Positions 1 through 64,000 of a stretch of 64,000 nucleotides of DNA are shown piece after piece. The translations under genes were made by a program, and so were the position numbers. The stretch lies in contig NZ_CP069338.1 of NCBI RefSeq assembly GCF_016859125.1, forward strand, positions 7,503,501-7,567,500. The letters run 5' to 3'. The DNA is from Archangium violaceum (lineage in GTDB: Bacteria; Myxococcota; Myxococcia; Myxococcales; Myxococcaceae). The notes under the pieces are model-generated. The model was not told the origin of the DNA. It did not search any database and saw only the letters and a program-made list of their open reading frames with translations. Each line of letters starts with the position of its first letter. The first letter of the stretch is position 1.

Positions 1-2562
1 CATCACGAGCGCGCGCACTTCGTCACCGATTTCGAACGTCAGGGCTTTCCTCGCGACCTCCACGCACTGGGGCAGGGTGAGCGTGCGGATGAAGGCTTTG
101 AGGTCGGGAACGACGGACGGAGTCGCCGACAGCTCCGTGACGCCCAGACCGATGAGCAGGGGCGCCGCTCGGGGATCCGAGGCGATGCCGCCGCACACCG
201 CCACCGGGCGGCCATGCTTGCGTGCGCCCTCCACCGTCTGGGCCACCAGCCGCAGGACGCCCGGGTGCAGCCCGTCGAGCTGCGCCGCCACGTGCGGGTT
301 GCCGCGGTCCATGGCGAGCGCGTACTGGGTGAGATCATTGGTGCCGATGGAGAGGAAGTCGGCCTCGGCCGCCAGACGGTCCGACATGACGGCGGCGGCC
401 GGCACCTCGATCATGGCGCCCAGCTGGACCGGGTGGGTGATGCCCAGCTCCCGGCGCTCCGCCTCCACCACGGCGCGCACGGCGCGCATCTCGGAGGCGG
501 AGGTGATCATCGGGACGAGGATGCGGCAGACCCCCGTGGGCTTCACCTTCAGGATGGCGCGGATCTGCGTGCGCAGCAGCTCCGGGTGCCGCAGCGAAAC
601 CCGCACTCCCCGCAGGCCGAGCACCGGATTCTCCTCCTCCGGCAGGGGCAGGTATGCCAGCGGCTTGTCGCCCCCGACATCCAGCGTGCGGATGACCACG
701 TGATGGCCCCGCAGGCCGTCGGCGATCTCCTGGTACTGGGCGGTCTGCTCGTCCTCGCTCGGCGCGGTGACGCGATCCAGGAACAGGAACTCGCTGCGCA
801 GCAGGCCGCAGCCCTCGGCCCCCTTGGCGAAGGCCGACGCCGCGTCACCGGGACGTCCCAGGTTGGCGACGACCTCGATGCGCGTGCCATCCGCCGTACG
901 GCACTCCTCGTGCGCCCTCGCCAGGTTGGCCTCGCGGCGGGCGGCTCGTGCGGCGATGGCGTGGAGGGTGGCCTCCCGGGCCGTGGCGGGGGGATGGACG
1001 TGGACCTCGCCCCGGTCTCCGTCGACGATCAGCGGCGCTCCCTCGGGGACGCGCAGGGCCGCGTCGCCCATCGCCACCACGGCTGGAATGCCCATGCCGG
1101 CCGCCAGGATGGCGACGTGCGAGGTGGGACCACCGTGTGCCGTGCAGAGCGCGACCAGACGGCCAGGGGGAACCGCCGCCAGGTCCGACGGCAGCAGCTC
1201 GTCGGCGACCAGGATCGTGTCCGTCGGCAGCTCGGCCGGGACGCGCGAGCCGCCCTTGCCCGTCAGCAGGGCGATGACGCGGCGACCGATGTCGCGCAGG
1301 TCGTCGACCCGCTCCGCCAGGCGCGCATCCTCGAGTCCCTGGAGGACCCGGACCTGCTTCTCGACCGCGGTCCGCCACGCCCACTCGGCGCTGTGACCCG
1401 CCTGGAGCTCCTGGGTGGCGGCGTCGGCGAGCTCCGGATCATCGAGCAGCGCGAGATGGGCGCGGAAGATCTCCGTCCGCGCCGCGCTGCCCTTTCCCTC
1501 GCGGGAGATCATCGCCTCGATGTCCCGGCGCACGCGCGTGAGGGCCTCGGTCAGGCGCTGATTCTCCTCGAGGAGGCCGCGACCCGCCTGGGTGAGCTGG
1601 GGCTGCTCCTCGACGACCCTGACCGCCCGGCCCACCGCGATGCCGGGGGCCGCGATGGTGCCCTTGAGCAGCACCTCCGTGTCGGGGGCGAAGGGCACGA
1701 GCGCGGCGGCGGGCGCTCGGGTGTGCTCGGCGGGGGAGGCCGGCGCTTCCACGAGCGGCAGGATCGGATCTCCCAGCCCGCTGGTCACCAGGTCGACCAG
1801 CTCCTGGGCCACCTGCTCGGCCTGATCTCCGCGGACGGTGACCGTCAGCGTGGCACCGTGCTGGGCGCTGAGGCTCATGAGCGCCACCACGCTCTTGCCG
1901 TTGACGGTGTGCTCCTTGTGGCCCACGTTCACGGGGCCCGGGTGGAGCCGGGCCTGCCTGGCGAAGGCGGCGGCGGGACGCGCGTGGAGTCCGTGGGGGA
2001 TGAGGAGCCGCACATGCCGCTCCGCCGTCGTTCCGTTCACCTCGCCCGGGAGGGTCTCCTCACCGCCCTCGACTTCCAGCAGCAGCTCGCCGACCGAGAC
2101 CTCGCGATCCTCCACCCGGCCGGTGATGGTATGGGCGTCGCCATTGGTCACCACCATGGCCGTCACGAGGCTGCGCGCCCGGCGGGCCAGCAGATCCATG
2201 TCGAAGGTGATCAGCGGCTGCCCGGCCCGGACGTTCTGTCCCTCCTGGACGTGGACCGTGAAGCCCTCGCCGCGCAGGTCCACCGTGTCGATGCCGATGT
2301 GGAGGAGGATCTCCGCGCCGGTCGGGGTCCGCAGCGTGCACGCGTGGCGGGAGGCATGCACCGACAGGACGACGCCATCACAGGGCGCCCGGAGCTCGGC
2401 CGACGTCGGGTCGACCGCGATGCCATCCCCCACCATCCGCTGGGCGAAGGCGGGATCCGGCACTTCCTCCAGGCGGGTGGCCCAACCCGCGAGCGGCGCG
2501 ACGAGCTTCAATTGGGACATGGTGTGCTGCTCCAACGGTGTGACGAGCCTCAGCGTGGACAT
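1..2562 (-). CDS. ptsP: PTS fusion protein EIIA(Glc-type)-HPr-enzyme I, 3' end cut by window edge
   Basis: A cytoplasmic phosphotransferase that passes phosphate from PEP through EI, HPr and EIIA to a sugar permease, probably an N-acetylglucosamine EIIBC (such fusions are also called NagF). The EIIA part covers about residues 15-150, with the histidine pair in SRHACTL (H73) and ILLHIGIDTVDL (H88). HPr follows with GLHARPAA (H193). EI starts near residue 300, with GGPTSHVAI (H near 482) and the late signature SIGTNDLTQYALAMDRGN. Translation stays open to base 1, 854 codons, so little is missing. The ATG at 2562 has an AGGGGGGG ribosome site and overlaps the murQ end by 13 nt. A second in-frame ATG at 2520 begins directly at the EIIA domain. 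Family certain; which of the two starts is used is open. Confidence 0.93.
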   Translation of the reverse strand, partial: MSTLRLVTPLEQHTMSQLKLVAPLAGWATRLEEVPDPAFAQRMVGDGIAVDPTSAELRAPCDGVVLSVHASRHACTLRTPTGAEILLHIGIDTVDLRGEGFTVHVQEGQNVRAGQPLITFDMDLLARRARSLVTAMVVTNGDAHTITGRVEDREVSVGELLLEVEGGEETLPGEVNGTTAERHVRLLIPHGLHARPAAAFARQARLHPGPVNVGHKEHTVNGKSVVALMSLSAQHGATLTVTVRGDQAEQVAQELVDLVTSGLGDPILPLVEAPASPAEHTRAPAAALVPFAPDTEVLLKGTIAAPGIAVGRAVRVVEEQPQLTQAGRGLLEENQRLTEALTRVRRDIEAMISREGKGSAARTEIFRAHLALLDDPELADAATQELQAGHSAEWAWRTAVEKQVRVLQGLEDARLAERVDDLRDIGRRVIALLTGKGGSRVPAELPTDTILVADELLPSDLAAVPPGRLVALCTAHGGPTSHVAILAAGMGIPAVVAMGDAALRVPEGAPLIVDGDRGEVHVHPPATAREATLHAIAARAARREANLARAHEECRTADGTRIEVVANLGRPGDAASAFAKGAEGCGLLRSEFLFLDRVTAPSEDEQTAQYQEIADGLRGHHVVIRTLDVGGDKPLAYLPLPEEENPVLGLRGVRVSLRHPELLRTQIRAILKVKPTGVCRILVPMITSASEMRAVRAVVEAERRELGITHPVQLGAMIEVPAAAVMSDRLAAEADFLSIGTNDLTQYALAMDRGNPHVAAQLDGLHPGVLRLVAQTVEGARKHGRPVAVCGGIASDPRAAPLLIGLGVTELSATPSVVPDLKAFIRTLTLPQCVEVARKALTFEIGDEVRALVM

Positions 2563-3467
2563 GAGCCGTTCCCCCCCTGGGGTGCGATTTCCGCGAGCGC
2601 GACGCGCAGGTTGCCCCCGGCTCGGGCCAGGACGTCCTCGGCCTGGGCGTGGGTGCAGCCCGCGAGCCCGAGCACCGCGTGCTTGATGTCGCCATGGCGG
2701 GCGAGGGCGTCCGCGGCGGCCTCCTCCCCGACACCGGCGATGCGCGAGACGATGGTGATGCAGCGCTGGCGCAGCTTCGCGTTCTCCGGCCGCACGTTGC
2801 ACATCAGGTTGTCGAAGACGAGGCCGAGCCCGGTCATCACCGTCGTCGAGAACAGGTTGAGGAGCACCTTCTGCGCCGTCCCGGCACCCAGGCGGGTGGA
2901 GCCGGCGATGACCTCCGCGCCCGTCAGGACGACCACTCCGTGCTCGGCGGCCTCGATGAGCGGCGAGCCGGCGATGCTGGAGATGGCCACCGTCAGGGCC
3001 CCATGACGCCGGGCCTCGTCCACGATGCCCACGGTGAAGGCGCTGCGTCCGCTGGCGGATACACCCACCACCACGTCCGCCGGTCCGGGCCGGAGCTCCC
3101 TCACCCGCGAGCGTCCCCCGGCCTCGTCGTCCTCGGCGCCTCCATCGAGGCCCCGTGACAGATCCAGGCCCCCGGCCAGCAGGACGGCGAGGCGGGTCGC
3201 CGGCCAGTCGAAGGTGGGACCGAGCTCCAGGGCGTCCAGGGCCGCGAGCGCACCCGCGGAGCCGGCGCCGGCGTAGACCAACCGCCCGGTGCCCCGGGAC
3301 AGACGCTCGATGGCCGCGTCCGCGGCGCGTCCGAGCACCGGCAGCACAGGCAGGCATGCCGCCGTCGCTCGCGACTGGCTACTCCACAGCGTTTCGAGGA
3401 GCTCCCCCGTGCCCCAGGTATCCAACCCCTGGAATCGACGGGCAGCCCCCTCCGTATCCTTCGCCAT
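2550..3467 (-). CDS. murQ: N-acetylmuramic acid 6-phosphate etherase
   Basis: Cleaves the lactyl ether of MurNAc-6-phosphate to give GlcNAc-6-phosphate, which NagA then deacetylates. The 305-residue protein has a SIS fold: YAGAGSAG near the N-terminus, VVGVSASGRS in the middle, then the family segment AEVIAGSTRLGAGTAQKVLLN and a C-terminal UBA-like helical tail. I chose the ATG at 3467 because AGGGGG lies just upstream and the protein then begins at MAKDTEGAARR; an upstream in-frame ATG at 3515 would place the operator inside the gene. It overlaps the PTS fusion gene, so both are one leftward operon. An early step of cell-wall sugar recovery, fitting a predator that lyses other bacteria. Confidence 0.93.
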   Translation of the reverse strand: MAKDTEGAARRFQGLDTWGTGELLETLWSSQSRATAACLPVLPVLGRAADAAIERLSRGTGRLVYAGAGSAGALAALDALELGPTFDWPATRLAVLLAGGLDLSRGLDGGAEDDEAGGRSRVRELRPGPADVVVGVSASGRSAFTVGIVDEARRHGALTVAISSIAGSPLIEAAEHGVVVLTGAEVIAGSTRLGAGTAQKVLLNLFSTTVMTGLGLVFDNLMCNVRPENAKLRQRCITIVSRIAGVGEEAAADALARHGDIKHAVLGLAGCTHAQAEDVLARAGGNLRVALAEIAPQGGNGSCPR

Positions 3468-3491
3468 GTGGCCCCCTACCGATGGACGAGC

Positions 3492-3522
3492 TGGTATTAG
3501 ATTGGACTGGTGCAAGATACCA
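3492..3522. promoter_or_regulatory. Candidate GntR operator before murQ
   Basis: TGGTGCAAGATACCA at 3508-3522 is an imperfect palindrome with TGGT/ACCA ends. Read on the minus strand it is TGGTATCTTGCACCA, matching TGGTATCTTAGTGGT in front of the GntR gene. A further half-like TGGTATTAGATTGG lies at 3492-3505. HutC/NagR-type regulators bind sites of this general form. The match is seen directly; the binding is inferred. Confidence 0.5.
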
Positions 3523-3664
3523 GCAAGGGCCCCGATTTCAACGAAAATTCACGGACACCCCGGAAGATCTTTTAGAACCTTTCTGACGCATCGTGAGAAT
3601 ACCAATATTTTCAAGGGTTTGATTCTGATTTTGGAATCGGGAGCCCCTCTTCCGGCTTGATTCG

Positions 3665-3690
3665 TGGTCCTAGATTGGTATCTTAGTGGT
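3665..3690. promoter_or_regulatory. Candidate GntR operator before the regulator gene
   Basis: Two overlapping motif copies, TGGTCCTAGATTGGTA (3665-3680) and TGGTATCTTAGTGGT (3676-3690), end 18 nt before the regulator's ATG. The second shares TGGTATCTT with the site before murQ, suggesting autoregulation and joint control of both operons. Binding is inferred. Confidence 0.5.
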
Positions 3691-3708
3691 CGCAAGAGGG
3701 GAGAACAC

Positions 3709-4497
3709 ATGTCGAGCCATCCGAGCGGAGTCGATGACCTGGACAGGGCCGCGCTATCGAGCGACCTGCCGCTGCCGCTCTACCTTCAGCTCGCGAGGTA
3801 TCTGCGAGGGCAGATCGTCAGTGGGAGGTTCGGCCACCGTGACGCACTGCCGGGCGAGCGAGAGCTGGCGGAACGCTTCAGCGTCTCCCGGGTCACGGTC
3901 CGCAAGGCCTTGAAGGAGCTGCTGGACGAGGGGCTCCTCGAGCAACGGCAGGGGGCCGGCACCTTCGTGAACCGGGGCCAGAGCCCCTATGTGGAGCAGC
4001 GCCTGTCCACCCTGACGGGCTTCTCCGAGGACATGGGGTCGCGGGGGCTGGTCGCGGGCTCGGTGTGGCTCAATCGCACGGTGGCGGTGGCGACGCCCGA
4101 GGAGGCGCTGGCGCTCGGTCTCAGTCCGGGGGCCACGGTCTGCCGCCTGCAGCGGCTCCGCACGGCCAACGGCGCGGCCATGGCGCTGGAGTTGTCGGTT
4201 CTCCCCACGCGCTTCCTGCCGGATCCGAACGAGGTGAAGGGCTCTCTCTACGAGACGCTCCGGAACCGGGGGTTCACGCCCTACCGCGCCCTGCAGCGCC
4301 TGTCGGCGATCCAGCTGCCGGTCGACCAGGCCGAGCAGCTCGGTGTGCCGGAGGGCGCGGCGGCCCTCTACATCGAGCGTCGCACCATGCTCGAGGACGG
4401 CACGCCCCTGGAGTTCGTCCGGTCTCAGTACCGGGGCGACTCCTACGACTTCATCGTTGAACTGAACATGGCTGGCCCCGCCACTCCCAAGAGGTGA
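3709..4497 (+). CDS. GntR/HutC-family regulator of amino-sugar genes (NagR/DasR-like)
   Basis: DNA-binding repressor of 262 residues. The N-terminal winged helix (about 20-85) shows LPGERELAERFSVSRVTVRKAL and GLLEQRQGAGTFV. The C-terminal half is a UTRA effector domain with the usual LSVLPTRFLPD and LEFVRSQYRGDSYDFIVEL segments; relatives sense GlcN-6-P or GlcNAc-6-P. The ATG at 3709 follows GAGGGGAG; an in-frame GTG at 3664 has no such site and lies over the operator. It is followed after 4 nt by the deaminase gene and faces murQ, so it very likely controls both directions. Confidence 0.93.
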   Translation: MSSHPSGVDDLDRAALSSDLPLPLYLQLARYLRGQIVSGRFGHRDALPGERELAERFSVSRVTVRKALKELLDEGLLEQRQGAGTFVNRGQSPYVEQRLSTLTGFSEDMGSRGLVAGSVWLNRTVAVATPEEALALGLSPGATVCRLQRLRTANGAAMALELSVLPTRFLPDPNEVKGSLYETLRNRGFTPYRALQRLSAIQLPVDQAEQLGVPEGAAALYIERRTMLEDGTPLEFVRSQYRGDSYDFIVELNMAGPATPKR

Positions 4498-4501
4498 TCC
4501 G

Positions 4502-5563
4502 ATGAGCATCGGTCCTGTGTCCGTGAGCACCGGAAGTCTTCCCGTCCCCGCCATGGCGCTCGAGGCCGCCCAGTCGGCGGATGCCGCCCGCCGGCAGATC
4601 CAGCAGTGCGCGGACACCTTCGCCGAGCTGGGTGCCCGGCTGCGCCAGTGGCCCCCTCGTTTCGTGGTGACGTGCGCGCGTGGCAGCTCCGACCACGCGG
4701 CCAGCTACGGCAAGTACCTGATCGAAACCACGCTGGGCCGGGCCGTGGCCTCGGTGGGACCGAGCGTGGCGTCGGTCTACAACACCCCGAACCTGGACCT
4801 GAAGGAGTGCCTCTTCATCGCTGTCTCCCAGTCGGGTCGCAGTCCGGATCTCCTGCGGCTCACGGAGACGGCTCGCGCGGGAGGGGCCCTGGTCGTCGGT
4901 TTCATCAACAACGAGAGCTCTCCGCTCTTCGACCTGTGCGACCTCGCGTTTCCGCTGTGCGCCGGCCCCGAGCGGAGCGTCGCCGCCACGAAGTCCTACA
5001 TCCTCTCCGGGCTCGCGTTCCTGCAGCTGGCGGCGCACTGGTCGGGGAGCAAGGAATTGCACGACGCGGTCGCCCGGCTGCCGGAAGCCCTGGAGCAGGC
5101 GCGTGCCCTGGACTGGTGGCCGGCGCTCGCGCGGCTCTCCGGGGCCCACAGCCTGTTCGTGCTCGGACGTGGGAGCGGGCTTGGCGCGGCGCTCGAGATG
5201 GCGCTGAAGTTCAAGGAGACCTGCCGGATGCACGCCGAGGCCTTCAGCACCGCCGAGGTGAGCCACGGCCCGCTCGCGCTCGTGGGCCCTGGCTTCCCCG
5301 TCCTGGCGCTCGGGCAGGAGGATGGCTCGGCGGAGAGCACCCGGAGCGTGGTGCGCCGGATGGTGGAGCTGGGCGCGGATGTCCGCTCGGTGCTCGAGGT
5401 TCCAGGGGCCGAGCTGCTGCCGTCGGTGTCGGGTGTGCCGAACGCGATCGCTCCGCTGTGCCAGGTCCAGAGCTTCTACATGGCGGTGCACCGGTTGGCG
5501 GTGGCGCGCAAGCTGGATCCCGACGCGCCCGCTCACCTGCGCAAGGTGACGGAGACAGTGTGA
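4502..5563 (+). CDS. SIS-domain glucosamine-6-phosphate deaminase/isomerase (NagB-II type)
   Basis: A 353-residue protein made of two SIS sugar-isomerase domains, the layout of the GlmS isomerase half without the glutaminase part. The first domain (about 45-180) shows VTCARGSSDHAA and AVSQSGRSPDLL; the second (about 205-330) shows FVLGRGSGLGAALEMALKFKE and EVSHGPLALV. It ends PAHLRKVTETV, the usual isomerase tail. In nag operons this family replaces the classical NagB and turns GlcN-6-P into fructose-6-P plus ammonia. It sits between the regulator (4-nt gap) and nagA (1-nt overlap, TGATG). GlmS-like synthesis is unlikely because no glutaminase domain is present. Confidence 0.9.
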   Translation: MSIGPVSVSTGSLPVPAMALEAAQSADAARRQIQQCADTFAELGARLRQWPPRFVVTCARGSSDHAASYGKYLIETTLGRAVASVGPSVASVYNTPNLDLKECLFIAVSQSGRSPDLLRLTETARAGGALVVGFINNESSPLFDLCDLAFPLCAGPERSVAATKSYILSGLAFLQLAAHWSGSKELHDAVARLPEALEQARALDWWPALARLSGAHSLFVLGRGSGLGAALEMALKFKETCRMHAEAFSTAEVSHGPLALVGPGFPVLALGQEDGSAESTRSVVRRMVELGADVRSVLEVPGAELLPSVSGVPNAIAPLCQVQSFYMAVHRLAVARKLDPDAPAHLRKVTETV

Positions 5564-6723
5564 TGAAGAGAGTCCTGAAGGGAGCACGGTGTTTCACCGG
5601 CGAGTGCATTCTCGAGGGCCACGCGGTGGTGGTCGAGGGCGAACGCATCACCGCGGTGATCCCGGCGGCGGACGCGCCGGCCGATGCCGAGGTGGTGCGG
5701 CTGCCCGGGGACGCGCTGCTCGTGCCGGGCTTCATCGACACCCAGGTCAACGGCGCTGGCGGCGTGCTGTTCAACGAGACGCCCACGGCCGAGGCGGCGA
5801 TCGCCATCGCGGCGGCCACCCGGCGCTCGGGCACGACGGGGATGCTGCCCACCTTCATCACCGATGAGCAGGCGGGGATGCTCCGGGCCTGTGAGGCCGT
5901 CACCGAGGCGATCTCCCGGCCCGCGAGTGGAATCCTCGGCATCCACCTGGAAGGGCCCTTCATCAGCGGTGAGCGGCCAGGGGTCCATGAGCCGCGCTAC
6001 ATCCGCGCGCCCGATGCCCGGGACCTCGAGTCCCTGACGGGCCTGGCGGCGCGGTTGGCCGGCAAGGGATGCCGTCTCCTGGTGACGTTGGCGCCGGAGC
6101 GTGTCGACGATGCCACCCTCCGCCGGTTCGCCTCGGCGGGCGTGGTGCTCGCCGCGGGCCACACGGCCGCTTCGTATGAGCGGACGCGCGAGGCGCTGAC
6201 GGCGGGCGTGCGTGGCTTCACGCACCTGTTCAACGCCATGCCGCCGGTGAACAACCGCCAACCGGGGCCGGTGCTGGTCGGCCTCGACTCCGAGGCCTGG
6301 TGCGGCATCATCGCCGATGGCATCCACGTCCATCCCGCGCTGCTGCGACTGCTCTTGAAGAGCAAGCCGCTCGGCAAGGTGTTCCTGGTCACCGACGCCA
6401 TGCCTCCCGTCGGGACGGACGCGGTCTCGTTCTCGCTCTATGGCCACACCATCCTGCGCCGTGACGGCCGTCTGGTGACGGAGAACGGAACACTGGCGGG
6501 CGCCGACATCGACATGATCACGGCGGTGCGCAATTGCGTGCGTCTGCTCGGGTTGTCTCTCGAGGAGAGCCTGCGCATGGCGTCGCTCTACCCGGCGTGC
6601 TTCCTCGGGTTGGAGGGACACCTGGGCCGACTGGCGCCGGACTTCCGCTCGGATCTCACGCTGCTCGGCCCGGACTTCACGGTGCTCGCCACGTGGGTGG
6701 GGGGGCAGGAGCAGTGGTACTGA
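5563..6723 (+). CDS. nagA: N-acetylglucosamine-6-phosphate deacetylase
   Basis: Removes the acetyl group from GlcNAc-6-P in the cytoplasm, feeding the deaminase encoded just upstream. The 386-residue amidohydrolase shows the family landmarks in order: PGFIDTQVNG, GIHLEGPFIS (metal-binding Glu), AAGHTAASYE and FTHLFNAM (metal-binding histidines), IADGIHVHP, and LVTDAMPPVG with the catalytic Asp. The start codon shares its A with the TGA of the previous gene, so translation is coupled. Length and motif order are normal. Confidence 0.95.
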   Translation: MKRVLKGARCFTGECILEGHAVVVEGERITAVIPAADAPADAEVVRLPGDALLVPGFIDTQVNGAGGVLFNETPTAEAAIAIAAATRRSGTTGMLPTFITDEQAGMLRACEAVTEAISRPASGILGIHLEGPFISGERPGVHEPRYIRAPDARDLESLTGLAARLAGKGCRLLVTLAPERVDDATLRRFASAGVVLAAGHTAASYERTREALTAGVRGFTHLFNAMPPVNNRQPGPVLVGLDSEAWCGIIADGIHVHPALLRLLLKSKPLGKVFLVTDAMPPVGTDAVSFSLYGHTILRRDGRLVTENGTLAGADIDMITAVRNCVRLLGLSLEESLRMASLYPACFLGLEGHLGRLAPDFRSDLTLLGPDFTVLATWVGGQEQWY

Positions 6724-6953
6724 CCGTGCTCCCCTGGTGACTCGGGGTTCTCTCTCTTTGGCCGCGGTGGAAGTTGCCACGCGAGTTGGAAAGATACTTC
6801 GACCCGGGCAAACACTTCTCCTGACGCTGCGCCGTGTGCTCGATGACATGGCTCATCTGGGGTGGGGGCATTGTGGATGCTCCCGCCGCGTGATGCAGTA
6901 GCCGGTGCCGCTGACGTTCCGAGCGGGATTCAAACCGGCCAGGAAGGTGATCA

Positions 6954-7553
6954 ATGCGGGGCAATATTGATTGCAAGCAATTCCAGGTTCTGGGCTCCAA
7001 CCTGCAGATCGTCATTGATGGGTTCGGCTCGTTCACGCTCATCGCGAGCAAGGTCCTCCTCGAGGAGAACCTGGGTTCCGCCGAGAAGTCCGGGCATGTG
7101 AAGTTCGAACCCGGAGGCTGGTATCCGCTCGAACGCTGGTTGAACACGCTCGAGCGGATTGAGAAGGAGTTCGGCGCCGCGCTCCTCTTCCAGTCGGGGA
7201 TGACCACGCCGAAGCACGCGGTCTTTCCTCCGGCGGTGACTGACATTCACAGCGCCCTGAAGTGCATCGACGTCGCCTACCACATGAATCACGCCTTGCG
7301 CGGCGAGGCCATGTTCAACCCTGGCACGGGCCAGATGCGAGAGGGCATCGGCCATTACCAGTACGCGCACGTGCCGACGAGGAATGAGATCACCCTCAAG
7401 AGCAACACGCCGTACCCGTGTGATTTCGATCGGGGCATCATCACCGCCATGGCGCAGCGGTTCCAGCCCAACGCCCTGCTCACCCATGATGCGAGGACGT
7501 GCCGCAAGCACGGGGGAGAGAGCTGCGCCTACCGCGTCACCTGGCGGGCGTAG
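6954..7553 (+). CDS. Unknown cytoplasmic protein with V4R-like C-terminal motif
   Basis: A 199-residue soluble protein without signal peptide or membrane segment. The last 40 residues, RFQPNALLTHDARTCRKHGG followed by ESCAYRVTW, resemble the C-terminal cysteine segment of V4R/heme-NO-binding-like small-molecule sensors. No partner gene is close: it stands alone and runs convergently into the next gene, with 16 nt between the stops. A good ribosome site (AGGAAGG) precedes the ATG. The sensor idea rests on this tail only. Confidence 0.7.
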   Translation: MRGNIDCKQFQVLGSNLQIVIDGFGSFTLIASKVLLEENLGSAEKSGHVKFEPGGWYPLERWLNTLERIEKEFGAALLFQSGMTTPKHAVFPPAVTDIHSALKCIDVAYHMNHALRGEAMFNPGTGQMREGIGHYQYAHVPTRNEITLKSNTPYPCDFDRGIITAMAQRFQPNALLTHDARTCRKHGGESCAYRVTWRA

Positions 7554-7569
7554 GCGGACACGCCACGGG

Positions 7570-9912
7570 CTACAGATTGAAGCCCACGTTGCCGATCGAG
7601 ATGCTGGGCCCGAACATGAAGGACCACTTGCTCGAGGGGACCCGCAGGTCGGTGGTATCTGGATCCTCTCCGGCCTTCAGGTTCCGCGTGATGTCGCCCC
7701 GGAACTCGTGGGCGATCCAGGCCTGGACACCCACCGCCGCTCCCGTGCCGATCGGCACACGCAGCCCGAGCCCGCCAACGAGGGCCAACGTGGGCGGGAA
7801 GTGGATGTCGCTCGACTGGGGAATGAGCCCCAGTCCCATGAGGCCGATCTCGATTCCCACCAGCCGCTCCTGGCCCTCATCGTTCAGCAGGACGAGCCGG
7901 GACAGCACTCCGAAGTTGAGCGTGAGCTGACCGCTCGGTTTCGTCACACGGTAGAGGCCCGCGGGGACGGCACCCGTCGCATAGAGCCGCAGGATTCCTC
8001 CCTGGACGAGCGCCGTCCATTGCGCCGAGGGCAGTCCCGCCCGATCCGTCGCGCTCAAGGCGTAACGGGACTCGTCCGCGACATGGGCGACCTGCACCAT
8101 GATGCGGTCGTATTGGCCGAGGTTGCCCTGAATGGGGATGACGCGCGCCTCTCCCCCGGGGCGCAGCAGCATCCGCTGCTCGACGTGGCTCTCTCCCCGG
8201 GAGGAGCCGTCGGGTTTCGTGACGTTGATCCTCAGGACGATCTCCTGGATGCCCTCCTCGGGAGACAGCCGCTCGCGGTGGATGATGACCCGGCAGGTGT
8301 GCCGCATGGAGAAGTGGATGCGGTAGGGGCTGCTCGGCTCGATGGTTTGATCCACTCCGTCCTTGCCCGTGCAGACGAACTCGATGAGGTTGGCCACGTT
8401 CGTGGGAACGCTGGCTTCCCGCACCGCCCGTTGGACGCGCTCGTCGACGAGCGCGAGGTCCATGCTCGCGAGCTCCCCGGGCAGCGAGGGCACCCGGTAG
8501 CCGAAGCGCAGCGCCACGAAGCCTCCCGCGGTCGTGTCTCCGCGAACGAGGGTGGTGTTGTCTTTCGTGATGACGCGGTAGGCCCCCTCGATGGGGTGCA
8601 GCGCGAAGCGTCCCTGCGCTCCGCTGCCGGCGACCTGCACGAGCGCGGGGCGGTTGGTGGGGATGAAGTCGATGGCGCCGTGGTTCGGCAGCTCGAGGTT
8701 GGCGCGAGGGTAGGGCAGCGGCAGGGTCTTCGCGGTCGTCGAGGCGACCACCGTCCGCTCCAGGGGGGAGCTCGCCGCCGAGATGGTGAGCTGCCGGGCC
8801 GAGGTACCCTCCGTGCGCAGGAGGACATAGATGCCGTCGGGGACCTTCACCACCCGCCCCACCTCGACGCGCTCGCCATTGACCGTCCAGAGCAGGCCCT
8901 GGGGATCGTGCCCACAGGTCGCGCCCAGACGGACCACGAGCGCCGGCTCCGCGACGTCGCGGAGCACCGTGTCCTCCACGGCCGTCAGGGGACAGGCGAG
9001 CACGGGCAGGGTCACGGAGACCGCCGTGTCGAAGGCGTCCCCGCGGGCGAGCAGGACCCGGGGGACGAGGCGCAGGCGCAGCGTGACCTGGGCCTCCACC
9101 CCGCCCGGGACGTTGCGGATGGCGATGCCGCCATCGGCGAGCTCGCAACGGGCGGGAGCGCAATCGACGGAGGCGACCGCCTCGGGATGGGAGATCGCCA
9201 CCCGGCCCGGTCCCTTCGACAGGTCCACACCACTGGATTGAACGAGCGGCCGGGTCAGGACGATGCGGCCGGGACGGATTTGAAAGGACTCGGGCGCCAC
9301 GAGGGTGCCGTTGACGTCGTAGGTCGTCACCTCGGGACCGCGCCTGCCATGGGGTGGAACCCAGTAGAGCGTTGCATCCGAGGGGAGTCCGGGCGTCAGG
9401 GGGACGGTGCACTCCTGCCGGTTTCCGGAAGATGGGTTGAGGCAGACGTCCAACCCTTCACGTGCGGCCTCCTGCTCACCTTTCGCCGGGACGGACCAGG
9501 CCACGGGGACGTCCTGGAGGCGTTGACCCTTCAGCTCGATGCGCCCCTCGTCCGGGAAGAAGGTCGTGCCCGCGGCGTCGATGTTCGGAAAGGCCCCGGT
9601 GGCGATGACGGTGACGATCTCCTGGCTCGACGCGCACTGCTCGGCCTCTTCCGCGACCTTGAGATCGAGTGTGCGCGCGAACTCCCCGGCGTCCCTGGAG
9701 GGGGGCCGGACGGACCGCCCATCCGAGGACAGCGACCATCCTCCGCCCACCGGGCCGCACACGATTCCCTTCTGAACCACGGGGATGGCGCGTCCACCTT
9801 CGGGGACCTGCTTGATGGGCGCGGCGGCGGCGACGCAGGTGAAGAGGAGAGCCAGGGCCGCCATTCCGGGGGGGAGGCGCCGATCCAGGAGCGTTGATGC
9901 AGTGCGGCACAT
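7570..9912 (-). CDS. Large secreted or outer-membrane protein, unknown
   Basis: 780 residues with an N-terminal signal peptide (hydrophobic MAALALLFTCVAAAAP, so the mature part starts near residue 33). The long body has few helices and many short beta-prone stretches, resembling repeated beta-sandwich modules. The last 130 residues alternate glycine, aromatic and hydrophobic residues (LGLRVPIGTGAAVGVQAWIA and a terminal FNL), as in an outer-membrane barrel or barrel-like tail. No catalytic motif is recognised. An internal ATG (residue 17) could be the true start. It lies 51 nt upstream of the start side of a second barrel-type gene transcribed the same way, but joint function is not shown. 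Confidence 0.7.
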   Translation of the reverse strand: MCRTASTLLDRRLPPGMAALALLFTCVAAAAPIKQVPEGGRAIPVVQKGIVCGPVGGGWSLSSDGRSVRPPSRDAGEFARTLDLKVAEEAEQCASSQEIVTVIATGAFPNIDAAGTTFFPDEGRIELKGQRLQDVPVAWSVPAKGEQEAAREGLDVCLNPSSGNRQECTVPLTPGLPSDATLYWVPPHGRRGPEVTTYDVNGTLVAPESFQIRPGRIVLTRPLVQSSGVDLSKGPGRVAISHPEAVASVDCAPARCELADGGIAIRNVPGGVEAQVTLRLRLVPRVLLARGDAFDTAVSVTLPVLACPLTAVEDTVLRDVAEPALVVRLGATCGHDPQGLLWTVNGERVEVGRVVKVPDGIYVLLRTEGTSARQLTISAASSPLERTVVASTTAKTLPLPYPRANLELPNHGAIDFIPTNRPALVQVAGSGAQGRFALHPIEGAYRVITKDNTTLVRGDTTAGGFVALRFGYRVPSLPGELASMDLALVDERVQRAVREASVPTNVANLIEFVCTGKDGVDQTIEPSSPYRIHFSMRHTCRVIIHRERLSPEEGIQEIVLRINVTKPDGSSRGESHVEQRMLLRPGGEARVIPIQGNLGQYDRIMVQVAHVADESRYALSATDRAGLPSAQWTALVQGGILRLYATGAVPAGLYRVTKPSGQLTLNFGVLSRLVLLNDEGQERLVGIEIGLMGLGLIPQSSDIHFPPTLALVGGLGLRVPIGTGAAVGVQAWIAHEFRGDITRNLKAGEDPDTTDLRVPSSKWSFMFGPSISIGNVGFNL

Positions 9913-9962
9913 GCCAGGCCAGATCTAACCCAGAGCGGCTTGGAACTGAACGAGTGAAAAGC

Positions 9963-11261
9963 CTAGTTGTCGCCCCAGGTGAAGCCGGTTCCCAGTGTGA
10001 AGTTGACGCCGTGCGACCACGGGGATGTGGCGGGCGCGAAGGCCCGGTATTGCGCCTCCGCGCTGAGGGAGATCCTTCGATTGATCAGCGTCTGGACACG
10101 CAGCCCGACCGGCAGCTCCGGATGGTGCGAGCCCTTCAGGGCGCACAGGCCCGCGCCCGCAGTGGCGCGCAGATCGAGTCCTCCCAGGTAGCCGAGCCGC
10201 GCCGTCAGCAGGGGCGGAGAGAGGACCGAGAGCGACCAGACGCTCCCGCTTCGTCCCAGGAGGGGATTGCCCAGGGCCCGCGCGTAGCTGGCCGACAGTC
10301 CCATGGACCAGGGAAGGGGAAGCAGGACTCGCGCACCCGCCACCGGGGTGGCGCCGCGCAGCGAGGTGGCGGCACCTCCCATGAGCTCCAGGGTGAGGGA
10401 GGGGGAGGGGTTCCAGTTCGGCCGCATGGCCACGTTCCGGGCCTCCGCCAGCGCGGTGAGCCTCGCCGCGGCCCAGAGGAGGAAGGCGCGGGAGTAGGCC
10501 ACGGCCGACTCGACTCGCGCGTCCACGAAGTCGTCGTACTCCGAGGGGTCCACCTTCCACGTCCGGCCCTTCCAGCGCACCTCCTTCGAATCGAAGGCGT
10601 TGCCCACCACACCGTAGCCGCCGAACGCGCCGGGCTTGTTCGTGGCGGGCGCGGCCCAGAACGCGCTCCAGGGGATGGCTCCCCCCTCCACGTTCAGCGA
10701 GCCCGTGCGCACCACCTCCAGCGTCTCCCGGGCCAGCGCGAGCTGGGCCTCCTCACCGGAGAGCGGCGCGATCTCCCTCCCGAGGGAGAACTGCCCCGCG
10801 GAGTGCTGCTCGAAGCGATCCGAGAGCCCGTGCATCACCGGCACCACGTGCATCGGGACGGCCATGTCCTGGATGTGGTGCACCAGGTGGCCCACGCGAT
10901 CGAAGGCCCGCGCCAGGTCACCGTTGCTCGCGGCCTCCTCGGCCTCCTGCCACAGGCCTCGCACGCGAGCCCCGGAGTCCTTACGGAAGGAGGAGTCGAG
11001 CGAAACGCCAGGGTGGAAGAAGTGGTGATAGCCGGCCCATTTGACGGGGAGGTTCAGGTCCTCCGCCCGGCTGCCCTCCACCACGGCCTCCCGGTGGGTC
11101 GCGAGCTGGGGGAAGTCACCCGCCGCGAGTGCCGCGTCGACGGACACCCGGGTCATCGTCTCGTGGTCCGGTACCGAGAAGGCGCTCGCTCCCAGGGGCA
11201 GCAAGAGAGCGAGCAGGAGCGGGAGGCGGGAGCGTTGGGATGGCATGGGGCGCGGAGCCAT
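9963..11261 (-). CDS. Secreted phospholipase C/S1-P1 nuclease-like domain with C-terminal barrel
   Basis: 432 residues. A signal peptide (LPLLLALLLPLGASA) is followed directly by FSVPDHETMTR, the mature start usual for the zinc-dependent phospholipase C/S1-P1 superfamily. Metal-site histidines are visible in AGYHHFFHPG and in RVGHLVHHIQDMAVPMHVVP, the H-x3-D plus H arrangement of the family. From about residue 290 the sequence changes to amphipathic beta strands ending LGTGFTWGDN, like an outer-membrane barrel. The enzyme is therefore probably displayed at the surface or in the periplasm while anchored. Substrate (phospholipid or nucleic acid) cannot be told. A second in-frame ATG lies six codons in. 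Confidence 0.78.
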   Translation of the reverse strand: MAPRPMPSQRSRLPLLLALLLPLGASAFSVPDHETMTRVSVDAALAAGDFPQLATHREAVVEGSRAEDLNLPVKWAGYHHFFHPGVSLDSSFRKDSGARVRGLWQEAEEAASNGDLARAFDRVGHLVHHIQDMAVPMHVVPVMHGLSDRFEQHSAGQFSLGREIAPLSGEEAQLALARETLEVVRTGSLNVEGGAIPWSAFWAAPATNKPGAFGGYGVVGNAFDSKEVRWKGRTWKVDPSEYDDFVDARVESAVAYSRAFLLWAAARLTALAEARNVAMRPNWNPSPSLTLELMGGAATSLRGATPVAGARVLLPLPWSMGLSASYARALGNPLLGRSGSVWSLSVLSPPLLTARLGYLGGLDLRATAGAGLCALKGSHHPELPVGLRVQTLINRRISLSAEAQYRAFAPATSPWSHGVNFTLGTGFTWGDN

Positions 11262-11333
11262 CGTAACCGTTCGCTCCCCGGACGATTCCCCGTGTGACGG
11301 CGGAAGGAGAGCGCCTGCTCGGTTGTCTACTCT

Positions 11334-12641
11334 TCAGCGCGTGCCATGCAGCGCCGTGTTCAAGGTGTCACGGAAGAAGGGGCGGAAGTCTCCCCGGACC
11401 TTGAGCGCGCGAAGGTTCTGCAGCAGACCCGCCATGGCCCGGCCGACCATGAGGGACTCCGCGGGGGGCCGGATGCGGATGACATCCAGCGGGTGGCGCA
11501 GCTTCAGCTCGGAGAGCTTCTCGATGATGGTGTCGGTCGCGTAGTCGTAGGGCTCTTGCAACGGGGTCACGGCGATGCGGGAGATCTCCTCGAGGAGCTT
11601 CTGGGCCTTGTCCCGGGAGAGCCCGATGTGGAATCCGCCCTGCTCATGGAGGGTGACCCAGTCGAGCGAGGTGCCCTCCATGAGGGCGCGCGCGCACACG
11701 AGCGTGCAGCGCCAGAAGGGCTCCGAGCCGGTCTTCACCGAGCCGAAGTCGAGCACGCCGAGCCGCCCGTCCGGGAGCGCCAGGTAGTTGCCCGGGTGCG
11801 TGTCCGCGTGAATGGTCCGATGGAGCATCCACGGCCCGCAGACGGCGCGCAGCAGCTGCTCGCCGCGGCGGAAGCGGACCTCTTCCGGGAGCGAATCCAC
11901 CTCATGGGCCAGCTCGTTCAGCGTGGGCCCTTCGAGCCGCTCCAGGGTGAGCACCCGGCCGGTGCTCAGCTCCGGCCAGGCCCTGGGCACCACCAGGTCC
12001 GGCCAGGGCGCGAGCAGCCCGCGGTAGTGCTCGAGCTGCGCGAGCTCGCGCCGGTAGTCGAGCTCCCCGGAGAGCTCCCGGCGGATCTCCTCCGCGTACT
12101 CGTTCACATCGAGCAGGAGTCCGCCCATGCCCACGCTCTTGAGCAGGGACTCGAGGTTGCGGAGGTCATCCTCCAGCGCCGCGGCGATGCCCGGGTATTG
12201 CACCTTCACCGCCACGCGCTCGCCGGTCCGCAGCCGGGCCTCGTGCACCTGGCCCAGGGAGGCGGCGGCGAAGGGCTCCTCGGAGAACTCGGCGAAGATC
12301 TCCGAGGGAGGGGCGCCCAGCTCCTCCTGGAGCACGGTGGCGATCTCCGCGAAGGGGAGCTTCGGGGCCTGGGAGAAGAGCTTGCCGACGATGACCCGGG
12401 CCTCGGGCGGCAGCTGTGAGGAGAAGAGGGTGAGGGCCTGACCCGCCTTGAGGGCGGCGCCCTTGAGGGAGCCCAGGGTCTCGAGCACCCGTTGGGCCAT
12501 GACGGCATGCCCGTCGGATTCCCGGCCGAGCAGGCGCTTGACCCGGTCGGTGGCGAGGCTGGCGCCCACCTGGGTGGCCATACCGGCGATACGGGTGAGC
12601 CGCTTGAGTCTGCCACTCGGAATGGAGGGATCGTCGCTCAT
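11334..12641 (-). CDS. ABC1/UbiB-family atypical kinase
   Basis: 435-residue member of the AarF/UbiB/COQ8 family. Visible are the family KxGQ segment (LKGAALKAGQALT, near 55), the ATP-binding lysine in RVAVKVQYPG, HADTHPGNYLALPDG and the metal-binding LGVLDFGSVK. Members act as ATPases or kinases linked to quinone and lipid metabolism; the specific role of this one is unknown because no ubiquinone genes are adjacent. The gene is divergent from the catalase gene, with about 210 nt between the starts. Length and motifs are complete. Confidence 0.9.
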   Translation of the reverse strand: MSDDPSIPSGRLKRLTRIAGMATQVGASLATDRVKRLLGRESDGHAVMAQRVLETLGSLKGAALKAGQALTLFSSQLPPEARVIVGKLFSQAPKLPFAEIATVLQEELGAPPSEIFAEFSEEPFAAASLGQVHEARLRTGERVAVKVQYPGIAAALEDDLRNLESLLKSVGMGGLLLDVNEYAEEIRRELSGELDYRRELAQLEHYRGLLAPWPDLVVPRAWPELSTGRVLTLERLEGPTLNELAHEVDSLPEEVRFRRGEQLLRAVCGPWMLHRTIHADTHPGNYLALPDGRLGVLDFGSVKTGSEPFWRCTLVCARALMEGTSLDWVTLHEQGGFHIGLSRDKAQKLLEEISRIAVTPLQEPYDYATDTIIEKLSELKLRHPLDVIRIRPPAESLMVGRAMAGLLQNLRALKVRGDFRPFFRDTLNTALHGTR

Positions 12642-12853
12642 GAGCCTTCAATGCACGGGGAGGTGTCATTCTGGCATGTCGCCGTCTCGAAAGCTTCAGG
12701 CTGGTCGCCGTGAGAGCGAGGGCACACCTGCCCTGGATGCGACATCCCGGCGCCGCTCCGTTCGCCAATGCTCAAATGACCGAACCCGGTACACCGAATG
12801 GCTCGCATCCCCGGTGCTCCGTGCGCATTGCGGTACGCCCGGGAGGAAGCACG

Positions 12854-14953
12854 GTGGACACGAACGACACGCAATCGTTGCGCATCAATGAGCGGAGCAA
12901 GGACGAGGCCCTCGCGAAGGACCGCTCGGACCCCACGGGCCAGCGGATGACGACGGACCAGGGCATCGGCATCGAGCACACCGATGATTCGCTTCGCGTG
13001 GGGACCCGAGGGCCCACGCTGCTGGAGGACTTCCACTTCCGAGAGAAGCTGACGCGCTTCGATCACGAGCGGATTCCCGAGCGGGTCGTCCACGCGCGCG
13101 GGTCGGCCGCTCACGGCTACTTCCAGGTGTACGAATCGCAGGCCGAGTACACGAAGGCCCGCTTCCTCCAGGATCCCTCGGTGAAGACGCCCGTCTTCGT
13201 GCGCTTCTCCACCGTGGCGGGCTCGCGCGGGTCCGCGGATACGGTGCGGGACGTGCGCGGCTTCGCCGTCAAGTTCTACACGGAGGAGGGCAACTTCGAC
13301 CTGGTGGGCAACAACATCCCCGTCTTCTTCATCCAGGACGGCATCAAGTTCCCGGATGTGGTGCACGCGGTGAAGCCCGAGCCGCACCACGAGATGCCCC
13401 AGGCCGCCTCCGCGCATGACTCCTTCTGGGACTTCGTCTCGCTCGTCCCCGAGACGGCGCACATGATCATGTGGGTCATGTCCGACCGGGCGCTGCCGCG
13501 AAGCTACCGCATGATGGAGGGCTTCGGCGTGCACACCTTCCGGCTGGTGAACGCGAAGGGCGTGTCGCGCTTCGTCAAGTTCCACTGGAAGCCGCTGCTC
13601 GGCGTGCACTCGCTCGTCTGGGAGGAGTCCCAGAAGCTCGCCGGCAAGGATCCCGACTACCACCGGCGCGACCTCTGGGAGGCCATCGAGGCGGGTGACT
13701 ACCCCGAGTACGAGCTCGGGGTGCAGATCATCGAGGAGTCGGACGTGGAGAAGCTGGGGATCGAGCTGTTGGATCCCACGAAGATCGTCCCGGAGGAGCT
13801 GGTTCCGGTCCGCCGCATCGGCAAGCTCACCCTCAACCGCAACCCGACGAACTTCTTCGCCGAGACGGAGCAGGTCGCGTTCTGCGTCGCGAACGTGGTG
13901 CCGGGGATCGACTTCACCGATGACCCGCTGATGCAGGCCCGCCTCTTCTCGTACCTGGACACGCAGCTCTCGCGGCTCGGCGGACCGAACTTCGCGGAGA
14001 TCCCCATCAACCGTCCGCTGGCACCGGTGCACAACCACCAGCAGGACGGCATCAAGCGGCATACGATCGACGTCGGCAGGGCCAACTACCACCCGAACTC
14101 GCTCAGCGGGGGCTGCCCGATGCTCTCCGCCGCCAGCAACGGCGGCTTCACCCACTTCCCGGCGAAGGTGACCGGAGAGAAGACGCGCGCCCGGAGCGAG
14201 TCCTTCTCGGACCACTTCAGCCAGGCCGGGCTGTTCTTCCGGAGCATGTCGAAGCCCGAGAAGGAGCACATCATCGCCGCCCTGCTCTTCGAGCTGGGGA
14301 AGGTGGAACGGAAGGAGATCCGCCAGCGCGTCGTGGAGCGGATCCTGGCGAGGATCGACGGGGAGCTCGCGATACCGGTGGCCGAGGGACTCGGACTGCC
14401 GGCGCCCAAGCTGTCCGTGGTGAAGGGCAACATCGAGAAGTCACCGGCCCTCAGCATCGAGAACACGAGGAAGAGCTCCATCAAGACGCGGCGCATCGCG
14501 GCGCTCGTGGCGGAGGGGGTCGAGGTCTCCGAGGTCGAGGCCGCGCGGGCCGCGCTCGAGAAGGAGGGGGCGAAGCTGCTGGTCATCGCCAAGCACCTCG
14601 GCACGGTGAAGGGCGCGGGTGGGAAGGTGGAGGTCGACAAGAGCGCGCTCACGACGGCCTCGCTCGAATACGACGCCGTCTTCATTCCGGGTGGCTCCGC
14701 GAGCGTGGCGGTGCTGAAGAAAGACGGAGACGCGCTGCACTTCGTCCAGGAGGCGTACCGTCACTGCAAGGCCATCGCCGCGACGAAGGAGGGCGCCGAG
14801 CTCCTGGAGGCCTGCGGGATCTCCGCCTCCGCGCCGGGCATCGTGGTGAACCAGGAGGGGGCGGGGAGCAACGCCTTCGCCGCCACGTTCGTCTCGGCCA
14901 TCGCGCAGCACCGGCATTGGGACCGCGCCGACAGGCACACCATCCCGGCCTGA
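12854..14953 (+). CDS. katE: Large-subunit monofunctional catalase with C-terminal DJ-1/PfpI-like domain
   Basis: Breaks hydrogen peroxide into water and oxygen. This is the HPII type: 699 residues, with a catalase core (about 25-500) followed by a flavodoxin/DJ-1-like domain (about 545-695, e.g. YDAVFIPGGSASV). The catalytic histidine is in RVVHARGSAAHG, the asparagine in VGNNIPVFF, and the haem-ligand tyrosine in ARLFSYLDTQ. I chose the GTG at 12854 because GGGAGGAAG sits four bases upstream and the protein then starts as relatives do; upstream in-frame ATGs at 12710 and 12776 lack such a site. A hairpin follows the stop codon. Probably a stress or stationary-phase enzyme. Confidence 0.95.
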   Translation: MDTNDTQSLRINERSKDEALAKDRSDPTGQRMTTDQGIGIEHTDDSLRVGTRGPTLLEDFHFREKLTRFDHERIPERVVHARGSAAHGYFQVYESQAEYTKARFLQDPSVKTPVFVRFSTVAGSRGSADTVRDVRGFAVKFYTEEGNFDLVGNNIPVFFIQDGIKFPDVVHAVKPEPHHEMPQAASAHDSFWDFVSLVPETAHMIMWVMSDRALPRSYRMMEGFGVHTFRLVNAKGVSRFVKFHWKPLLGVHSLVWEESQKLAGKDPDYHRRDLWEAIEAGDYPEYELGVQIIEESDVEKLGIELLDPTKIVPEELVPVRRIGKLTLNRNPTNFFAETEQVAFCVANVVPGIDFTDDPLMQARLFSYLDTQLSRLGGPNFAEIPINRPLAPVHNHQQDGIKRHTIDVGRANYHPNSLSGGCPMLSAASNGGFTHFPAKVTGEKTRARSESFSDHFSQAGLFFRSMSKPEKEHIIAALLFELGKVERKEIRQRVVERILARIDGELAIPVAEGLGLPAPKLSVVKGNIEKSPALSIENTRKSSIKTRRIAALVAEGVEVSEVEAARAALEKEGAKLLVIAKHLGTVKGAGGKVEVDKSALTTASLEYDAVFIPGGSASVAVLKKDGDALHFVQEAYRHCKAIAATKEGAELLEACGISASAPGIVVNQEGAGSNAFAATFVSAIAQHRHWDRADRHTIPA

Positions 14954-14976
14954 GGTGAGCTGAACCGGGTGGAGCG

Positions 14977-15001
14977 GGGTAGGGGGTGCGCCCTCCTACC
15001 C
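14977..15001 (+). terminator. Hairpin after katE
   Basis: GGGTAGG (14977-14983) pairs with CCTACCC (14995-15001) across a G/C-rich loop, 24 nt after the catalase stop. There is no T run behind it, so it may slow or protect the 3' end rather than act as a classical terminator. Confidence 0.45.
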
Positions 15002-15036
15002 TGGCTCGGGGCCGGGTGCGCTAGAATGCACGGACC

Positions 15037-15228
15037 ATGAGCGACTCCCCCAAGGGCGATCAGTTCGGACGGAAGCCGGAAGAGACGAAGAAGAACCCGA
15101 AGGTGTTCGGCTTGAGGGTGAAGATCGACCCCTATCTCAAGCCGCAGCCAGGCGAGAAGAAGCGCAAGGACGAGAAGTTCGATCCCTTCGCGGTGACCTA
15201 CGAGGCCCCCAAGCCCGAGGACTTCTGA
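15037..15228 (+). CDS. Small charged conserved-looking protein
   Basis: 63 residues, rich in lysine, proline and acidic residues (MSDSPKGDQFGRKPEETKK at the start, TYEAPKPEDF at the end), with no hydrophobic segment, so cytoplasmic and probably partly disordered. Codon use fits the high GC pattern with G/C at third positions. It stands alone between katE and the cyclotransferase gene. No family recognised. Confidence 0.6.
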   Translation: MSDSPKGDQFGRKPEETKKNPKVFGLRVKIDPYLKPQPGEKKRKDEKFDPFAVTYEAPKPEDF

Positions 15229-15321
15229 GGTCCTGAGGGTGGCCTCCCGGGCTCCCCCTCCCAAGGGGAACAACGTCATCATCACCGGGCTCTACCTCGA
15301 GAGCCTCGAGACCGCGCAGGC

Positions 15322-15825
15322 ATGTGGATCTTCGGCTATGGCTCACTCATCTTCCGTCCCTCCTTTCCGTACGAGGAGCGCCGTGGGGCGTGGCTGAGGG
15401 ACTGGGGGCGGCGCTTCTGGCAGGGCTCGACGGATCACCGGGGCGTGCCGGAGGCGCCCGGGCGGGTGGTGACGCTGGTGCCCGAGTCCGGCGCGCGCTG
15501 CTGGGGCGTGGCGTACCGGATCGCCACCGAGCGCGTGGACGAGGTGCTGGCCCACCTGGATTTCCGTGAGCAGGGTGGGTACGAGCGCCTCCTGGTGAAG
15601 CTGGAGACGCGCGAGCCCCCGCAGATGGAGGCCCTGGTCTACGTGGCCGGCCCGACCAACCCCCACTACCTGGGACCCGCGACGCTGGAGGAGATCGCGG
15701 CGGTGGTGCGCTCCGCCCACGGCCCCAGCGGTTCGAACCGCGACTACGTGCATCGGCTGGCGGAGGCACTGGCCCAGGCCGGCGAGTACGACGCGCATGT
15801 GACGGAGCTGGCGCTGCTGCTGTAG
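15322..15825 (+). CDS. ChaC-like glutathione-specific gamma-glutamylcyclotransferase
   Basis: 167 residues, the usual length of bacterial ChaC. It opens with WIFGYGSLIFRP, the substrate-binding loop of the family, and has the catalytic glutamate in LDFREQGGYER; VYVAGPTNPHYLGP and SNRDYVHRL are further family segments. ChaC enzymes cut glutathione to 5-oxoproline and Cys-Gly in the cytoplasm. The ribosome site is weak and no operon partner exists. Confidence 0.9.
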   Translation: MWIFGYGSLIFRPSFPYEERRGAWLRDWGRRFWQGSTDHRGVPEAPGRVVTLVPESGARCWGVAYRIATERVDEVLAHLDFREQGGYERLLVKLETREPPQMEALVYVAGPTNPHYLGPATLEEIAAVVRSAHGPSGSNRDYVHRLAEALAQAGEYDAHVTELALLL

Positions 15826-15849
15826 CCGCCGGAGCCGCGAGGGTGCGCA

Positions 15850-16150
15850 CTACGTGCGCGCGTCGAAGCTCTGCTGGGCGCGGACGACCTCACCGATGTG
15901 CTCCTCGGCCCAGCCGCGGAGCGCATCCACTTTGACCGCGAGCGTCTGACCGAGCGCACTGGGAGGAAATGTGGTCGGCGATGCCTTGTATCGCCAGTTG
16001 GCGCCAATCGCCGACGACGTCGTCGGACACATCATTCCCGAATGCGGCCACGCCATTCCGGAGGAACGCCCGGATGCGCTCCTGCGCCACCTGTCCGACT
16101 TTCTTGGCTGAACGGGAGACATGGGCGCGCACCGGGTCATCCAGGGCGTG
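15850..16150 (-). pseudogene. Frameshifted small gene behind the alpha/beta hydrolase
   Basis: Directly after the hydrolase stop, in the same frame, the minus strand reads LDDPVRAHVSRSAKKVGQVA and goes on with plausible helical sequence to GIADH. There the frame is lost at ACATTTCCTCC near 15970. One base over, it continues PPSALGQTLAVKVDALRGWA to SFDART and a stop at 15850. The joined product would be about 95 residues, soluble, and composed like a real protein. I do not recognise the family. A sequencing error, a true lesion and programmed slippage are all possible. Confidence 0.45.
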
Positions 16151-17044
16151 TCACGCGGAACGGTGGGTGTGGTCGAGAATGGCATCGGCGAGGGGCCGAT
16201 GGATGGCGCTGGGAAGCGCATGCCCCATGTCGGGGAGCTCCACCAGCCGGGCACCGGGGATGGATTGGGCGAGGTGCCGGCCGTGGGGAGGGGGGTTGAG
16301 CGGATCCTGCCCCCCTTGGATGACGAGCGTGGGCGTGGTGATGCCACGCAGCTCGGCGCCGCGTGCCAGGGGCACCGGCGTGGCCAGGGCATGAGCACTC
16401 GGCTGGACGAGGCTCCCCGCATGAGCGATGACCCGCTCCTCGTAGCGCCGGAACTCGTCCACGTCGAAGGGGATCTTGTCGCCGGAGAGCGCCCGCCACT
16501 CCGTCACACGCCGGTCCAGCTCGGAGGCCCGGTCCCGGACGGGCTCGGCGCGCCGGGCCAGCACGGCGAGGACGCGCGGGTCGGGCGTGGGCAGCCCATC
16601 GAGCGTGGGCTGTCCCTTGAAGGCCCTCTCCATATTGCCCACGAAGTCCACGCCCAGCGCGGCGGTGAGCATCACGGTCAGCGTGTGCAGGCGCTCGCGG
16701 TGGTCGAGCGCGAGCACCTGGCCGAGCGTGCCTCCCATGGACAGCCCCACGACGTGGGCGCGTTGCACGCCATGGCCGTCGAGCACGGAGACGGCGTCCC
16801 GGGCGAGATCGATGAGGGAGTAGGGGTGTCGGGTGAAGTCCCGGCACGTCGAGCGGCCCGTGTCGCGGTGGTCATAGCGGATGACGTGGTGACCGCCGGC
16901 CACAAGCAGCGCGATGAATTCCTCCGGCCAGGAGACGCCCGAGGCATTGGCCCCCATGATGAGCAACAGCGTGGGGTCGCGAGGATCCCCGAGGTCTTCG
17001 CTCCACAGTTCCACTTCACCCGAGACAATCATCCGTTCGGCCAT
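16151..17044 (-). CDS. Alpha/beta-hydrolase fold protein
   Basis: About 297 residues, no signal peptide, so cytoplasmic. The nucleophile elbow is HVVGLSMGGTLGQ (Ser near 118), the oxyanion region LLLIMGANASG, the acid region LVIQGGQDPLNPPPHG and the catalytic histidine in DMGHALPS. The overall pattern matches esterase/aromatic-hydrolase relatives such as the RdmC/aclacinomycin methylesterase group, but the substrate cannot be read. Start chosen at 17044 (MAERMIVSGEVEL); 17080 and 17032 are alternatives. A small broken frame follows immediately. Confidence 0.85.
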   Translation of the reverse strand: MAERMIVSGEVELWSEDLGDPRDPTLLLIMGANASGVSWPEEFIALLVAGGHHVIRYDHRDTGRSTCRDFTRHPYSLIDLARDAVSVLDGHGVQRAHVVGLSMGGTLGQVLALDHRERLHTLTVMLTAALGVDFVGNMERAFKGQPTLDGLPTPDPRVLAVLARRAEPVRDRASELDRRVTEWRALSGDKIPFDVDEFRRYEERVIAHAGSLVQPSAHALATPVPLARGAELRGITTPTLVIQGGQDPLNPPPHGRHLAQSIPGARLVELPDMGHALPSAIHRPLADAILDHTHRSA

Positions 17045-17190
17045 GGCTTCTTGAATACCGTCTCGGGCGGCGTGCCTCAATCCTCCAGTAAGCTGGCAGA
17101 GGGTCGGATCATCATGCCCGCAGGGTAACGGCTCCGGCTGGGCCCGCCCACTGCATCCTACGAATCGCTGGCGTTAGAAGAAATCGGCGT

Positions 17191-17358
17191 GGCGTTCTGG
17201 AAAAAACGTATCGCGGTTTTTCTTTTTAACGCCGTTGGAGTGTCTCGCCACCAGAGACCTCTTTTACTCATGAGGAGCACTGGTGCTTCGACAACTCATT
17301 CTGGCAGCTACCCTTTGCCTCGCGGAGGACGCGTTGGCCATGCCTCCTGCGGGAGGCT
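17191..17358 (+). repeat. Duplicated leader/signal-peptide cassette, copy 1
   Basis: 168 nt that align without gaps to 23461-23628. The match covers the AT-rich upstream region, the GAGGAG ribosome site, the GTG start and the whole signal peptide of the gene behind it, and stops soon after the signal-peptide cleavage region. The two downstream proteins are unrelated. Confidence 0.85.
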
Positions 17359-19304
17359 TGAGCACTTCGGCTGCGACGTCACTGCCGGAGTGTGAGCCTC
17401 GGGAAGTCGGTGGGCCCATGTGGGTCTCCGCTGACTGTGTCGACCCGCTGTACAACCGCCCGGTCATCGACAGCCAGACCGATTTGACCACCCCGGTGCC
17501 GCATTTCAAGGTGTCGGGCCACTTCGAGGGCACCGATAAGCGGTTCAACTTCTACTTTCCGAAGAGTCAGTGGGAGGGCCGCTTCTTCAATCTGGTGTAC
17601 CCGCTCCAGGACGAGAACGCCACCGACGAGGACGTCAGCTTCGGCGCGGACAGCGGGGCGTACACGGTGCAGACGAACGGCGGCGGTGGCTATCGGGTCG
17701 ACGCGGCCGCGGCGAAGTTCTCCAAGACGGTCGCGGCGAGCTACTACGGTTCGTCCAGACGGATCCATGGCTACATCTACGGCGGTAGCGGTGGCTCCTT
17801 CCAGACCCTCGGTGCCATCGAGAACAGCGCTGAGGTGTGGGACGGTGCCGTGCCGTTCATCCCAGGCGTGCCGACCTCCATCCCGAACGACTTCTTCATC
17901 CGGGCCTTCGCGCGCTTCGTGCTGGAGGACAAGGCACCGCGGATAGCGAGCGCGGTGAGCCCAGGTGGTAGCGGTAACCCCTACGCCGGGCTCGATGATG
18001 TGGAGCGGGCGGTGCTGCTCGAGGTGACGAGGCTGGGCATACCGCTGCGGGCCTGGGAGGACTTCGCGTATGTGCTCGGTCTGAACGATCCTCAGGGCCT
18101 CCTCGGTTTCGGAAATGTGATCCGGGGCAGCGATCCCACGTATGTCGACGACTTCTGGAGCAAGCCGGGGTACCTCGGTACGGAGCAGTCGGCCCTCGGC
18201 GATCTATTTCGTGCCGCCAGGATCGACCGCATCGCCACCATCACCGAGGTCAACCGGAACGCACAGAACGTACCGACACGCCTGTCCCTCGATAGCGTGC
18301 CAGCGGTCCCGACGACAACCGGTCTCGACTACACGCTCTACGCAGCCGACGGCACGACGAAGGTCGGGACCCTGTCGGGTTCACTGGACCCGGCCACGAA
18401 GGTCTTCACCCTCGGGAGCGGGAACCCCGCCAGCGTGCTGAGCGCCATCGGCACCGGAGCCAGGCTGCGGATCGACAACCGGTGGTCTCTCGCGCTGCTC
18501 TCGTACCATCGGCACCAGGTTCCGACGCGGCCGGGCTTCTCCGCTTGGAACCAGTTCAGGGCACCTGACGGAACATTGCTCTACCCTCAGCGTCCCATCG
18601 AGATTGGCCCGATCATCTCCCGCGGCGTGACCGATGGCGGTACGCACACCGGAATGATCCATGGCAAGGTCATCGTGGTCGCCAACCTGCTCGACACCGA
18701 CGCCTACCCCTGGCATGCCGATTGGTACAGCGCGAGGGTGAGGGAGTCCCTCGGCGCGCGCTACGACGACAACTTCCGGCTCTGGTACAACGACAATGCG
18801 GATCATATCGGTCCCCGCACTGCCCGTCTCGTGCAGTACCACGGCATCCTCCAGCAGGCACTTCGGGACGTGAGCGCCTGGGCGGAGAGGGGCGTGGCGC
18901 CCGCGCGATCGACCCGTTACGACGTGGTCTACAGTCAGATCCGGGTGCCGGAGAACGCCGCGGCGCGCCAAGGTATCCAGCCCGTCGTCGAGCTGACCGC
19001 CAACGGCGCTGCCCGGATCGACGTCGCCGCCGGCCAGACCGTCACCTTCGTGGCGAAGATCCAGGTCCCACCAGGGGCCGGCAAGGTCGTGGGCACCGAG
19101 TGGGATTTCGTCGGCACTGGCAACTTCACGGCATCGCCCTTCGGAAGCCCCAGTCGGACGGTGAAGGTATCGGCGACATTCACCTATACCACGCCTGGTA
19201 CCTACTTCCCGGCGCTGCGAGTGACAGCCCAGCGTGAGGGGGACACGAGCACGCCCTTCGCGAAGGTCCAGAACCTGGGTCGCGTTCGCGTCGTGGTCCA
19301 CTAA
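17283..19304 (+). CDS. Secreted alpha/beta-hydrolase-like protein with PKD domain
   Basis: 673 residues, GTG start behind GAGGAG. Signal peptide MLRQLILAATLCLAEDALA, mature from about residue 20. The N-terminal half has a GxSxG-type elbow (YGGSGGSFQT, Ser near 169) and looks like a large esterase of the tannase-like type; a candidate histidine lies in NADHIGPRTARL near residue 510. The last 110 residues form a PKD-like beta-sandwich (GQTVTFVAKIQV, TYTTPGTYFPALRV), a common add-on for binding or spacing in secreted enzymes. Exported, substrate unknown. Its upstream region and signal peptide are shared with the gene at 23553. Confidence 0.75.
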   Translation: MLRQLILAATLCLAEDALAMPPAGGLSTSAATSLPECEPREVGGPMWVSADCVDPLYNRPVIDSQTDLTTPVPHFKVSGHFEGTDKRFNFYFPKSQWEGRFFNLVYPLQDENATDEDVSFGADSGAYTVQTNGGGGYRVDAAAAKFSKTVAASYYGSSRRIHGYIYGGSGGSFQTLGAIENSAEVWDGAVPFIPGVPTSIPNDFFIRAFARFVLEDKAPRIASAVSPGGSGNPYAGLDDVERAVLLEVTRLGIPLRAWEDFAYVLGLNDPQGLLGFGNVIRGSDPTYVDDFWSKPGYLGTEQSALGDLFRAARIDRIATITEVNRNAQNVPTRLSLDSVPAVPTTTGLDYTLYAADGTTKVGTLSGSLDPATKVFTLGSGNPASVLSAIGTGARLRIDNRWSLALLSYHRHQVPTRPGFSAWNQFRAPDGTLLYPQRPIEIGPIISRGVTDGGTHTGMIHGKVIVVANLLDTDAYPWHADWYSARVRESLGARYDDNFRLWYNDNADHIGPRTARLVQYHGILQQALRDVSAWAERGVAPARSTRYDVVYSQIRVPENAAARQGIQPVVELTANGAARIDVAAGQTVTFVAKIQVPPGAGKVVGTEWDFVGTGNFTASPFGSPSRTVKVSATFTYTTPGTYFPALRVTAQREGDTSTPFAKVQNLGRVRVVVH

Positions 19305-19397
19305 GCGGTTCGTCTCAGCAGCGGCAGGGGCGAGAGCCCCTTGCCCCGGACATGCCAGAGGTGGATGTCACTGCCGTCCACCTCACACAGGAATTAA

Positions 19398-20327
19398 TCA
19401 ATCCCCCAGCGCGGAGACGTCCGGGCAGGCGGAGGCATTGCCCACCTCGTCCGTAGCGCTCTTCCTGTAGGTGACACGGAAGCTGGCATCCCAACATTCG
19501 ACCAGGGTGGCGGTGGAGCCCGCGGGCACGTCTCCGCCTGTCGCCTCCAGGATTCCGATGCCCCCCTGGTCTCGCGTCCAGCGGCTGAGGGCGACCACCT
19601 TCTCCTTCTGTCCACCGGGGACGAGGTCGATGTCCTCACTCTGGAACCTCATTTCACCCAGGCCGTCAGGAAGCTCGCGGTAGGCGTAGCGCTGCCTGGC
19701 CTCACTCGAAGTGGCAGTCGGTACGAAGTCCATCCGCACGCTCATGGGCGGCGCACTCGTCTGGTAGTCGATGTCCACCCGCTCCAGGCCCGAGAGCCAG
19801 GGCTCGTCGATGCCGTGGTTCCTTATCTCCGCCGTGAGGATGCTCAACGTCCCCTTTCCCTTGCGGAGCCCTCCGTCCGGTTGGGCACTGCCCTCCGCGA
19901 TGGGCCACCACGCTCCCTCGTTCGAACCCATGGGGCGAAACTCGAGTCTGTATTGGAAGCCCTCGGGCTTGCGCTCCATCTTGAGTCGCATCTCGACGCC
20001 GGGATGGCTCGGGTTTTCCATGGGTCCCCAGATTCGGAGCGTCGGCGCGCGTGTCGTCGGAGAATCCTTTCGGAGCTCCTCCATGAGGAAGAGCCCTTCG
20101 GCGGGCATCTTGTTGAAGCCATCCGCGACCTGGCGGGTGTTCGCGTAGAGCTGGGAGAGCTCACCCAGGGCCAGTCCCATTCTCTCGAAACTCTCGGCTC
20201 CGGGCAGCTTGGCGGACAGGTCCTCTCGTGCCGGCAGCGCATTGAGGAACTCGAGATCGCCGTTGGAGAAATTCCCACCGCACGCGGTGGCGAGGCAGCC
20301 CAGAAGGAGAAGCCTGGTCCGCATCAT
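19398..20327 (-). CDS. Lipoprotein of unknown function
   Basis: 309 residues with a lipobox (LLLLGCLATACGG), so a periplasmic or outer-membrane lipoprotein. The body is soluble and mixed helix/strand; a cysteine pair (VECWDAS, SACPDVS) near the C-terminus may form a disulphide. It is the last gene of a four-gene leftward operon, 10 nt after the caspase-barrel gene, behind an ECF sigma and its anti-sigma. No family recognised. Confidence 0.75.
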   Translation of the reverse strand: MMRTRLLLLGCLATACGGNFSNGDLEFLNALPAREDLSAKLPGAESFERMGLALGELSQLYANTRQVADGFNKMPAEGLFLMEELRKDSPTTRAPTLRIWGPMENPSHPGVEMRLKMERKPEGFQYRLEFRPMGSNEGAWWPIAEGSAQPDGGLRKGKGTLSILTAEIRNHGIDEPWLSGLERVDIDYQTSAPPMSVRMDFVPTATSSEARQRYAYRELPDGLGEMRFQSEDIDLVPGGQKEKVVALSRWTRDQGGIGILEATGGDVPAGSTATLVECWDASFRVTYRKSATDEVGNASACPDVSALGD

Positions 20328-20337
20328 GTCTTTCCTT

Positions 20338-21939
20338 TCAGAGGCGGTACTTCACTTGCATCATGAACTCCCAGTACCCGAGGGAGCGCTGAGAATCGAC
20401 GTTGTAGAAGAAGTAGTGGACGCGGGTGCTCCCGTTGAACTCGAAGCGGTTCGAGAACCGCCAGCGAAAGCCGGTCACGAGACCTGGGGTGAGCACTCCA
20501 TACTTTTGATCCGGGAAGCTCGCGTCCTCGAAGTCTCGGCGCATGGCGTTGTAGGCGAGCCGGGGTCCGATGATGAGAGACACGCGGCCCAGGGGCCACT
20601 CGGCCACCAGCGAGGTGCCCACGGTCAGCAGCGAATAGCGGTAGCGCGGTACCGAGAGGGTGGGGAGCTCCAGCGTGGCATTCTTCGTGCCGAGGGCCAG
20701 GTCGACGGTCCAACTCCAGCCCTCGCGCAAGTAGTCGTGCAGGCTCACCTCCAGGCCCATCATGGGCGTGTAGGGGAAGAGGCTCTCGCGGGTGGGGGCA
20801 TCGAAGAAGGCCTGATGTCCGAGGGAGAGACCCACCGTCCAATATGAGCGGGGATCGCGCCACCGGGAAGGCACGCCCTTCACCGGATCATCCGAGAAGG
20901 GCGTGTCCCGCAGCTGCGACTCGTCGAGCACCGTGGTGGACCCGCGCCGGACCTCGGCCTCGCCCACGCGCAGCCGGTCCGCCATCCTCCGCTTCACCGT
21001 ATACGTGCCCGGGGCCAGGGCGAGCTTCCGCTCGGAGTCCGAGGCCTTGTGCAGCTCCGCCACCACGAGGCCACGCGGGTTCACGAAGTAATAGTCCCCC
21101 GCAGGCGCGGTGCGAGGCACCAGCAGCCCCTCGTTGCTCCCTCGCACATCCGTCAATACCAGGTCGCCCTGGCCCGCCAGGTCGTAGCTGAAGGTCGGGT
21201 GCTGGGGACCGGCGCTGCTGTCCGCGGTGTCCGCCACGGTGCGGGCATAGGCATGGGAGTAGGCCTCGAAGAGTGTCACCTGGCCCTCCCCGGAACGGTC
21301 CGCGTCCCCCATCAGCCCGCTGGCCAGGTGGTGGGAGAAATAGCTGCCGCCCAGCAGGTCCGACTCCTGCGAATCCTCGTTCGCCGAGCTGGAGGTGAGG
21401 ATGACGAGCCCCCGGCTTTCGTGCACGGCGTCCGTGTCGATGGCGAAAGCCGGAGCGCGCCGGGCTCCCTTCGTCCGCGTGAGTGCCCCGGAGCGGCACG
21501 AGTCCAGGATGGCGATGCGGATGTCCACGGGCGTCGCCGTCAGCCGGCGCTTCAGCGTCTCCAGCTCCAGCGCGCTGTCTCCCATCCGCAGCGAGCCGTC
21601 CTTCGCATGGCCCGAGTAGTAGACGATGAGCGAGGTGCGTTCACCCCGGGCCCGTGCCTCTCGTGCGCGCGCTTCCAGCCTGGAGATCGCCTGGAGGAAG
21701 TCCTCCGCGGTCTCGTCCAGCAGCAGCCGCGCATCGCCAGGCTCCACTCCGCCCAGCCGCACCAGGAGGTCGTGCATCTTGCGCGCATCGTCCCTCGCGA
21801 AGCGCAGGGGCCGGGTGTTCGCACCGCCCTCGTCGTTGCCCGCCACCAGCGCGAAGCGGCGCAGCGGTTGTGCCTGCACGGCCGTTGCCAGCAACAACCC
21901 CAGGACGAGCACCCGGGCAGGGTCCGTCAATCGTCTCAT
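20338..21939 (-). CDS. Caspase-like (C14) protease joined to an outer-membrane barrel
   Basis: 533 residues. Signal peptide (RVLVLGLLLATAVQA), then a clan CD peptidase domain (about 25-260) with the catalytic histidine in LIVYYSGHAKDG and the cysteine in IAILDSCRSGAL. A short beta module (about 285-345; GTYTVKRRMADRLRVGEAEV) follows. The last 170 residues are amphipathic strands ending VKYRL, typical of a barrel. The protease thus sits outside the cytoplasm, probably in the periplasm on an outer-membrane anchor. ATGA overlap with the anti-sigma gene couples translation. It may process surface or periplasmic proteins under control of the sigma pair; that link is inferred. Confidence 0.85.
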   Translation of the reverse strand: MRRLTDPARVLVLGLLLATAVQAQPLRRFALVAGNDEGGANTRPLRFARDDARKMHDLLVRLGGVEPGDARLLLDETAEDFLQAISRLEARAREARARGERTSLIVYYSGHAKDGSLRMGDSALELETLKRRLTATPVDIRIAILDSCRSGALTRTKGARRAPAFAIDTDAVHESRGLVILTSSSANEDSQESDLLGGSYFSHHLASGLMGDADRSGEGQVTLFEAYSHAYARTVADTADSSAGPQHPTFSYDLAGQGDLVLTDVRGSNEGLLVPRTAPAGDYYFVNPRGLVVAELHKASDSERKLALAPGTYTVKRRMADRLRVGEAEVRRGSTTVLDESQLRDTPFSDDPVKGVPSRWRDPRSYWTVGLSLGHQAFFDAPTRESLFPYTPMMGLEVSLHDYLREGWSWTVDLALGTKNATLELPTLSVPRYRYSLLTVGTSLVAEWPLGRVSLIIGPRLAYNAMRRDFEDASFPDQKYGVLTPGLVTGFRWRFSNRFEFNGSTRVHYFFYNVDSQRSLGYWEFMMQVKYRL

Positions 21940-22688
21940 GGCTTGCGCAGGAGCCAGTGGATCTCCTCGCCCTCCACGCCCAGCGTGGACATGGTCTCCA
22001 CCTTGCCTCCCGCGGCCTCCCAGGCCCGCCGTGCCGCCGCTTGCACGATCTCCACACTCAACGGCTTCTCGGAAAGCACGAGCACCACCCGCTCATGGCC
22101 CGTGCCCGTGAACTGCACGCTCTCCGGCAGCCAGTGTCTCCCGGCTCCTGCCTCGACAGGGAGGCTCATTCCGAGCGCGGAGTAGAGCTCCGACACCTCG
22201 CCGGTATCGTCCACGGACACCGCCATCACGTACGGGTAGGGCCCCGCCACGTACCCCAGTCGTACCCGCTCGCCCGGCAGGAGCTCCTCGGTGTCACCGG
22301 GCAGGACGGCGCGCTGGGGCCCATCGCCGCCGATGCGCAGCTCCGCGGAGGCTCCGCCCTTGAGCCGGTTGAGGGAAGGAGAGGGCGACAGCAGCGGACG
22401 GACCCCCACCGCCAGCAGGACCGTGGCCGCCACCGCGACCAGCAAGCCATTGAACCGGGGCCGTGAAGGCGCCGCTGTCGGTTCGCGCATGGCTCGCTCC
22501 ACGCCGGCAGCGAATCGCTCGAAGGGAACCTCCTCCTCGAAGCGGGTCTGGTCCGCCTCGAGGCCCTTCATCACCTCGTGACACTCCGGGCACGAGGACA
22601 CATGCGCCTGGGCCTGCTGGGTCTCCGGGCCGGGAAGCTCTCCGGCGTGCAGCCGCCGCAGCGTCCATTCCGACGGGTGACCGCTCAT
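21936..22688 (-). CDS. Anti-sigma factor with zinc finger and one membrane helix
   Basis: 250 residues. The N-terminal anti-sigma zinc finger is visible as AHVSSCPECHEV (H-x3-C-x2-C) with GELPGPE before it; a single transmembrane helix (GLLVAVAATVLLAVGV, near 83-98) separates it from a periplasmic domain with DUF4384-like features (GERVRLGYVAGPYPYVMAVS). Such proteins bind the ECF sigma at the membrane and release it on an outside signal. It overlaps both neighbours by ATGA (sigma upstream, caspase-barrel downstream). Confidence 0.88.
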   Translation of the reverse strand: MSGHPSEWTLRRLHAGELPGPETQQAQAHVSSCPECHEVMKGLEADQTRFEEEVPFERFAAGVERAMREPTAAPSRPRFNGLLVAVAATVLLAVGVRPLLSPSPSLNRLKGGASAELRIGGDGPQRAVLPGDTEELLPGERVRLGYVAGPYPYVMAVSVDDTGEVSELYSALGMSLPVEAGAGRHWLPESVQFTGTGHERVVLVLSEKPLSVEIVQAAARRAWEAAGGKVETMSTLGVEGEEIHWLLRKP

Positions 22689-23224
22689 GGGGCCTTCAGC
22701 TCCTCGTTCGTCAAGGCTGCGAATCGTTCCAGCCGCTTGCGCACCGTGGGTACCGAGCGCTCCAGTATCGCGGCCACCTCTTCCAGCGTCATTCCGTCCA
22801 CCCAGTAGTGCACCACCGCCGCCTGCGTCTCCAGGTCCACCCGGGAGAGAAGCGACCGCACCAGCTCCCGCGCCTCCATCTTCTGCTCTCCCCCATCTCC
22901 CTCGGGACGGGCCCGCGCGTCCCGCTCGAACCAGCGCCGCCAGGGGGCCCGCTCCGCGCGCAGTTGGTTGAGGCAGAGGTGGGTGGCGATCTTCATCAAC
23001 CACGCCAGCGACGAGGATCCGGCGCGGAGCTCGTCCGCGTGGGTGATGGCGCGGGCGAACACCTCCTGCGTCGCGTCCTCGGCCTTCGTGGCGTCCTTCA
23101 ACAGGTAGCGGCAGCGCCCGTACACGCTGCCGCCATACGCCGTGTACAGCTCGCGCAGGAACTCGCTTCGGTCCTTCTTCCCTCCGGTGATGGCCTTCAA
23201 GGCGGGTGGGGTGGGTCCTGCCAC
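22685..23224 (-). CDS. ECF RNA polymerase sigma factor
   Basis: About 179 residues from a GTG at 23224 with GAGG upstream; the longer frame from 23359 has an N-terminus unlike sigma factors. Region 2 is seen in LYTAYGGSVYGRCRYLLKDA and EDATQEVFARAI; region 4 in VDGMTLEEVAAILERSVPTV. It directs RNA polymerase to a small regulon, normally including its own operon. The stop overlaps the anti-sigma start by 4 nt. Confidence 0.92.
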   Translation of the reverse strand: MAGPTPPALKAITGGKKDRSEFLRELYTAYGGSVYGRCRYLLKDATKAEDATQEVFARAITHADELRAGSSSLAWLMKIATHLCLNQLRAERAPWRRWFERDARARPEGDGGEQKMEARELVRSLLSRVDLETQAAVVHYWVDGMTLEEVAAILERSVPTVRKRLERFAALTNEELKAP

Positions 23225-23460
23225 GAACTGCCTCGTCTCGCTGCGGGGATAGGGGGCCCGGAGCTTACAACGAGGAGTCGGTTGGCGTAGTGAGGATACG
23301 GCGGTTGGCAAGCTAGCGTCCCAGCACTCGTGTTCCTCCCAGCGATAGCCCGTGGACATCGCTCGTGAAGGTGAGCGCCGGCCGCTCTACCCGGGGAGGG
23401 TCGTTCACCCGTAGGGACACAGCAGGGCCCTGAAACAGAAAAGCCGATCTTCATGGGCAT

Positions 23461-23628
23461 GGCTTCCTGGAAAAAGGGCATCGCGATTTTTCATTTGAAC
23501 GCGGTTGGCGTGTCTCTCCACCAGAACCTTCTTCCACTCATGAGGAGCACTGGTGCTTCGACGACTCATTCTGGCAGCCACCCTCTGCCTTGCGGGGGGG
23601 GCGTTGGCCAAACCTCCCGCGGGAGGCG
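23461..23628 (+). repeat. Duplicated leader/signal-peptide cassette, copy 2
   Basis: Ungapped partner of 17191-17358, again covering upstream region, GAGGAG ribosome site, GTG start and signal peptide, then diverging completely. Most differences are single substitutions, spread through both coding and non-coding parts. Confidence 0.85.
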
Positions 23629-24974
23629 TGTTCTGCTCCACCTATCCTTCGGCGCCCGCGTGCACGGGACAGCAGCCGTCCTGCAACTACTGTCACGTCG
23701 CGCCACCCCAGCGAAACGTCTTCGGCGCCGGGCTGGAGCCCCACCTGGCTCCCGGCGCGGCACGCCCGTTGTCCGACACGGACTTCGCCTACGCACTCCC
23801 CACGGCGCTGAAGGCCGTCGAGGCGGAGGATGCTGACGGTGACGGGGTGTCCAACCTCGTGGAGATCCAGCGCGGCACCTTCCCGGGCGATGCCACCAGC
23901 GTGCCCGTGGACACCGGCCGCTGCCAGGGGGGTGAAAACAATCCCCAATACGACGTGTGCCGCTACGACGCGCGCTTCGCGTACAAGCGCCTGCTGCTCG
24001 ACGTCTGCGGCGTGCCACCCACCTACGCGCAGCTCAAGGAATTCAGTGCATTGAGCCGTGACGACCAGCTCGCCCGGATGGATGCCGAGCTGGACCGGTG
24101 CGTCCAGAGCGAGTTCTGGCGCGGCAAGGACGGGCAATTGTGGAAGCTGGCTCACCCGAAGATCCGCCCGCTGGGCACGTTCAAGGCTGGCGAGGAGGAC
24201 AGAGGGAGCAATCCTCTCGCCGACTACTACGACGACTACGCGCTCTACGCCTACACGCAGATCGACGACCACGACGCGCGCGAGGTGATGACGGCGAAGT
24301 ACTACGTGCGCCGGGAGAGCAACCCCACCCGCTACACGGCGGTGCCGTCGCTGCCGACGCAAGTCCTGGATGAGCAGCACCGCGCGGGCAACATCACCTC
24401 CCACTGGAGCATCCTCTACTTCGCGATGTTCAGCGCGATGCCACGCAACGCCGCGTCGCAGGCCTATCGGGCCTACCTGGGCCTCGACATCGCCAAACAG
24501 GAGGGCCTCTTCAGCGTTTCCGGCGAGCCCCGCGACTACGACAACGCGGGCGTGACCGCGCCCGCCTGCGCGGCCTGCCACGCGACGCTCGACCCACTGA
24601 CCTACCCCTTCCGCAACTACCAGGGTATCTACATTTATGAGCCGCGCAGCACCTGGGGGAGCTACGTGCCCAACCGGCTCGAGAAGTACTTCTCCTACGT
24701 CTCTCCGATCATCACCCAGACACCGGAGACCGGCTACCTCTTCGGCCAGAAGGTGAACAACCTCGTCGAGTGGGCGGAGGTCGGCGCCAACAGCGATGCC
24801 TTCGCCATCGCCGCCGTCACCGATTACTGGAAGCTGCTCGTGGGCCATCCCCCGACCCCCGAGGAGAACGCCGAGTTCGTCGCCATCTGGAAGCGCTTCA
24901 AGGGCACGCACCAGTACCGCGTGCAGCGCATGCTTCATGATCTGATCCGCACGGAGGCCTACGGTGCGCCCTGA
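23553..24974 (+). CDS. Secreted cytochrome-like protein with two CxxCH motifs
   Basis: 473 residues, GTG start behind GAGGAG. Signal peptide MLRRLILAATLCLAGGALA. A first CxxCH (CNYCHVAPP) lies about 30 residues into the mature protein, then a calcium-binding-like stretch DADGDGVSNLVEIQ, and a second CxxCH late (CAACHATLDPLTYPFRNY), as in DUF1588-type proteins. Haem attachment would happen in the periplasm. It heads a three-gene operon: the next gene overlaps by 11 nt, then a DUF1501 gene. Families of this set occur together in planctomycetes and myxobacteria; the substrate is unknown. Confidence 0.8.
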   Translation: MLRRLILAATLCLAGGALAKPPAGGVFCSTYPSAPACTGQQPSCNYCHVAPPQRNVFGAGLEPHLAPGAARPLSDTDFAYALPTALKAVEAEDADGDGVSNLVEIQRGTFPGDATSVPVDTGRCQGGENNPQYDVCRYDARFAYKRLLLDVCGVPPTYAQLKEFSALSRDDQLARMDAELDRCVQSEFWRGKDGQLWKLAHPKIRPLGTFKAGEEDRGSNPLADYYDDYALYAYTQIDDHDAREVMTAKYYVRRESNPTRYTAVPSLPTQVLDEQHRAGNITSHWSILYFAMFSAMPRNAASQAYRAYLGLDIAKQEGLFSVSGEPRDYDNAGVTAPACAACHATLDPLTYPFRNYQGIYIYEPRSTWGSYVPNRLEKYFSYVSPIITQTPETGYLFGQKVNNLVEWAEVGANSDAFAIAAVTDYWKLLVGHPPTPEENAEFVAIWKRFKGTHQYRVQRMLHDLIRTEAYGAP

Positions 24975-25647
24975 TTTCCTTCGCGTGTTGCTGCTGTCCT
25001 CCGCTTGTGTCCTCTCCGCGTGCCCGTCGTCGCCTTCGTCTTCGCCTTCGGGGCCGGATGCCGGCACGCCGCCGCCCGTCGATGCCGGCACGGGTTCCAA
25101 CGGTGACGTGGCCCGCTCCTCGCGCAACAACCTGCGCTTCAAGAATCCGGAGCAGCTGACGGCCCACTTCGCCGCGGCGCTGTCCCTGCCGCCGGATCAG
25201 GTGTGCAACGAGCTGGGCAAGTACGCCTGCACCACGAACGTGCACAACGTGGTCCTGAACGGCGTCGATCCGTATGTCGTCGGCCTCTTCGAGCCTCTGA
25301 AGGTCACGGGCGCGACGACTCCCAACGTCATCGACCGCGTGGCGCTGGCGGCTTGCGCCCGGCGCGTCTCGCTCGACGTCACCACTCCTGGGGAGGCTGT
25401 CCTCTTCAAGGGCCTCGAGCTCGACGCACAGGGGCGCCTGGCCAACCGGGAGGGCGCGCCGTTCCACGACGCCATCACCTCGCTCTACCAGCGCACCCTG
25501 TTGCGAGATCCCACGGAGGCCGAGGTGGGCGCCCTGTCTCAACTGGCCACCCAGATTGAGTCCATGGGCAGCCAGACCCCGGGCCGCGACTGGATGACCG
25601 CGTCCTGCTTCGCCGTCCTCTCCTCCTCCGAATCCATCTTCTTCTAA
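24964..25647 (+). CDS. Lipoprotein, middle gene of the cytochrome/DUF1501 operon
   Basis: 227 residues from a GTG that overlaps the previous gene. Lipobox LSSACVLSACPSS, then a Ser/Pro/Asp-rich linker (PSSSPSGPDAGTPPP) and a helical domain. DVARSSRNNLRFKNPEQL and HDAITSLYQRTLLRDPTEAE recall the C-terminal helical parts of DUF1549/DUF1592-type proteins, as if the planctomycete-type protein had been split over two genes. Nine nt separate it from the DUF1501 gene. Function unknown. Confidence 0.75.
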   Translation: MRPDFLRVLLLSSACVLSACPSSPSSSPSGPDAGTPPPVDAGTGSNGDVARSSRNNLRFKNPEQLTAHFAAALSLPPDQVCNELGKYACTTNVHNVVLNGVDPYVVGLFEPLKVTGATTPNVIDRVALAACARRVSLDVTTPGEAVLFKGLELDAQGRLANREGAPFHDAITSLYQRTLLRDPTEAEVGALSQLATQIESMGSQTPGRDWMTASCFAVLSSSESIFF

Positions 25648-25656
25648 GGGAACGTC

Positions 25657-27210
25657 ATGTCACTGCGTAACAATGGACGGCTCTCGCGCCGGGAAATCTT
25701 GAAGGCCTTGTCGATGTGCGCCGCGGGCTCCGCGATGGGGCCCCTGCTGACGGGTTGCCGGGACGCGCTCACCACCCCGGCGGCACTCGAGCAACTCGGG
25801 GGCGTGCGCCAGGCGCGCCTGGATGGCAAGCCCCGCTTCCTCATCGTGGTGGGCGCCGTGGGAGGCGCCTCCATCGTCGACAGCATGCTGGCGGTGCGGG
25901 CCTCGGAGACAACGGCGGCGGGCGGCGACGCCGCGAAGCTCAACACCTTCGCCGATGCGCAGGTGCAGAACGTGGACGGCTCTCCGTTCCGTGCCGTGAA
26001 GGTGGAAGCCGAGGTTCTGGGCAGCATCCCCATGAAGTTGAAGACGGACCAGTTGCCCTTCGTGAAGAAGTACAAGGACTCCATGCTGGTGGCCACCTCG
26101 GTGGGCACGTCGGTGAACCACGTCATCGCACAGAAGCGCAGCCTCACCGGCAGTGCCGCCTGGCGCGGCCGCACGTTGCAGGAGTGTGTGGCCCTCCAGT
26201 ACGGCGCGGGCTTCCCCCTTCCCAACGTGAACATGGGCAACGGGGGCTTCTCCGAGCGCGGCACCGACAACTCCCTGCCCGCCTACTGCTATGGAGAGGT
26301 GGTGACCAACCCCTCGTTCTGGCCCCTGGGCCTGGATGGCATGAAGGGCCTCAAGGACGTGCCTTCCCGCGACGTGGTGAACCTGGCCCGGGTCGTGCGC
26401 AACTCGCTCGATGCCCAGTCGGTCTTCGGGAAGACCTTCGACGACGCGGCGGCGCTCGAGCTGTGGAACGAGCAGCGCACCTCGGGGCAGGCCTCGCTGG
26501 AGGTGCAGGATCTGATCAGCCGCCTCAACATGATGCCCGACAATCCGCAAGAGACGCCGCTCTCGGAATACGGCCTTTCGAGCTCCCCCGACGCGGAGCG
26601 GTTGCGCGCGGTGTTCCCGAACTACATGACGGATCCCGTGGAGGGGCAGGCGGCGCTGGCCTTCCTGCTGATCAAGAACCGGGTATCGGTATCGGTGACA
26701 CTGGGCCCGTCGTTCAACATCGCGTACGGTTCATCGAAGCAGTTCACCAACCCTCCACTGGCCTACGACTTCAGCCACAATGAGCACCGCTCGGTCCAGG
26801 CCTTCATGTGGTCGCGCATGATGGACACGATCGACAAGCTGATCGAATTGCTCGAGTCGGAGCCCTTCGACTCGAGCGGCGAGAGCCTGTGGGACCGCTC
26901 GTTGATCTACATGGCGACAGAGTTCGGGCGCACGCGCACACGACAGGCAGGGGCCACGCAGTTCGGCACCGGGCATGACCTCAACAACGGGTTCATGATT
27001 CTGTCGCCGATGGTCCGGGGCAACACGGTGTTGGGAGGCGTGGATCCGAAGACCACGCTGACCTACGGTTTCGACCCGCGCACCGGCGCGCCTCTGCCCG
27101 GCAAGATGGAGGCGAACGAGGCGGACATCTTCTCGGGCATCCTCACCGCGATGGGCGTCGATACCTCCGGCAGCGGGCTGCCCGACGCGAGCGCCTTCGC
27201 GCGCACCTGA
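25657..27210 (+). CDS. DUF1501-family protein with Tat-like leader
   Basis: 517 residues. The N-terminus LSRREILKALSMCAAGSAMG is a twin-arginine export signal, and the GC following it (LLTGCRD) could also be a lipid-attachment site. The body matches DUF1501, an alkaline-phosphatase/sulfatase-like fold: PRFLIVVGAVGGAS early, LIYMATEFGRTRTR and GTGHDLNNGFMILSP late. Folded export across the inner membrane is expected. It forms one operon with the cytochrome-like and lipoprotein genes. Confidence 0.85.
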   Translation: MSLRNNGRLSRREILKALSMCAAGSAMGPLLTGCRDALTTPAALEQLGGVRQARLDGKPRFLIVVGAVGGASIVDSMLAVRASETTAAGGDAAKLNTFADAQVQNVDGSPFRAVKVEAEVLGSIPMKLKTDQLPFVKKYKDSMLVATSVGTSVNHVIAQKRSLTGSAAWRGRTLQECVALQYGAGFPLPNVNMGNGGFSERGTDNSLPAYCYGEVVTNPSFWPLGLDGMKGLKDVPSRDVVNLARVVRNSLDAQSVFGKTFDDAAALELWNEQRTSGQASLEVQDLISRLNMMPDNPQETPLSEYGLSSSPDAERLRAVFPNYMTDPVEGQAALAFLLIKNRVSVSVTLGPSFNIAYGSSKQFTNPPLAYDFSHNEHRSVQAFMWSRMMDTIDKLIELLESEPFDSSGESLWDRSLIYMATEFGRTRTRQAGATQFGTGHDLNNGFMILSPMVRGNTVLGGVDPKTTLTYGFDPRTGAPLPGKMEANEADIFSGILTAMGVDTSGSGLPDASAFART

Positions 27211-27238
27211 GAGCCCGGGACCGGAGGGACGCTGCGCC

Positions 27239-27385
27239 CAATTCGGTGCGTTGATCGGCGATGGCGCGCGCATCGGCGCCAATGCCTTCCTGTCCTCCGG
27301 AACGAGCCTCGCAGCCGGCACGGTGGTGGGCCGGCTGCGACTCGTCGAGCAGGATGGGGCGGAGCCTCGGGGGATAGGAGCTTAG
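27239..27385 (+). pseudogene. Remnant of a hexapeptide-repeat (left-handed beta-helix) protein
   Basis: An open frame without start codon reads LIGDGARIGANAFLSSGTSL and ends VVGRLRLVEQ...GIGA, the C-terminal coil pattern of hexapeptide acyl- or nucleotidyltransferases. Only about 48 codons remain between the DUF1501 gene and the convergent lipoprotein gene, so this is a 3' scrap. Confidence 0.5.
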
Positions 27386-28944
27386 TGGTCGCCCCAGCGG
27401 AGCACCTGCACCATCTGCACCTTGCCGCTGAGGAAGAATCGCGGGCTCGCTCCTGCCTGGGGATCCGCACCGAGCGTCACCGGCACATCCGAGTTGCGGA
27501 CCCCCTCGGTGAAGGAGCCCGCCTGGGTGGTGCCGAATGTGGAGTTGTCCACCCAGAGCCATACCTGGCCATTCCCGTCATATGCGCCGGTGATGAGGTA
27601 GCCATTCGTGCCGTTGAGCGCGGACAGCGAGCGGGTGGCATACTGGTAGCCTCCCTCCACGTGGACACCGAAGCGCAGTGTCCGTGCACCGGAACTGGAG
27701 CGGAAGAGCTCGAGCGCGAAGGCACCGTTCTCCGACTTGCTCACCAGGGCCATGGTGCAACTGCTGGCACCTCCGGGGCAACTCGTCAGCAGATCATCGA
27801 AGTTGACGTAGGCGCTCACGAAGTACCCCTGCCCCGCGGCGGTGTCCGCGTCGTAGAAGGGCATCGACAGGGCGGAGGCCGCGCTGAAGGCGAGTGAGGT
27901 GCCGTAGAGGTTCTCTCCGGTGCCATCCGTCAGGGTGCTCGGAGCACCGGCGACGTTGACGGGGGCCGTGTACGTGGTGGCGTTCGTCTGGTGGTAGCGA
28001 ATGCTCGTTCCCGAGGCTGGCTGGTTCCACACGCTCAGGTAGAGGAGCTGGTTGTTCTCCGAGACGACGGCCCGTGCCTTGGCGACGTCGTAGTCCACCA
28101 CGAAGGCGTCCACCTCCTCGCGCAGGTTGGACAGGTAGACTTCGCCGAAACTGGCCGGGATGGTCCACAGGGTGACGCCCAGCCCCAGGGACTTCGCGTA
28201 GGCGATCTTCGAGAGGATGTTCTTGTCGGCGTAGGGGAACTCGACACCGTGCCAGCCACGGCTGTAGGCATCCTGGATGAGTCCGTGCGTCGCCTGATTC
28301 GCCGAGAACAGGACGTGGAGCCGGAGGTGGGGGCTGATGGCCGGGTATTGCCCGAGGAGCGCTTGCGTCTCGATGATGTTGGCTCGGGTGGCGTGGAAGG
28401 AGCGGATGACGACCGGGCGCCCAGTGCGTGCGTACCAGGTCCGGCGGGCATCGAGGAGGTCGAGGATCTTGCGCGCGATGCTCGCGTGCGAGCTCGTCTC
28501 CTTGATTTCGAGATAGAGCACCGCGTCGTCAGCCTGCAACGCCGGGGAGTCCAGCACGTTCGCGAGCAGCGCGCCGGTGGTGCCTCCGTCGTCATCGTGG
28601 TCCACGTACACCTGGCCGTTCTGCTCCTTGAGGTCGAACTCGATGATGTCGGCGTCGGCGGCGATGGCGGCCTGAACGCGCGAGAGCGTGGACTCGAGAC
28701 TCCTCGCGGAACCAAGGATGCTGTCCACGTAGGTGTTGTGACTGCAGATGCCGACGACGTGCCCCCGCGCGGTAAGGGGGAAGGGCTTGTTGACGCCAGC
28801 CCAATATCCGTCGTTCACCAGGGCCGTCGCTCGTGTCTCCAGGGCGTGTTCGCCTGAGTCCCCGGCGGATACCGGCTCCGCTCCGCAGCCCATGACCGCG
28901 ATGAGACTTCCCAGCCACCAACAACGAAGAATGCGTGTGTTCAT
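27382..28944 (-). CDS. Glycerophosphodiester phosphodiesterase-like lipoprotein with LamG-type domain
   Basis: 520 residues, start at 28944 behind CCGAGGA. Lipobox SLIAVMGCGAE. A TIM-barrel domain (about 50-300) has GICSHNTYVDS, IIEFDLKEQNGQVYVDHDDD and SFHATRAN, the layout of PI-PLC/GDPD-like phosphodiesterases with the paired catalytic histidines. The C-terminal 200 residues form a concanavalin-like sandwich (YVNFDDLLTSCPGGASSCTM, RTLRFGVHVEGG), probably for binding. Surface or periplasmic; substrate likely a phosphodiester head group. Divergent from the mannosidase gene. Confidence 0.82.
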   Translation of the reverse strand: MNTRILRCWWLGSLIAVMGCGAEPVSAGDSGEHALETRATALVNDGYWAGVNKPFPLTARGHVVGICSHNTYVDSILGSARSLESTLSRVQAAIAADADIIEFDLKEQNGQVYVDHDDDGGTTGALLANVLDSPALQADDAVLYLEIKETSSHASIARKILDLLDARRTWYARTGRPVVIRSFHATRANIIETQALLGQYPAISPHLRLHVLFSANQATHGLIQDAYSRGWHGVEFPYADKNILSKIAYAKSLGLGVTLWTIPASFGEVYLSNLREEVDAFVVDYDVAKARAVVSENNQLLYLSVWNQPASGTSIRYHQTNATTYTAPVNVAGAPSTLTDGTGENLYGTSLAFSAASALSMPFYDADTAAGQGYFVSAYVNFDDLLTSCPGGASSCTMALVSKSENGAFALELFRSSSGARTLRFGVHVEGGYQYATRSLSALNGTNGYLITGAYDGNGQVWLWVDNSTFGTTQAGSFTEGVRNSDVPVTLGADPQAGASPRFFLSGKVQMVQVLRWGDH

Positions 28945-29287
28945 CAGATCCTCGGGACGAGTATGGGAAATAGCCAGATGCACCGCGGGCATGAGCGGGG
29001 CGGGGGAAGGTACCGACGGACCAGGGTGACCGGGGGGACAAGCCCGTGAACTCGAGGTATCCGGCTTCACCTGCTCGTGCATCCCCTCGGGCGGAGCATG
29101 CCCTTCATCGCGTTTCCGCTCTGTATGACGAAAATTCCTCCGTGGATGTGTGTGTTCACATGGAGTGGTGACCAGTTGGACACGGAGTCTTGACAATGCC
29201 TCCCCACAGCATGGATTCCATGAAACCCAATCAGACGCGACTGCATCGTGGTCGTCCCTTTCATGGTTCGCGTCGATGGAGAGGCTC
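28945..29287. other. Divergent intergenic region
   Basis: About 340 nt between the GDPD-like and GH92 genes, more AT-rich near 29100-29240 (GTGTGTGTTCACATGGAG). It must hold both promoters. I see no convincing small gene, and no repeat shared with other places in the window. Confidence 0.4.
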
Positions 29288-32080
29288 ATGTCGAAGACCC
29301 TGCAGCGCGCTGTTCTTGCGTACGGATCACTTCTTCTTCTCGCGCTCCTGGCTCCCGGTTGCCGTGACGATGGCCCGGGGGGCGCGGACTCCGGGGTTGA
29401 CCCTCCCGATTCCGGGGTCGAGACGGACGCCGGTGTGGGCCAGCCCGACGCCGGCCCGCCGCCCATCGAGGACCTCGCGAGGCACGTCGACCCGTTCATC
29501 GGCACCGATGACAGCGACTCGCCCTTCCCGGTGCCGGGCGGAGCCGGTGGCAGCACCTTTCCGGGCGCGACCGTGCCCTTCGGCATGCTGCAACTCAGCC
29601 CCGACTCGCCGACCGGCTCGCCCTCGGGATACCGCTACAGCGACCCGCTCATCGAGCACTTCAGCCTGACCCACTTCAACGGCGCGGGCTGCCCCAACAA
29701 CGAGGATCTGCCATTCCTGCCGCGCGTCGGCGCGCTCACCTCGTCGCCCGCGGCCAACTGGGAGAGCTTCCGCACCGGATACAAGAAAGAGACCGAGGCG
29801 GCCTCGCCCGGCTACTACCGCGTCACGCTCGACGGCGACATCGAGGTGGAGCTGACCACGACCACGCGCACTGGCATGGTGCGCCTGCACTACCCGGCTT
29901 CCGAAGTCGCCCAGTTTCTCCTCCACACCGGCCGCAGCGCGACCGGCGTGCGCATCGGCTCCGTGCAGATCGTCGGAAACGACAAGATCCGCGGCAGCGT
30001 CGTCGCGGGCGGCTTCTGCGGCTCGAGCCAGGTCTTCTCCATCTTCTTCGCGGCGCAGTTCGACCGGCCGTTCAAGTCCTCGGGGACCTGGCTGGGCAAG
30101 ACGCTGTCGCCGGGCAAGACCACCGCGGAAGGCACCGGCTCGGGCGCTTTCGTGACCTTCGACACGACCCGCGACCCGGCCGTGCAGATGAAGATCGGCA
30201 TCTCCTTCGTCAGCATCGCCAACGCCGAGGCCAACCTGGCGGCCGAGAACTCTGGCTGGGACTTCGACGCCGTGCGCACGGCCGCGCGTGAGCGGTGGAA
30301 CGAGGTGCTCAACCGGGTCGAGCTCACCGGAGGCAGCGACGCGGACCTCGAGCAGTTCTACACCGCGCTCTACCACGTCTTCCAGAACCCCAACGTCGCC
30401 AGCGACGTGAATGGCCAGTACCTGGGCTTCGACCTCTCGGTGCACGTGGCCGACGGCTGGACCGTGTACCAGAACTACTCCGGCTGGGACATCATCCGCT
30501 CGTGGACGCACCTCGTGGCCGCGATCGCGCCGGAGGCGCCGGACATCATCCGCTCGATGGTCGAGGACGGCGTGCAGGGCGGCCTCCTTCCCTTCTGGTC
30601 GCACCAGAATGTCGAGACCAACGTCATGGTCGGCGACCCCGGTACGGTGAACGTCGCCAACGCCTATGCCATGGGCGTGCGCGGCTTCGACACCGACGCG
30701 GCGCTGCAACTCATGCTCAAGTCGGCGAGCAACCCGTATGACACGCAGCGCTGGAACCTCTCCGACTGGCTCACGTACCACTACGCGGGCGGCAACGCGG
30801 CCATGTCGCTCGAGTACGCGATGGCTGACTTCGCCATCTCGCGGTTCGCTGGCGCGCTCGGCCAGACCGCGGTGCGCGACGAGTACCTCACGCGCTCGCA
30901 CTACTGGACCGAGAGCTGGAACCCCGCCGACAAGCTGATCGAGCCGCGCGTGGGCGCCCCTCAGCCGGGCGCGACGGCTTCGCGCATCTACGAGGTGGAG
31001 GTCTTCGGCGCCGCCGCGCCGGCCACCAACCTGGCGCTCAACCAATCCGCCACCGCGAGCGATTCGTGCAACGCCAGCGAGAGCCCGTCCAAGGCGGTGA
31101 ACGGCACGATCAACGGCGGCTCCAGCGACAAGTGGTGCGACAACACCAGCAGCGACAAGTGGTGGCAGGTCGACCTGGGCAGCGTGCAGTCGATCGACAA
31201 GATCGTCCTCTACCACGCGGGCGCGGGAGGTGAGACGACCGCCTGGAACACCCAGGACTTCACGCTCAGCGTCAGCACCGACAACATGACCTTCGAGACC
31301 GTCGCCACGGTCACCGGCAACACCGCGAACATCACCAGGCACGACTTCACCGCGCGCAATGCCCGCTACGTGAAGCTCTCCATCCAGACGGCCATTCAGG
31401 TTGGAACGCTCGGTGCGTGGGATTGCCAGCCCCTCGATGTGTCATCGCAGTGCGGCTACATCGAGGGTAACGCGGCGCAGTACGTCTGGATGGTTCCGCA
31501 CGACCTCGAGGGCCTGTTCACGCTCATGGGCGGCCACGCCAAGGCCGAGAAGCGCCTCGACGACCTCTTCACCGAACTCAACGCGGGCACCGAGCGGCCA
31601 CACTTCTACATCGGCAACGAGCCCGAGCACGGCACGCCGTGGATCTACAACTTCGCGCAGAGGCCCTGGAAGACGCAGGCGATCGTGCGCCGCATCATCG
31701 ACGAGGAGTTCAACGGCAATCCGGGCGGTCTGCCCGGCAACGACGACCTGGGCTCGACCTCGGCCTGGCTCGTCTGGAGCTACCTCGGCATGTACCCGGC
31801 CATCCCTGGCACCGACGTGCTCGTGATCAACGGCCCGTGGTTCCCCAGAGCCAGGGTGCACCTCGCCAACGGCAACGTCCTGACCATCGAGGGCCAGGGG
31901 GCCGGCCCGACCTCGAGCTACATCCAGAGTCTGGCCATCGACGGCATGGCGACCACGAAGAACTTCGTCCGCTTCGCCGACATCGCCTCGGGCGCCACGC
32001 TGAAGTACGTCATGGGCCCCACGGCCAACGAGTCGTGGGGCAGCGGCGAGGCGGATCGTCCGCCGAGCTTCGCGCCGTAG
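29288..32080 (+). CDS. Secreted GH92 alpha-mannosidase with inserted F5/8-type C (discoidin) domain
   Basis: 930 residues, ATG at 29288 behind GGAGAGG. Lipobox LLLALLAPGC followed by an Asp/Pro/Gly linker rich in PDSGVETDAGV. GH92 landmarks run from DPFIGTDDSDSPFPVPGGAG through FPGATVPFGMLQLSPD, LTHFNGAGCPNNEDLP, YSGWDIIRSW and IGNEPEHGTPWIYNF to GLPGNDDLGSTSAWLVWS. A discoidin-like module of about 130 residues (ALNQSATASDSCNASE ... ARYVKLSIQT) sits inside the catalytic region, before the NEPEHG segment. GH92 enzymes trim alpha-mannose from glycans with calcium; here on the cell surface or outside. Confidence 0.9.
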   Translation: MSKTLQRAVLAYGSLLLLALLAPGCRDDGPGGADSGVDPPDSGVETDAGVGQPDAGPPPIEDLARHVDPFIGTDDSDSPFPVPGGAGGSTFPGATVPFGMLQLSPDSPTGSPSGYRYSDPLIEHFSLTHFNGAGCPNNEDLPFLPRVGALTSSPAANWESFRTGYKKETEAASPGYYRVTLDGDIEVELTTTTRTGMVRLHYPASEVAQFLLHTGRSATGVRIGSVQIVGNDKIRGSVVAGGFCGSSQVFSIFFAAQFDRPFKSSGTWLGKTLSPGKTTAEGTGSGAFVTFDTTRDPAVQMKIGISFVSIANAEANLAAENSGWDFDAVRTAARERWNEVLNRVELTGGSDADLEQFYTALYHVFQNPNVASDVNGQYLGFDLSVHVADGWTVYQNYSGWDIIRSWTHLVAAIAPEAPDIIRSMVEDGVQGGLLPFWSHQNVETNVMVGDPGTVNVANAYAMGVRGFDTDAALQLMLKSASNPYDTQRWNLSDWLTYHYAGGNAAMSLEYAMADFAISRFAGALGQTAVRDEYLTRSHYWTESWNPADKLIEPRVGAPQPGATASRIYEVEVFGAAAPATNLALNQSATASDSCNASESPSKAVNGTINGGSSDKWCDNTSSDKWWQVDLGSVQSIDKIVLYHAGAGGETTAWNTQDFTLSVSTDNMTFETVATVTGNTANITRHDFTARNARYVKLSIQTAIQVGTLGAWDCQPLDVSSQCGYIEGNAAQYVWMVPHDLEGLFTLMGGHAKAEKRLDDLFTELNAGTERPHFYIGNEPEHGTPWIYNFAQRPWKTQAIVRRIIDEEFNGNPGGLPGNDDLGSTSAWLVWSYLGMYPAIPGTDVLVINGPWFPRARVHLANGNVLTIEGQGAGPTSSYIQSLAIDGMATTKNFVRFADIASGATLKYVMGPTANESWGSGEADRPPSFAP

Positions 32081-32133
32081 GTCGTGTCCGCCGTTGCTCG
32101 CGTCGAGCGGCGGGGATTCTTCCGAGCCGTGCG

Positions 32134-32262
32134 TCAGGGAGACGTCGCCGCTTCGAGCATGTCGTAGGCGTGGTTGGCCAGGATGCCGTGGGTGTGTAGC
32201 TGGTGGGGTGGAGCTCGTCCCAGAACAGGTACGTATCCGGGTTGACCGACTCGATGTTGGAT
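32134..32262 (-). pseudogene. Remnant of an SGNH/GDSL hydrolase 3' end
   Basis: On the minus strand one frame reads SVNPDTYLFWDELHPTS, the catalytic Asp-x-x-His block of GDSL esterases. The neighbouring frame then continues HGILANHAYDMLEAATSP to the stop. The two parts are joined only by a frameshift, and a stop lies directly before the first part, so just the last 40 residues of the enzyme survive. Confidence 0.6.
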
Positions 32263-32290
32263 TACGGCCTTGGCCGCCGTGGCCGAGAGG

Positions 32291-32443
32291 ATGCTTACCC
32301 TGGCCCTGCTCCTGGTGCTGCATCTGGTCCTCCTGGGCTGGCTGGAGGCTGCCGCCGGAGCGAGAGCCGACGTGTACATGGGACAGTTCCTGGAGGCGCT
32401 GGCGGACCGCCCACTCGAGCAGCGGCCGGCTGGAACGAAGTAG
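32291..32443 (+). CDS. Possible 50-residue membrane-anchored peptide
   Basis: ATG at 32291 preceded by GAGAGG. MLTLALLLVLHLVLLGWLEA is strongly hydrophobic and would form a signal anchor, followed by a short polar tail (LEALADRPLEQRPAGTK). It lies between the hydrolase remnant and the DUF2165 gene. No homologue recognised; it could be chance. Confidence 0.25.
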   Translation: MLTLALLLVLHLVLLGWLEAAAGARADVYMGQFLEALADRPLEQRPAGTK

Positions 32444-32510
32444 AGTGCAGGGAGGTCTTCAGTGGTAACAACCCCCACAATCGAACAAGAGACTGAAAGG
32501 GGAAGGAACG

Positions 32511-33020
32511 TTGAGCACTACGCTCGCCTTGCGCTGGCTCAAGATGTTGCTCCTGCTGATGACGGCGCTCTTCGCCTCCGTGGTGGTGTTCGGCAACCTG
32601 ACCGATTACGGCTCCAACTACGCGTTCGTCCAGCACGTCCTGTCGATGGACACCACGTTCGAGGGTAACAAGCTGATGTGGCGCGCCATCACCAGCCCCG
32701 CCCTGCACACCCTCGCCTATGGGTTGATCATTCTTACCGAGGCCGCGCTGGCCGCCTTCGCCTGGGTTGGGACTTACCGGCTCTACCGGAAACTGAATGC
32801 GGATGCGCGGGCGTTCAGCCAGGCCAAGGCATATGGGTTCGTGGCCTACGCTGTGGGTCTCGTTCTCTTCTTCTTCGGCTTCATCGTCGTCGGCAGCGAG
32901 TGGTTTGCCATGTGGCAATCACCGACCTGGAACGGCAAGCAGACGGCCATGGACATCGTGGAGGTGCTGCTCGGGTCTACCATCCTGCTGGCGCTTCCAG
33001 AGCGAGAGTTGGCCGAATAG
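32511..33020 (+). CDS. DUF2165-family inner-membrane protein
   Basis: 169 residues, TTG start with a strong AGGGGAAGGA ribosome site 4 nt before it. Four hydrophobic helices: MLLLLMTALFASVVVFGN, ALHTLAYGLIILTEAALAAF, AYGFVAYAVGLVLFFFGFIV and a C-terminal VEVLLGSTILLAL. The family is widespread in proteobacteria and without known function. Stand-alone, convergent with the LysR gene. Confidence 0.82.
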   Translation: MSTTLALRWLKMLLLLMTALFASVVVFGNLTDYGSNYAFVQHVLSMDTTFEGNKLMWRAITSPALHTLAYGLIILTEAALAAFAWVGTYRLYRKLNADARAFSQAKAYGFVAYAVGLVLFFFGFIVVGSEWFAMWQSPTWNGKQTAMDIVEVLLGSTILLALPERELAE

Positions 33021-33130
33021 CCAGCGCGGAACCGTCATGCGCAGCGGGAGGTGCGGCGGTATTCGGCCTACCTGGGGCAAACCAGCGCACAGCCGCGAGC
33101 GCCCGTTATCGGTCGCGGCGCACAAGGGGC

Positions 33131-34003
33131 TCATGGGCGCTCGCCGTTCAGGTTTCCCTTGAGCCACTCCATCAGCGCTCGCACCCTGGGCACGTGCTGC
33201 TTCGAGCGATGGACGACCATCCAGATGTCGCGCGAAGGGAGGCTGTCGCTGTTCCGCTCTCCGAGCCGCCGAGGAGGAACTTCCACCACATGGGCGAGCC
33301 GCGCGGCGAGACCTCGGGGCAGGAGGGCCACCCCAAGGCCCGCTTGGACCGCGAGCCCGAGTGACTCGATGTCTTCGACGAGCAGTCTCGGGGGGCGGGT
33401 GGCGAAGACGCGTTCGGCGTGGCGCTGTTCGGGGACCCCGGCGAGCGAGCCCGTCAGGCCCAGCCATGGAACCTCGGGGTGGAGCTCGAGAGAGGAGGCC
33501 GCGAAGAACGCGTAGGACACCGAGTGCACCTTCCGCGCGACGAGCTCGCCGCGCTCGGGGCGGAACATCCGGAGCGCCACGTCGGCTTCACCAGCGGCGA
33601 GGCTGCTGATCCGGTTCTCCGCCAGGATGCGCAGGCGCAGGTGGGGAAAGGCCCGGTAGAACTCCGGCAGGCGGGGGGTCAGCTCCCAGCGCACCAGCTC
33701 GCCGACGGTGGTCAGGGTGACTTCGCCGTGGAGCTCCGGCGTGTCTTCCAGGGCGGACCGAGCCGCCAGCGCGGCGTCCACCATGGGCTGCACCGCCGCC
33801 AGCAACGAGGACCCGCGCTCCGTCAGCCGCGGAGGGGATTCGCGCAGCAGCAACGGGGAACCGGCGCTCTCCTCCAGCCGGGCCAGGTGTCTGCTGACGG
33901 TCGACTGGCTCAAGCCCAGGGCCTTCGACGCGGCGGTCAGGCTACCGAGGCGAGCGACCGCCTCGAACGTGCGCAACAAATCCCACTCCACCCGAACCTC
34001 CAT
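33131..34003 (-). CDS. LysR-family transcriptional regulator
   Basis: 290 residues. The N-terminal winged helix is clear (LLRTFEAVARLGSLTAASKA, GLSQSTVSRHLARLEES), followed by the substrate-binding domain (about 90-285) with GEVTLTTVGELVRW and QAGLGVALLPRGLAARL. Regulators of this group act as tetramers on the gap to a divergent target. Here the divergent neighbour, 92 nt away, is the metallo-beta-lactamase-fold gene, which is the natural target; the inducer is unknown. Confidence 0.92.
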   Translation of the reverse strand: MEVRVEWDLLRTFEAVARLGSLTAASKALGLSQSTVSRHLARLEESAGSPLLLRESPPRLTERGSSLLAAVQPMVDAALAARSALEDTPELHGEVTLTTVGELVRWELTPRLPEFYRAFPHLRLRILAENRISSLAAGEADVALRMFRPERGELVARKVHSVSYAFFAASSLELHPEVPWLGLTGSLAGVPEQRHAERVFATRPPRLLVEDIESLGLAVQAGLGVALLPRGLAARLAHVVEVPPRRLGERNSDSLPSRDIWMVVHRSKQHVPRVRALMEWLKGNLNGERP

Positions 34004-34095
34004 GCGAAAACGGATGCCCGGCTTCCAAATCTAGCGGTATCCATCCGTTCGTGCGGTCTCTATTCATCCGGGGCAACCTCACACCGGAGTGCCCC

Positions 34096-34941
34096 ATGAA
34101 GATCCGCCACCTGCGCAACGCCACGACCCTCCTGACCCTGGGAACGCACCGTCTGCTGGTCGACCCGATGCTCGCCCGGCAGGGGACGCTCCCGGGCTTC
34201 AAGTTCTTCGGAGGCGGCCGTCGCCCCAACCCCCTGGTCGCACTGCCGCCCGACACGTTCGCGTTGCTGGAGGAGGTGACGGGCGTACTCATCACCCACG
34301 AGCACCCGGACCACCTGGACGCGGCGGGCCTCCGATGGATACGGGAGCACGGGCTGCCCGTGTGGGCGAGCCGCGTGGACGCGCCGAACCTCGGGAAGAA
34401 GAGGCTCGACGTTCACGAACTCGAAGATGGCGCGCTCGGGATGGCGGTGGAGATCATCCCGGCCCGACACGGTCGCGGGTTGCTCTCGTGGCTGATGGGG
34501 CCCGTGTCGGGCTACTACCTGGCGCACCCGGACGAGCCGAGCGTGTACATCACGTCGGACGCGGTGCTCACGGACGGAGTCCTGGAGGCAGTGGAGCGCC
34601 TCCAGCCCGACGTCATCATCGCCCCGGCGGGCGCGGCGAACATGGGGGTGGGCGGCGACATCCTGTTCTCGGTCGACGAGCTCGTGACGCTCGTCAGGCG
34701 CGCGCCCGGACGGGTCGTCCTCAATCACCTGGAAGCGCTCGACCACTGCCCGACCACGCGCGATGCGCTACGCGAGCGGATGAAGGCCGAGGGGCTGCTC
34801 GCGAAGGTGCACATCCCCGAAGACGGCGAGGAGATGCACTTCGAGCGGCCGGACACGCTGCCGCATCCGCGCCCGAAGGTTGGCGCCAGTAGGGCACCAG
34901 GCTTCCAGAAGTGGGTCACCGCGAGGCTCATGGGGATGTGA
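34096..34941 (+). CDS. Metallo-beta-lactamase-fold hydrolase (UlaG/L-ascorbate-lactonase-like)
   Basis: 281 residues, ATG at 34096 with GGAG upstream. Metal-binding motif HxHxDH in VLITHEHPDHLDAAG, further ligands in IIPARHGRG, YITSDAVLTDG and VVLNHLEALDHCP. The start MKIRHLRNATTLLTLGTHRL resembles the RomA/UlaG-like group that takes small esters, lactones or phospholipid-like substrates. Cytoplasmic. Divergent from the LysR gene, which probably controls it. Confidence 0.88.
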   Translation: MKIRHLRNATTLLTLGTHRLLVDPMLARQGTLPGFKFFGGGRRPNPLVALPPDTFALLEEVTGVLITHEHPDHLDAAGLRWIREHGLPVWASRVDAPNLGKKRLDVHELEDGALGMAVEIIPARHGRGLLSWLMGPVSGYYLAHPDEPSVYITSDAVLTDGVLEAVERLQPDVIIAPAGAANMGVGGDILFSVDELVTLVRRAPGRVVLNHLEALDHCPTTRDALRERMKAEGLLAKVHIPEDGEEMHFERPDTLPHPRPKVGASRAPGFQKWVTARLMGM

Positions 34942-35416
34942 CGCCGCGATGTTCGGGCCCTTGACGTGTTTCAAGGTGCCCCAAGTCCAGGAGCCCTTCT
35001 GGGGCCTGTGACTGCCTCCCTGACTGACACTCCTGGAGGTGTCGCGCACATGCGGCTATTGGCGCTCGATCCCGAATGCCAGGCCGGTCGGATTCGCCGG
35101 CCTACCAGCTGGAGTCGAACGCGAGTCCTTGCTCGCAGTTCCCATGTCCGCTGCGCCAGGACGGAATCATATGAAAGGCCGGTACAGCGTCTTCGCGAGT
35201 GTGAACCAACTCACAGCATCGATGCGGGAGAACTGGCAGATCGCAGCTTGGCGACTGCACTCCCCGACACAGGGGGAAATCCGTCGCGATCTCTCGCAGG
35301 CGCAGCGCCGGCGTCAGCGAGGGCTTGAATGCGGCCCTCGATGAAGTTGGCGAAGGACACCGCAACCGCACGACTTTGATTGGCGAAGACCCGGGTATGC
35401 TGGGGCTGGGGGGGGA
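34942..35416. other. 475-nt stretch without a supported gene
   Basis: Short open frames exist on both strands but none has a good ribosome site or recognisable protein; the longest begins at an internal ATG near 35171 (MKGRYSVFASVNQLT). The last 60 nt, with GGGGCTGGGGGGG just before the next ATG, must hold the promoter and ribosome site of the HET-C gene. Confidence 0.4.
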
Positions 35417-38368
35417 ATGAACCGATTTTCCAATGATGCCTTGAACCGGTTGTTGTCAAGGTACCTCGACCTCGAGCAGTGGGAGTCGCTCGAGTCGACG
35501 GACGAGCGTGTGGATGATGTCCTGCGGCGGCTCTCGAACGAGCCGGGGCTGGTGTCCCATGCCCGCTCGACCTTGCGTTCGAGCACCAGCCTGGTGCCGA
35601 TCGACGATCGTCAGGTGCTGACACTCTTCGTGGAGCAGCATCTCCAGAAATCCGGCGACGCCCGATCCGCCCTGGCTCCGGGACTCCTGCCCGCTCCAGA
35701 GCGGGCCCGCAACGTGGCGCGTGAGCCCGAGCCCATTCCCGAGGAGACCAGCTACGTGCTGTTGAACCTCGTGGATGACCTGACGGAGGAGCCCGTCGCC
35801 GGGGTGGAGCTGGTGCTGAAGCTACCGGACGGCAAGCGCCAGAAGGTGAAGTCCGACGCTCAGGGCCAGGTCGAGCTCAAGCGTGTGAGCAAGGGGCTGT
35901 TCTCCGTGGGTGCCGAGGTCGGCGACGCGAAGCTCAATCAGGTGCTCGACCTGGTGTGGTGGGGGATTACTCCATCCCGCCGCCCGCTCGAAGCCATCCA
36001 ACCGGAGGCCGTGCTCGACGAGGGCACGCGCAACCGGCTGCTGAAGGTCCAGCGGCACAAGGTGAGCACGGGCGAGACGCTGGAGTCCGTGGCCGAGCAA
36101 TATGACCTCTCCTGGAAGGAACTGGCCCTCTTCAATTGGGGGAGGGCGGATCCGGACGGCATCAATGCCGCGCTGAAGGACGCGGTGGGCTGCACCCGGA
36201 AGACGGCGGATGGGAAGAACTACGTCTTCGACGACTCGGACGAGCCCGGCATCCTCTACATTCCCAAGCCCTGGGAGCGCGGCGGGCTGGACACCGGGTT
36301 ACGCCATGTGATTCGGGTGCGAGCGGTACGGCCCCGGGTGGAGCGGCTCGAGAGCCGTTTCGCACTGGAACGGCTGACGGACCTGGCCCGGCGCATGGAA
36401 AAGCCCGACTTCCTGTCGTGGCTGCTCGTGCTGTTCGGCGTGGACATCCCCGCGGACGCCTACGAGGCGTTCCGCCGGGAGCTGCTGGACGGTAAGGTGG
36501 AGCCTCCGCCCATTCGCGTGGTGGAGCTCGGGCTGCACGGCCACGAAGCGGGGTATGACAGCGTGGCCCGAACGATCAAGGTCCGGCAGAAGTTCGCCCG
36601 GGCCGCCGAGGAGAAGCCCGAGGAGGCCTCGAAGCTGCTCCTCGCGCTCCTGGAGGAGTTCGGGCACCACGTGGATCAACTCCTGCGGAACACATACTCG
36701 AAGGTCAGTGGAGACGCCCCTCTGGATGAGGGCGCCCGTTTCGCCCACTCGGTGTACACGCAATGGCTGACCGAGGAGGCTCCAGTGGAGTTCGCCACCT
36801 CCGTGCATGACGGGAGCGAGCACCCCCTGAGGGCGGACTTCTCGGATGTCCAGCGCACGGCGGACCTGTGGCTGAACGAGGCGCAACAGGAGGTCGACGA
36901 CTCGGCCGGCTCCACCGAGTTCTTCGGCGCTGGCCGCGGCCACGGTGACCCCAAGACTTCCTTCGGGCACCAGTCCATCGGGGATGCCCTCTCTGAATTC
37001 TTCGACGACGATGAGCGGCTTTCCATCTACTTTGGCAACTGGCTGCGGGACATCTCCCAGGTGGTGGATCCGAAGCTCGTGCGTGAGCCAGGAAGCAAGA
37101 CCCTCCTCCAGAGTCCGTTCAGCCGGAAGGCACTCACCGACTGCATCGATGTCATGGCCCGGGAAGAGTTCGGAAACAATGCCGACTTCCGTGTGACACC
37201 GCAGAAGCTCGGGCTGTACCGGCCCGAGGAGCACATCGACAACCCCCATGGCATCGAGGATGGGACGAAGAAGGACCCCGCCTTCCATCCCGGGTGGACA
37301 CCTGCGGAAGTCGCTCTCAACATGAAGACGGGCCTTTTGAACTACATCGCCACTCCCGGCACCTGGAAGAGCGCCGCGGGCTTCATGGAGCAGGAACTGC
37401 GTGCGGCCGTCGCGAACGGGCGTACGCCGGAGGGCATGCGCCGGCTCGGAGCCGCTCTGCACACGCTCGAGGACTTCTTCTCCCACAGCAACTTCCTCGA
37501 GCTGTCACTCATCCGCCTCGGCCATGTCCGCGTGTGCCCCTGGGTGTGGCAGAAGGTTCCCGCGCCTACGCCCCGTTTCCCGCTCGTTACGGGCAAGTTC
37601 GGCGGTGATGACACCCAGGTCAGCCTGCTCTATGTCCTGGCGGAGAAGATGCAGGCGGTCAAGGAATGCAAGGCGGGGGAGCGCAGCTCGGGTGCGAAGA
37701 TCGCCCTCATCCTCATGAAGGACGTCCCCGACGTGATACCCGGTGGATTCACGAATCGATTCGAGGGCATGTTGGAGAACCTGGAGGAGCTTCAGATGAA
37801 GTACCCTACGGCCGCGACCCTGGCTTGTCGTGTGGGTGAGGCGCTCTCTCTCTGGCTGGGGGTCTTGCAGGCGGATTTCGCTCGGAGCCGTGCCAAGGCC
37901 GTCACCCGAGCTCAGGACGAGCATCTCGCGGATCCCAAGTCCATGAACCCCACGCACAGCCAGCTCTCCAAGGACCATGATGATCACCCGCTGCACGTGC
38001 CGGCCGCACACATCGCCGCGGGAGCGGTGATGGACGTGGGAGGGGTCATGTCGCGGGCCTGGTTTGGGCAGGCGAGTGCCGATGACGTGGTCCGCACGGG
38101 ACTCAAGTACCTGGTCCATCCGGAGGACATCCAGCAGTCCTCGGCCACCGATGGCCGCGCCTGGGTGCTGGAGCAGCTCCGCACGTGGGCACGTGAAAAC
38201 CCCGCCGCCCTGCCTCGTCTCACCAAGGAGGCCATCACCGAGAGTCAGGACAATCACGCGAAGAAGCAGCACGCCCTGCTCCAGAAGAGCTTCGAGCAGC
38301 GCAGCGGGACCAATGAGGCGCTCGCGGTGCGGTTCGCTGAGCTCCGGGCGGAGGTGGAGCGGGCATGA
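35417..38368 (+). CDS. Large multidomain HET-C protein with LysM, candidate antibacterial effector
   Basis: 983 residues, no signal peptide. Residues 112-168 form a small beta-sandwich (YVLLNLVDDLTEEPVAGVEL) of the kind often found at the start of type VI-associated toxins. A LysM-like peptidoglycan-binding module lies at about 213-262 (HKVSTGETLESVAEQYDLSW). Around 410-435, LLEEFGHHVDQLL with GDAPLDEGARFA matches the EEIGH-type putative metallopeptidase motif. The rest (about 500-870) is HET-C-like: YFGNWLRDISQVVD, LYRPEEHIDNP, LHTLEDFFSHSNFLEL and HIAAGAVMD. HET-C domains are helical, related to the phospholipase C/S1-P1 fold, and known from fungal incompatibility. The stop overlaps the first of three lipoprotein genes (ATGA), the order effector then immunity. 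Domains are well supported; the toxin role is inferred. Confidence 0.82.
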   Translation: MNRFSNDALNRLLSRYLDLEQWESLESTDERVDDVLRRLSNEPGLVSHARSTLRSSTSLVPIDDRQVLTLFVEQHLQKSGDARSALAPGLLPAPERARNVAREPEPIPEETSYVLLNLVDDLTEEPVAGVELVLKLPDGKRQKVKSDAQGQVELKRVSKGLFSVGAEVGDAKLNQVLDLVWWGITPSRRPLEAIQPEAVLDEGTRNRLLKVQRHKVSTGETLESVAEQYDLSWKELALFNWGRADPDGINAALKDAVGCTRKTADGKNYVFDDSDEPGILYIPKPWERGGLDTGLRHVIRVRAVRPRVERLESRFALERLTDLARRMEKPDFLSWLLVLFGVDIPADAYEAFRRELLDGKVEPPPIRVVELGLHGHEAGYDSVARTIKVRQKFARAAEEKPEEASKLLLALLEEFGHHVDQLLRNTYSKVSGDAPLDEGARFAHSVYTQWLTEEAPVEFATSVHDGSEHPLRADFSDVQRTADLWLNEAQQEVDDSAGSTEFFGAGRGHGDPKTSFGHQSIGDALSEFFDDDERLSIYFGNWLRDISQVVDPKLVREPGSKTLLQSPFSRKALTDCIDVMAREEFGNNADFRVTPQKLGLYRPEEHIDNPHGIEDGTKKDPAFHPGWTPAEVALNMKTGLLNYIATPGTWKSAAGFMEQELRAAVANGRTPEGMRRLGAALHTLEDFFSHSNFLELSLIRLGHVRVCPWVWQKVPAPTPRFPLVTGKFGGDDTQVSLLYVLAEKMQAVKECKAGERSSGAKIALILMKDVPDVIPGGFTNRFEGMLENLEELQMKYPTAATLACRVGEALSLWLGVLQADFARSRAKAVTRAQDEHLADPKSMNPTHSQLSKDHDDHPLHVPAAHIAAGAVMDVGGVMSRAWFGQASADDVVRTGLKYLVHPEDIQQSSATDGRAWVLEQLRTWARENPAALPRLTKEAITESQDNHAKKQHALLQKSFEQRSGTNEALAVRFAELRAEVERA

Positions 38369-38991
38369 GGACCCTGCTTCTCTTGCTGATGGCGGGGATT
38401 CTCGGTTGCTCCCGCGGGGGCTCCCGTGCCGAGGACGCGGGAACGGCGCCTTCAGGTCCCACCCTCACCATCGAAGGGGCCACGCTGAGCTACAATGGCC
38501 AGCCTCTGCCGCTGCCCGGCTCGTTGGAGACGTGGAAGGCCGTGCTCGGCGAGCCCTCTCGCATGGTGGAACGGGCCAAGAACACATACGTCTGGGATGA
38601 CCTGGGGCTCTATGCCGGCACCCTTCCGGGACGCCAGCTCATCCTGAATCTGGTGGTCATCCTCAATCCGAGGGAGCCGGGGGCAAAGGTCTTCAAACAC
38701 CTGCCCCGCACGACGTTCCAGGGGCGGCTGCTCGTCGATGGGGCCTGGGTGCATGGCGGTTCCACCATAGAGGAGATCAACCGCGACAAGCGGGGGACTT
38801 CCTTCTCTCGTGGTTACCTGCCGCGCATCTACCACTACTTCTTCGACACCCGCCCCAACCCGGAGCAGTACTCGGATCGCTACTATTACATCCGTATCGA
38901 CTTCAACAGCGCCCGCCGACCCGAGGATTTCTCCATCGCGTACGTCCTGTACGACCCGCCACCGGACGGGGGAACTCCCGATGGCGGGTGA
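38365..38991 (+). CDS. Candidate immunity lipoprotein, copy 1
   Basis: 208 residues, lipobox LLLLLMAGILGCSRGG, so exported and lipidated. The mature part is beta-rich with conserved blocks: TIEGATLSYNGQPLPLPGSL, WKAVLGEPSRMVERAKNTYV, WDDLGLYAG and YYYIRIDFNSARRPEDFSI. It starts inside the stop codon of the HET-C gene, the tightest coupling in the cluster. A periplasmic lipoprotein encoded right behind a LysM/HET-C toxin candidate would fit an immunity protein that guards against attack in the periplasm. Family not recognised; role inferred from position and copy number. Confidence 0.75.
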   Translation: MRTLLLLLMAGILGCSRGGSRAEDAGTAPSGPTLTIEGATLSYNGQPLPLPGSLETWKAVLGEPSRMVERAKNTYVWDDLGLYAGTLPGRQLILNLVVILNPREPGAKVFKHLPRTTFQGRLLVDGAWVHGGSTIEEINRDKRGTSFSRGYLPRIYHYFFDTRPNPEQYSDRYYYIRIDFNSARRPEDFSIAYVLYDPPPDGGTPDGG

Positions 38992-39049
38992 GGGGGCGGT
39001 GGGAGCGGGCCGCTCAGCTCCTGGCACCGGCCGCCGCCGAGGCGCTCTC

Positions 39050-39676
39050 GTGAAGAGTCTGCTTCTCCTGCTGATGGCGGGGCTGGCTGGCTGCTCTCGC
39101 GGGGGCTCTCGTGCCGAGGACGCGGGAACGGCGCCTTCAGGTCCCACCCTCACCATCGAAGGGGCCACGCTGAGCTACAATGGCCAGCCTCTGCCGCTGC
39201 CCGGCTCGTTGGAGACGTGGAAGGCCGTGCTCGGCGAGCCCTCTCGCATGGTGGAAAGGGCCAAGAACACATACGTCTGGGATGACCTGGGGCTCTATGC
39301 CGGCACCCTTCCGGGACGTCAGCTCATCCTGAATCTGGTGGTCGTCCTCAATCCGAGGGAGCCGGGGGCAGAGGTCTTCAAGCACTTGCCCCGCACGACG
39401 TTCCAGGGGCGGCTGCTCGTCGATGGGGCCTGGGTGCATGGCGATGCCACCATCCAGGAGATCGACCGCGACAAGCGGGGGACTGCCTTCTCTCGTGGTT
39501 ACCTGCCGCGCATCTACCACTACTTCTTCGACACCCGCCCCAACCCGGAGCAGTACTCGGATCGCTACTATTACATCCGTATCGACTTCAACAGCGCCCG
39601 CCGACCCGAGGATTTCTCCATCGAGTACGCCCTGTACGACCCGCCACCGGACGGGGGAACTCCCGATGCCGGGTGA
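39050..39676 (+). CDS. Candidate immunity lipoprotein, copy 2
   Basis: 208 residues from a GTG at 39050 (VKSLLLLLMAGLAGCSRGG); this start gives the same length and a lipobox like copy 1, whereas the upstream in-frame ATG at 38981 would bury the signal peptide. It differs from copy 1 at only a handful of residues, e.g. HGDATIQEIDRDKRGTAF for HGGSTIEEINRDKRGTSF. The near identity suggests a recent duplication or gene conversion. Confidence 0.75.
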   Translation: MKSLLLLLMAGLAGCSRGGSRAEDAGTAPSGPTLTIEGATLSYNGQPLPLPGSLETWKAVLGEPSRMVERAKNTYVWDDLGLYAGTLPGRQLILNLVVVLNPREPGAEVFKHLPRTTFQGRLLVDGAWVHGDATIQEIDRDKRGTAFSRGYLPRIYHYFFDTRPNPEQYSDRYYYIRIDFNSARRPEDFSIEYALYDPPPDGGTPDAG

Positions 39677-39734
39677 GGGGGCGGGGGGAGCGGGCCGCTC
39701 AGCTCCTGGCACCGGCCGCCGCCGAGGCGCTCGC

Positions 39735-40361
39735 GTGAGGATCTTGCTTCTCCTGCTGATGGCGGGGCTGGCCGGCTGCTCCAGAGGTGGCTCCAGCACC
39801 GGGGACGCGGGAGCCGCGCCTTCGGGCCCCACCCTCAGCGTCAAGGGGGCCACGTTGCACTACAACGGCCAGCCTCTGCCGCTGCCCGGCTCGTTGGAGA
39901 CGTGGAAGGCCGTGCTCGGCGAGCCCTCCCGCATGGTGGAGCGGTCCAACGACGCCTACATCTGGGATGATCTGGGGCTCTATGCCGGTACCGCACCAGG
40001 AGGCCGGGAAGTCGAATTCCTGGAGGTCGTTCTCAATCCAAGGGAGCCGGGGACGGAGGCCTTCGAGCATCTACCTCGCACGCTCTTCCGGGGGCGGCTG
40101 CTCGTCGATGGGGCCTGGGTGCATGGCGGTGCCTCCGTCCAGGACATCAACCGCGACAAGCGGGGGACACCCTTCTCCTGCGGCTACCTGTCCAGCATCT
40201 ACAGCTACGACCTCGATGCCCGCCCTCGACCCGAGCAGGGCCTGGAGCGCTCCTATTACATTCGCATCGACTTCAACAATGCCCGCCTGCCGAGGGATTT
40301 CTCCATTTCTTACGTCATGGACGAGCCATCACCGGATGGGGGAACTCCCGATGGCGGGTGA
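39735..40361 (+). CDS. Candidate immunity lipoprotein, copy 3 (diverged)
   Basis: 208 residues from a GTG at 39735 (VRILLLLLMAGLAGCSRGG). The first half and the LYAG region match copies 1 and 2, but the centre (GGREVEFLEVVLNPREPG) and the end (CGYLSSIYSYDLDARPRPEQ) have changed, so it may recognise a different toxin variant. An ATG overlapping its stop starts the next small gene. Confidence 0.75.
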   Translation: MRILLLLLMAGLAGCSRGGSSTGDAGAAPSGPTLSVKGATLHYNGQPLPLPGSLETWKAVLGEPSRMVERSNDAYIWDDLGLYAGTAPGGREVEFLEVVLNPREPGTEAFEHLPRTLFRGRLLVDGAWVHGGASVQDINRDKRGTPFSCGYLSSIYSYDLDARPRPEQGLERSYYIRIDFNNARLPRDFSISYVMDEPSPDGGTPDGG

Positions 40362-40557
40362 GGGGGTCAAGGGATTCGCGGAGGCCGAGCGGAACCAGGG
40401 CATCATGCAGGCGGCGGAGTACCACCTGCGCGAAGGGGCGACGCCAGCGCTCATCGACCGGGTCAATCGCATGCTGCGGGTCACTTATGCGCAGCGCAGG
40501 CGAGGCACCGTGATCCGGGGCTGGCCGCTGCGCGGTGTCGCCAAGGGGGAAAAGTAA
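40351..40557 (+). CDS. Small helical protein behind the lipoprotein array
   Basis: 68 residues, overlapping the stop of lipoprotein copy 3 by 11 nt. Charged and helical (FAEAERNQGIMQAAEYHLRE, RVNRMLRVTYAQRRR), cytoplasmic, family unknown. The same overlapping ATG context (ATGGCGGGTGA, or ATGCCGGGTGA) occurs at the end of lipoprotein copies 1 and 2, where the frame runs straight into the next lipoprotein instead, so duplication displaced this gene to the end of the array. Confidence 0.5.
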   Translation: MAGEGVKGFAEAERNQGIMQAAEYHLREGATPALIDRVNRMLRVTYAQRRRGTVIRGWPLRGVAKGEK

Positions 40558-40591
40558 TTGAAGCCAGGCACGCATGGTAGCCTTTGGCGCG

Positions 40592-42292
40592 ATGCCAAGC
40601 TCTTACGTTCGGTCTCATTCCTTGTTTCTCCTCGTCCTCTCGCTTCTCGGAACTACCGCGCTCGCGGCGGATACCTCGGATGCGGGCACCTCTCCTCCCG
40701 CGAAGGCGGAATGTGGGCCGGAGCTCGGCGAGGCCCAGCGCGCCGCGGACGAAGGGCGGCTCGACGAGGCGCTCGCGCTCGCACGCAAGAGCGCCGATGG
40801 CTGCCCGGGTGCTCGGCTCCTTGCAGCAAGGTTGCTGGCTCACCAGTCGCGGTTCGACGAGGCGAGCACCTTCCTCGAGCGCGAGCTCCTCTCCCCGGCC
40901 CCCTCACCGGGAGCGTTCGAGATGCTCGTCGGCCTCTTTCCGCGACTCTCGCCCGCGCGTCAGGAGCAGGTGGTGTCACTCGGGGCTTCGGGTGAGGCAC
41001 CCCTTCACGTCCGGGGGGTGGCACAAGCCAACCTCTGGCTGACGGACGTCGTCTGCCATGAGCGCCGGCTCGACAAGCTGGACACGGATGACGTGCGGGC
41101 TCCGGGTCTGGGGAGTTACAGCTTCGAGTGCCCTCCGGGCGTCCCGCGCCGGGTCTTCTTCTTCATGACGGAACCCTGGAGCCGCCGCCGTCCGGCGTCG
41201 GGCAAGGGCGCTGGGCTCTCCGTGGAGCGCGTCCTCCCCGAGCTCGGCCCCCGCTTTGGAATCCACTCCATGCAGGAGCTGCGCGAGGCCGTCGAGGAGC
41301 CTCTCTCCGCGGACCGCGGTTCCGTCTGGCTCCTGTCCTGGCTCAAGGACTATCCGTCGCAGCTCCCCCTCCTGACGCAGATGGTGCGCGAGAGCCCCGA
41401 TGACCTGGAGGCGGTGGTGAATCTCAGCAACATCCAGATTCTATTCGGGGACCAGAGGGGCGCCCTGCGGACGCTGGATGCGGTCTCCCTGGACACCGTG
41501 ACCTTGAAGGACAGCCGGGGCAACGTGAAGGGAGCGAGCGCTCTCTTCTCCATGCGTTGCCGGGCGCTCCTCCATCTGCGCAAGCTGAAGGAGGCCGAGG
41601 CGGCGTGCCGAACCGCCCTCGAGCACGGCTCGAAGAAGAACGGGCCCGAGACCCTCGCGTTGGTGCTCTACCTGCGAGGCAAGGACGCGGAGGCGCTGCG
41701 GTTCATTCGCGCGAGCCTCGCCGACTCACAGAAGAACCCCGCTGGCCACTTCCTGCACGGCCTCCTCCTGCGCTCGCTCGGCAAGCCCGAGGAGGCCGCC
41801 GAGGCGTGGAAGGCGGCAGCGGACTACGGGCTGACACCCACCGTGGAGGCGCGGCGCAAGCGCTCACGTGAGGATTGGGTCCGCGCCATGGAGGCGTACC
41901 AGCGGAAGCAGACGGCGGAGGAGCTTGCGTTCTGCGGTCACTACTACCTGGACCTCGAGCTTCCGAAGCGGGCCGAGGCATGCTTCGCACGTGCGGAGTC
42001 GCTCCATCCGGGGCTCGCTGCCGCCGAGCGGCTCATCCACCAGGCCGAGTCGGATCCGGAGGCCGCGCTCCGTGCCACGAAGGCCCTGCTGCGCGAGAAA
42101 CGGACTCCCGCGCTCCTCTACGTCATGGCCTTCGGGTTCCAGCGCGTGAAACAACCGACCCTGGCGTTGGGCTGGCTGGACGAGTCCCTTCGCGGCGACC
42201 CCGGCCAACCCGGTGCACGCGAGCTGCTGACGCGCATTTGCAAGCAGCTCTCCCAGCCCGATTGCCTGGAGCAGTTCCGCAAGGGCAAGTGA
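40592..42292 (+). CDS. Exported TPR-repeat protein
   Basis: About 566 residues from the ATG at 40592; an ATG at 40574 is also in frame. Signal peptide SHSLFLLVLSLLGTTALAA. The mature protein is built of helical pairs with TPR character, for example DEGRLDEALALARKSADGCP, HQSRFDEASTFLERELLSP, LRKLKEAEAACRTALEHGS and LGKPEEAAEAWKAAADYGL. It would act as a protein-binding scaffold in the periplasm. It starts about 35 nt after the small gene closing the lipoprotein array, so it could belong to the same transcript; no proof. Confidence 0.78.
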   Translation: MPSSYVRSHSLFLLVLSLLGTTALAADTSDAGTSPPAKAECGPELGEAQRAADEGRLDEALALARKSADGCPGARLLAARLLAHQSRFDEASTFLERELLSPAPSPGAFEMLVGLFPRLSPARQEQVVSLGASGEAPLHVRGVAQANLWLTDVVCHERRLDKLDTDDVRAPGLGSYSFECPPGVPRRVFFFMTEPWSRRRPASGKGAGLSVERVLPELGPRFGIHSMQELREAVEEPLSADRGSVWLLSWLKDYPSQLPLLTQMVRESPDDLEAVVNLSNIQILFGDQRGALRTLDAVSLDTVTLKDSRGNVKGASALFSMRCRALLHLRKLKEAEAACRTALEHGSKKNGPETLALVLYLRGKDAEALRFIRASLADSQKNPAGHFLHGLLLRSLGKPEEAAEAWKAAADYGLTPTVEARRKRSREDWVRAMEAYQRKQTAEELAFCGHYYLDLELPKRAEACFARAESLHPGLAAAERLIHQAESDPEAALRATKALLREKRTPALLYVMAFGFQRVKQPTLALGWLDESLRGDPGQPGARELLTRICKQLSQPDCLEQFRKGK

Positions 42293-42467
42293 GCGGGACT
42301 GGTGGCGAGTCCGGGTTCTTGCCGAACACGGACAGTGACCACTTCGCGCCCGGGTCCTGAATGGAAGCACCGCGCGCGATCGGCCATACTTCGCCGCCTG
42401 TCCGAGACTCCATGCGTCCCTGGTCGTCCTTCGTCGCCCTCCGCTGGCGAGGTTCCAGAAGAAGCGC

Positions 42468-44113
42468 TTGCATGATCTCCCCGAGCTGTCGTCAGCGTCT
42501 CAGGGGGGCTTCACGCTCGCGGTTCTGGATACCCGGGTGATGGTGGGCAATCAGCAGACCGCGCTGGTGGTGGACCCTCCCGCCCCACCTCGCGCCTACG
42601 GCGGTCCATTACCGACACACATGGCCATCTTCGCCGCCGATGGCGCGCTGTGGTGGTTCAGCGGACGGGAGGTGTTTCGGCGCGTAGGCGACACGCTGCG
42701 GAAGTTCGAGCTCCCCGCCGACACCGTCGAGACGCATGTGCTGGCCTTCATCCCGTACGGCGAGGACGGCATGTGGCTGTCCATCGTCGGCCACGGGATC
42801 TTCGTCGCCACACCCGAGGGCATCCAGCCCGAAAGTCGGTTCGGCGACAGCCCCGCCCCCAATGCCATGGCGCCTGGTCCCGGCAACGTGGTCTGGCTGG
42901 CGTTCGAAGACGAAGTGGTCCGGTGGTCCGGCGGCCACCCGACCCGATACGGCACGGGCGATGGGCTGGCGATCGGCCGCGCCACCAGGATCCACGCGAC
43001 CGACAAGAACCTGTTGGTCGCCGGCGAAAGCGGGATCGCGCGTTTCGACGGCCGGCGCTTCGCAACGATTCTGGAAAGCCAGGACATCGCCTTTGGGCTC
43101 ATCACCGGCATCGTCGAGTCGTTGGACGGGGACCTGTGGATGAACGGCGCGCGGGGCGTGGTCCAGGTGAAGGCCGGCGATATCGAAAGGATGTTCTCGC
43201 AGCCCGGAGGTGCGCTGAACTACCGCCTGCTACGGCGGTGCGGGACCAGCGCGGTCGGTTGTGGTTCGCAACCAACCGCGGCGTCGCGTGGCTGGACCCG
43301 GCCGCGTTGCTCAGGAACGAGCGCCCACCCCGTACCGAGATCCAAAGCGTGCGGGCCGACGCCCGTACCTATTTCGCCGGGGACGACCTGCATCTGCCGG
43401 AAGGCACCCGCAGCGTGACGCTGCGCTACACCGCGGTCACGCTCGCGGCGGCGGACCGGGCACGCTTCCGCTATCGGCTGGAGGGCGTGGACGGCGAGTG
43501 GCACGACGGCGGCTCGCTGCGCGAGGCGACCTGCGCCAATCTCACCCACGGCCACTATCGTTTCCGCGTTGTCTCCTCCAACGGTGACGGCGTGTGGGAC
43601 GAAACCGGCGCCACGCTGGACTTCACCATCGAGCCCACCCTGGTCCAGACGAAGGCTTTCGCCGTTGCCTGCGTGGTCGCTCTGTTGGCCATCGCCTGGA
43701 GCGCGTACCGGATGCGGGCCCGCGTCATCGAAAACCAGGTTCAGCTGCGACTGGAAGAGCGCCACCGCGAAAGGGAGCGGATTGCCCGGGAACTGCACGA
43801 CACGCTGCTCCAGGGCGTGCAAGGCCTGGTGCTTCAGTTCGACAGCCTGGCCAGGCGCGTCGTCGACCCCGAGCTCAATGAAAGGATTGAGCGCGCGATC
43901 GTGAAGGCCGAGGGCCTGATCGCCGCCGCTCGCGACCGGGTCTCCAATCTGCGCGCGACAGACGGGCCGCTCGGCACGGCGCTCGGTTGCGCGGCGCGGG
44001 AACTGGCGGATGGAAAGCACCTCGTCAAGGTCTCCATCACCGGCGACGAGCGTCCGCTGCGCGCCGCCATCCGCGACGAGTTGTTGGTGGGGTGGTGGTG
44101 GAGAGGCCGTTGA
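42468..44113 (+). pseudogene. Decayed two-component propeller/histidine kinase
   Basis: The first part (to about 43235) encodes propeller-type sensor repeats (GEDGMWLSIVGHGIFVATPE, ESLDGDLWMNGARGVVQ). Near 43230-43240 the frame is lost. One frame over it resumes AVRDQRGRLWFATNRGVAWL, then a Y_Y_Y-like beta-domain, one membrane helix (AFAVACVVALLAIAW) and a HisKA_3 dimerisation domain with the phospho-acceptor histidine in ERIARELHDTLLQGVQ. The ATPase domain is absent: after AAIRDELL the sequence turns into unrelated DNA and stops. No start or signal peptide remains. So it is truncated at both ends and frameshifted, and cannot signal. Confidence 0.85.
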
Positions 44114-44373
44114 AGAATCTTCTGGCACAACTCCTCCCAGTACGAGCGCGTGTTCGTGAGGTGCAGATGCCAGGCCTGATCCACCTGGTCGGAGGGTGTA
44201 CACGGATGACCTGCCTCGCAGCAGAGGAGGACGAACCGCTTGTACTCCTCGACCACCCGCCGCGAATAGCCGAGCGTCCATCCGTTCTCTCTCGCCAGCC
44301 GCTTCTCGAACGTCAGTTGCTCATCGCCCGAGTCGATGTTGAAGCTCGCGAGCTTCGTCCAGAGCTCACTCAT
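44094..44373 (-). pseudogene. 3'-truncated GRDP/TIGR04222-like gene
   Basis: Begins with an intact start: strong ribosome site AGGAGGGAG before the ATG at 44373, then MSELWTKLASFNIDSG, ENGWTLGYSRRVVEEYKRFV and DQVDQAWHLHLTNTRSYWEE. This matches the N-terminal glycine-rich-domain-protein-like segment of proteins that continue for hundreds of residues. Here homology ends at LQRPLHHHPT, exactly where the histidine-kinase remnant ends on the other strand; the open frame runs on through kinase DNA in antisense. Confidence 0.75.
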
Positions 44374-44610
44374 CTTCTGCTCCCTCCTGAGCGCGGGGCT
44401 CACTGGATGGAGAAGAAGAGCGGTGTCCGGCATTACAGCGACCCATTTCCCGGGCAGCCGAGGGCCCGACCGGTCGCGCCCAGCCTGCCCCTCCCCAGGC
44501 AGGGCGCTCAGCCGTCACGGCGCCGTCACGCTTCCTGCGGGAGAACGCGTGCGCCCAGGCCGGTGGAGTAACGACAACGCGTATTCACGAAGACAGGGGG
44601 GTACAACATC

Positions 44611-45543
44611 ATGAAGAAAATTCAATGCAAGGGAACCTTGGAGTTGTTGTTGGCGGCGCAGGTGCTGGCGGTGGGCTGCGGGCCCGCGCAGGAGCTCCAC
44701 GGGCCACCGGACCTCGCCATCCAGACCCATGAGAGCCGGATTGACAACGGCATCTCCACGAACGGGCTGTCCACGAACGGGCTGTCCACGAACGGGCTGT
44801 CCACGAATGGGCTGTCCACGAATGGGCTGTCCACGAACGGGGTGAACACGGCCGAGTTCGTGACGTGGTTCCAGAGCGACCCGGAGCAGAAGGACACGCT
44901 GATGCAGTACATGGTGCGCTGTGGCGTGCGGGAGGGCCAGAGCATCACATACACGGACCCGAGAACGACGCGCAGCTACACCTGGGAGGGGCTGCTGGGC
45001 CTCACGCCGGGATGGGCGGGGGGCGAGGCGGTGACGGAGGCGGAGCAGCAGTTGATGACGGCGTGCCTGGTGGCGCACGTGAACAAGTACGGGATGCACG
45101 TTTCGCTGTCCGTGCTGGGGCGGACCACGGAGGGGGTGGAGCTCGAATACAGCCAGGAGGAGCTGGAGACGTACTCACGGCCCGAGGGGTGCTTCTTCGG
45201 CAATCTCTTCACGGGCGAGGGCCTCTTCGCGGGAAGGGATGGAAGCGGCCTGGAGGACACGGAGAGCTCGCCGCGCGCCTGCGCCCTGATGTCCAGCACC
45301 ACCGAATCCGCGTGCGCGCCGGTGGCGTACGCCGGAACGTGCGAGAGCCTGTGCACGCGAGAGGGCACCCAGCCGTACTACACGAGCTGCACGCTGAACG
45401 GACGCCAGTACCTGCCCATCACCACGAGGCTGCGGCCCCAGGAGGTGTTCCGGTGCGGGGACGGGGTGTGCCAGTGGACCGAGCAGTGCGGCAGTGGGAC
45501 GACGCGTGACAGCTGCGCGGCGGACTGCGGCACCTGCTCCTGA
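44611..45543 (+). CDS. Cys-rich lipoprotein with STNGL repeats
   Basis: 310 residues, ribosome site AGGGGGG before the ATG. Lipobox AAQVLAVGCGPAQ. After a short spacer come seven five-residue units, mostly NGLST, coded by 15-bp repeats. Then follows a folded domain with about 14 cysteines (MVRCGVREGQ, CESLCTREG, CGDGVCQWTEQCG) that likely form disulphides outside the cytoplasm. The C-terminal CGDGxCxxxExC pattern is a small disulphide knot seen in other myxobacterial surface proteins. Function unknown; repeats probably act as a flexible stalk. Confidence 0.8.
   Translation: MKKIQCKGTLELLLAAQVLAVGCGPAQELHGPPDLAIQTHESRIDNGISTNGLSTNGLSTNGLSTNGLSTNGLSTNGVNTAEFVTWFQSDPEQKDTLMQYMVRCGVREGQSITYTDPRTTRSYTWEGLLGLTPGWAGGEAVTEAEQQLMTACLVAHVNKYGMHVSLSVLGRTTEGVELEYSQEELETYSRPEGCFFGNLFTGEGLFAGRDGSGLEDTESSPRACALMSSTTESACAPVAYAGTCESLCTREGTQPYYTSCTLNGRQYLPITTRLRPQEVFRCGDGVCQWTEQCGSGTTRDSCAADCGTCS
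44746..44850 (+). repeat. 15-bp in-frame tandem repeat, seven units
   Basis: Unit AACGGGCTGTCCACG, with C/T change in the third base (AAT) in two units and altered first and last units. Each codes for five residues, so gain or loss of a unit keeps the reading frame. Confidence 0.95.
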
Positions 45544-45544
45544 A

Positions 45545-45690
45545 GAGAACCTGGGGGGGGCGGGAGCTCATCGAAGCGCAGGACGCGGTTGTTGCCACCA
45601 TCGGCCACCCAGTGGTTGCCCTGCGCATCGACGACCATGTTGGGGAAGGACTTGTCCTCGAGCGTGGTGTGGGTGGACTCGGGCATGCCG
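45545..45690 (-). pseudogene. NHL-repeat protein fragment
   Basis: On the minus strand the frame reads SFPNMVVDAQGNHWVADGGN then NRVLRFDELPPPPGS, one blade of an NHL beta-propeller. It runs without stop into the antisense of the STNGL lipoprotein gene, and nothing upstream continues the propeller, so only a scrap remains. The rest of the gap up to 45853 shows nothing recognisable. Confidence 0.55.
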
Positions 45691-45853
45691 CACAGGGTGG
45701 AGGCCGAGGACGGGGGCGCTGGGGCCAGCTCTGGAATCGCGAGTCGCGGTTGCACGCACCGTGGTCGGACGCGGAGGGCTGACCGAAGGCGAGCGCCGCC
45801 GTGCGGCGTTGGTTGTTCTGCCGCGCGGCATGGCAGGCTGCGAGATCCTTCCA

Positions 45854-46934
45854 TCAAATCCTGGTGATGCGGAACCAGTTGAAGTTCCAGCCACCCGCCT
45901 GGGCGTAGACGCCGACGTTATAGGTGCCCGCCGTCACGGTGACGGTATGGGAGATGGTGGTCCAGTTCTGCCAGTCACCCGTCCGCCGTATCGATGTAGC
46001 TCACGTTCGTTCCCCCGTCCGAGTCGGAGTTGGCCTCGGTACTGATGCCACTCATCGTGCTGTAGTTCTCCGCCTGGATGAGGGTTCCGGGGTTGGACGT
46101 CCCGGACGCGCTCACGATGAGCGAGGACACCACGTCGTTCCAGCCGTCGTCGACGAGCGACGCATCGTCCGCCGTCCTGGTGAGGCTGGCGCCGCCGAAG
46201 TTGTCATCGGCGTCAGGGTGACCTGGTAGCCGCTGGCGACCTTCAGGGACGAGATGTCGTCATTGCGCACGCCCCAGGCATTCAGGGTGGACAGGGTGTA
46301 ACGCCCCACGGGCAGGGCCGCCCCGTAACCGCCATGGTTGTGGTCCTGGAACACGGAGACGGCTGTGGGGTCTGGGTTGGCGTAGGTGAAGGGGAAGTCA
46401 CGCTGCGCCTGGACGAACTGCGCTTCCCACTCGGCGGGCCATCCGAAGGCGGAGGTGGCCTGGGTCTTGAGATTGACGCCCGCCGCGCCGCTCCAGAAGT
46501 GGACGAACTCGCCCCAGTTCATATCTCGCGGGTAGTTCTTTCCTTCCTTCGGGAAGTACTGCGCGAGCAGGACGAAGAATCGGTTGAGCACCGAAGCGCC
46601 GCCGTGATTCTTGTAGATGGGGTAGAACCAATCCCTGAACCAGTGGGTGTTGGCGCGGGGAAAGTTGTCTACCTTGTTGATGTTCTCGTTGTACGCGCGG
46701 TTCGCATCACTGGTGCGGCCCATCCCCAGGTAGAGGTCATAGATGAAGATCTCCGCCCACTTGCTGTCGCCCCACCGGGGAAAGGCGGGCGAGCCGTGCA
46801 CGCTAGACGCGGGAGACGGTCTGGTTGTGCTCGAACCAGTGCTCCGTCCAGGTCGCGGGTGCGTTTTGTGCCCAGACGGAGGTGGAGGAGAGAAGCGACA
46901 GCACGAAGCACAACGAAGCGGAACGGAACTTCAT
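45854..46934 (-). pseudogene. Decayed secreted metallopeptidase with crystallin-like and CBM6-like domains
   Basis: Starts well: signal peptide MKFRSASLCFVLSLLSSTSV, then TWTEHWFEHNQTVSRV and a stop at 46803. The next frame resumes VHGSPAFPRWGDSKWAEIFI, MNWGEFVHFWSGAAGVNLK, the C-terminal half of a basic-secretory-protein-like zinc peptidase. The central segment that carries the HExxH site in relatives is missing. A beta/gamma-crystallin-like domain (VSVFQDHNHGGYGAAL) follows, then after one frame change a CBM6-like domain (LIQAENYSTMSGISTE) with a second frame change near 45985. A deletion plus two frameshifts: non-functional. Confidence 0.8.
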
Positions 46935-47007
46935 GATGAGGGACTCCTGATGACCCTGTAGGTGTTCGGTCCTCCCTTGAATAGAGAGCCGCTCCTCATT
47001 CTTCGGG

Positions 47008-47361
47008 TCATCCGCCAATGGGTCCGCCCCGATTTCGTGGCTCTCCCTCGAAGTCCCCGCGCAGGGGTTGCCAGAGCTGCACCTTGCGGGGTTCACGCAG
47101 GAGGTCCGGCAGAGCGGCCTCGTAGGCCGCGCGGTAGTCCCGCTTCATCTGGACTTCCGTGACGTCGGTCAGGTCAGCCCAGGTTTCGTAGATCATGAAC
47201 CGGGTGGGATCGGCCGCGTCACGATGAAGGACGGCGTTGATGAAGGTCTTCTCGTGCCGCATTGCATCCAGCAGTGGTGTGAGCAGGCTCAGGAATTCGT
47301 CCTGGCGGCCCTGCTTGGTGTGAAGCGACACAACGAAGACGACCTTGCCCGAAGCGTTCAT
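47008..47361 (-). CDS. Antibiotic-biosynthesis-monooxygenase (ABM)-domain protein
   Basis: 117 residues from the ATG at 47361 with GGAGG upstream. One ferredoxin-like ABM domain: VVFVVSLHTKQGRQDEFLSL, HEKTFINAVLHRDAADPTRF and MIYETWADLTDV. Proteins of this fold are small dimeric oxygenases or quinone-interacting enzymes; without partner genes the substrate stays unknown. Isolated among pseudogenes, but itself intact. Confidence 0.85.
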   Translation of the reverse strand: MNASGKVVFVVSLHTKQGRQDEFLSLLTPLLDAMRHEKTFINAVLHRDAADPTRFMIYETWADLTDVTEVQMKRDYRAAYEAALPDLLREPRKVQLWQPLRGDFEGEPRNRGGPIGG

Positions 47362-47512
47362 GACATCCCTCCATCGATTTCCCGGACCGTGATGCCGCAC
47401 CCGGCCGGCCCGTCAGATGCGGTGGCACCAGACCAGCAAACCCGGGGGATTTCGATTACGTCGGAGGTAAAAGCCCGGGGTGCAGAGGGGACGAGGAGCC
47501 GTGAAGGAGTGA

Positions 47513-47935
47513 CGCAGGGCCTCCCTGCCGCTGATGCATCAGCCGGGCGAGGTATGGGTGTGCGACACCGGTATCACCGTCCTGGGCGTGCTGCTCTCGC
47601 GAGCTTCTGGCCAGCCGCTCGAGGACTTCTTCCGGGAGCGCCTCTTCGAGCCGCTGGGCATGAAGGACACCGGCTTCAGCGTTCCGGCCGGCAAGCTCGA
47701 CCGGCTGCCCACGTGCTACCACCGCAATCCCGCGACGGGGCAGTTCGAGGTCTTCGACGCCGCCGGCCAGGACAGCCGGTTCAGCCGCCCGCCGGGCTTC
47801 CCGTCCGCGGCGGGTGGCCTGGTCTCGACGGCCGACGACTCCCTCGCCTTCGCTCGGATGATGCTGAACAAGGGGGAGCACGGCGGCAGACGTCTCCTCT
47901 CCGAGCGCTCGGTCGAGCTCATGAACGCGGACCGC
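47513..47935 (+). pseudogene. Internal fragment of a class C beta-lactamase-like serine hydrolase
   Basis: The frame reads LPLMHQPGEVWVCDTGITVL, then ERLFEPLGMKDTGFSVPAGK and STADDSLAFARMMLNKGEHG, ending about LSERSVELMNAD. The catalytic SxxK part is missing at the front and the C-terminal third at the back; a stop lies just upstream at 47510 and the 3' end runs into the neighbouring gene. YxN-type loop appears as CDTG. Confidence 0.8.
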
Positions 47936-47980
47936 CGTCGTCCGGTTCGTCATGGATTCGAATCGCGATGTCGTGATTAC

Positions 47981-49267
47981 TCAATGCTCCCAGATGAGCT
48001 CGCGGCGGAGGACCTCGGCGGACGCGCGAGGATCCGCGGCGCGCCAGGTGCGAAACACGCGCAGGCGCCCCGCCGCCGCGAGCTCCGGGTGACGGGCACG
48101 GACGACCTCCATCCAGCGGGCAATCCGGGACGGCTCCGGGCGTAGCGCCAGGTGCCACAGGGTGCCCCACGCCCGTTGCGACGCACCCGAGGCGAGGTCC
48201 CATCGGAGGAGGCGATCGCCAACGTGCGCCTCGAGTTCCAGCGCGGGAATCTCCGCAGGGGCCCTGGTGTGGAACGTGGGGTAGCACGCGAATGGGAAGC
48301 CGGACCGGATGCCCGCAGCGCCCGACACCAATGCGCCCAACACGAGCACGCCTCCTGTAACAGCGGCCGGCATCCACTGGCGCACGTGTCCGGCCCGTGG
48401 TGTCCCCAGCGTGGTGCCGCCGAGCCCGACGCGTGCGAGCACACGGCTCCACGGAACGAAGACGGTGTAGCAGGCCCAGAGCGAGGAGAACTCGATCCGG
48501 AACACGAGGGCCGTTGCCGCGTGGAAGAGCAGCGCCGCGCCAACCGTCCAGGGCCTGAGACGTGGCACGAGGACACCGACGAGCACGAGGGGCTCGAACA
48601 GCATCACCGCGACACCTCCGGCCTCGAGCACGCCCGGCCACTCGTCGACGCGGAGCCAGGGGCGCCAGCCACCGTATTCGGCCCATTTCCAGTAGAGCTG
48701 CCCGCGCAGCGCTCCGCCCAGTGCCCAGTCGAGGCCCGCGCTCCACTTCCACAATCCTGGGAAGAGGAAGATGAGCCCGACGAGGACCCATGCGATGCGG
48801 ATGGGGAGCCCGTACCCCAACGCGTCGTCCGGAGCAACCTGGCTGCCGTGCCTCCTCGCTCGAAGCCACGCGTCCACCGAGAGCGCATCCGCGCAGGGGC
48901 TCGCCGCGAGCAGCACGGCGAACCACAGGAGATGGTGGGTGTGGAGGACCGTCCCGGCGAACTGAGGGACCGTGAGTACGTAGGCCAACGAGGTCGCCGC
49001 GAGCACCGTCGCCGCCCGCGTGAACAGGCCCAGGATGGAGAGAAGCGTCGAAGGGACGAGGACCCCGAGCGCGACCCACGCCCAGGTGGACGACAGCGGA
49101 AGGTGGGGCGCGAGCCACCCGAGGCCGATGGGCGCGGACCTCACCGCCTCCGCCGTCGGCGCCCACACGGGCGCCTCGTACACATCGCGCGAGAGCAGCA
49201 CGACGACGAAGACGGTGATGCGGAACACCGCCAGGTCGACCGCGCTGCCCGTGAGGTACCCGCGCAT
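47981..49267 (-). CDS. HTTM-domain membrane protein
   Basis: 428 residues with about ten hydrophobic segments, matching the HTTM domain shared with vitamin K-dependent gamma-carboxylase: FRITVFVVVLLSRDVYEAPV, LHTHHLLWFAVLLAASPCAD, WVLVGLIFLFPGLWKWSAG and EYGGWRPWLRVDEWPG. A soluble tail of about 90 residues (LLRWDLASGASQRAWGTLWH) closes it. Inner membrane; bacterial members have no assigned reaction. Last of a three-gene operon, 6 nt after the ferritin-like gene. Confidence 0.85.
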   Translation of the reverse strand: MRGYLTGSAVDLAVFRITVFVVVLLSRDVYEAPVWAPTAEAVRSAPIGLGWLAPHLPLSSTWAWVALGVLVPSTLLSILGLFTRAATVLAATSLAYVLTVPQFAGTVLHTHHLLWFAVLLAASPCADALSVDAWLRARRHGSQVAPDDALGYGLPIRIAWVLVGLIFLFPGLWKWSAGLDWALGGALRGQLYWKWAEYGGWRPWLRVDEWPGVLEAGGVAVMLFEPLVLVGVLVPRLRPWTVGAALLFHAATALVFRIEFSSLWACYTVFVPWSRVLARVGLGGTTLGTPRAGHVRQWMPAAVTGGVLVLGALVSGAAGIRSGFPFACYPTFHTRAPAEIPALELEAHVGDRLLRWDLASGASQRAWGTLWHLALRPEPSRIARWMEVVRARHPELAAAGRLRVFRTWRAADPRASAEVLRRELIWEH

Positions 49268-49273
49268 GTCGCG

Positions 49274-50095
49274 TCAGCGAGGTTCGAGCCCACGTGCCCG
49301 CAGCGGAGCGAGCACCTCGGTCTCCATCGACCTGCGCGCGAGGTCCAGGTACGCCCGGGACCGCATCCACCCGAGCGCATGGATCGCGCTGGACTCTCCC
49401 TCCCCCTGTGCCGCGATGCGTGCCTGGTTCTCCCGGACGGCGGCGATCGTCCTCCCCGCCGCATCCCGAAGTACCTCCCGCTCGTCCTCCTCCAGCATCG
49501 GCAACGCCCAGTCGAGGAACACCCACCCGAACTGCCCGTGCGCGGCCTCGTCCTTGACGATCCGACCCAGCACCGCCTTCACCAGCGGGTGCGTCGCGGA
49601 GCGCCAGGTGCCTCGAAGCAGGGGGATGGAGATCGCCTCACCCACGCAGAAGTAGCGGACGACGAGCTCCGCCGCCTGCACGAGCGCACGGCCCGGCCGG
49701 GGCGGTGGAATCATCCCGAGCGGATCATGCAGAAGGGGGATGCCACCACCGAGCTCGGACGCGAGCCTTGCGCACAGCTCGACGTGGACCATCTCGTCGA
49801 GCGGGAAGCGGCACCCCATGCCGATGAGATCCAGCGGCGCCCGCGCGGCGATGAGCGCCTGCAGCGTCGCGGTGCAGGCGGCGGCGGTGCGGTACTCCTG
49901 GAAGGCGGCCTCGGTCCAGGCCCTGCGCGCGGCGAGAACGAGGTGCTCGGGGAAGTCCTCCGGGTGGAGCGTCCCCCACGGGAGCGTCTCCACTTCGGGT
50001 CGGAGCTTGCGGTACCGGCGCTCGATGTTGCCTCCGAGCATCCCCAGTTCGAAGAGCTCCTCGCCAGGGACGAGGGGGAGGACGGACGTGCTCAT
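49274..50095 (-). CDS. Ferritin-like di-iron protein
   Basis: 273 residues, all helical. Likely metal ligands repeat in the di-iron pattern: TEAAFQEYRTAAA, PLDEMVHVELCARL, YFCVGEAISIPLL and RIVKDEAAHGQFGWVF. This resembles AurF/ferritin-like oxidases rather than storage ferritins. No signal peptide, so cytoplasmic. It overlaps the small lipoprotein gene (ATGA) and is followed closely by the HTTM gene; together they may form a modification system, substrate unknown. Confidence 0.82.
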   Translation of the reverse strand: MSTSVLPLVPGEELFELGMLGGNIERRYRKLRPEVETLPWGTLHPEDFPEHLVLAARRAWTEAAFQEYRTAAACTATLQALIAARAPLDLIGMGCRFPLDEMVHVELCARLASELGGGIPLLHDPLGMIPPPRPGRALVQAAELVVRYFCVGEAISIPLLRGTWRSATHPLVKAVLGRIVKDEAAHGQFGWVFLDWALPMLEEDEREVLRDAAGRTIAAVRENQARIAAQGEGESSAIHALGWMRSRAYLDLARRSMETEVLAPLRARGLEPR

Positions 50096-50328
50096 CGACC
50101 GCCGTCCGCGGTACCGCCATCCGAGGTTCCACCATCCACGCCAGCGTCAGGCACCGGCTCGCAGTAGGGATCGTTGTCCGGATTGTCATCGCACGGAGGT
50201 GGAGCCATGAGGTTGCCGGAGATGAGGCACCCACTGGCCATCTTCACGACCGCGATGCCAGCGGTGGCGAGCAGCAGGGGACGGGTGGGACGACGGGAGG
50301 GCCTCCGGCCCTGGGGAAGGTCTGCCAT
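50092..50328 (-). CDS. Small membrane-anchored or lipid-anchored Asp/Gly-rich peptide
   Basis: 78 residues from the ATG at 50328 behind GGAGAGG. A basic N-terminus (RRPSRRPTRP) precedes a hydrophobic stretch LLLATAGIAVVKMASGC ending in a possible lipobox cysteine. The tail is CDDNPDNDPYCEPVPD followed by GGTSDGGTADGG, a low-complexity acidic linker. First gene of the ferritin-like/HTTM operon and therefore a candidate partner or substrate of both. Confidence 0.65.
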   Translation of the reverse strand: MADLPQGRRPSRRPTRPLLLATAGIAVVKMASGCLISGNLMAPPPCDDNPDNDPYCEPVPDAGVDGGTSDGGTADGGR

Positions 50329-50520
50329 GGGTTCCTCTCCTTCTTCCGGGTGATGAGGCTGGATTGTATGCGAACTGCCTCCCGAGAGGGTGAGCCTGCC
50401 GCGATTCAGTGACACCCATCGCATCGCCTCCATCGAGTGCTGTCGGCTGGATGGGGCTGTATGGTGTCAAAAACTCGTTCCGACACTTCGCGCGTACTCG
50501 GGGCCTGATAGATGGGGGGC

Positions 50521-50988
50521 ATGTCCGATGTCTACCCCCTCTCGCTGCGCTGGGAAGGCACCACCACCGACTACGCCACGGGCGAGCACAGCCGCGCCGC
50601 GGTGGCCTCCGCACCGGGCAAGCCGGACATCGCGGTGAGCGCCGCGGGACCCTACGGCGGGGACGACACGCGGTGGAACCCGGAGGACCTGCTCGGCGCC
50701 TCGCTCGCCACCTGCCACATGCTCACCTTCCTGTCGCTCGCCAGGAAGGTGCGCCTGGACGTGCGTGGCTACGTGGACGACGTGCAGGTGGTGCTCGGCA
50801 CAGAGGGCCGGGTGACGCGCGTCACCGAAATCCGCCTCGCGCCCACCATCCGCGTGGCCCCCGGGACGGACGCGGCCAAGGTGCGCGAGATGTTCGAGAA
50901 GGCCCACAAGTACTGCTTCATCGGCCTGTCCCTCACCTCCGCCGTGCGCATGGAGCCGCGCATCGAGGAGGTGGCGGAGGGGGCGTAG
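50521..50988 (+). CDS. OsmC-family peroxiredoxin-like protein
   Basis: 155 residues from the ATG at 50521 with GGGGGG before it; an in-frame ATG at 50512 adds three residues. The two redox cysteines are seen in ASLATCHMLTFLSLA and AHKYCFIGLSLTSAV, with the usual GPYGGDDTRWNPEDLL ahead. OsmC/Ohr-type proteins reduce organic hydroperoxides in the cytoplasm using thiols; this one is nearer the OsmC/YhfA branch. Stand-alone gene. Confidence 0.9.
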   Translation: MSDVYPLSLRWEGTTTDYATGEHSRAAVASAPGKPDIAVSAAGPYGGDDTRWNPEDLLGASLATCHMLTFLSLARKVRLDVRGYVDDVQVVLGTEGRVTRVTEIRLAPTIRVAPGTDAAKVREMFEKAHKYCFIGLSLTSAVRMEPRIEEVAEGA

Positions 50989-51009
50989 GGCACCTGCCCG
51001 TCGAGGCCG

Positions 51010-51170
51010 AGGCGCAGGCCACAGCGGCCTGTCCCTGGGGCCACCCCAGCAGGCAGCGCGAGCAGCACGTAGGGCAACCACTCCGTGGTGTCCACCTGGA
51101 CGACCTTGCGGCCCCCCTCCTTCCGGACCGACACCACATGTCCGCTCCGCTCCAGGGCCTTGAGGCAACA
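51010..51170 (-). pseudogene. Short unexplained coding remnant
   Basis: The minus strand reads LKALERSGHVVSVRKEGGRK and VVQVDTTEWLPYVLLALPAG, which looks like real protein with good codon use but has no start codon or continuation. It lies between the OsmC and glutathione transferase genes. Family not recognised. Confidence 0.3.
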
Positions 51171-51244
51171 GGGCCCCTATTTCCGCCTATGCTCCGGCGT
51201 CGAAATCAACGTCTCGCGGCTTTACAAAATCAAGGAGCGCACCG

Positions 51245-51934
51245 ATGTCACTCACTCTCTATTATCACCCGTTTTCGTCTTACTGCTGGAAAGCCCTGTT
51301 GGCGTTGCACGAGAACAACGTGCCGTTTACGGCGCGCACCATCGATCTGTGGAACGAGAAGGAAGCCGCGGAGCTGAAATCCCTGTGGCCCATCGGCAAA
51401 TTCCCCGTCCTCCAGGATTCCAGCCGCAATCACACCGTTCCGGAATCGAGCATCATCATCGAGTACGTCGATCAGCACTATCCGGGAAAGGCGCCGCTGA
51501 TTCCGTCCGATCGGGATCTCGCGCGGCAGACCCGCCTGTGCGACCGGTTCTTCGATTTCTACGTCATGGACCAGACGGCCAAGATCATCACGGATAACTT
51601 CCGGCCGGCCGGAAAAAACGACCCCCACGGCGTGGAGCTGGCGCGCAAGGTCTTGGCCACGGCCTACGACATGATCGAAAAGGACATGGCCAACAAGACG
51701 TGGGCGATGGGCGACATCTTCACCATGGCGGACATCGCCGCATCCCCGGCGTTGTTCTATGCGGACCTGGTGGAACCCCTCGCGTCCCGGCACAAGAATG
51801 CCGCGGCTTATCTTGACCGCCTCATGAAGCGCCCCGCTTTCATCAAGGTGTTGAAGGAGGCTCTCGCGGTGCTGCCTCCCGGGTTCCCATACGATTCCCA
51901 GTTCAAAGCCAGCGTCCAGCGGTTGGCGGCTTAG
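51245..51934 (+). CDS. Glutathione S-transferase
   Basis: 229 residues. Thioredoxin-like N-domain (about 1-80): LTLYYHPFSSYCWKALLALH with the usual cis-Pro and Glu-Ser pair in GKFPVLQDSSRNHTVPESSI. The helical C-domain follows (about 95-215), with GDIFTMADIAASPALFYAD containing the conserved capping-box Asp. Joins glutathione to electrophiles in the cytoplasm. Its codons use A/T at third positions more often than the neighbours (e.g. TATTATCACCCG), hinting at later arrival. Confidence 0.9.
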   Translation: MSLTLYYHPFSSYCWKALLALHENNVPFTARTIDLWNEKEAAELKSLWPIGKFPVLQDSSRNHTVPESSIIIEYVDQHYPGKAPLIPSDRDLARQTRLCDRFFDFYVMDQTAKIITDNFRPAGKNDPHGVELARKVLATAYDMIEKDMANKTWAMGDIFTMADIAASPALFYADLVEPLASRHKNAAAYLDRLMKRPAFIKVLKEALAVLPPGFPYDSQFKASVQRLAA

Positions 51935-52095
51935 CCATGGCGGCCCACGTCAGCGGTAGTGGACCCGCGTCACCTTCGGCCTCGCGCACCCATTCGCGCG
52001 GGCCGATTCGGTGAGGTCCATTTCCTTCCACCTGGGGCAGGCCACCTCGATTAACGTGGCCCGCGCAGTGCCCACCCAAGGAGACACGTCACAGT

Positions 52096-52386
52096 ATGCG
52101 CAGAGCAATCATCGCAGGGTTGATGGCAGCGGGGATGCTGGCGGGTTGTGGAGGCACCACGACCGAAGGAAACGGAGAGGTGTACATGGCGTGCGCCGAC
52201 GGCACCGCGTGCACCGGTTCCGCTGACGAGTGTGCGAAGAAGTGCGGCCAGTCCGATGAGGGCAAGAAGCACGCTCAATGGTTCAGCATGATTTGTTGCG
52301 ACGGCAGCGAGTGCCGCACCCCCGGCGCTCCTTCCATCTGCATCGACTACTGCAACAAGTACGGCGATGGCGGCTACTGCGGGTAG
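52096..52386 (+). CDS. Small Cys-rich lipoprotein
   Basis: 96 residues. Signal peptide and lipobox MRRAIIAGLMAAGMLAGCGG, then a mature part with ten further cysteines (YMACADGTACTG, CAKKCGQSDEG, ICCDGSECRTP, CIDYCNKYGDGGYCG). The spacing suggests a compact disulphide-linked domain on the cell surface. GAGACACGTCACAGT precedes the ATG, a weak ribosome site. A perfect hairpin follows. Confidence 0.75.
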   Translation: MRRAIIAGLMAAGMLAGCGGTTTEGNGEVYMACADGTACTGSADECAKKCGQSDEGKKHAQWFSMICCDGSECRTPGAPSICIDYCNKYGDGGYCG

Positions 52387-52408
52387 CACCTCTCGTTCTG
52401 TCCATGCG

Positions 52409-52440
52409 GCGGCCCGCCCCGAGCTTTCAGGGCGGGCCGC
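52409..52440 (+). terminator. Perfect 11-bp hairpin after the Cys-rich lipoprotein gene
   Basis: GCGGCCCGCCC (52409-52419) and GGGCGGGCCGC (52430-52440) pair fully around a 10-nt loop, 22 nt after the stop. No T run follows. It also lies between convergent genes and may serve both. Confidence 0.65.
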
Positions 52441-52441
52441 T

Positions 52442-52467
52442 GTGCCAGAGGATTCGAGTTGGAGCCT
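52442..52467. repeat. One end of the GTGTCAGAGGATTCG repeat family
   Basis: GTGCCAGAGGATTCGAGTTG and the bases after it match the left end of the elements at 58341 and 59549; similarity stops after about 25 nt. It abuts the hairpin above and the 3' end of the next gene. Confidence 0.6.
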
Positions 52468-52476
52468 TCCGCTTAT

Positions 52477-52875
52477 TCAGGTCATGCGCGGCCGCCGGAC
52501 CAGCCGGAGTAGGAGCAGGAGGTGCTCGTACGGGCTCGGGGTCAGCTTCGAGTACAGATCGCGCACCATGAGGCGCGGGTCGGCCTCCGTGGGCAAGAGA
52601 CCGCCGGGCAGCGCCTCGAGGGTCTCGTCGGTCACGCGGTTGCGGAAGGTGGGGAGCGGCCCCAGGTGCCAGAAGTCCTTCGAGAACAGCCGCTCGCGCA
52701 GCGCCGGCTCCTGCACGAGCGGCTGCACCGCGTACGTGTCCCAGAACATGTCCGCGAAGGTGCAGTCCGTGAGCATCGCCCACGTGCGGCCGTCCCTCTC
52801 GACGTACCAGCCGAGGTCCCGTCCGCCGTTGCTCTCGAAGCTCCGCAGGCGTCGCTCGCGCTCGTCGACCGTCAC
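52477..52875 (-). CDS. Unknown protein next to the SitI6-like gene
   Basis: 132 residues from a GTG at 52875 with the strong site GGAGGAAGAGAC directly before it; an ATG at 53010 that overlaps the previous stop is the alternative but has no ribosome site. Soluble, no signal peptide: DLGWYVERDGRTWAMLTDCT, FWDTYAVQPL, SKDFWHLGPLPTFRNRVTDE. It follows the immunity-like gene by about 130 nt and may belong to the same transcript. Family not recognised. Confidence 0.65.
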   Translation of the reverse strand: MTVDERERRLRSFESNGGRDLGWYVERDGRTWAMLTDCTFADMFWDTYAVQPLVQEPALRERLFSKDFWHLGPLPTFRNRVTDETLEALPGGLLPTEADPRLMVRDLYSKLTPSPYEHLLLLLRLVRRPRMT

Positions 52876-53006
52876 GTCTCTTCCTCCGCCGCTCGTGCTG
52901 CGCATCCGTCCCACGCGGGGCGTGATGGGAGCGTGACGGGCCACCGACAGGGGCCCGCCGCGGTCCCACACCCGGACAGGAACGAAGACGAGCAGGGTGG
53001 CGAGCG

Positions 53007-53741
53007 TCATGATTGTGACGCTCGTGACGCTGCCACTTCCACGGGCTGGAAGACAACGCCATCCAATCCTAAGCGCTGGCAGGCCTCCACGAAGCGTCCG
53101 GTGCAGATGTTGACGTTGCAGTAGTCCTCCAGCCGGAACAAGTCGAGGTGCTCGGGAAGGGTGGAGGCGTCCAATATCAGGACATCCGGAAGGGGGTGCA
53201 TCAGGCGACCACAACGGGGACAGGGGGGTTGAGGATTGGGGGGAAGGCAGTCGGGGTGCAGGCGGCCCGCGGGTAGGAGCTCCAGCTCGAGCAACTCAGG
53301 CGAGTGACGTTGGCGGAAGCGCAGGGCGGTTGGGCAGCCCTTGAGTCCTCTGAGCCCCACGGCTTGGAGCTTGTTCAAGGCCTCACGCTGAATCAGCAGC
53401 ACCTCGGCGAAGTCCATGAACAATTGCCCGAAGCGGCCCTGGGCCTTGCCCTCGAGCGGTCCGAATCCCGCTCCTGGCTCTAACTGCGCACCCGGGGGCA
53501 GGTGGGGACGTACCAGCTCGCATAGTCGTTCATACTCCTCAATGGGTTCGGCCCGGGAGGTCTCGAAGTCGGCCAGAGCGGTTATCGGCGTCAAATCAAC
53601 CGAAGGGTATGCGTTGGCGCCGCCGCTCCATGCGTCCTGACATAAGGGGCAGTAGAGGCCTGGCAGCTTCCATCGATGCGAGGCGTCAACAGAGCCCGTG
53701 TAACCCGCGGACCTGTCTTCCTGGATGCGGAAATAGTTCAT
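53007..53741 (-). CDS. SitI6-type double-CXXCG immunity protein
   Basis: 244 residues, cytoplasmic. Two zinc-knuckle-like motifs define the family: LYCPLCQDAW near residue 30 and PCPRCGRLMHPL near 180, with YCNVNICTGRFVEACQRLGL close to the end. In Myxococcus such SitI proteins protect against the cognate SitA lipoprotein toxin, which kin cells exchange through TraA/TraB outer-membrane fusion. Here the gene lies 25 nt after a broken sitA6-like gene, in the expected order. Intact frame. Confidence 0.82.
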   Translation of the reverse strand: MNYFRIQEDRSAGYTGSVDASHRWKLPGLYCPLCQDAWSGGANAYPSVDLTPITALADFETSRAEPIEEYERLCELVRPHLPPGAQLEPGAGFGPLEGKAQGRFGQLFMDFAEVLLIQREALNKLQAVGLRGLKGCPTALRFRQRHSPELLELELLPAGRLHPDCLPPNPQPPCPRCGRLMHPLPDVLILDASTLPEHLDLFRLEDYCNVNICTGRFVEACQRLGLDGVVFQPVEVAASRASQS

Positions 53742-53766
53742 GAGCGGGAGCTCTTCGTCTTCTTTC

Positions 53767-54230
53767 TTAATCGCAATAGTAGGGTCGGTCGTGCGTCTTC
53801 CAGTTGTGCCAGGGGATCTCGAAGACGGGATCCGCGTAGATGGGCGCCGCCACGGGGTGCCCCCACCAGCGGTTGGGTGTGTCCTCGCGGGGAGCGCAGC
53901 TCCGTCGAGACGTTGGAGTCTGTTGGAGGGCGCAGCCGCGGCACTGGCTGGAACACCATGGGAGGGCGGGCCACCGGGAGGTTTCCCCTCGCAAGGAGGA
54001 GATGGGCCTTCTCCTCCTCCACTTCCGCTACGTCCTGGCAACGCCAGATGGCGCAACGCTCATCATCTACATAGCGGGACCACGCAGGGCGGGTCCGCGT
54101 GAGCCTCCTCCCAAGAGGAGGAGACGGTCTCGATGATCTCGTCCTCCTGCATGGCGGGTGCTGAGATCGCGCAGGCGGTCAGCAGCAGGACCAGGAGCAC
54201 GAGGCCCTTTTCGAGGAGCGAGGGGCGCAT
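53767..54230 (-). pseudogene. Frameshifted SitA6-type (TIGR02269-like) lipoprotein toxin gene
   Basis: Starts at 54230 with a lipoprotein signal (GLVLLVLLLTACAISAP), continues WEEAHADPPCVVPLC and hits a stop at 54063. One frame over it continues VDDERCAIWRCQDVAEVEEE and ARGNLPVARPP. A second frame change between about 53890 and 53950 leads to NRWWGHPVAAPIYADPVFEI and the end KTHDRPYYCD. All three parts together have the layout of SitA6 toxins. Two lesions make production of a full toxin impossible unless they are sequencing errors. Confidence 0.75.
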
Positions 54231-54449
54231 GGGGTCCAGCTTATTCCCGTGCGGCGGCCCGATCCATCTCCGCAGTGTGAAGGCCAGGAGCCGGGAGACG
54301 GCCGATACGGCCCCGCGCAAGGCGACTGGGGACGAGTAACAGCCTGTCCACAGCACAGGCGGTGCCCGACCCAAGTGAACGCAGTCAGGGCATCAACCCG
54401 ATGGGGAAGCCGCCACCGTGCTCAACCCCATGGATGTCCTGGAGGGCGC

Positions 54450-55136
54450 TCAATGCGCTCGCCGTGCTTCCTCTTCCCCCACCAACGCGCTACGGAGAAC
54501 GAACTCTGCGACCCAGCGGCGCGCCCTGTTGTCATAAGCGCCCCGTGCGTGGAGTTGATCCTGTAGGACAAGCGCAAACACATAGCTGGCCGCATCAAGA
54601 GAGCGAGGCGGCCTCTCGAAATCTACGTCTGTCGGCAAATCGACCTCTTTCGACAGAGGACAGCGCGACACCACGGTCTCCACCGTCGTGAGCGGCGCTG
54701 CCAGACAGTCCTCCGGCACGAAGGCACGAACCGCCTCGCGAAGGCGGCGGAAGCGGTCGTCCCCACGCAGCGGTGCGGCTTCCGCCGCCCCCTGACGAAG
54801 CTCTGGCGGCAGCACCTCCACGCACGCAGTCGCAAGCCCGGCGAGCAGCATCCGGCTTCGCTGACGGGCCGATTGGAAGCGCGTCGCCTCGCGGACAACA
54901 CGGTCCATATCCGCGTGACAGCGCGCGCGAGCCTCCTCGGATGCGAGTCCGACCGCACCCATGGCCGGAGGTGGTCCCCCCGCATCGAATGGAGCGAGAA
55001 CGGGGCGCACCAGCTCGGCGCTGGAGTCAGCAGCGGTGGTGTTCACCGAAGGCGTAGGAGGAGTCGGCTGCCGCGCCTCACAGGCCAGCCACACCAACAT
55101 CCCCAGAGCAAGCCAGTGCCAGGAGTGGGTCCTCAT
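54450..55136 (-). CDS. Lipoprotein behind a caspase-like gene
   Basis: 228 residues, lipobox LALGMLVWLACEA, a Pro/Thr-rich spacer, then a helical domain with five spaced cysteines (ARCHADMD, TACVEVLP, DCLAAPLT, SRCPLSKE). A helical C-terminus (SYVFALVLQDQLHARGAYDN) follows. Exported and lipidated. It overlaps the preceding caspase-like gene by 4 nt (ATGA), so the two are made together. Family unknown; it could be a partner or inhibitor of that protein. Confidence 0.7.
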   Translation of the reverse strand: MRTHSWHWLALGMLVWLACEARQPTPPTPSVNTTAADSSAELVRPVLAPFDAGGPPPAMGAVGLASEEARARCHADMDRVVREATRFQSARQRSRMLLAGLATACVEVLPPELRQGAAEAAPLRGDDRFRRLREAVRAFVPEDCLAAPLTTVETVVSRCPLSKEVDLPTDVDFERPPRSLDAASYVFALVLQDQLHARGAYDNRARRWVAEFVLRSALVGEEEARRAH

Positions 55137-56362
55137 ATCCAGTTCTCCGGGATGCGCGAGCGCTGGAGGTCTCGCAATCCTTCGGTGAGCAGGGGCAACA
55201 ATCGCTGGGCCTCCTCGGGGCGGGGATTGTGGCGGGAGAGCTCGGCTTCGAAGGATTGGATGAGGGCCAGCGCCTCCTTACGTCCAAGCCGGGAGAAGTC
55301 GGGGGCGCTCAGGCCCAGCGCCTCGAATCCCCTCCGAATGCTGGACCGGTACGTCTCCTGAAAGCGAACGGCGACCTTCCCGTAGAAGAGAAGCCGGAGG
55401 GTCTGATCCCTCGCCCGCTCCAGCGCAGGACGGTCAGAAGCGGGGACATCCGGCTGTCCCAGCAGCTCCTGCAGGGTGTTGTAGTAGTCCCGCAGCGGAC
55501 CATGCTGGGAATCTCGCACCTCCTCGTCACCTCGAAAACAGCGCTCGAACGTGGCGCGACCGGCGGCGTAGCGGGCATCCTGGTTGGATATACTCATGCT
55601 CCCCATAGAGGCCTGATAACCATCCCGGCGCGACCAGACCGCGAGGGCATCACCCTTGCGCAGACCTCTAGCGAGGCTGGGCCCGAGCGCATCCACATCA
55701 CCGCGTGTTGCCACCTCCCACCGGGCAAGGTGGACGGTTGCTCCAGTGAAGCTACCGGGAGCACTGCCGTTGTATGCCCACATCGTCTTGAGATTGGGAA
55801 AGAGAGCGCGCCACTCATTCATGGTGGCTTCGCCTCCGTTGTAACAAGCAGCAATGCACAGATCCTCAACCCGAGCTGCTGCGGCAGGCATTGCCGCCAC
55901 GAGCCGGGCAATGCTGTCACGTTCGATATTCCCGTTCTTGAAGCTTCCCTCCTCATTCTCGCCCCAAAGGCTGAAGCCAGCACTGTGACCAGAAAGGACG
56001 AGACGTGAGGGGATGACACCACCCTTCTCCGCCCGGGCCCACACCTGCGCCAATTGCGCGAGCTCGTCACGTGCATCCTCGCCGCCACTGGCGATGGCAG
56101 CCGCTACCTGCTGGCTCTGTGCGAGCGGCAGCCCCAAGGTCGCCACGAAGGCCTGGATACCGGCATCCATCCGCAAGTCGTAGACCTGTATCCCGCCATC
56201 CGGGCGCGGGGCTCGCACCTGATCGTTCTGGAGGGTGTCCTGAATGGTGGTGACCCGGGCAGTGGGGTTGGACTTCTGGATTGCATCGGCCTCGGCCCGG
56301 GTGTGTGGATTCATTCCGAGCACGAGGGTGTCATCGTTCCGTCTTGGACCTACGCTGGTCAT
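55133..56362 (-). CDS. Caspase-like (clan CD-type) protein, unknown role
   Basis: 409 residues, start at 56362 behind AGGAGATACGAAC, no signal peptide. A histidine block RLVLSGHSAGFSLWG (near 150) and a cysteine block VEDLCIAACYNGGEATMN (near 200) have the spacing and look of a His-Cys dyad as in clan CD peptidases; KTMWAYNGSAPGS follows. The C-terminal 130 residues are helical (DQTLRLLFYGKVAVRFQETY). Coupled by ATGA to a lipoprotein gene. The protease assignment rests on these two motifs alone. Confidence 0.6.
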   Translation of the reverse strand: MTSVGPRRNDDTLVLGMNPHTRAEADAIQKSNPTARVTTIQDTLQNDQVRAPRPDGGIQVYDLRMDAGIQAFVATLGLPLAQSQQVAAAIASGGEDARDELAQLAQVWARAEKGGVIPSRLVLSGHSAGFSLWGENEEGSFKNGNIERDSIARLVAAMPAAAARVEDLCIAACYNGGEATMNEWRALFPNLKTMWAYNGSAPGSFTGATVHLARWEVATRGDVDALGPSLARGLRKGDALAVWSRRDGYQASMGSMSISNQDARYAAGRATFERCFRGDEEVRDSQHGPLRDYYNTLQELLGQPDVPASDRPALERARDQTLRLLFYGKVAVRFQETYRSSIRRGFEALGLSAPDFSRLGRKEALALIQSFEAELSRHNPRPEEAQRLLPLLTEGLRDLQRSRIPENWI

Positions 56363-56450
56363 GTTCGTATCTCCTGCCGCAACGGATGTCCGGTAGGTTC
56401 GCGTGCGGCGAGGGCGGACGGGGCAAGTCGCGAGCCAGCGTGGCACTCCG

Positions 56451-56620
56451 TCAGTTCAGGCTCTTGCGCACCATGGAGAGCTCGCGAAGCGTCCCGAAAT
56501 GAGCTGGGCGTCCGAGGAGCGAGACAATCCTGCCTCCACCGGTGAAGCCCTTCGCCTGGGGCGGGTCCACCTCGTCACAGGGGCCCGACTCCAGCCCGGT
56601 GCGCCGGAAATACAAGGGCC
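56451..56620 (-). pseudogene. Possible 3' remnant of an unknown gene
   Basis: The minus strand reads RRTGLESGPCDEVDPPQAKG, then FTGGGRIVSLLGRPAHFGTL and RELSMVRKSLN before a stop at 56451. No start is found upstream. It looks like a natural C-terminus (charged helix then stop). The rest of the 424-nt gap holds nothing recognisable. Confidence 0.3.
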
Positions 56621-56786
56621 GCCCCCTCCCCGGGCTGCGGAGGACGGGAGGCGCATTGGCTGAGCCCGCTCACGCGACAACTACCTTGACGCTCACCGCG
56701 TCTTCCCCCCTGAAGCTGGGGCGCCCATCTATCAGAGCGGCGAGCCTTCCGGGTCCTCCGGCTGTCTTCTAGCACCAATGCCCTAC

Positions 56787-57575
56787 TCACATCCCCTGCT
56801 CCCGCTCCCACTTCTCGAGCCTCTCGACGATGGAGATGGGATGGATGGCGCGGTGGTGGATGTTCTCGTGGAAGACCGCGAGGTGGTACTCCCCGGCAAT
56901 CGAGATGAAGGCATGCGTCGGTGGCGCGATCTGCTTCGCCAGCCAGTCCTCTGCTTCCTCATGAGAGACAAAGGAGGCCACGGTGGCAGGAGGCCCCTCC
57001 TCCATCAATTGCCGGATGAGCATCTCCAAGGTGAACTGCGGCCGGAGCCCCCGGCGGTTCAGCTCGCGGAAATAGTAGAACTGATAGTATTCACCCGCGA
57101 CCAACACCTGTCCTTGAGCCGGCGGCTCGGGCTGATTGTCGAGCCAGGCCTCCGCCTCCTCGCGCGTCCTGAACGATGCGACGATGTGCGGCGGTCTGGC
57201 GGCGAGAGCATCGCGGCGAAACGCCTCGAACGCCGTGTGCTGGCCGGTCGAGGCGATGAAGTGGAGTGCGTCGATGAGGACCGACGCCAGTTCCTTCTCC
57301 TCCGGTGAGTGGAGCTCCCCTCGAATCCGGGCCATGAGCCCCGCCGCTTCACCCAGGAGCGTCTTGATGGAAGTTTCCCCCTCAGAGGGGGAGAGAGGGG
57401 AGTCGGGGCTCCGGCGATAATCCTCGAAGCGGTAGTCCTGACCCAACTCGGAGATGAATAGTACGGCATCTCTCGCCGCCAGGAGCAGTTCTCTCTCCTC
57501 GGGAGAGGTCTGCTCCGTCAGGTACCTTCCGATGAGCCGTGGAGCCTCGAAGTTGAGAATCTCCCCTATCTTCAT
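56787..57575 (-). CDS. Unknown soluble protein with an internal domain duplication
   Basis: 262 residues, cytoplasmic. The N-terminal 120 residues are helical. Then two copies of a 50-residue alpha/beta unit follow: HIVASFRTREEAEAWLDNQP with VLVAGEYYQFYYFREL, and ATVASFVSHEEAEDWLAKQI with ISIAGEYHLAVFHENI. The helical part is itself weakly duplicated (LLLAARDAVLFISELGQ; LASVLIDALHFIASTGQ). The start overlaps the upstream lipoprotein stop (ATGA). No family recognised. Confidence 0.7.
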   Translation of the reverse strand: MKIGEILNFEAPRLIGRYLTEQTSPEERELLLAARDAVLFISELGQDYRFEDYRRSPDSPLSPSEGETSIKTLLGEAAGLMARIRGELHSPEEKELASVLIDALHFIASTGQHTAFEAFRRDALAARPPHIVASFRTREEAEAWLDNQPEPPAQGQVLVAGEYYQFYYFRELNRRGLRPQFTLEMLIRQLMEEGPPATVASFVSHEEAEDWLAKQIAPPTHAFISIAGEYHLAVFHENIHHRAIHPISIVERLEKWEREQGM

Positions 57576-58180
57576 TGTGGTACCTCGGCGAAGAGCAAGG
57601 CGGGAGCGAGCAGCAGAATGCCTCCACTACAGGCGGCAACATAGAAAACCACCCCCGCAATGACGACAACGGCTCCGAGCGCAAGCTCATCCTGGTGGCG
57701 CTTGAGCCAATCGACGGCGGTGTCGATGGCCTCGAACTTCACAGGCTCACGGCCCGCCTCGCCCAGGCAGTTGGCAAGTTGCCTCATGCAAGCGGTCCTG
57801 CAGTAGCTCCATTTCCCAGTCCGCCAGGGACCGTATTGCCTCGTATCGTATATGTATTTGTCGACCTGATGGATTCTCGTGCTGGCCTGGCACTCCGGAA
57901 CACAAATATCATATTGACGTTCGCATTCCGCCGCATCGAGTGAGACCCGGACGATGCGACCCTCGTCGGTCCGGACGCTCGCCAGGTTCCGGTACTCCGT
58001 CGGGTCGAAGTCCTTGGCGGGTTTCCAGGCATAGGTCGCCTGCCCATCTGCCGTATTCTTGATGACGAGCACGTACCTGGACAGGTCCCGCGGCCCGGAT
58101 GAGCCCGCGACCATCGGCCGGGTGGCGCTACATGAGCCAAGGAGAAGGCATAAGCTCAACGCCATGAGCTTCCGCACCAT
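57572..58180 (-). CDS. Lipoprotein with Cys cluster and C-terminal membrane helix
   Basis: 202 residues, lipobox MALSLCLLLGSCSATR. The middle holds six cysteines in a pattern C-x6-C-x3-C and C-x3-C-x6-C (AECERQYDICVPECQA; YCRTACMRQLANCLG), likely disulphides. A C-terminal hydrophobic segment LALGAVVVIAGVVFYVAACS and a second one after it could cross the membrane. Coupled to the domain-duplication protein. Function unknown. Confidence 0.7.
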   Translation of the reverse strand: MVRKLMALSLCLLLGSCSATRPMVAGSSGPRDLSRYVLVIKNTADGQATYAWKPAKDFDPTEYRNLASVRTDEGRIVRVSLDAAECERQYDICVPECQASTRIHQVDKYIYDTRQYGPWRTGKWSYCRTACMRQLANCLGEAGREPVKFEAIDTAVDWLKRHQDELALGAVVVIAGVVFYVAACSGGILLLAPALLFAEVPQ

Positions 58181-58229
58181 CGTTCTGATGCTCCTATAGA
58201 AGTACCTGTGTTCCTGTGGGGCCATTGCT

Positions 58230-58250
58230 CGAATTCTTTGACACCCTCTC
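58230..58250. repeat. Solo right end of the repeat family
   Basis: CGAATTCTTTGACACCCTCT resembles the right terminal repeat CGAATCCTCTGACACC of the full elements, with two to three changes; it lies about 90 nt before copy A. Confidence 0.5.
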
Positions 58251-58340
58251 GGGGGGAATGGGTGCCTCTGCCGCGCGTCATGCTCCACCTCTTCCCTCCT
58301 TCAAGTCCACCAACGCCGCACCCGCCACCTTCCGGGCGAA

Positions 58341-58468
58341 GGTGTCAGGGGATTCGATTCGGAGCCTGCCCCTTTTCTGAGGAGGGCTTCACCGGCAACG
58401 AGCTGGCCGTGCCCCGGTTCACGGAGGCGGTCTGTGGCGGCGATGCGCTGTACGAATCCTCTGACACC
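58341..58468. repeat. Inverted-end repeat element, copy A
   Basis: 128 nt bounded by GGTGTCAGGGGATTCG and its inverse CGAATCCTCTGACACC (15 of 16 positions). The interior is about 80% alike to copy B at 59549-59674 (shared blocks GGGCTTCACCGGC, CGGTTCACGGAGGCGGTCTG, GGCGATGCGC). No open frame of note. It fills the gap between the Cys-cluster lipoprotein gene and the end of the next gene. Confidence 0.8.
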
Positions 58469-58586
58469 CTCTGCGAGACACAGGGGCTCTGGCTCCTTCT
58501 GCGGACACCTGCGGGGCCGCAGCTCCCATGGGAGGGCGGACTGGTCAGGCGTATGCTCCAGGGATTTGGTGCTTGCTGGCGAGTCA

Positions 58587-59348
58587 TCAGGGCAGAATCG
58601 AGCGCGGCTGTGGGTCTGGCTTTTTGACGGGCATGTAGCATTTGCCCTGATGCTCGGCCGTGCTGCGAGGGCAGGGCGCGTCAAGCTTGTGCTGGGTCCA
58701 ACAGCCGCCTCGAATCTCTGTCTCGGTTACGGGGATGCAGGGAGGTCGCTTCTGTTCTTTGAAGGGCCCCTCCGGCATGGGGTATCCGATGATGCTGGGG
58801 AATGAGGTGTCTTGCGTATCGGTGAATGCGATGGGCTCATCGAGCGCGGCTTGAGCGACCCCTCCGGACACCTGTCGCGGCTCCGCATCCCCGGTAGGGC
58901 GGGGCCAGAGGAGGAGGGCGAAGCCCGCGAGGGCCACTCCGGCCCCTACGAGTCCCCAGTGCATCACCCGTTGGCGGAAGCGCGAGGGGGAGGGCTTTCG
59001 CGTGAAGTGGGCTCGCGCGTCCTCACGGTCATCAATGAGAGTCATGGCACCCGAGAGCCGGATGAGCATCAACGTCAATCCGTGGAGGACCGAGGACTGC
59101 GATGGAGGCGCCTTCCCGACTTCCAGTACGAGGGCGGTCGGCGAGGTGAAGCACTGGGCTCGTATGCTCCAGGGAATGTGCGTGCTCCAGTCCTCGCCCT
59201 TTCCTGGCATCACGAGCAGCGCCGAGGCTCCCGTCTCGATGTTGTGTGCCGCATAGAGGCGTCCCTCATCCGAGGGGATACCCTGGTATCGCTCGCCAAT
59301 GAGGTACTGGCCGATACGCCCGCCCTTCCACTCAGGGGTGTCGCTCAT
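58587..59348 (-). CDS. Membrane protein with Cys-rich outer tail
   Basis: 253 residues, ATG at 59348. The first 130 residues are cytoplasmic and beta-rich (IGQYLIGERYQGIPSDEGRL, THIPWSIRAQCFTSPTALVL). One membrane helix follows (HWGLVGAGVALAGFALLLW), then an outside tail with four cysteines (CIPVTETEIRGGCWTQ, DAPCPRSTAEHQGKCYMPV). This tail matches the end of many myxobacterial serine/threonine kinases, but no kinase domain is present. Flanked on both sides by repeat elements A and B. Confidence 0.7.
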   Translation of the reverse strand: MSDTPEWKGGRIGQYLIGERYQGIPSDEGRLYAAHNIETGASALLVMPGKGEDWSTHIPWSIRAQCFTSPTALVLEVGKAPPSQSSVLHGLTLMLIRLSGAMTLIDDREDARAHFTRKPSPSRFRQRVMHWGLVGAGVALAGFALLLWPRPTGDAEPRQVSGGVAQAALDEPIAFTDTQDTSFPSIIGYPMPEGPFKEQKRPPCIPVTETEIRGGCWTQHKLDAPCPRSTAEHQGKCYMPVKKPDPQPRSILP

Positions 59349-59548
59349 GTTCGTGCCTCCCAATGCTCGTGCTTTCTCCTACCTTGAATGTCGGGTCACT
59401 GTACAGACGGGATAGGTGAGGGCAGCGGGTCCCGGAGACGGTGTCAAGGCCATGAAACGGCTCGGTGGGTGATGTCCGACCGACTACCGATTCGCCTAGA
59501 CGAGGCATCACGGAAGTCGAGGTGTCCCATGCGGAGGTGTCGGCGGAG

Positions 59549-59674
59549 GTGTCAGAGGATTCGAGTCGGAACCTGCCCCTTTTCGAGGCGGGCTTCACCG
59601 GCACGAGCTACCCGTGGCTCCGGTTCACGGAGGCGGTCTGCGGTGGCGATGCGCCGTACGAATCCTCTGACACC
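59549..59674. repeat. Inverted-end repeat element, copy B
   Basis: 126 nt bounded by GGTGTCAGAGGATTCG and its exact inverse CGAATCCTCTGACACC (16 of 16). Preceded by two further AGGTGTC words at 59521 and 59536. It lies in the 616-nt gap before the SEFIR gene's end; apart from this and the hairpin at 59866, the gap holds no supported gene. Confidence 0.85.
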
Positions 59675-59865
59675 CTCTGCGGGAGGCTGCGGATCAGTGG
59701 AGGTAGGGGGGGATTTCTCGGCGCGCTTCCGCGCTTTTCCTTCCCGCAGTGTGTCGCGCCAGTCGTGCTGCTCGAACTCTTGGGCACCTTCGTGATGCCT
59801 CCAGGCTCAAGCGGCGCCAAGTCCGGCGTGATACAGGGCAGGGAGAGAGGCAGCGCGAAACGGTA

Positions 59866-59890
59866 CTCAGGCTGATTCGGCTAGCCTGAG
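59866..59890. terminator. Hairpin beyond the SEFIR gene
   Basis: CTCAGGCT (59866-59873) pairs with AGCCTGAG (59883-59890) around a 9-nt loop, 75 nt beyond the SEFIR stop. Possible transcription end of the defence operon. Confidence 0.4.
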
Positions 59891-59964
59891 CGCGCACGCC
59901 TCACCGTCAGCAACGTGGGCCCTTCAAATCAGGCAGGTGCGACAAAGGACTTCGCGAAAAAGCC

Positions 59965-61407
59965 TTACGCTCTGGAGTCCAGCTTGTCAAAGTTGCCCAA
60001 CTGTTTGATGTCCCTTGAGCCGATAGTGGCGAAAGTCTTGATCTTGCCGCCAAGATTGTACCTTGAGTCTCCCTCTTGATATTTTGAGAGGAACTCTTCC
60101 TTACTGGCAACTCCAAAGATCGTCTTGAGGTCCGTGAAATAGCGTTTGGATTCAGCCTTGGAAAAAAGCGGAAATACCCGACCGTAACCAGCGTAAACAA
60201 GACTGAATGGAAACCAAAGCCTAAAACTGTTTGAATGAAGCAGACTGTAAAGGAACAAGACAAAATCAGCCTGCATGATCTCGTCAAATGTAGCGCTCTT
60301 TGTTGTCGCACGCTCCTTGAGAAGATCTGCCGTCACGCTCGCTCTTTGGAGTTTCTGGCTGCGAACCTCCTGCAGGAGCTTGGTGTAGCCGTGAAACCAA
60401 GCGAATCCTTCAAAAGAACTACCCCTGTGGTCATTGCTGATATAGTACTCTTGTGCAAGAAGGCTGTTCAGTGCGCTGAACTTGCCGTTCTTGATTAGGA
60501 TGGCTGCAGTGTAAAGGAACAGCTCGTAAAGTATGAACCGATAATTGTCGGACCATGTGTCATTCCAGGAACTCATTGTTGGAGGGCGATGAAGATACTT
60601 CGACGCATCCTCAAAGAAGGTTCGAATGTCCTGAATGGTGTCGGCAATGTCTGTATACTTCACCAAGAAATCAACCAATTCGATGAAGTTGTCCCGGGGG
60701 GGCAGAAAATTGGCGACGTTGTCGCTGACGAGTTCGTCGAGACTCTTGTCAAAAGGCTCCTTGATGCGGAAGTCTTCAAGAGCCTCGGAGAACCGGTCAA
60801 AGTACTCGCGAATGGTTGCCTTGACATAGGGTTTTGAATTCTGCACAGCCTCCTTGACGGCGCGCAGTTGATGTCTCGTTTTGACGGGCACCTGCTCATC
60901 TTCGAGTAAGAATGCTGGAGGTTTTCCTAGAGCCGGGCGCTTGTGTAGAGGAATTTCATATATGGCACGAATCAATTGTTCGTAGTTCGCGCTCTCCTTT
61001 TCGGGAGAGGACATATCGATGTAAAGCCTGCTTTTGAAGAAAACTGGCAAATAGGGATCGCCATTTTCGGCCGTTTCAAAAACCAGCGCGATGAATTTGT
61101 TCTGGTCGGTTTTCTTGTAGACCTCAGCCGAGATGATCTGTGACTCAGTGCCGACACCGCCACGGCGATTGTTGGCTTTTTCTGAATACGTTTTGTCGCA
61201 AATGGCCAAGACTTTAGTGACGCTGGGATCGAGCACCATTTGTTCCATGAAAGCGTTTAGGTCTTGTCCTTCCTTGACATCATAGTCATCGAATATTGCG
61301 TGCACTCCGTGGTCGATCAATCTGTCAACGAGAGTGCGTACCCGCTCCTTGTGAGCCGGGGATGTCCAGCTATATGAGACGAATACCTTGGGCGAGGATG
61401 CATTCAT
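59965..61407 (-). CDS. SEFIR (TIR-like) domain protein, candidate phage-defence effector
   Basis: 480 residues. The SEFIR domain covers about 1-145: KVFVSYSWTSPAHKERVRTL, DYDVKEGQDLNAFMEQMV and VLAICDKTYSEKANNRRGG with VGTESQIISAEV after it. The remaining 330 residues are helical with no known family. Bacterial SEFIR proteins act like TIR domains, degrading NAD on infection and killing the cell. The gene is plainly more AT-rich than its surroundings, uses many A/T-ending codons, and must have been acquired. It follows an XRE-ImmA/IrrE gene by about 40 nt in one operon. Confidence 0.82.
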   Translation of the reverse strand: MNASSPKVFVSYSWTSPAHKERVRTLVDRLIDHGVHAIFDDYDVKEGQDLNAFMEQMVLDPSVTKVLAICDKTYSEKANNRRGGVGTESQIISAEVYKKTDQNKFIALVFETAENGDPYLPVFFKSRLYIDMSSPEKESANYEQLIRAIYEIPLHKRPALGKPPAFLLEDEQVPVKTRHQLRAVKEAVQNSKPYVKATIREYFDRFSEALEDFRIKEPFDKSLDELVSDNVANFLPPRDNFIELVDFLVKYTDIADTIQDIRTFFEDASKYLHRPPTMSSWNDTWSDNYRFILYELFLYTAAILIKNGKFSALNSLLAQEYYISNDHRGSSFEGFAWFHGYTKLLQEVRSQKLQRASVTADLLKERATTKSATFDEIMQADFVLFLYSLLHSNSFRLWFPFSLVYAGYGRVFPLFSKAESKRYFTDLKTIFGVASKEEFLSKYQEGDSRYNLGGKIKTFATIGSRDIKQLGNFDKLDSRA

Positions 61408-61447
61408 GGGAATTTTTCTTTCCGACTGAGGCAGGCTCAGAACTCGA

Positions 61448-62668
61448 TTACTCCTTTAGATTTCCACGGAGCGCGAAGAAATCGTTCCCTTCATGTACAT
61501 GCTCCTCTTGGTTCTCTGGGCCTGATTGGGTTGGGAGTCCCACCTCGGAGTTCAGGCGGGAAAGCACACTAGTGGTGGTGCTCGTGATGGAGCTTGGTAG
61601 GTCCCGACCCTCCACCAGCGCGAGTAGTTCTTGCACGGATAGGCCCATCTTCGCAGCGAGTTCCCCTTCGGTAGTCTCTTCTGTGAGTATGGTGTTGAGT
61701 GCCGCTTGAAGGAGATGCGGCACCTCGACGGGTGGCTCGTCAGGCTCGTTGCGCCGGATGCCTAGACGGTTCATTTGTATGTAGGCGCGGCGCACTGCTG
61801 CCTCCGAGAAGAAGCCCAGCTCACGGCCGCGGTAGAGCAACGCTGCGAGCGACACCTTCCAACGCACCTTCAACTCGCGCAGGTGGTCAAAGTTGAGCCG
61901 ACGCGGACATTCCTTACTGAAGGAACTGCGTGGCAGGAGGAATGCGCTGGCGAACTGGTCCGCTTGGCGCTCAAGTTCGGGGCTGCCGGGCACCACGTCC
62001 GGGTGCATGACGAGGTGGCCTAGTTCGTGCGCGGCATCGAACCTGGCGCGACTTGTGGAACCCTTGAAGCTGTTGAGGAACACATAAGGTCGTTTGTCGA
62101 TCCACGTGGAGAATGCGTCCACGCGTCGGCAATCAGCATCCATGGGGATGACCATTACCCCGAGATTTTCCAACTCATTCACCATGCTACCGATGGGACC
62201 ATCCTTCAGCCCCATCTCGCGACGTGCCATCTCCGCGCATGCTTCGACATCCTCAATGCTGCGCACTGGCCCAGGTGCATGCGGCACTTTGGGCTCGGGG
62301 AAGTCTACATCTTCCTCAAGCAATGCAACGAGTTCCTTGAGCAGCTCCCCTCGAGCGAGCACGTAACGTTGCTCGCGCACGCTGGAGGAGCGCTGGCTGC
62401 GGAACTGACATCGGTCGGGTACTACTGGGGGCGCCTTCGCCTCTCGAGCGAAGAAGCCAGGTGGGAAGCCCAACGCGAGGCTGAGTGCGAAGAGCGTCTG
62501 TGGCTCGGGGCGCGCTCGCCCATTCTCAAACTGCCCGATGGCGCTCGGAGATTTGCCCACCTTTTCAGCGAGTTCGTGCTTGAGCAGGCCACGCAGTTCG
62601 CGCGCCAGCGTTAGTTGCTCTGGGTTGAATGCGTGGGCGATGGAGAAGAGGGCGTTATGCGGAAGCAT
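61448..62668 (-). CDS. XRE-family regulator with ImmA/IrrE metallopeptidase domain
   Basis: 406 residues. N-terminal helix-turn-helix (about 15-75: LARELRGLLKHELAEKVGKS and SAIGQFENGRARPEP). ImmA/IrrE (M78) peptidase domain centred on the zinc motif DAAHELGHLVMH, with ERQADQFASAFLLPRSSF behind it. Such proteins sense DNA damage or phage and cut a repressor, or act as the regulator of a toxin operon. The C-terminal part (AAKMGLSVQELLALVEG) may be a second short helix-turn-helix. It overlaps the upstream gene by 14 nt and precedes the SEFIR gene. Confidence 0.87.
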   Translation of the reverse strand: MLPHNALFSIAHAFNPEQLTLARELRGLLKHELAEKVGKSPSAIGQFENGRARPEPQTLFALSLALGFPPGFFAREAKAPPVVPDRCQFRSQRSSSVREQRYVLARGELLKELVALLEEDVDFPEPKVPHAPGPVRSIEDVEACAEMARREMGLKDGPIGSMVNELENLGVMVIPMDADCRRVDAFSTWIDKRPYVFLNSFKGSTSRARFDAAHELGHLVMHPDVVPGSPELERQADQFASAFLLPRSSFSKECPRRLNFDHLRELKVRWKVSLAALLYRGRELGFFSEAAVRRAYIQMNRLGIRRNEPDEPPVEVPHLLQAALNTILTEETTEGELAAKMGLSVQELLALVEGRDLPSSITSTTTSVLSRLNSEVGLPTQSGPENQEEHVHEGNDFFALRGNLKE

Positions 62669-63302
62669 CCCCGGAATCCTTCTTGCCTTTGCGCTTCTTG
62701 AGGGTGACGTTGGGCACAGGCTTGGTTTCCTCCTGGGGCTTCGCCTCCGGCTGCGAGACCGCAGCCTCCGGCAGGCTAGGCTCCTCTACTCCGCGCTTCC
62801 AGAGGAGCGCCGTTTCCGACCAGCACGCCAAGTGGCCGTGCTCGTCCACGAGGGGACGGCACAGGTGCACCTCAAGAAACCCTTCCTTCTCGTTACCCAT
62901 GTGGGCGAGAACCAGGACGTTATTCGTCACGCCAGGCTGGGGCTCAAAGTCGAAGGTGCCCTGCCGTGAAACCGTGGTGGGCCACTCGGAGCGGTCGCGA
63001 GGGAAGCTGGCGTTGATACCTGCGCCGGCCGGTCCCGTCACGCGATGAGCGGCCACCATGTGGTCGCCGAACTCGAACCAGAACGGCTCCTTCGCCGTCA
63101 CCTTCACGAGGCCCGATTCCATGATGCGGTGCCAAACGAAGGTGTAGACGCTCATGCCATAAGTGCGCGCGTCGCTGCCTACCTCAGGCTGGTGAAGGTC
63201 GCTCGCGTCGGCATACGCCTGCGCGACACCGTCTACCAATTTGCGCAAAAGCTTGCGGTTCTCCGCACTGCCCATCAGATCGTCCAGCGTTCTCATCGAC
63301 AT
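62655..63302 (-). CDS. Unknown first gene of the SEFIR operon
   Basis: 215 residues from the ATG at 63302. Soluble: RTLDDLMGSAENRKLLRKLV, YTFVWHRIMESGLVKVTAKE and NNVLVLAHMGNEKEGFLEVH, then a disordered Pro/Glu/Lys tail ending KKRKGKKDSGDASA. It overlaps the XRE-ImmA/IrrE start. Position suggests a partner of that protein, for example its target or sensor. No family recognised. Confidence 0.7.
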   Translation of the reverse strand: MSMRTLDDLMGSAENRKLLRKLVDGVAQAYADASDLHQPEVGSDARTYGMSVYTFVWHRIMESGLVKVTAKEPFWFEFGDHMVAAHRVTGPAGAGINASFPRDRSEWPTTVSRQGTFDFEPQPGVTNNVLVLAHMGNEKEGFLEVHLCRPLVDEHGHLACWSETALLWKRGVEEPSLPEAAVSQPEAKPQEETKPVPNVTLKKRKGKKDSGDASA

Positions 63303-63681
63303 CCCCGTCCCATGGACGCACCACGCGCCCACTCCAATCGTGTGGGCTCAAGATGGATCGCCGCTCGCTTCTTTGCAAGAACTAAAGTGAATCAATCATG
63401 AGGTGGGCACCGAAAGCAGTAAAATGGCCCCATTGGGTTAGAGGCAAGAGGAGACCGCGCTGTTCTGGAAGAGGGTCGATAATGAATGTGCGCACTCAGC
63501 CTACCTCTGTGTGAGCCATTTGGGCCCGCCGGGTGTTAGACGACTCGGAAGGTCGAATTGGCACGGAAGGTCCCGTGCATGCTCGATGGTCTCTTGCTGC
63601 TCATCCTCAAGAAGTTGGACCCCGAGAGGGATGCGGCCGCTCATGCTTGGCGGGAGGGCGAGGGGCAATCTTGCGGCTTGA

Positions 63682-63957
63682 CCGCTTCTGGAGCCCGCCG
63701 AGCTGAATCGCCAGCGCGTGTGCCTCTATGGAAACGACACCTTCTGCCTCGTGTTCCCTCAAGCGGGTGCGGAGCCGAAGCCGGAAGAGGCGAGTGTTCC
63801 GACTGAGGCAGCGGTGAGAGCGGAGCCGAAAAGGAGTGCACGTCGCGAGTAGGCTCTTGCCGGGCTGCTGCGCAGGAGCTTCGCGTTGGATGTGTTTGCC
63901 TGCCCTCGGTGTGGAGGTCGGCGCCGGGTGCTGGTGTACCTAACGGCCCCTGGATGA
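63682..63957 (+). pseudogene. Transposase C-terminal remnant (IS91-like)
   Basis: One frame, without a start and with an internal TAG, reads LNRQRVCLYGNDTFCLVFPQ and then RRSFALDVFACPRCGGRRRV LVYLTAPG in two pieces. The CPRCGGRRRVL zinc-binding block is typical of IS91-type transposase ends. It stops where the tRNA-like sequence begins. The 380 nt before it (63303-63681) show no gene I can support. Confidence 0.55.
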
Positions 63958-63959
63958 TG

Positions 63960-64000
63960 TGGAGGCGGCGGGATTCGAACCCGTGAGCAAGGCGATAGAA
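63960..64000 (-). tRNA. 3' part of a tRNA gene (or tRNA-derived attachment copy), cut by window edge
   Basis: Read on the minus strand, the segment has a T-arm ACGGGTTCGAATCCCGC followed by the acceptor strand CGCCTCC and A. No CCA is encoded. The 5' half, expected to begin GGAGGCG, would lie beyond base 64000, so identity (perhaps Ser or Tyr with a long variable arm) cannot be decided. Confidence 0.55.

Follow-up and report, generated by a model that had tools for sequence, protein, structure and literature searches.

Two genes in the window, the 64,000-nucleotide stretch of Archangium violaceum DNA analysed here, begin with nearly the same sequence and then continue into different proteins. 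Which of the two genes does the shared 5′ end belong to, and how did the other gene obtain it? We refer to the two genes as A (whole open reading frame at 17283–19304) and B1, and to the genome of the window, a single contig of 12.68 Mb, as G000. Positions of the relevant features are collected in Table 1.

The shared stretch (hereafter, the leader) is identical at 141 of 168 positions in an ungapped comparison of 17191–17358 with 23461–23628 (76 of 92 non-coding and 65 of 76 coding positions), and the second copy is recovered within its own genome with a BLAST E-value of 4.3e-47. Each copy consists of an AT-rich upstream region, an AGGAG sequence, a GTG start codon and a signal-peptide-like N terminus, with 26 codons in all. 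Beyond codon 26, the A and B1 proteins have no significant similarity to each other (best E-value 1.3), which bears out the preliminary description of this DNA as carrying a gap-free repeat in front of two unrelated proteins. The repeat is slightly longer than the 168 bp given there: a repeat finder extends it to 17183–17360 and 23453–23630 (84 per cent identity over approximately 178 bp). Identity is at background level on both sides, with 3–7 matches per block of 20 on the left (17050–17189) and 0–8 on the right (17370–17569).

Table 1. Features of the A and B1 loci, in window coordinates.
Start	End	Strand	Feature	Basis or detail
17183	17282	+	B1-type upstream region before A, with candidate promoter TTTTC-N17-GTGTCT (17218–17245) and AGGAG (17273–17277)	
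17283	17360	+	B1-derived codons 1–26 fused to A: GTG start and putative cleaved-type signal peptide (VLRQLILAATLCLAEDALA, then MPPAGG L)	
17356	17360	+	Putative fusion junction, shared GCGTG	B1 GGC GTG TTC; G081 A TGC GTG AGC; window GGC TTG AGC
17361	19304	+	Body of gene A; PKD domain at the C terminus; weak case for a tannase-like alpha/beta hydrolase	Pfam PKD, 7.1e-6
19304	19395	-	92-bp gene fragment abutting the A stop; similar stretches elsewhere in G000 and in related genomes	
23453	23552	+	Native leader copy: B1 upstream region and ribosome site	Sequence comparison
23553	24974	+	B1, 473 aa, to which the leader is native; CxxCH motif present twice; weak matches to PSCyt2/PSCyt3	
24964	25647	+	B1 operon gene 2, 227 aa, lipoprotein-like N terminus	
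25657	27210	+	B1 operon gene 3, 517 aa, twin-arginine-like N terminus (SRREILKAL)	

Ownership of the leader

A search of 96 family genomes with the B1 copy of the leader as the query returned 32 places in 17 genomes. In a tblastn comparison of 30 of these places, 27 were followed by a gene of the B family, two by A (in the window and in genome G080) and one by neither (in G106); the two places outside this comparison were assigned to B genes separately. Because 29 of the 32 places thus precede B-family genes, with two before A and one an orphan stub, we regard the leader as the standard 5′ end of B-family genes and its occurrence in front of A as the exception. The earlier idea of a leader unit copied onto different cargo is therefore right about the cargo, A and B1 being unrelated, but not about a free-standing unit. 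The further copies that it anticipated do exist, both in family genomes and in G000, where a genome-wide nucleotide search gives four copies at an E-value of 1e-10 or better, two of them in the window. The other two (C1:5744923–5745003 and C1:6163981–6164070) are partial matches of 79 and 76 per cent identity that cover the ribosome site and the signal peptide, and they are the 5′ ends of gene B paralogues.

B1 belongs to a diheme-cytochrome-like family, with profile scores that lie below the respective cut-offs (PSCyt2, 26.3 bits against 29.8; PSCyt3, 22.5 against 27; NCBIfam diheme_GEGP, 34.5 against 300); a search of solved structures gave no match to B1 at E-values up to 1. The unit of B1 and the two genes behind it matches as a block in all nine relative or paralogue loci with which it was compared.

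Two different cargos in one window and four strong copies in one genome are what would be expected of a mobile or amplifying cassette that copies a promoter and signal peptide onto one gene after another. Across the 96 family genomes, however, A is the only gene to carry the leader besides B-family genes and the one orphan stub, a Pfam scan of the nine surrounding open reading frames revealed no transposase or integrase, and the two junctions of the leader with A (see below) differ, which a defined cassette would not produce. We give this explanation the least credence of those considered here.

Both A leaders carry a candidate promoter of the form TTTTC-N17-GTGTCT or -GTGTTT at −65; five of six B1 orthologues have it at −60 or −65, the one without the pattern being B1 of G080. 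A looser version occurs in 12 of 37 upstream regions (two further loci, in G100 and G089, were left out since the start was not located), compared to a mean of 0.17 and a maximum of 2 in 200 mononucleotide shuffles; because the pattern was drawn by eye from the same, related sequences, this count is a description and not a test. A sigma-70 scan of 17050–27700 predicted no promoters, and an Rfam scan of the window at gathering scores gave no match.

Three arrangements of gene A

Gene A is rare. At an E-value of 1e-20, and with the window included, it is present in 3 of 96 family genomes and in 3 of 195 genomes of the phylum; a first search of 57 other relatives at the same threshold gave no match. 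A pattern scan of genome contigs, which detects close relatives only, identified 13 loci, among them Paenibacillus vietnamensis (71.6 per cent identity over residues 25–672), Cohnella (70.5 per cent), other Paenibacillus (68 per cent), Nocardia (64 per cent) and Streptomyces (57 per cent), plus weaker ones. The best of these 13 relatives have N termini that differ from that of the window A, and neither B1 nor its two operon partners were found near any of the 13, in fetched stretches of up to 6 kb on each side. Given this distribution (rare in the phylum, with the nearest other relatives found in Paenibacillus and Cohnella), A was probably acquired from elsewhere. Its GC3 of 0.82 is close to the 0.88 of B1.

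Searched against Pfam (E-value 0.01), the A protein matches PKD domains only; it has no NCBIfam match, and the tannase/feruloyl esterase profile is unmatched. One distant relative on a plasmid (28 per cent identity) is annotated as tannase/feruloyl esterase. The structural model of A is poor (mean pLDDT of 55), and no solved structure matches it at E-values up to 1. The dN/dS ratios of A in three genome pairs (0.33, 0.32 and 0.44) demonstrate that the gene is under purifying selection and is maintained.

The three A genes of the family are arranged in three different ways. In G081, the B1 operon is followed by A as an additional, fourth gene, which starts 24 bp past the stop codon of the third; no terminator-like site was found between the operon and A. 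This A has its own start and a lipoprotein-type signal (MKS...AMLSAC followed by VSNPAATPLPEC; N terminus MKSANTQHMSWSRTRARSLRPFVWKAVGVGAMLSACVSNPAATPLPEC), in which we take LSAC to fit the lipobox pattern. In G080 and G032, A is absent from the place behind the B1 operon, where approximately 51 and 32 bp, respectively, separate the flanking blocks.

In the window, the protein match of A to its G080 and G081 counterparts begins at residue 26, at the end of the borrowed codons. The join is in frame between codon 26 of B1 and codon 37–38 of A (in G081 numbering), which puts it one residue beyond the cysteine of the former lipobox, and the five bases GCGTG at the join are common to both parents, B1 and the A gene of G081. 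The resulting product starts with VLRQLILAATLCLAEDALA followed by MPPAGGLSTSAATSLPEC; it has an AxA end and is without a lipobox. Judged by these motifs, the signal of the window A would be of the cleaved, soluble type, and the export signal would have changed to this type from the lipoprotein type retained in G081. Judged from sequence only, A and B1 may share their regulation and their route of export.

In G080, A lies on a different contig from B1. It is preceded by a B1-type upstream region (homologous to window positions 23320–23567) and approximately five B1 codons, which are joined upstream of the signal of A. This join is also in frame, between codon 5–6 of B1 and codon 16–17 of A (in G081 numbering), and yields the product VFRRFSRCHRPSVWKAVGVGVMLSACVSDPAATPLPEC, whose motif suggests that the lipoprotein-type signal is kept. 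Since the window and G080 junctions differ, we infer at least two rearrangements.

In a tree of the leaders, the G080 A leader does not group with the B1 of its own genome (with weak support, 82/88 and 84/86). No derived sites are exclusive to the two A leaders, and three sites common to the window A and B1 come, by our reading, from a one-base misalignment.

Age and origin of the fusion

The preliminary description took the similarity of non-coding bases in the leader as a sign of either recency or regulatory function. The divergence values favour neither. Specifically, the non-coding parts of the A and B1 leaders in the window differ by 17.4–17.9 per cent, the same part of the window B1 differs from B1 of five other genomes by 15.6–23.3 per cent, and the fourfold-degenerate sites of B1 differ between G000 and those five genomes by 11.3–14.2 per cent. 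Since divergence between the A and B1 leaders equals that of B1 between species, the copy appears to date from roughly the time of the species splits, and we reject recent copying. Likewise, the non-coding leader evolves no slower than fourfold-degenerate sites, so that conservation above background is unsupported and the likeness of the two leaders needs no special regulatory constraint. The fused signal peptide of the window A has four amino-acid changes in 25 codons relative to the window B1, compared to none in B1 of G032 and G081, one in G003 and three in G080; because the G080 B1 signal also has three changes, these counts do not establish that the fused signal changes faster.

The same values bear on the suggestion that later gene conversion by B1 maintains the likeness of the A leader. 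The two leaders are only 6.3 kb apart in one genome, so that conversion would be feasible; yet the A leader is no closer to its own B1 than B1 orthologues are to each other, indicating no ongoing homogenization, and the G080 A leader does not fall with its own B1 in the tree, albeit with the weak support given above. We therefore find conversion very hard to credit.

We think it likely that the probably acquired gene A was captured by the 5′ end of a native B1 through a short-homology rearrangement. In such a scenario, A would first have come to lie downstream of a B1-type promoter. A deletion or a template-switch recombination at a very short shared sequence would then have removed the B1 body and the operon genes of a duplicated copy and fused the leader to A, with different junctions used in the two lineages. 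B1-type control would thereby govern the expression of A, and the window species would export its product as a cleaved soluble protein and not as a lipid-anchored one. The gene order of G081 (B1 promoter, B1, two genes, A) is one in which a deletion inside a copy of the block would yield the observed fusions directly. A duplicated block or copied segment is needed because B1 is intact in both G000 and G080. Block duplication is plausible given that G003 and G005 have second B operons near B1, although their leader type differs, which rules them out as the source; none of the genomes examined showed a duplicated operon that still carries A. Because A is absent behind the B1 operon of G080 and G032, its placement in G081 may be a later insertion and not the ancestral state.

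The second operons of G003 and G005 (B2) lie approximately 6.3 kb upstream of B1, which is nearly the distance between A and B1 in the window, and A might accordingly be thought to have taken the place of the operon body in an upstream copy of the B2 type. The leader type does not fit: the A leader is B1-type, with 86 per cent identity to B1 of G003/G005 (positions 28–166) versus 73–77 per cent to B2 (positions 90–166 only), and the non-coding part of the B2 leader is 22–25 per cent identical, which is the level of chance. Moreover, the DNA to the left of B2 in G003 matches G000 weakly and at just two places, neither of them near the window. We reject the B2 operon as the source of the leader and regard replacement of a B2 body as improbable in the extreme, if marginally less so than conversion.

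Capture could also have taken place elsewhere, with a ready-made fused gene (B1-type leader plus A) transferred from another related bacterium. The synonymous divergence between G000 and G080 is lower for A (dS = 0.119) than for B1 (dS = 0.191), the two A leaders are mutually closest by a small margin (13.8 per cent, the next being 14.9 per cent), and the A region of G080 has only the leader and A in common with the window and G081. The failure of the G080 A leader to group with its own B1 (weak support) likewise means that capture may have occurred in another lineage and have been followed by transfer. However, A and B1 contrast only modestly, and a slower rate of evolution in A may be the simple reason (the A/B1 dS ratio is approximately 0.85 in the other two pairs). 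Furthermore, the junctions of G000 and G080 differ, and one ready-made gene does not explain both. Transfer of a finished fusion is a possibility to be taken seriously, but it is not the one that we favor over capture at a native B1.

Flanking DNA and comparison with known systems

The surroundings of the fusion form a patchwork, which is in keeping with illegitimate recombination. Each of the seven relatives searched has scattered matches to pieces of the DNA left of the A leader (11000–17190). To the left of the B1 locus, G032, G003/G005 and G081 (the last via its match to G032) are unlike the window, and the mutual similarity of the three A genes ends at their last codons. In G106, the B operon is gone, and the leader with approximately 22–25 codons remains; the DNA after this stub has no match in the comparison relative, G101, and contains a long open frame on the other strand. 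Taken together, the G106 stub and the A fusion indicate that breaks near the end of the leader have occurred at least twice.

More tentatively, selection may act on B1-promoter control itself. A is tied to B1 in three separate ways (through the operon in G081, a promoter fusion in G080 and a fusion of promoter and signal peptide in the window), and the end of the B signal peptide would be a recurrent breakpoint. We put this forward as a doubtful extension of the capture scenario. If it were true, such a breakpoint would let incoming genes take over expression and destination together, turning, for example, a lipid-anchored enzyme into a soluble one.

The case is of the same kind as known promoter capture, deletion-born gene fusion, and gain or loss of signal peptides. 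PMC11111574 describes how horizontally transferred genes capture promoters through deletion or tandem duplication, and refers in its Introduction to Li and Bock 2019, to Anderson and Roth 1978, and to the citrate case of E. coli. There, as here, an acquired gene gets a resident promoter via illegitimate recombination with little or no homology. In the present case, by contrast, the start codon and the signal peptide would have come too, replacing the gene's own export signal, and the event would be natural, old and present in two lineages with different junctions, as opposed to a product of laboratory selection. A preprint on deletion-born fusions (PMC12803068) resembles our case in that distant gene pieces are joined by deletion into a new in-frame gene. 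It differs in that no genome pair here is separated by a deletion alone, and the persistence of the parent B1 requires a duplicate or copied segment; the terms signal peptide and microhomology are absent from its main text. In one section of a study of how orthologues in Enterobacterales gain and lose signal peptides (PMC5952966), whole N-terminal signal segments likewise differ between orthologues, mostly by insertions or deletions; whereas that section concerns gain or loss, here one signal class appears to have replaced another, and its donor gene can be named. The unusual aspect of the A fusions, as read from sequence, is the apparent joint capture of promoter region, start and signal, with a change of export class by motif and with junctions in two lineages that draw on the same donor family. 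Among the matches listed by keyword searches of open-access papers, we found no report of this locus or of such a double capture, most subscription papers being outside those searches.

How newly acquired genes obtain both expression and compartment targeting is often studied in laboratory selections. At this locus, living relatives show which gene donated the control region and which received it, together with one version in which the recipient has its own leader and two fusions with different junctions. Because the signal class changes by motif in one version, the locus offers a natural and directly testable case in which one rearrangement would have altered regulation and destination.

Two features near the junctions were considered as aids to recombination. 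That the palindrome CCTCCCGCGGGAGG, located where the signal peptide ends, acts as a breakpoint hot spot is left as speculation; 7 of the 30 family members scanned have this palindrome, it is absent from G101, and the 64-kb window contains 16 palindromes of 14 bp or more. The fragment at 19304–19395 was rejected as a recombination element, since it translates as a gene fragment; we take its translated motif to be a piece of an epoxide-hydrolase-like gene. Two other copies of the fragment occur in G000 (E-values up to 0.01), and there are five in G080 and G081 among the matches listed.

Surroundings of the B operons

DNA matching the gene pair beside the B1 operon, which encodes a caspase-domain protein and a neighbour with a weak zf-HC2 anti-sigma-like match, adjoins B1 in the related genomes G003, G005, G032, G080, and G081. 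In comparison with G101, the entire B operon has been lost from G106: a leader stub is present there (locus L156), and an opposite-strand open frame occupies the place of the operon. G003 has a second B operon (locus L033), and the DNA on its left side matches several adjacent places within G002:C1:2673975-2681973, and these neighbouring matches suggest that this stretch of G002 is a local multi-copy gene array.

Positions of features, in the window unless a contig is named
Feature	Position	Strand or orientation
Gene fragment, 92 bp	19304-19395	-
Caspase-domain protein	20338-21939	-
Neighbour with zf-HC2-like match	21936-23003	-
Three-unit repeat	38366-40319	
Repeat pair, 79 bp	58411-58489 / 59617-59695	
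B-family leader stub plus about 22-25 codons	G106:C24, ~4594-4668	reverse-complement position

3' ends of gene A

Immediately 3' of the gene A stop lies a gene fragment with relatives at other places in the same genome and in related genomes. The gene A of G080 (locus L103; G080:C12, ~9697) lacks the usual stop, and its reading frame extends 12 codons into unrelated DNA.

Repeats elsewhere in the window

The units of the three-unit repeat have a spacing of 685 bp, the second being 95-96 per cent and the third 79-81 per cent identical to the first. The copies of the repeat pair share 87 per cent identity and lie 1206 bp apart.
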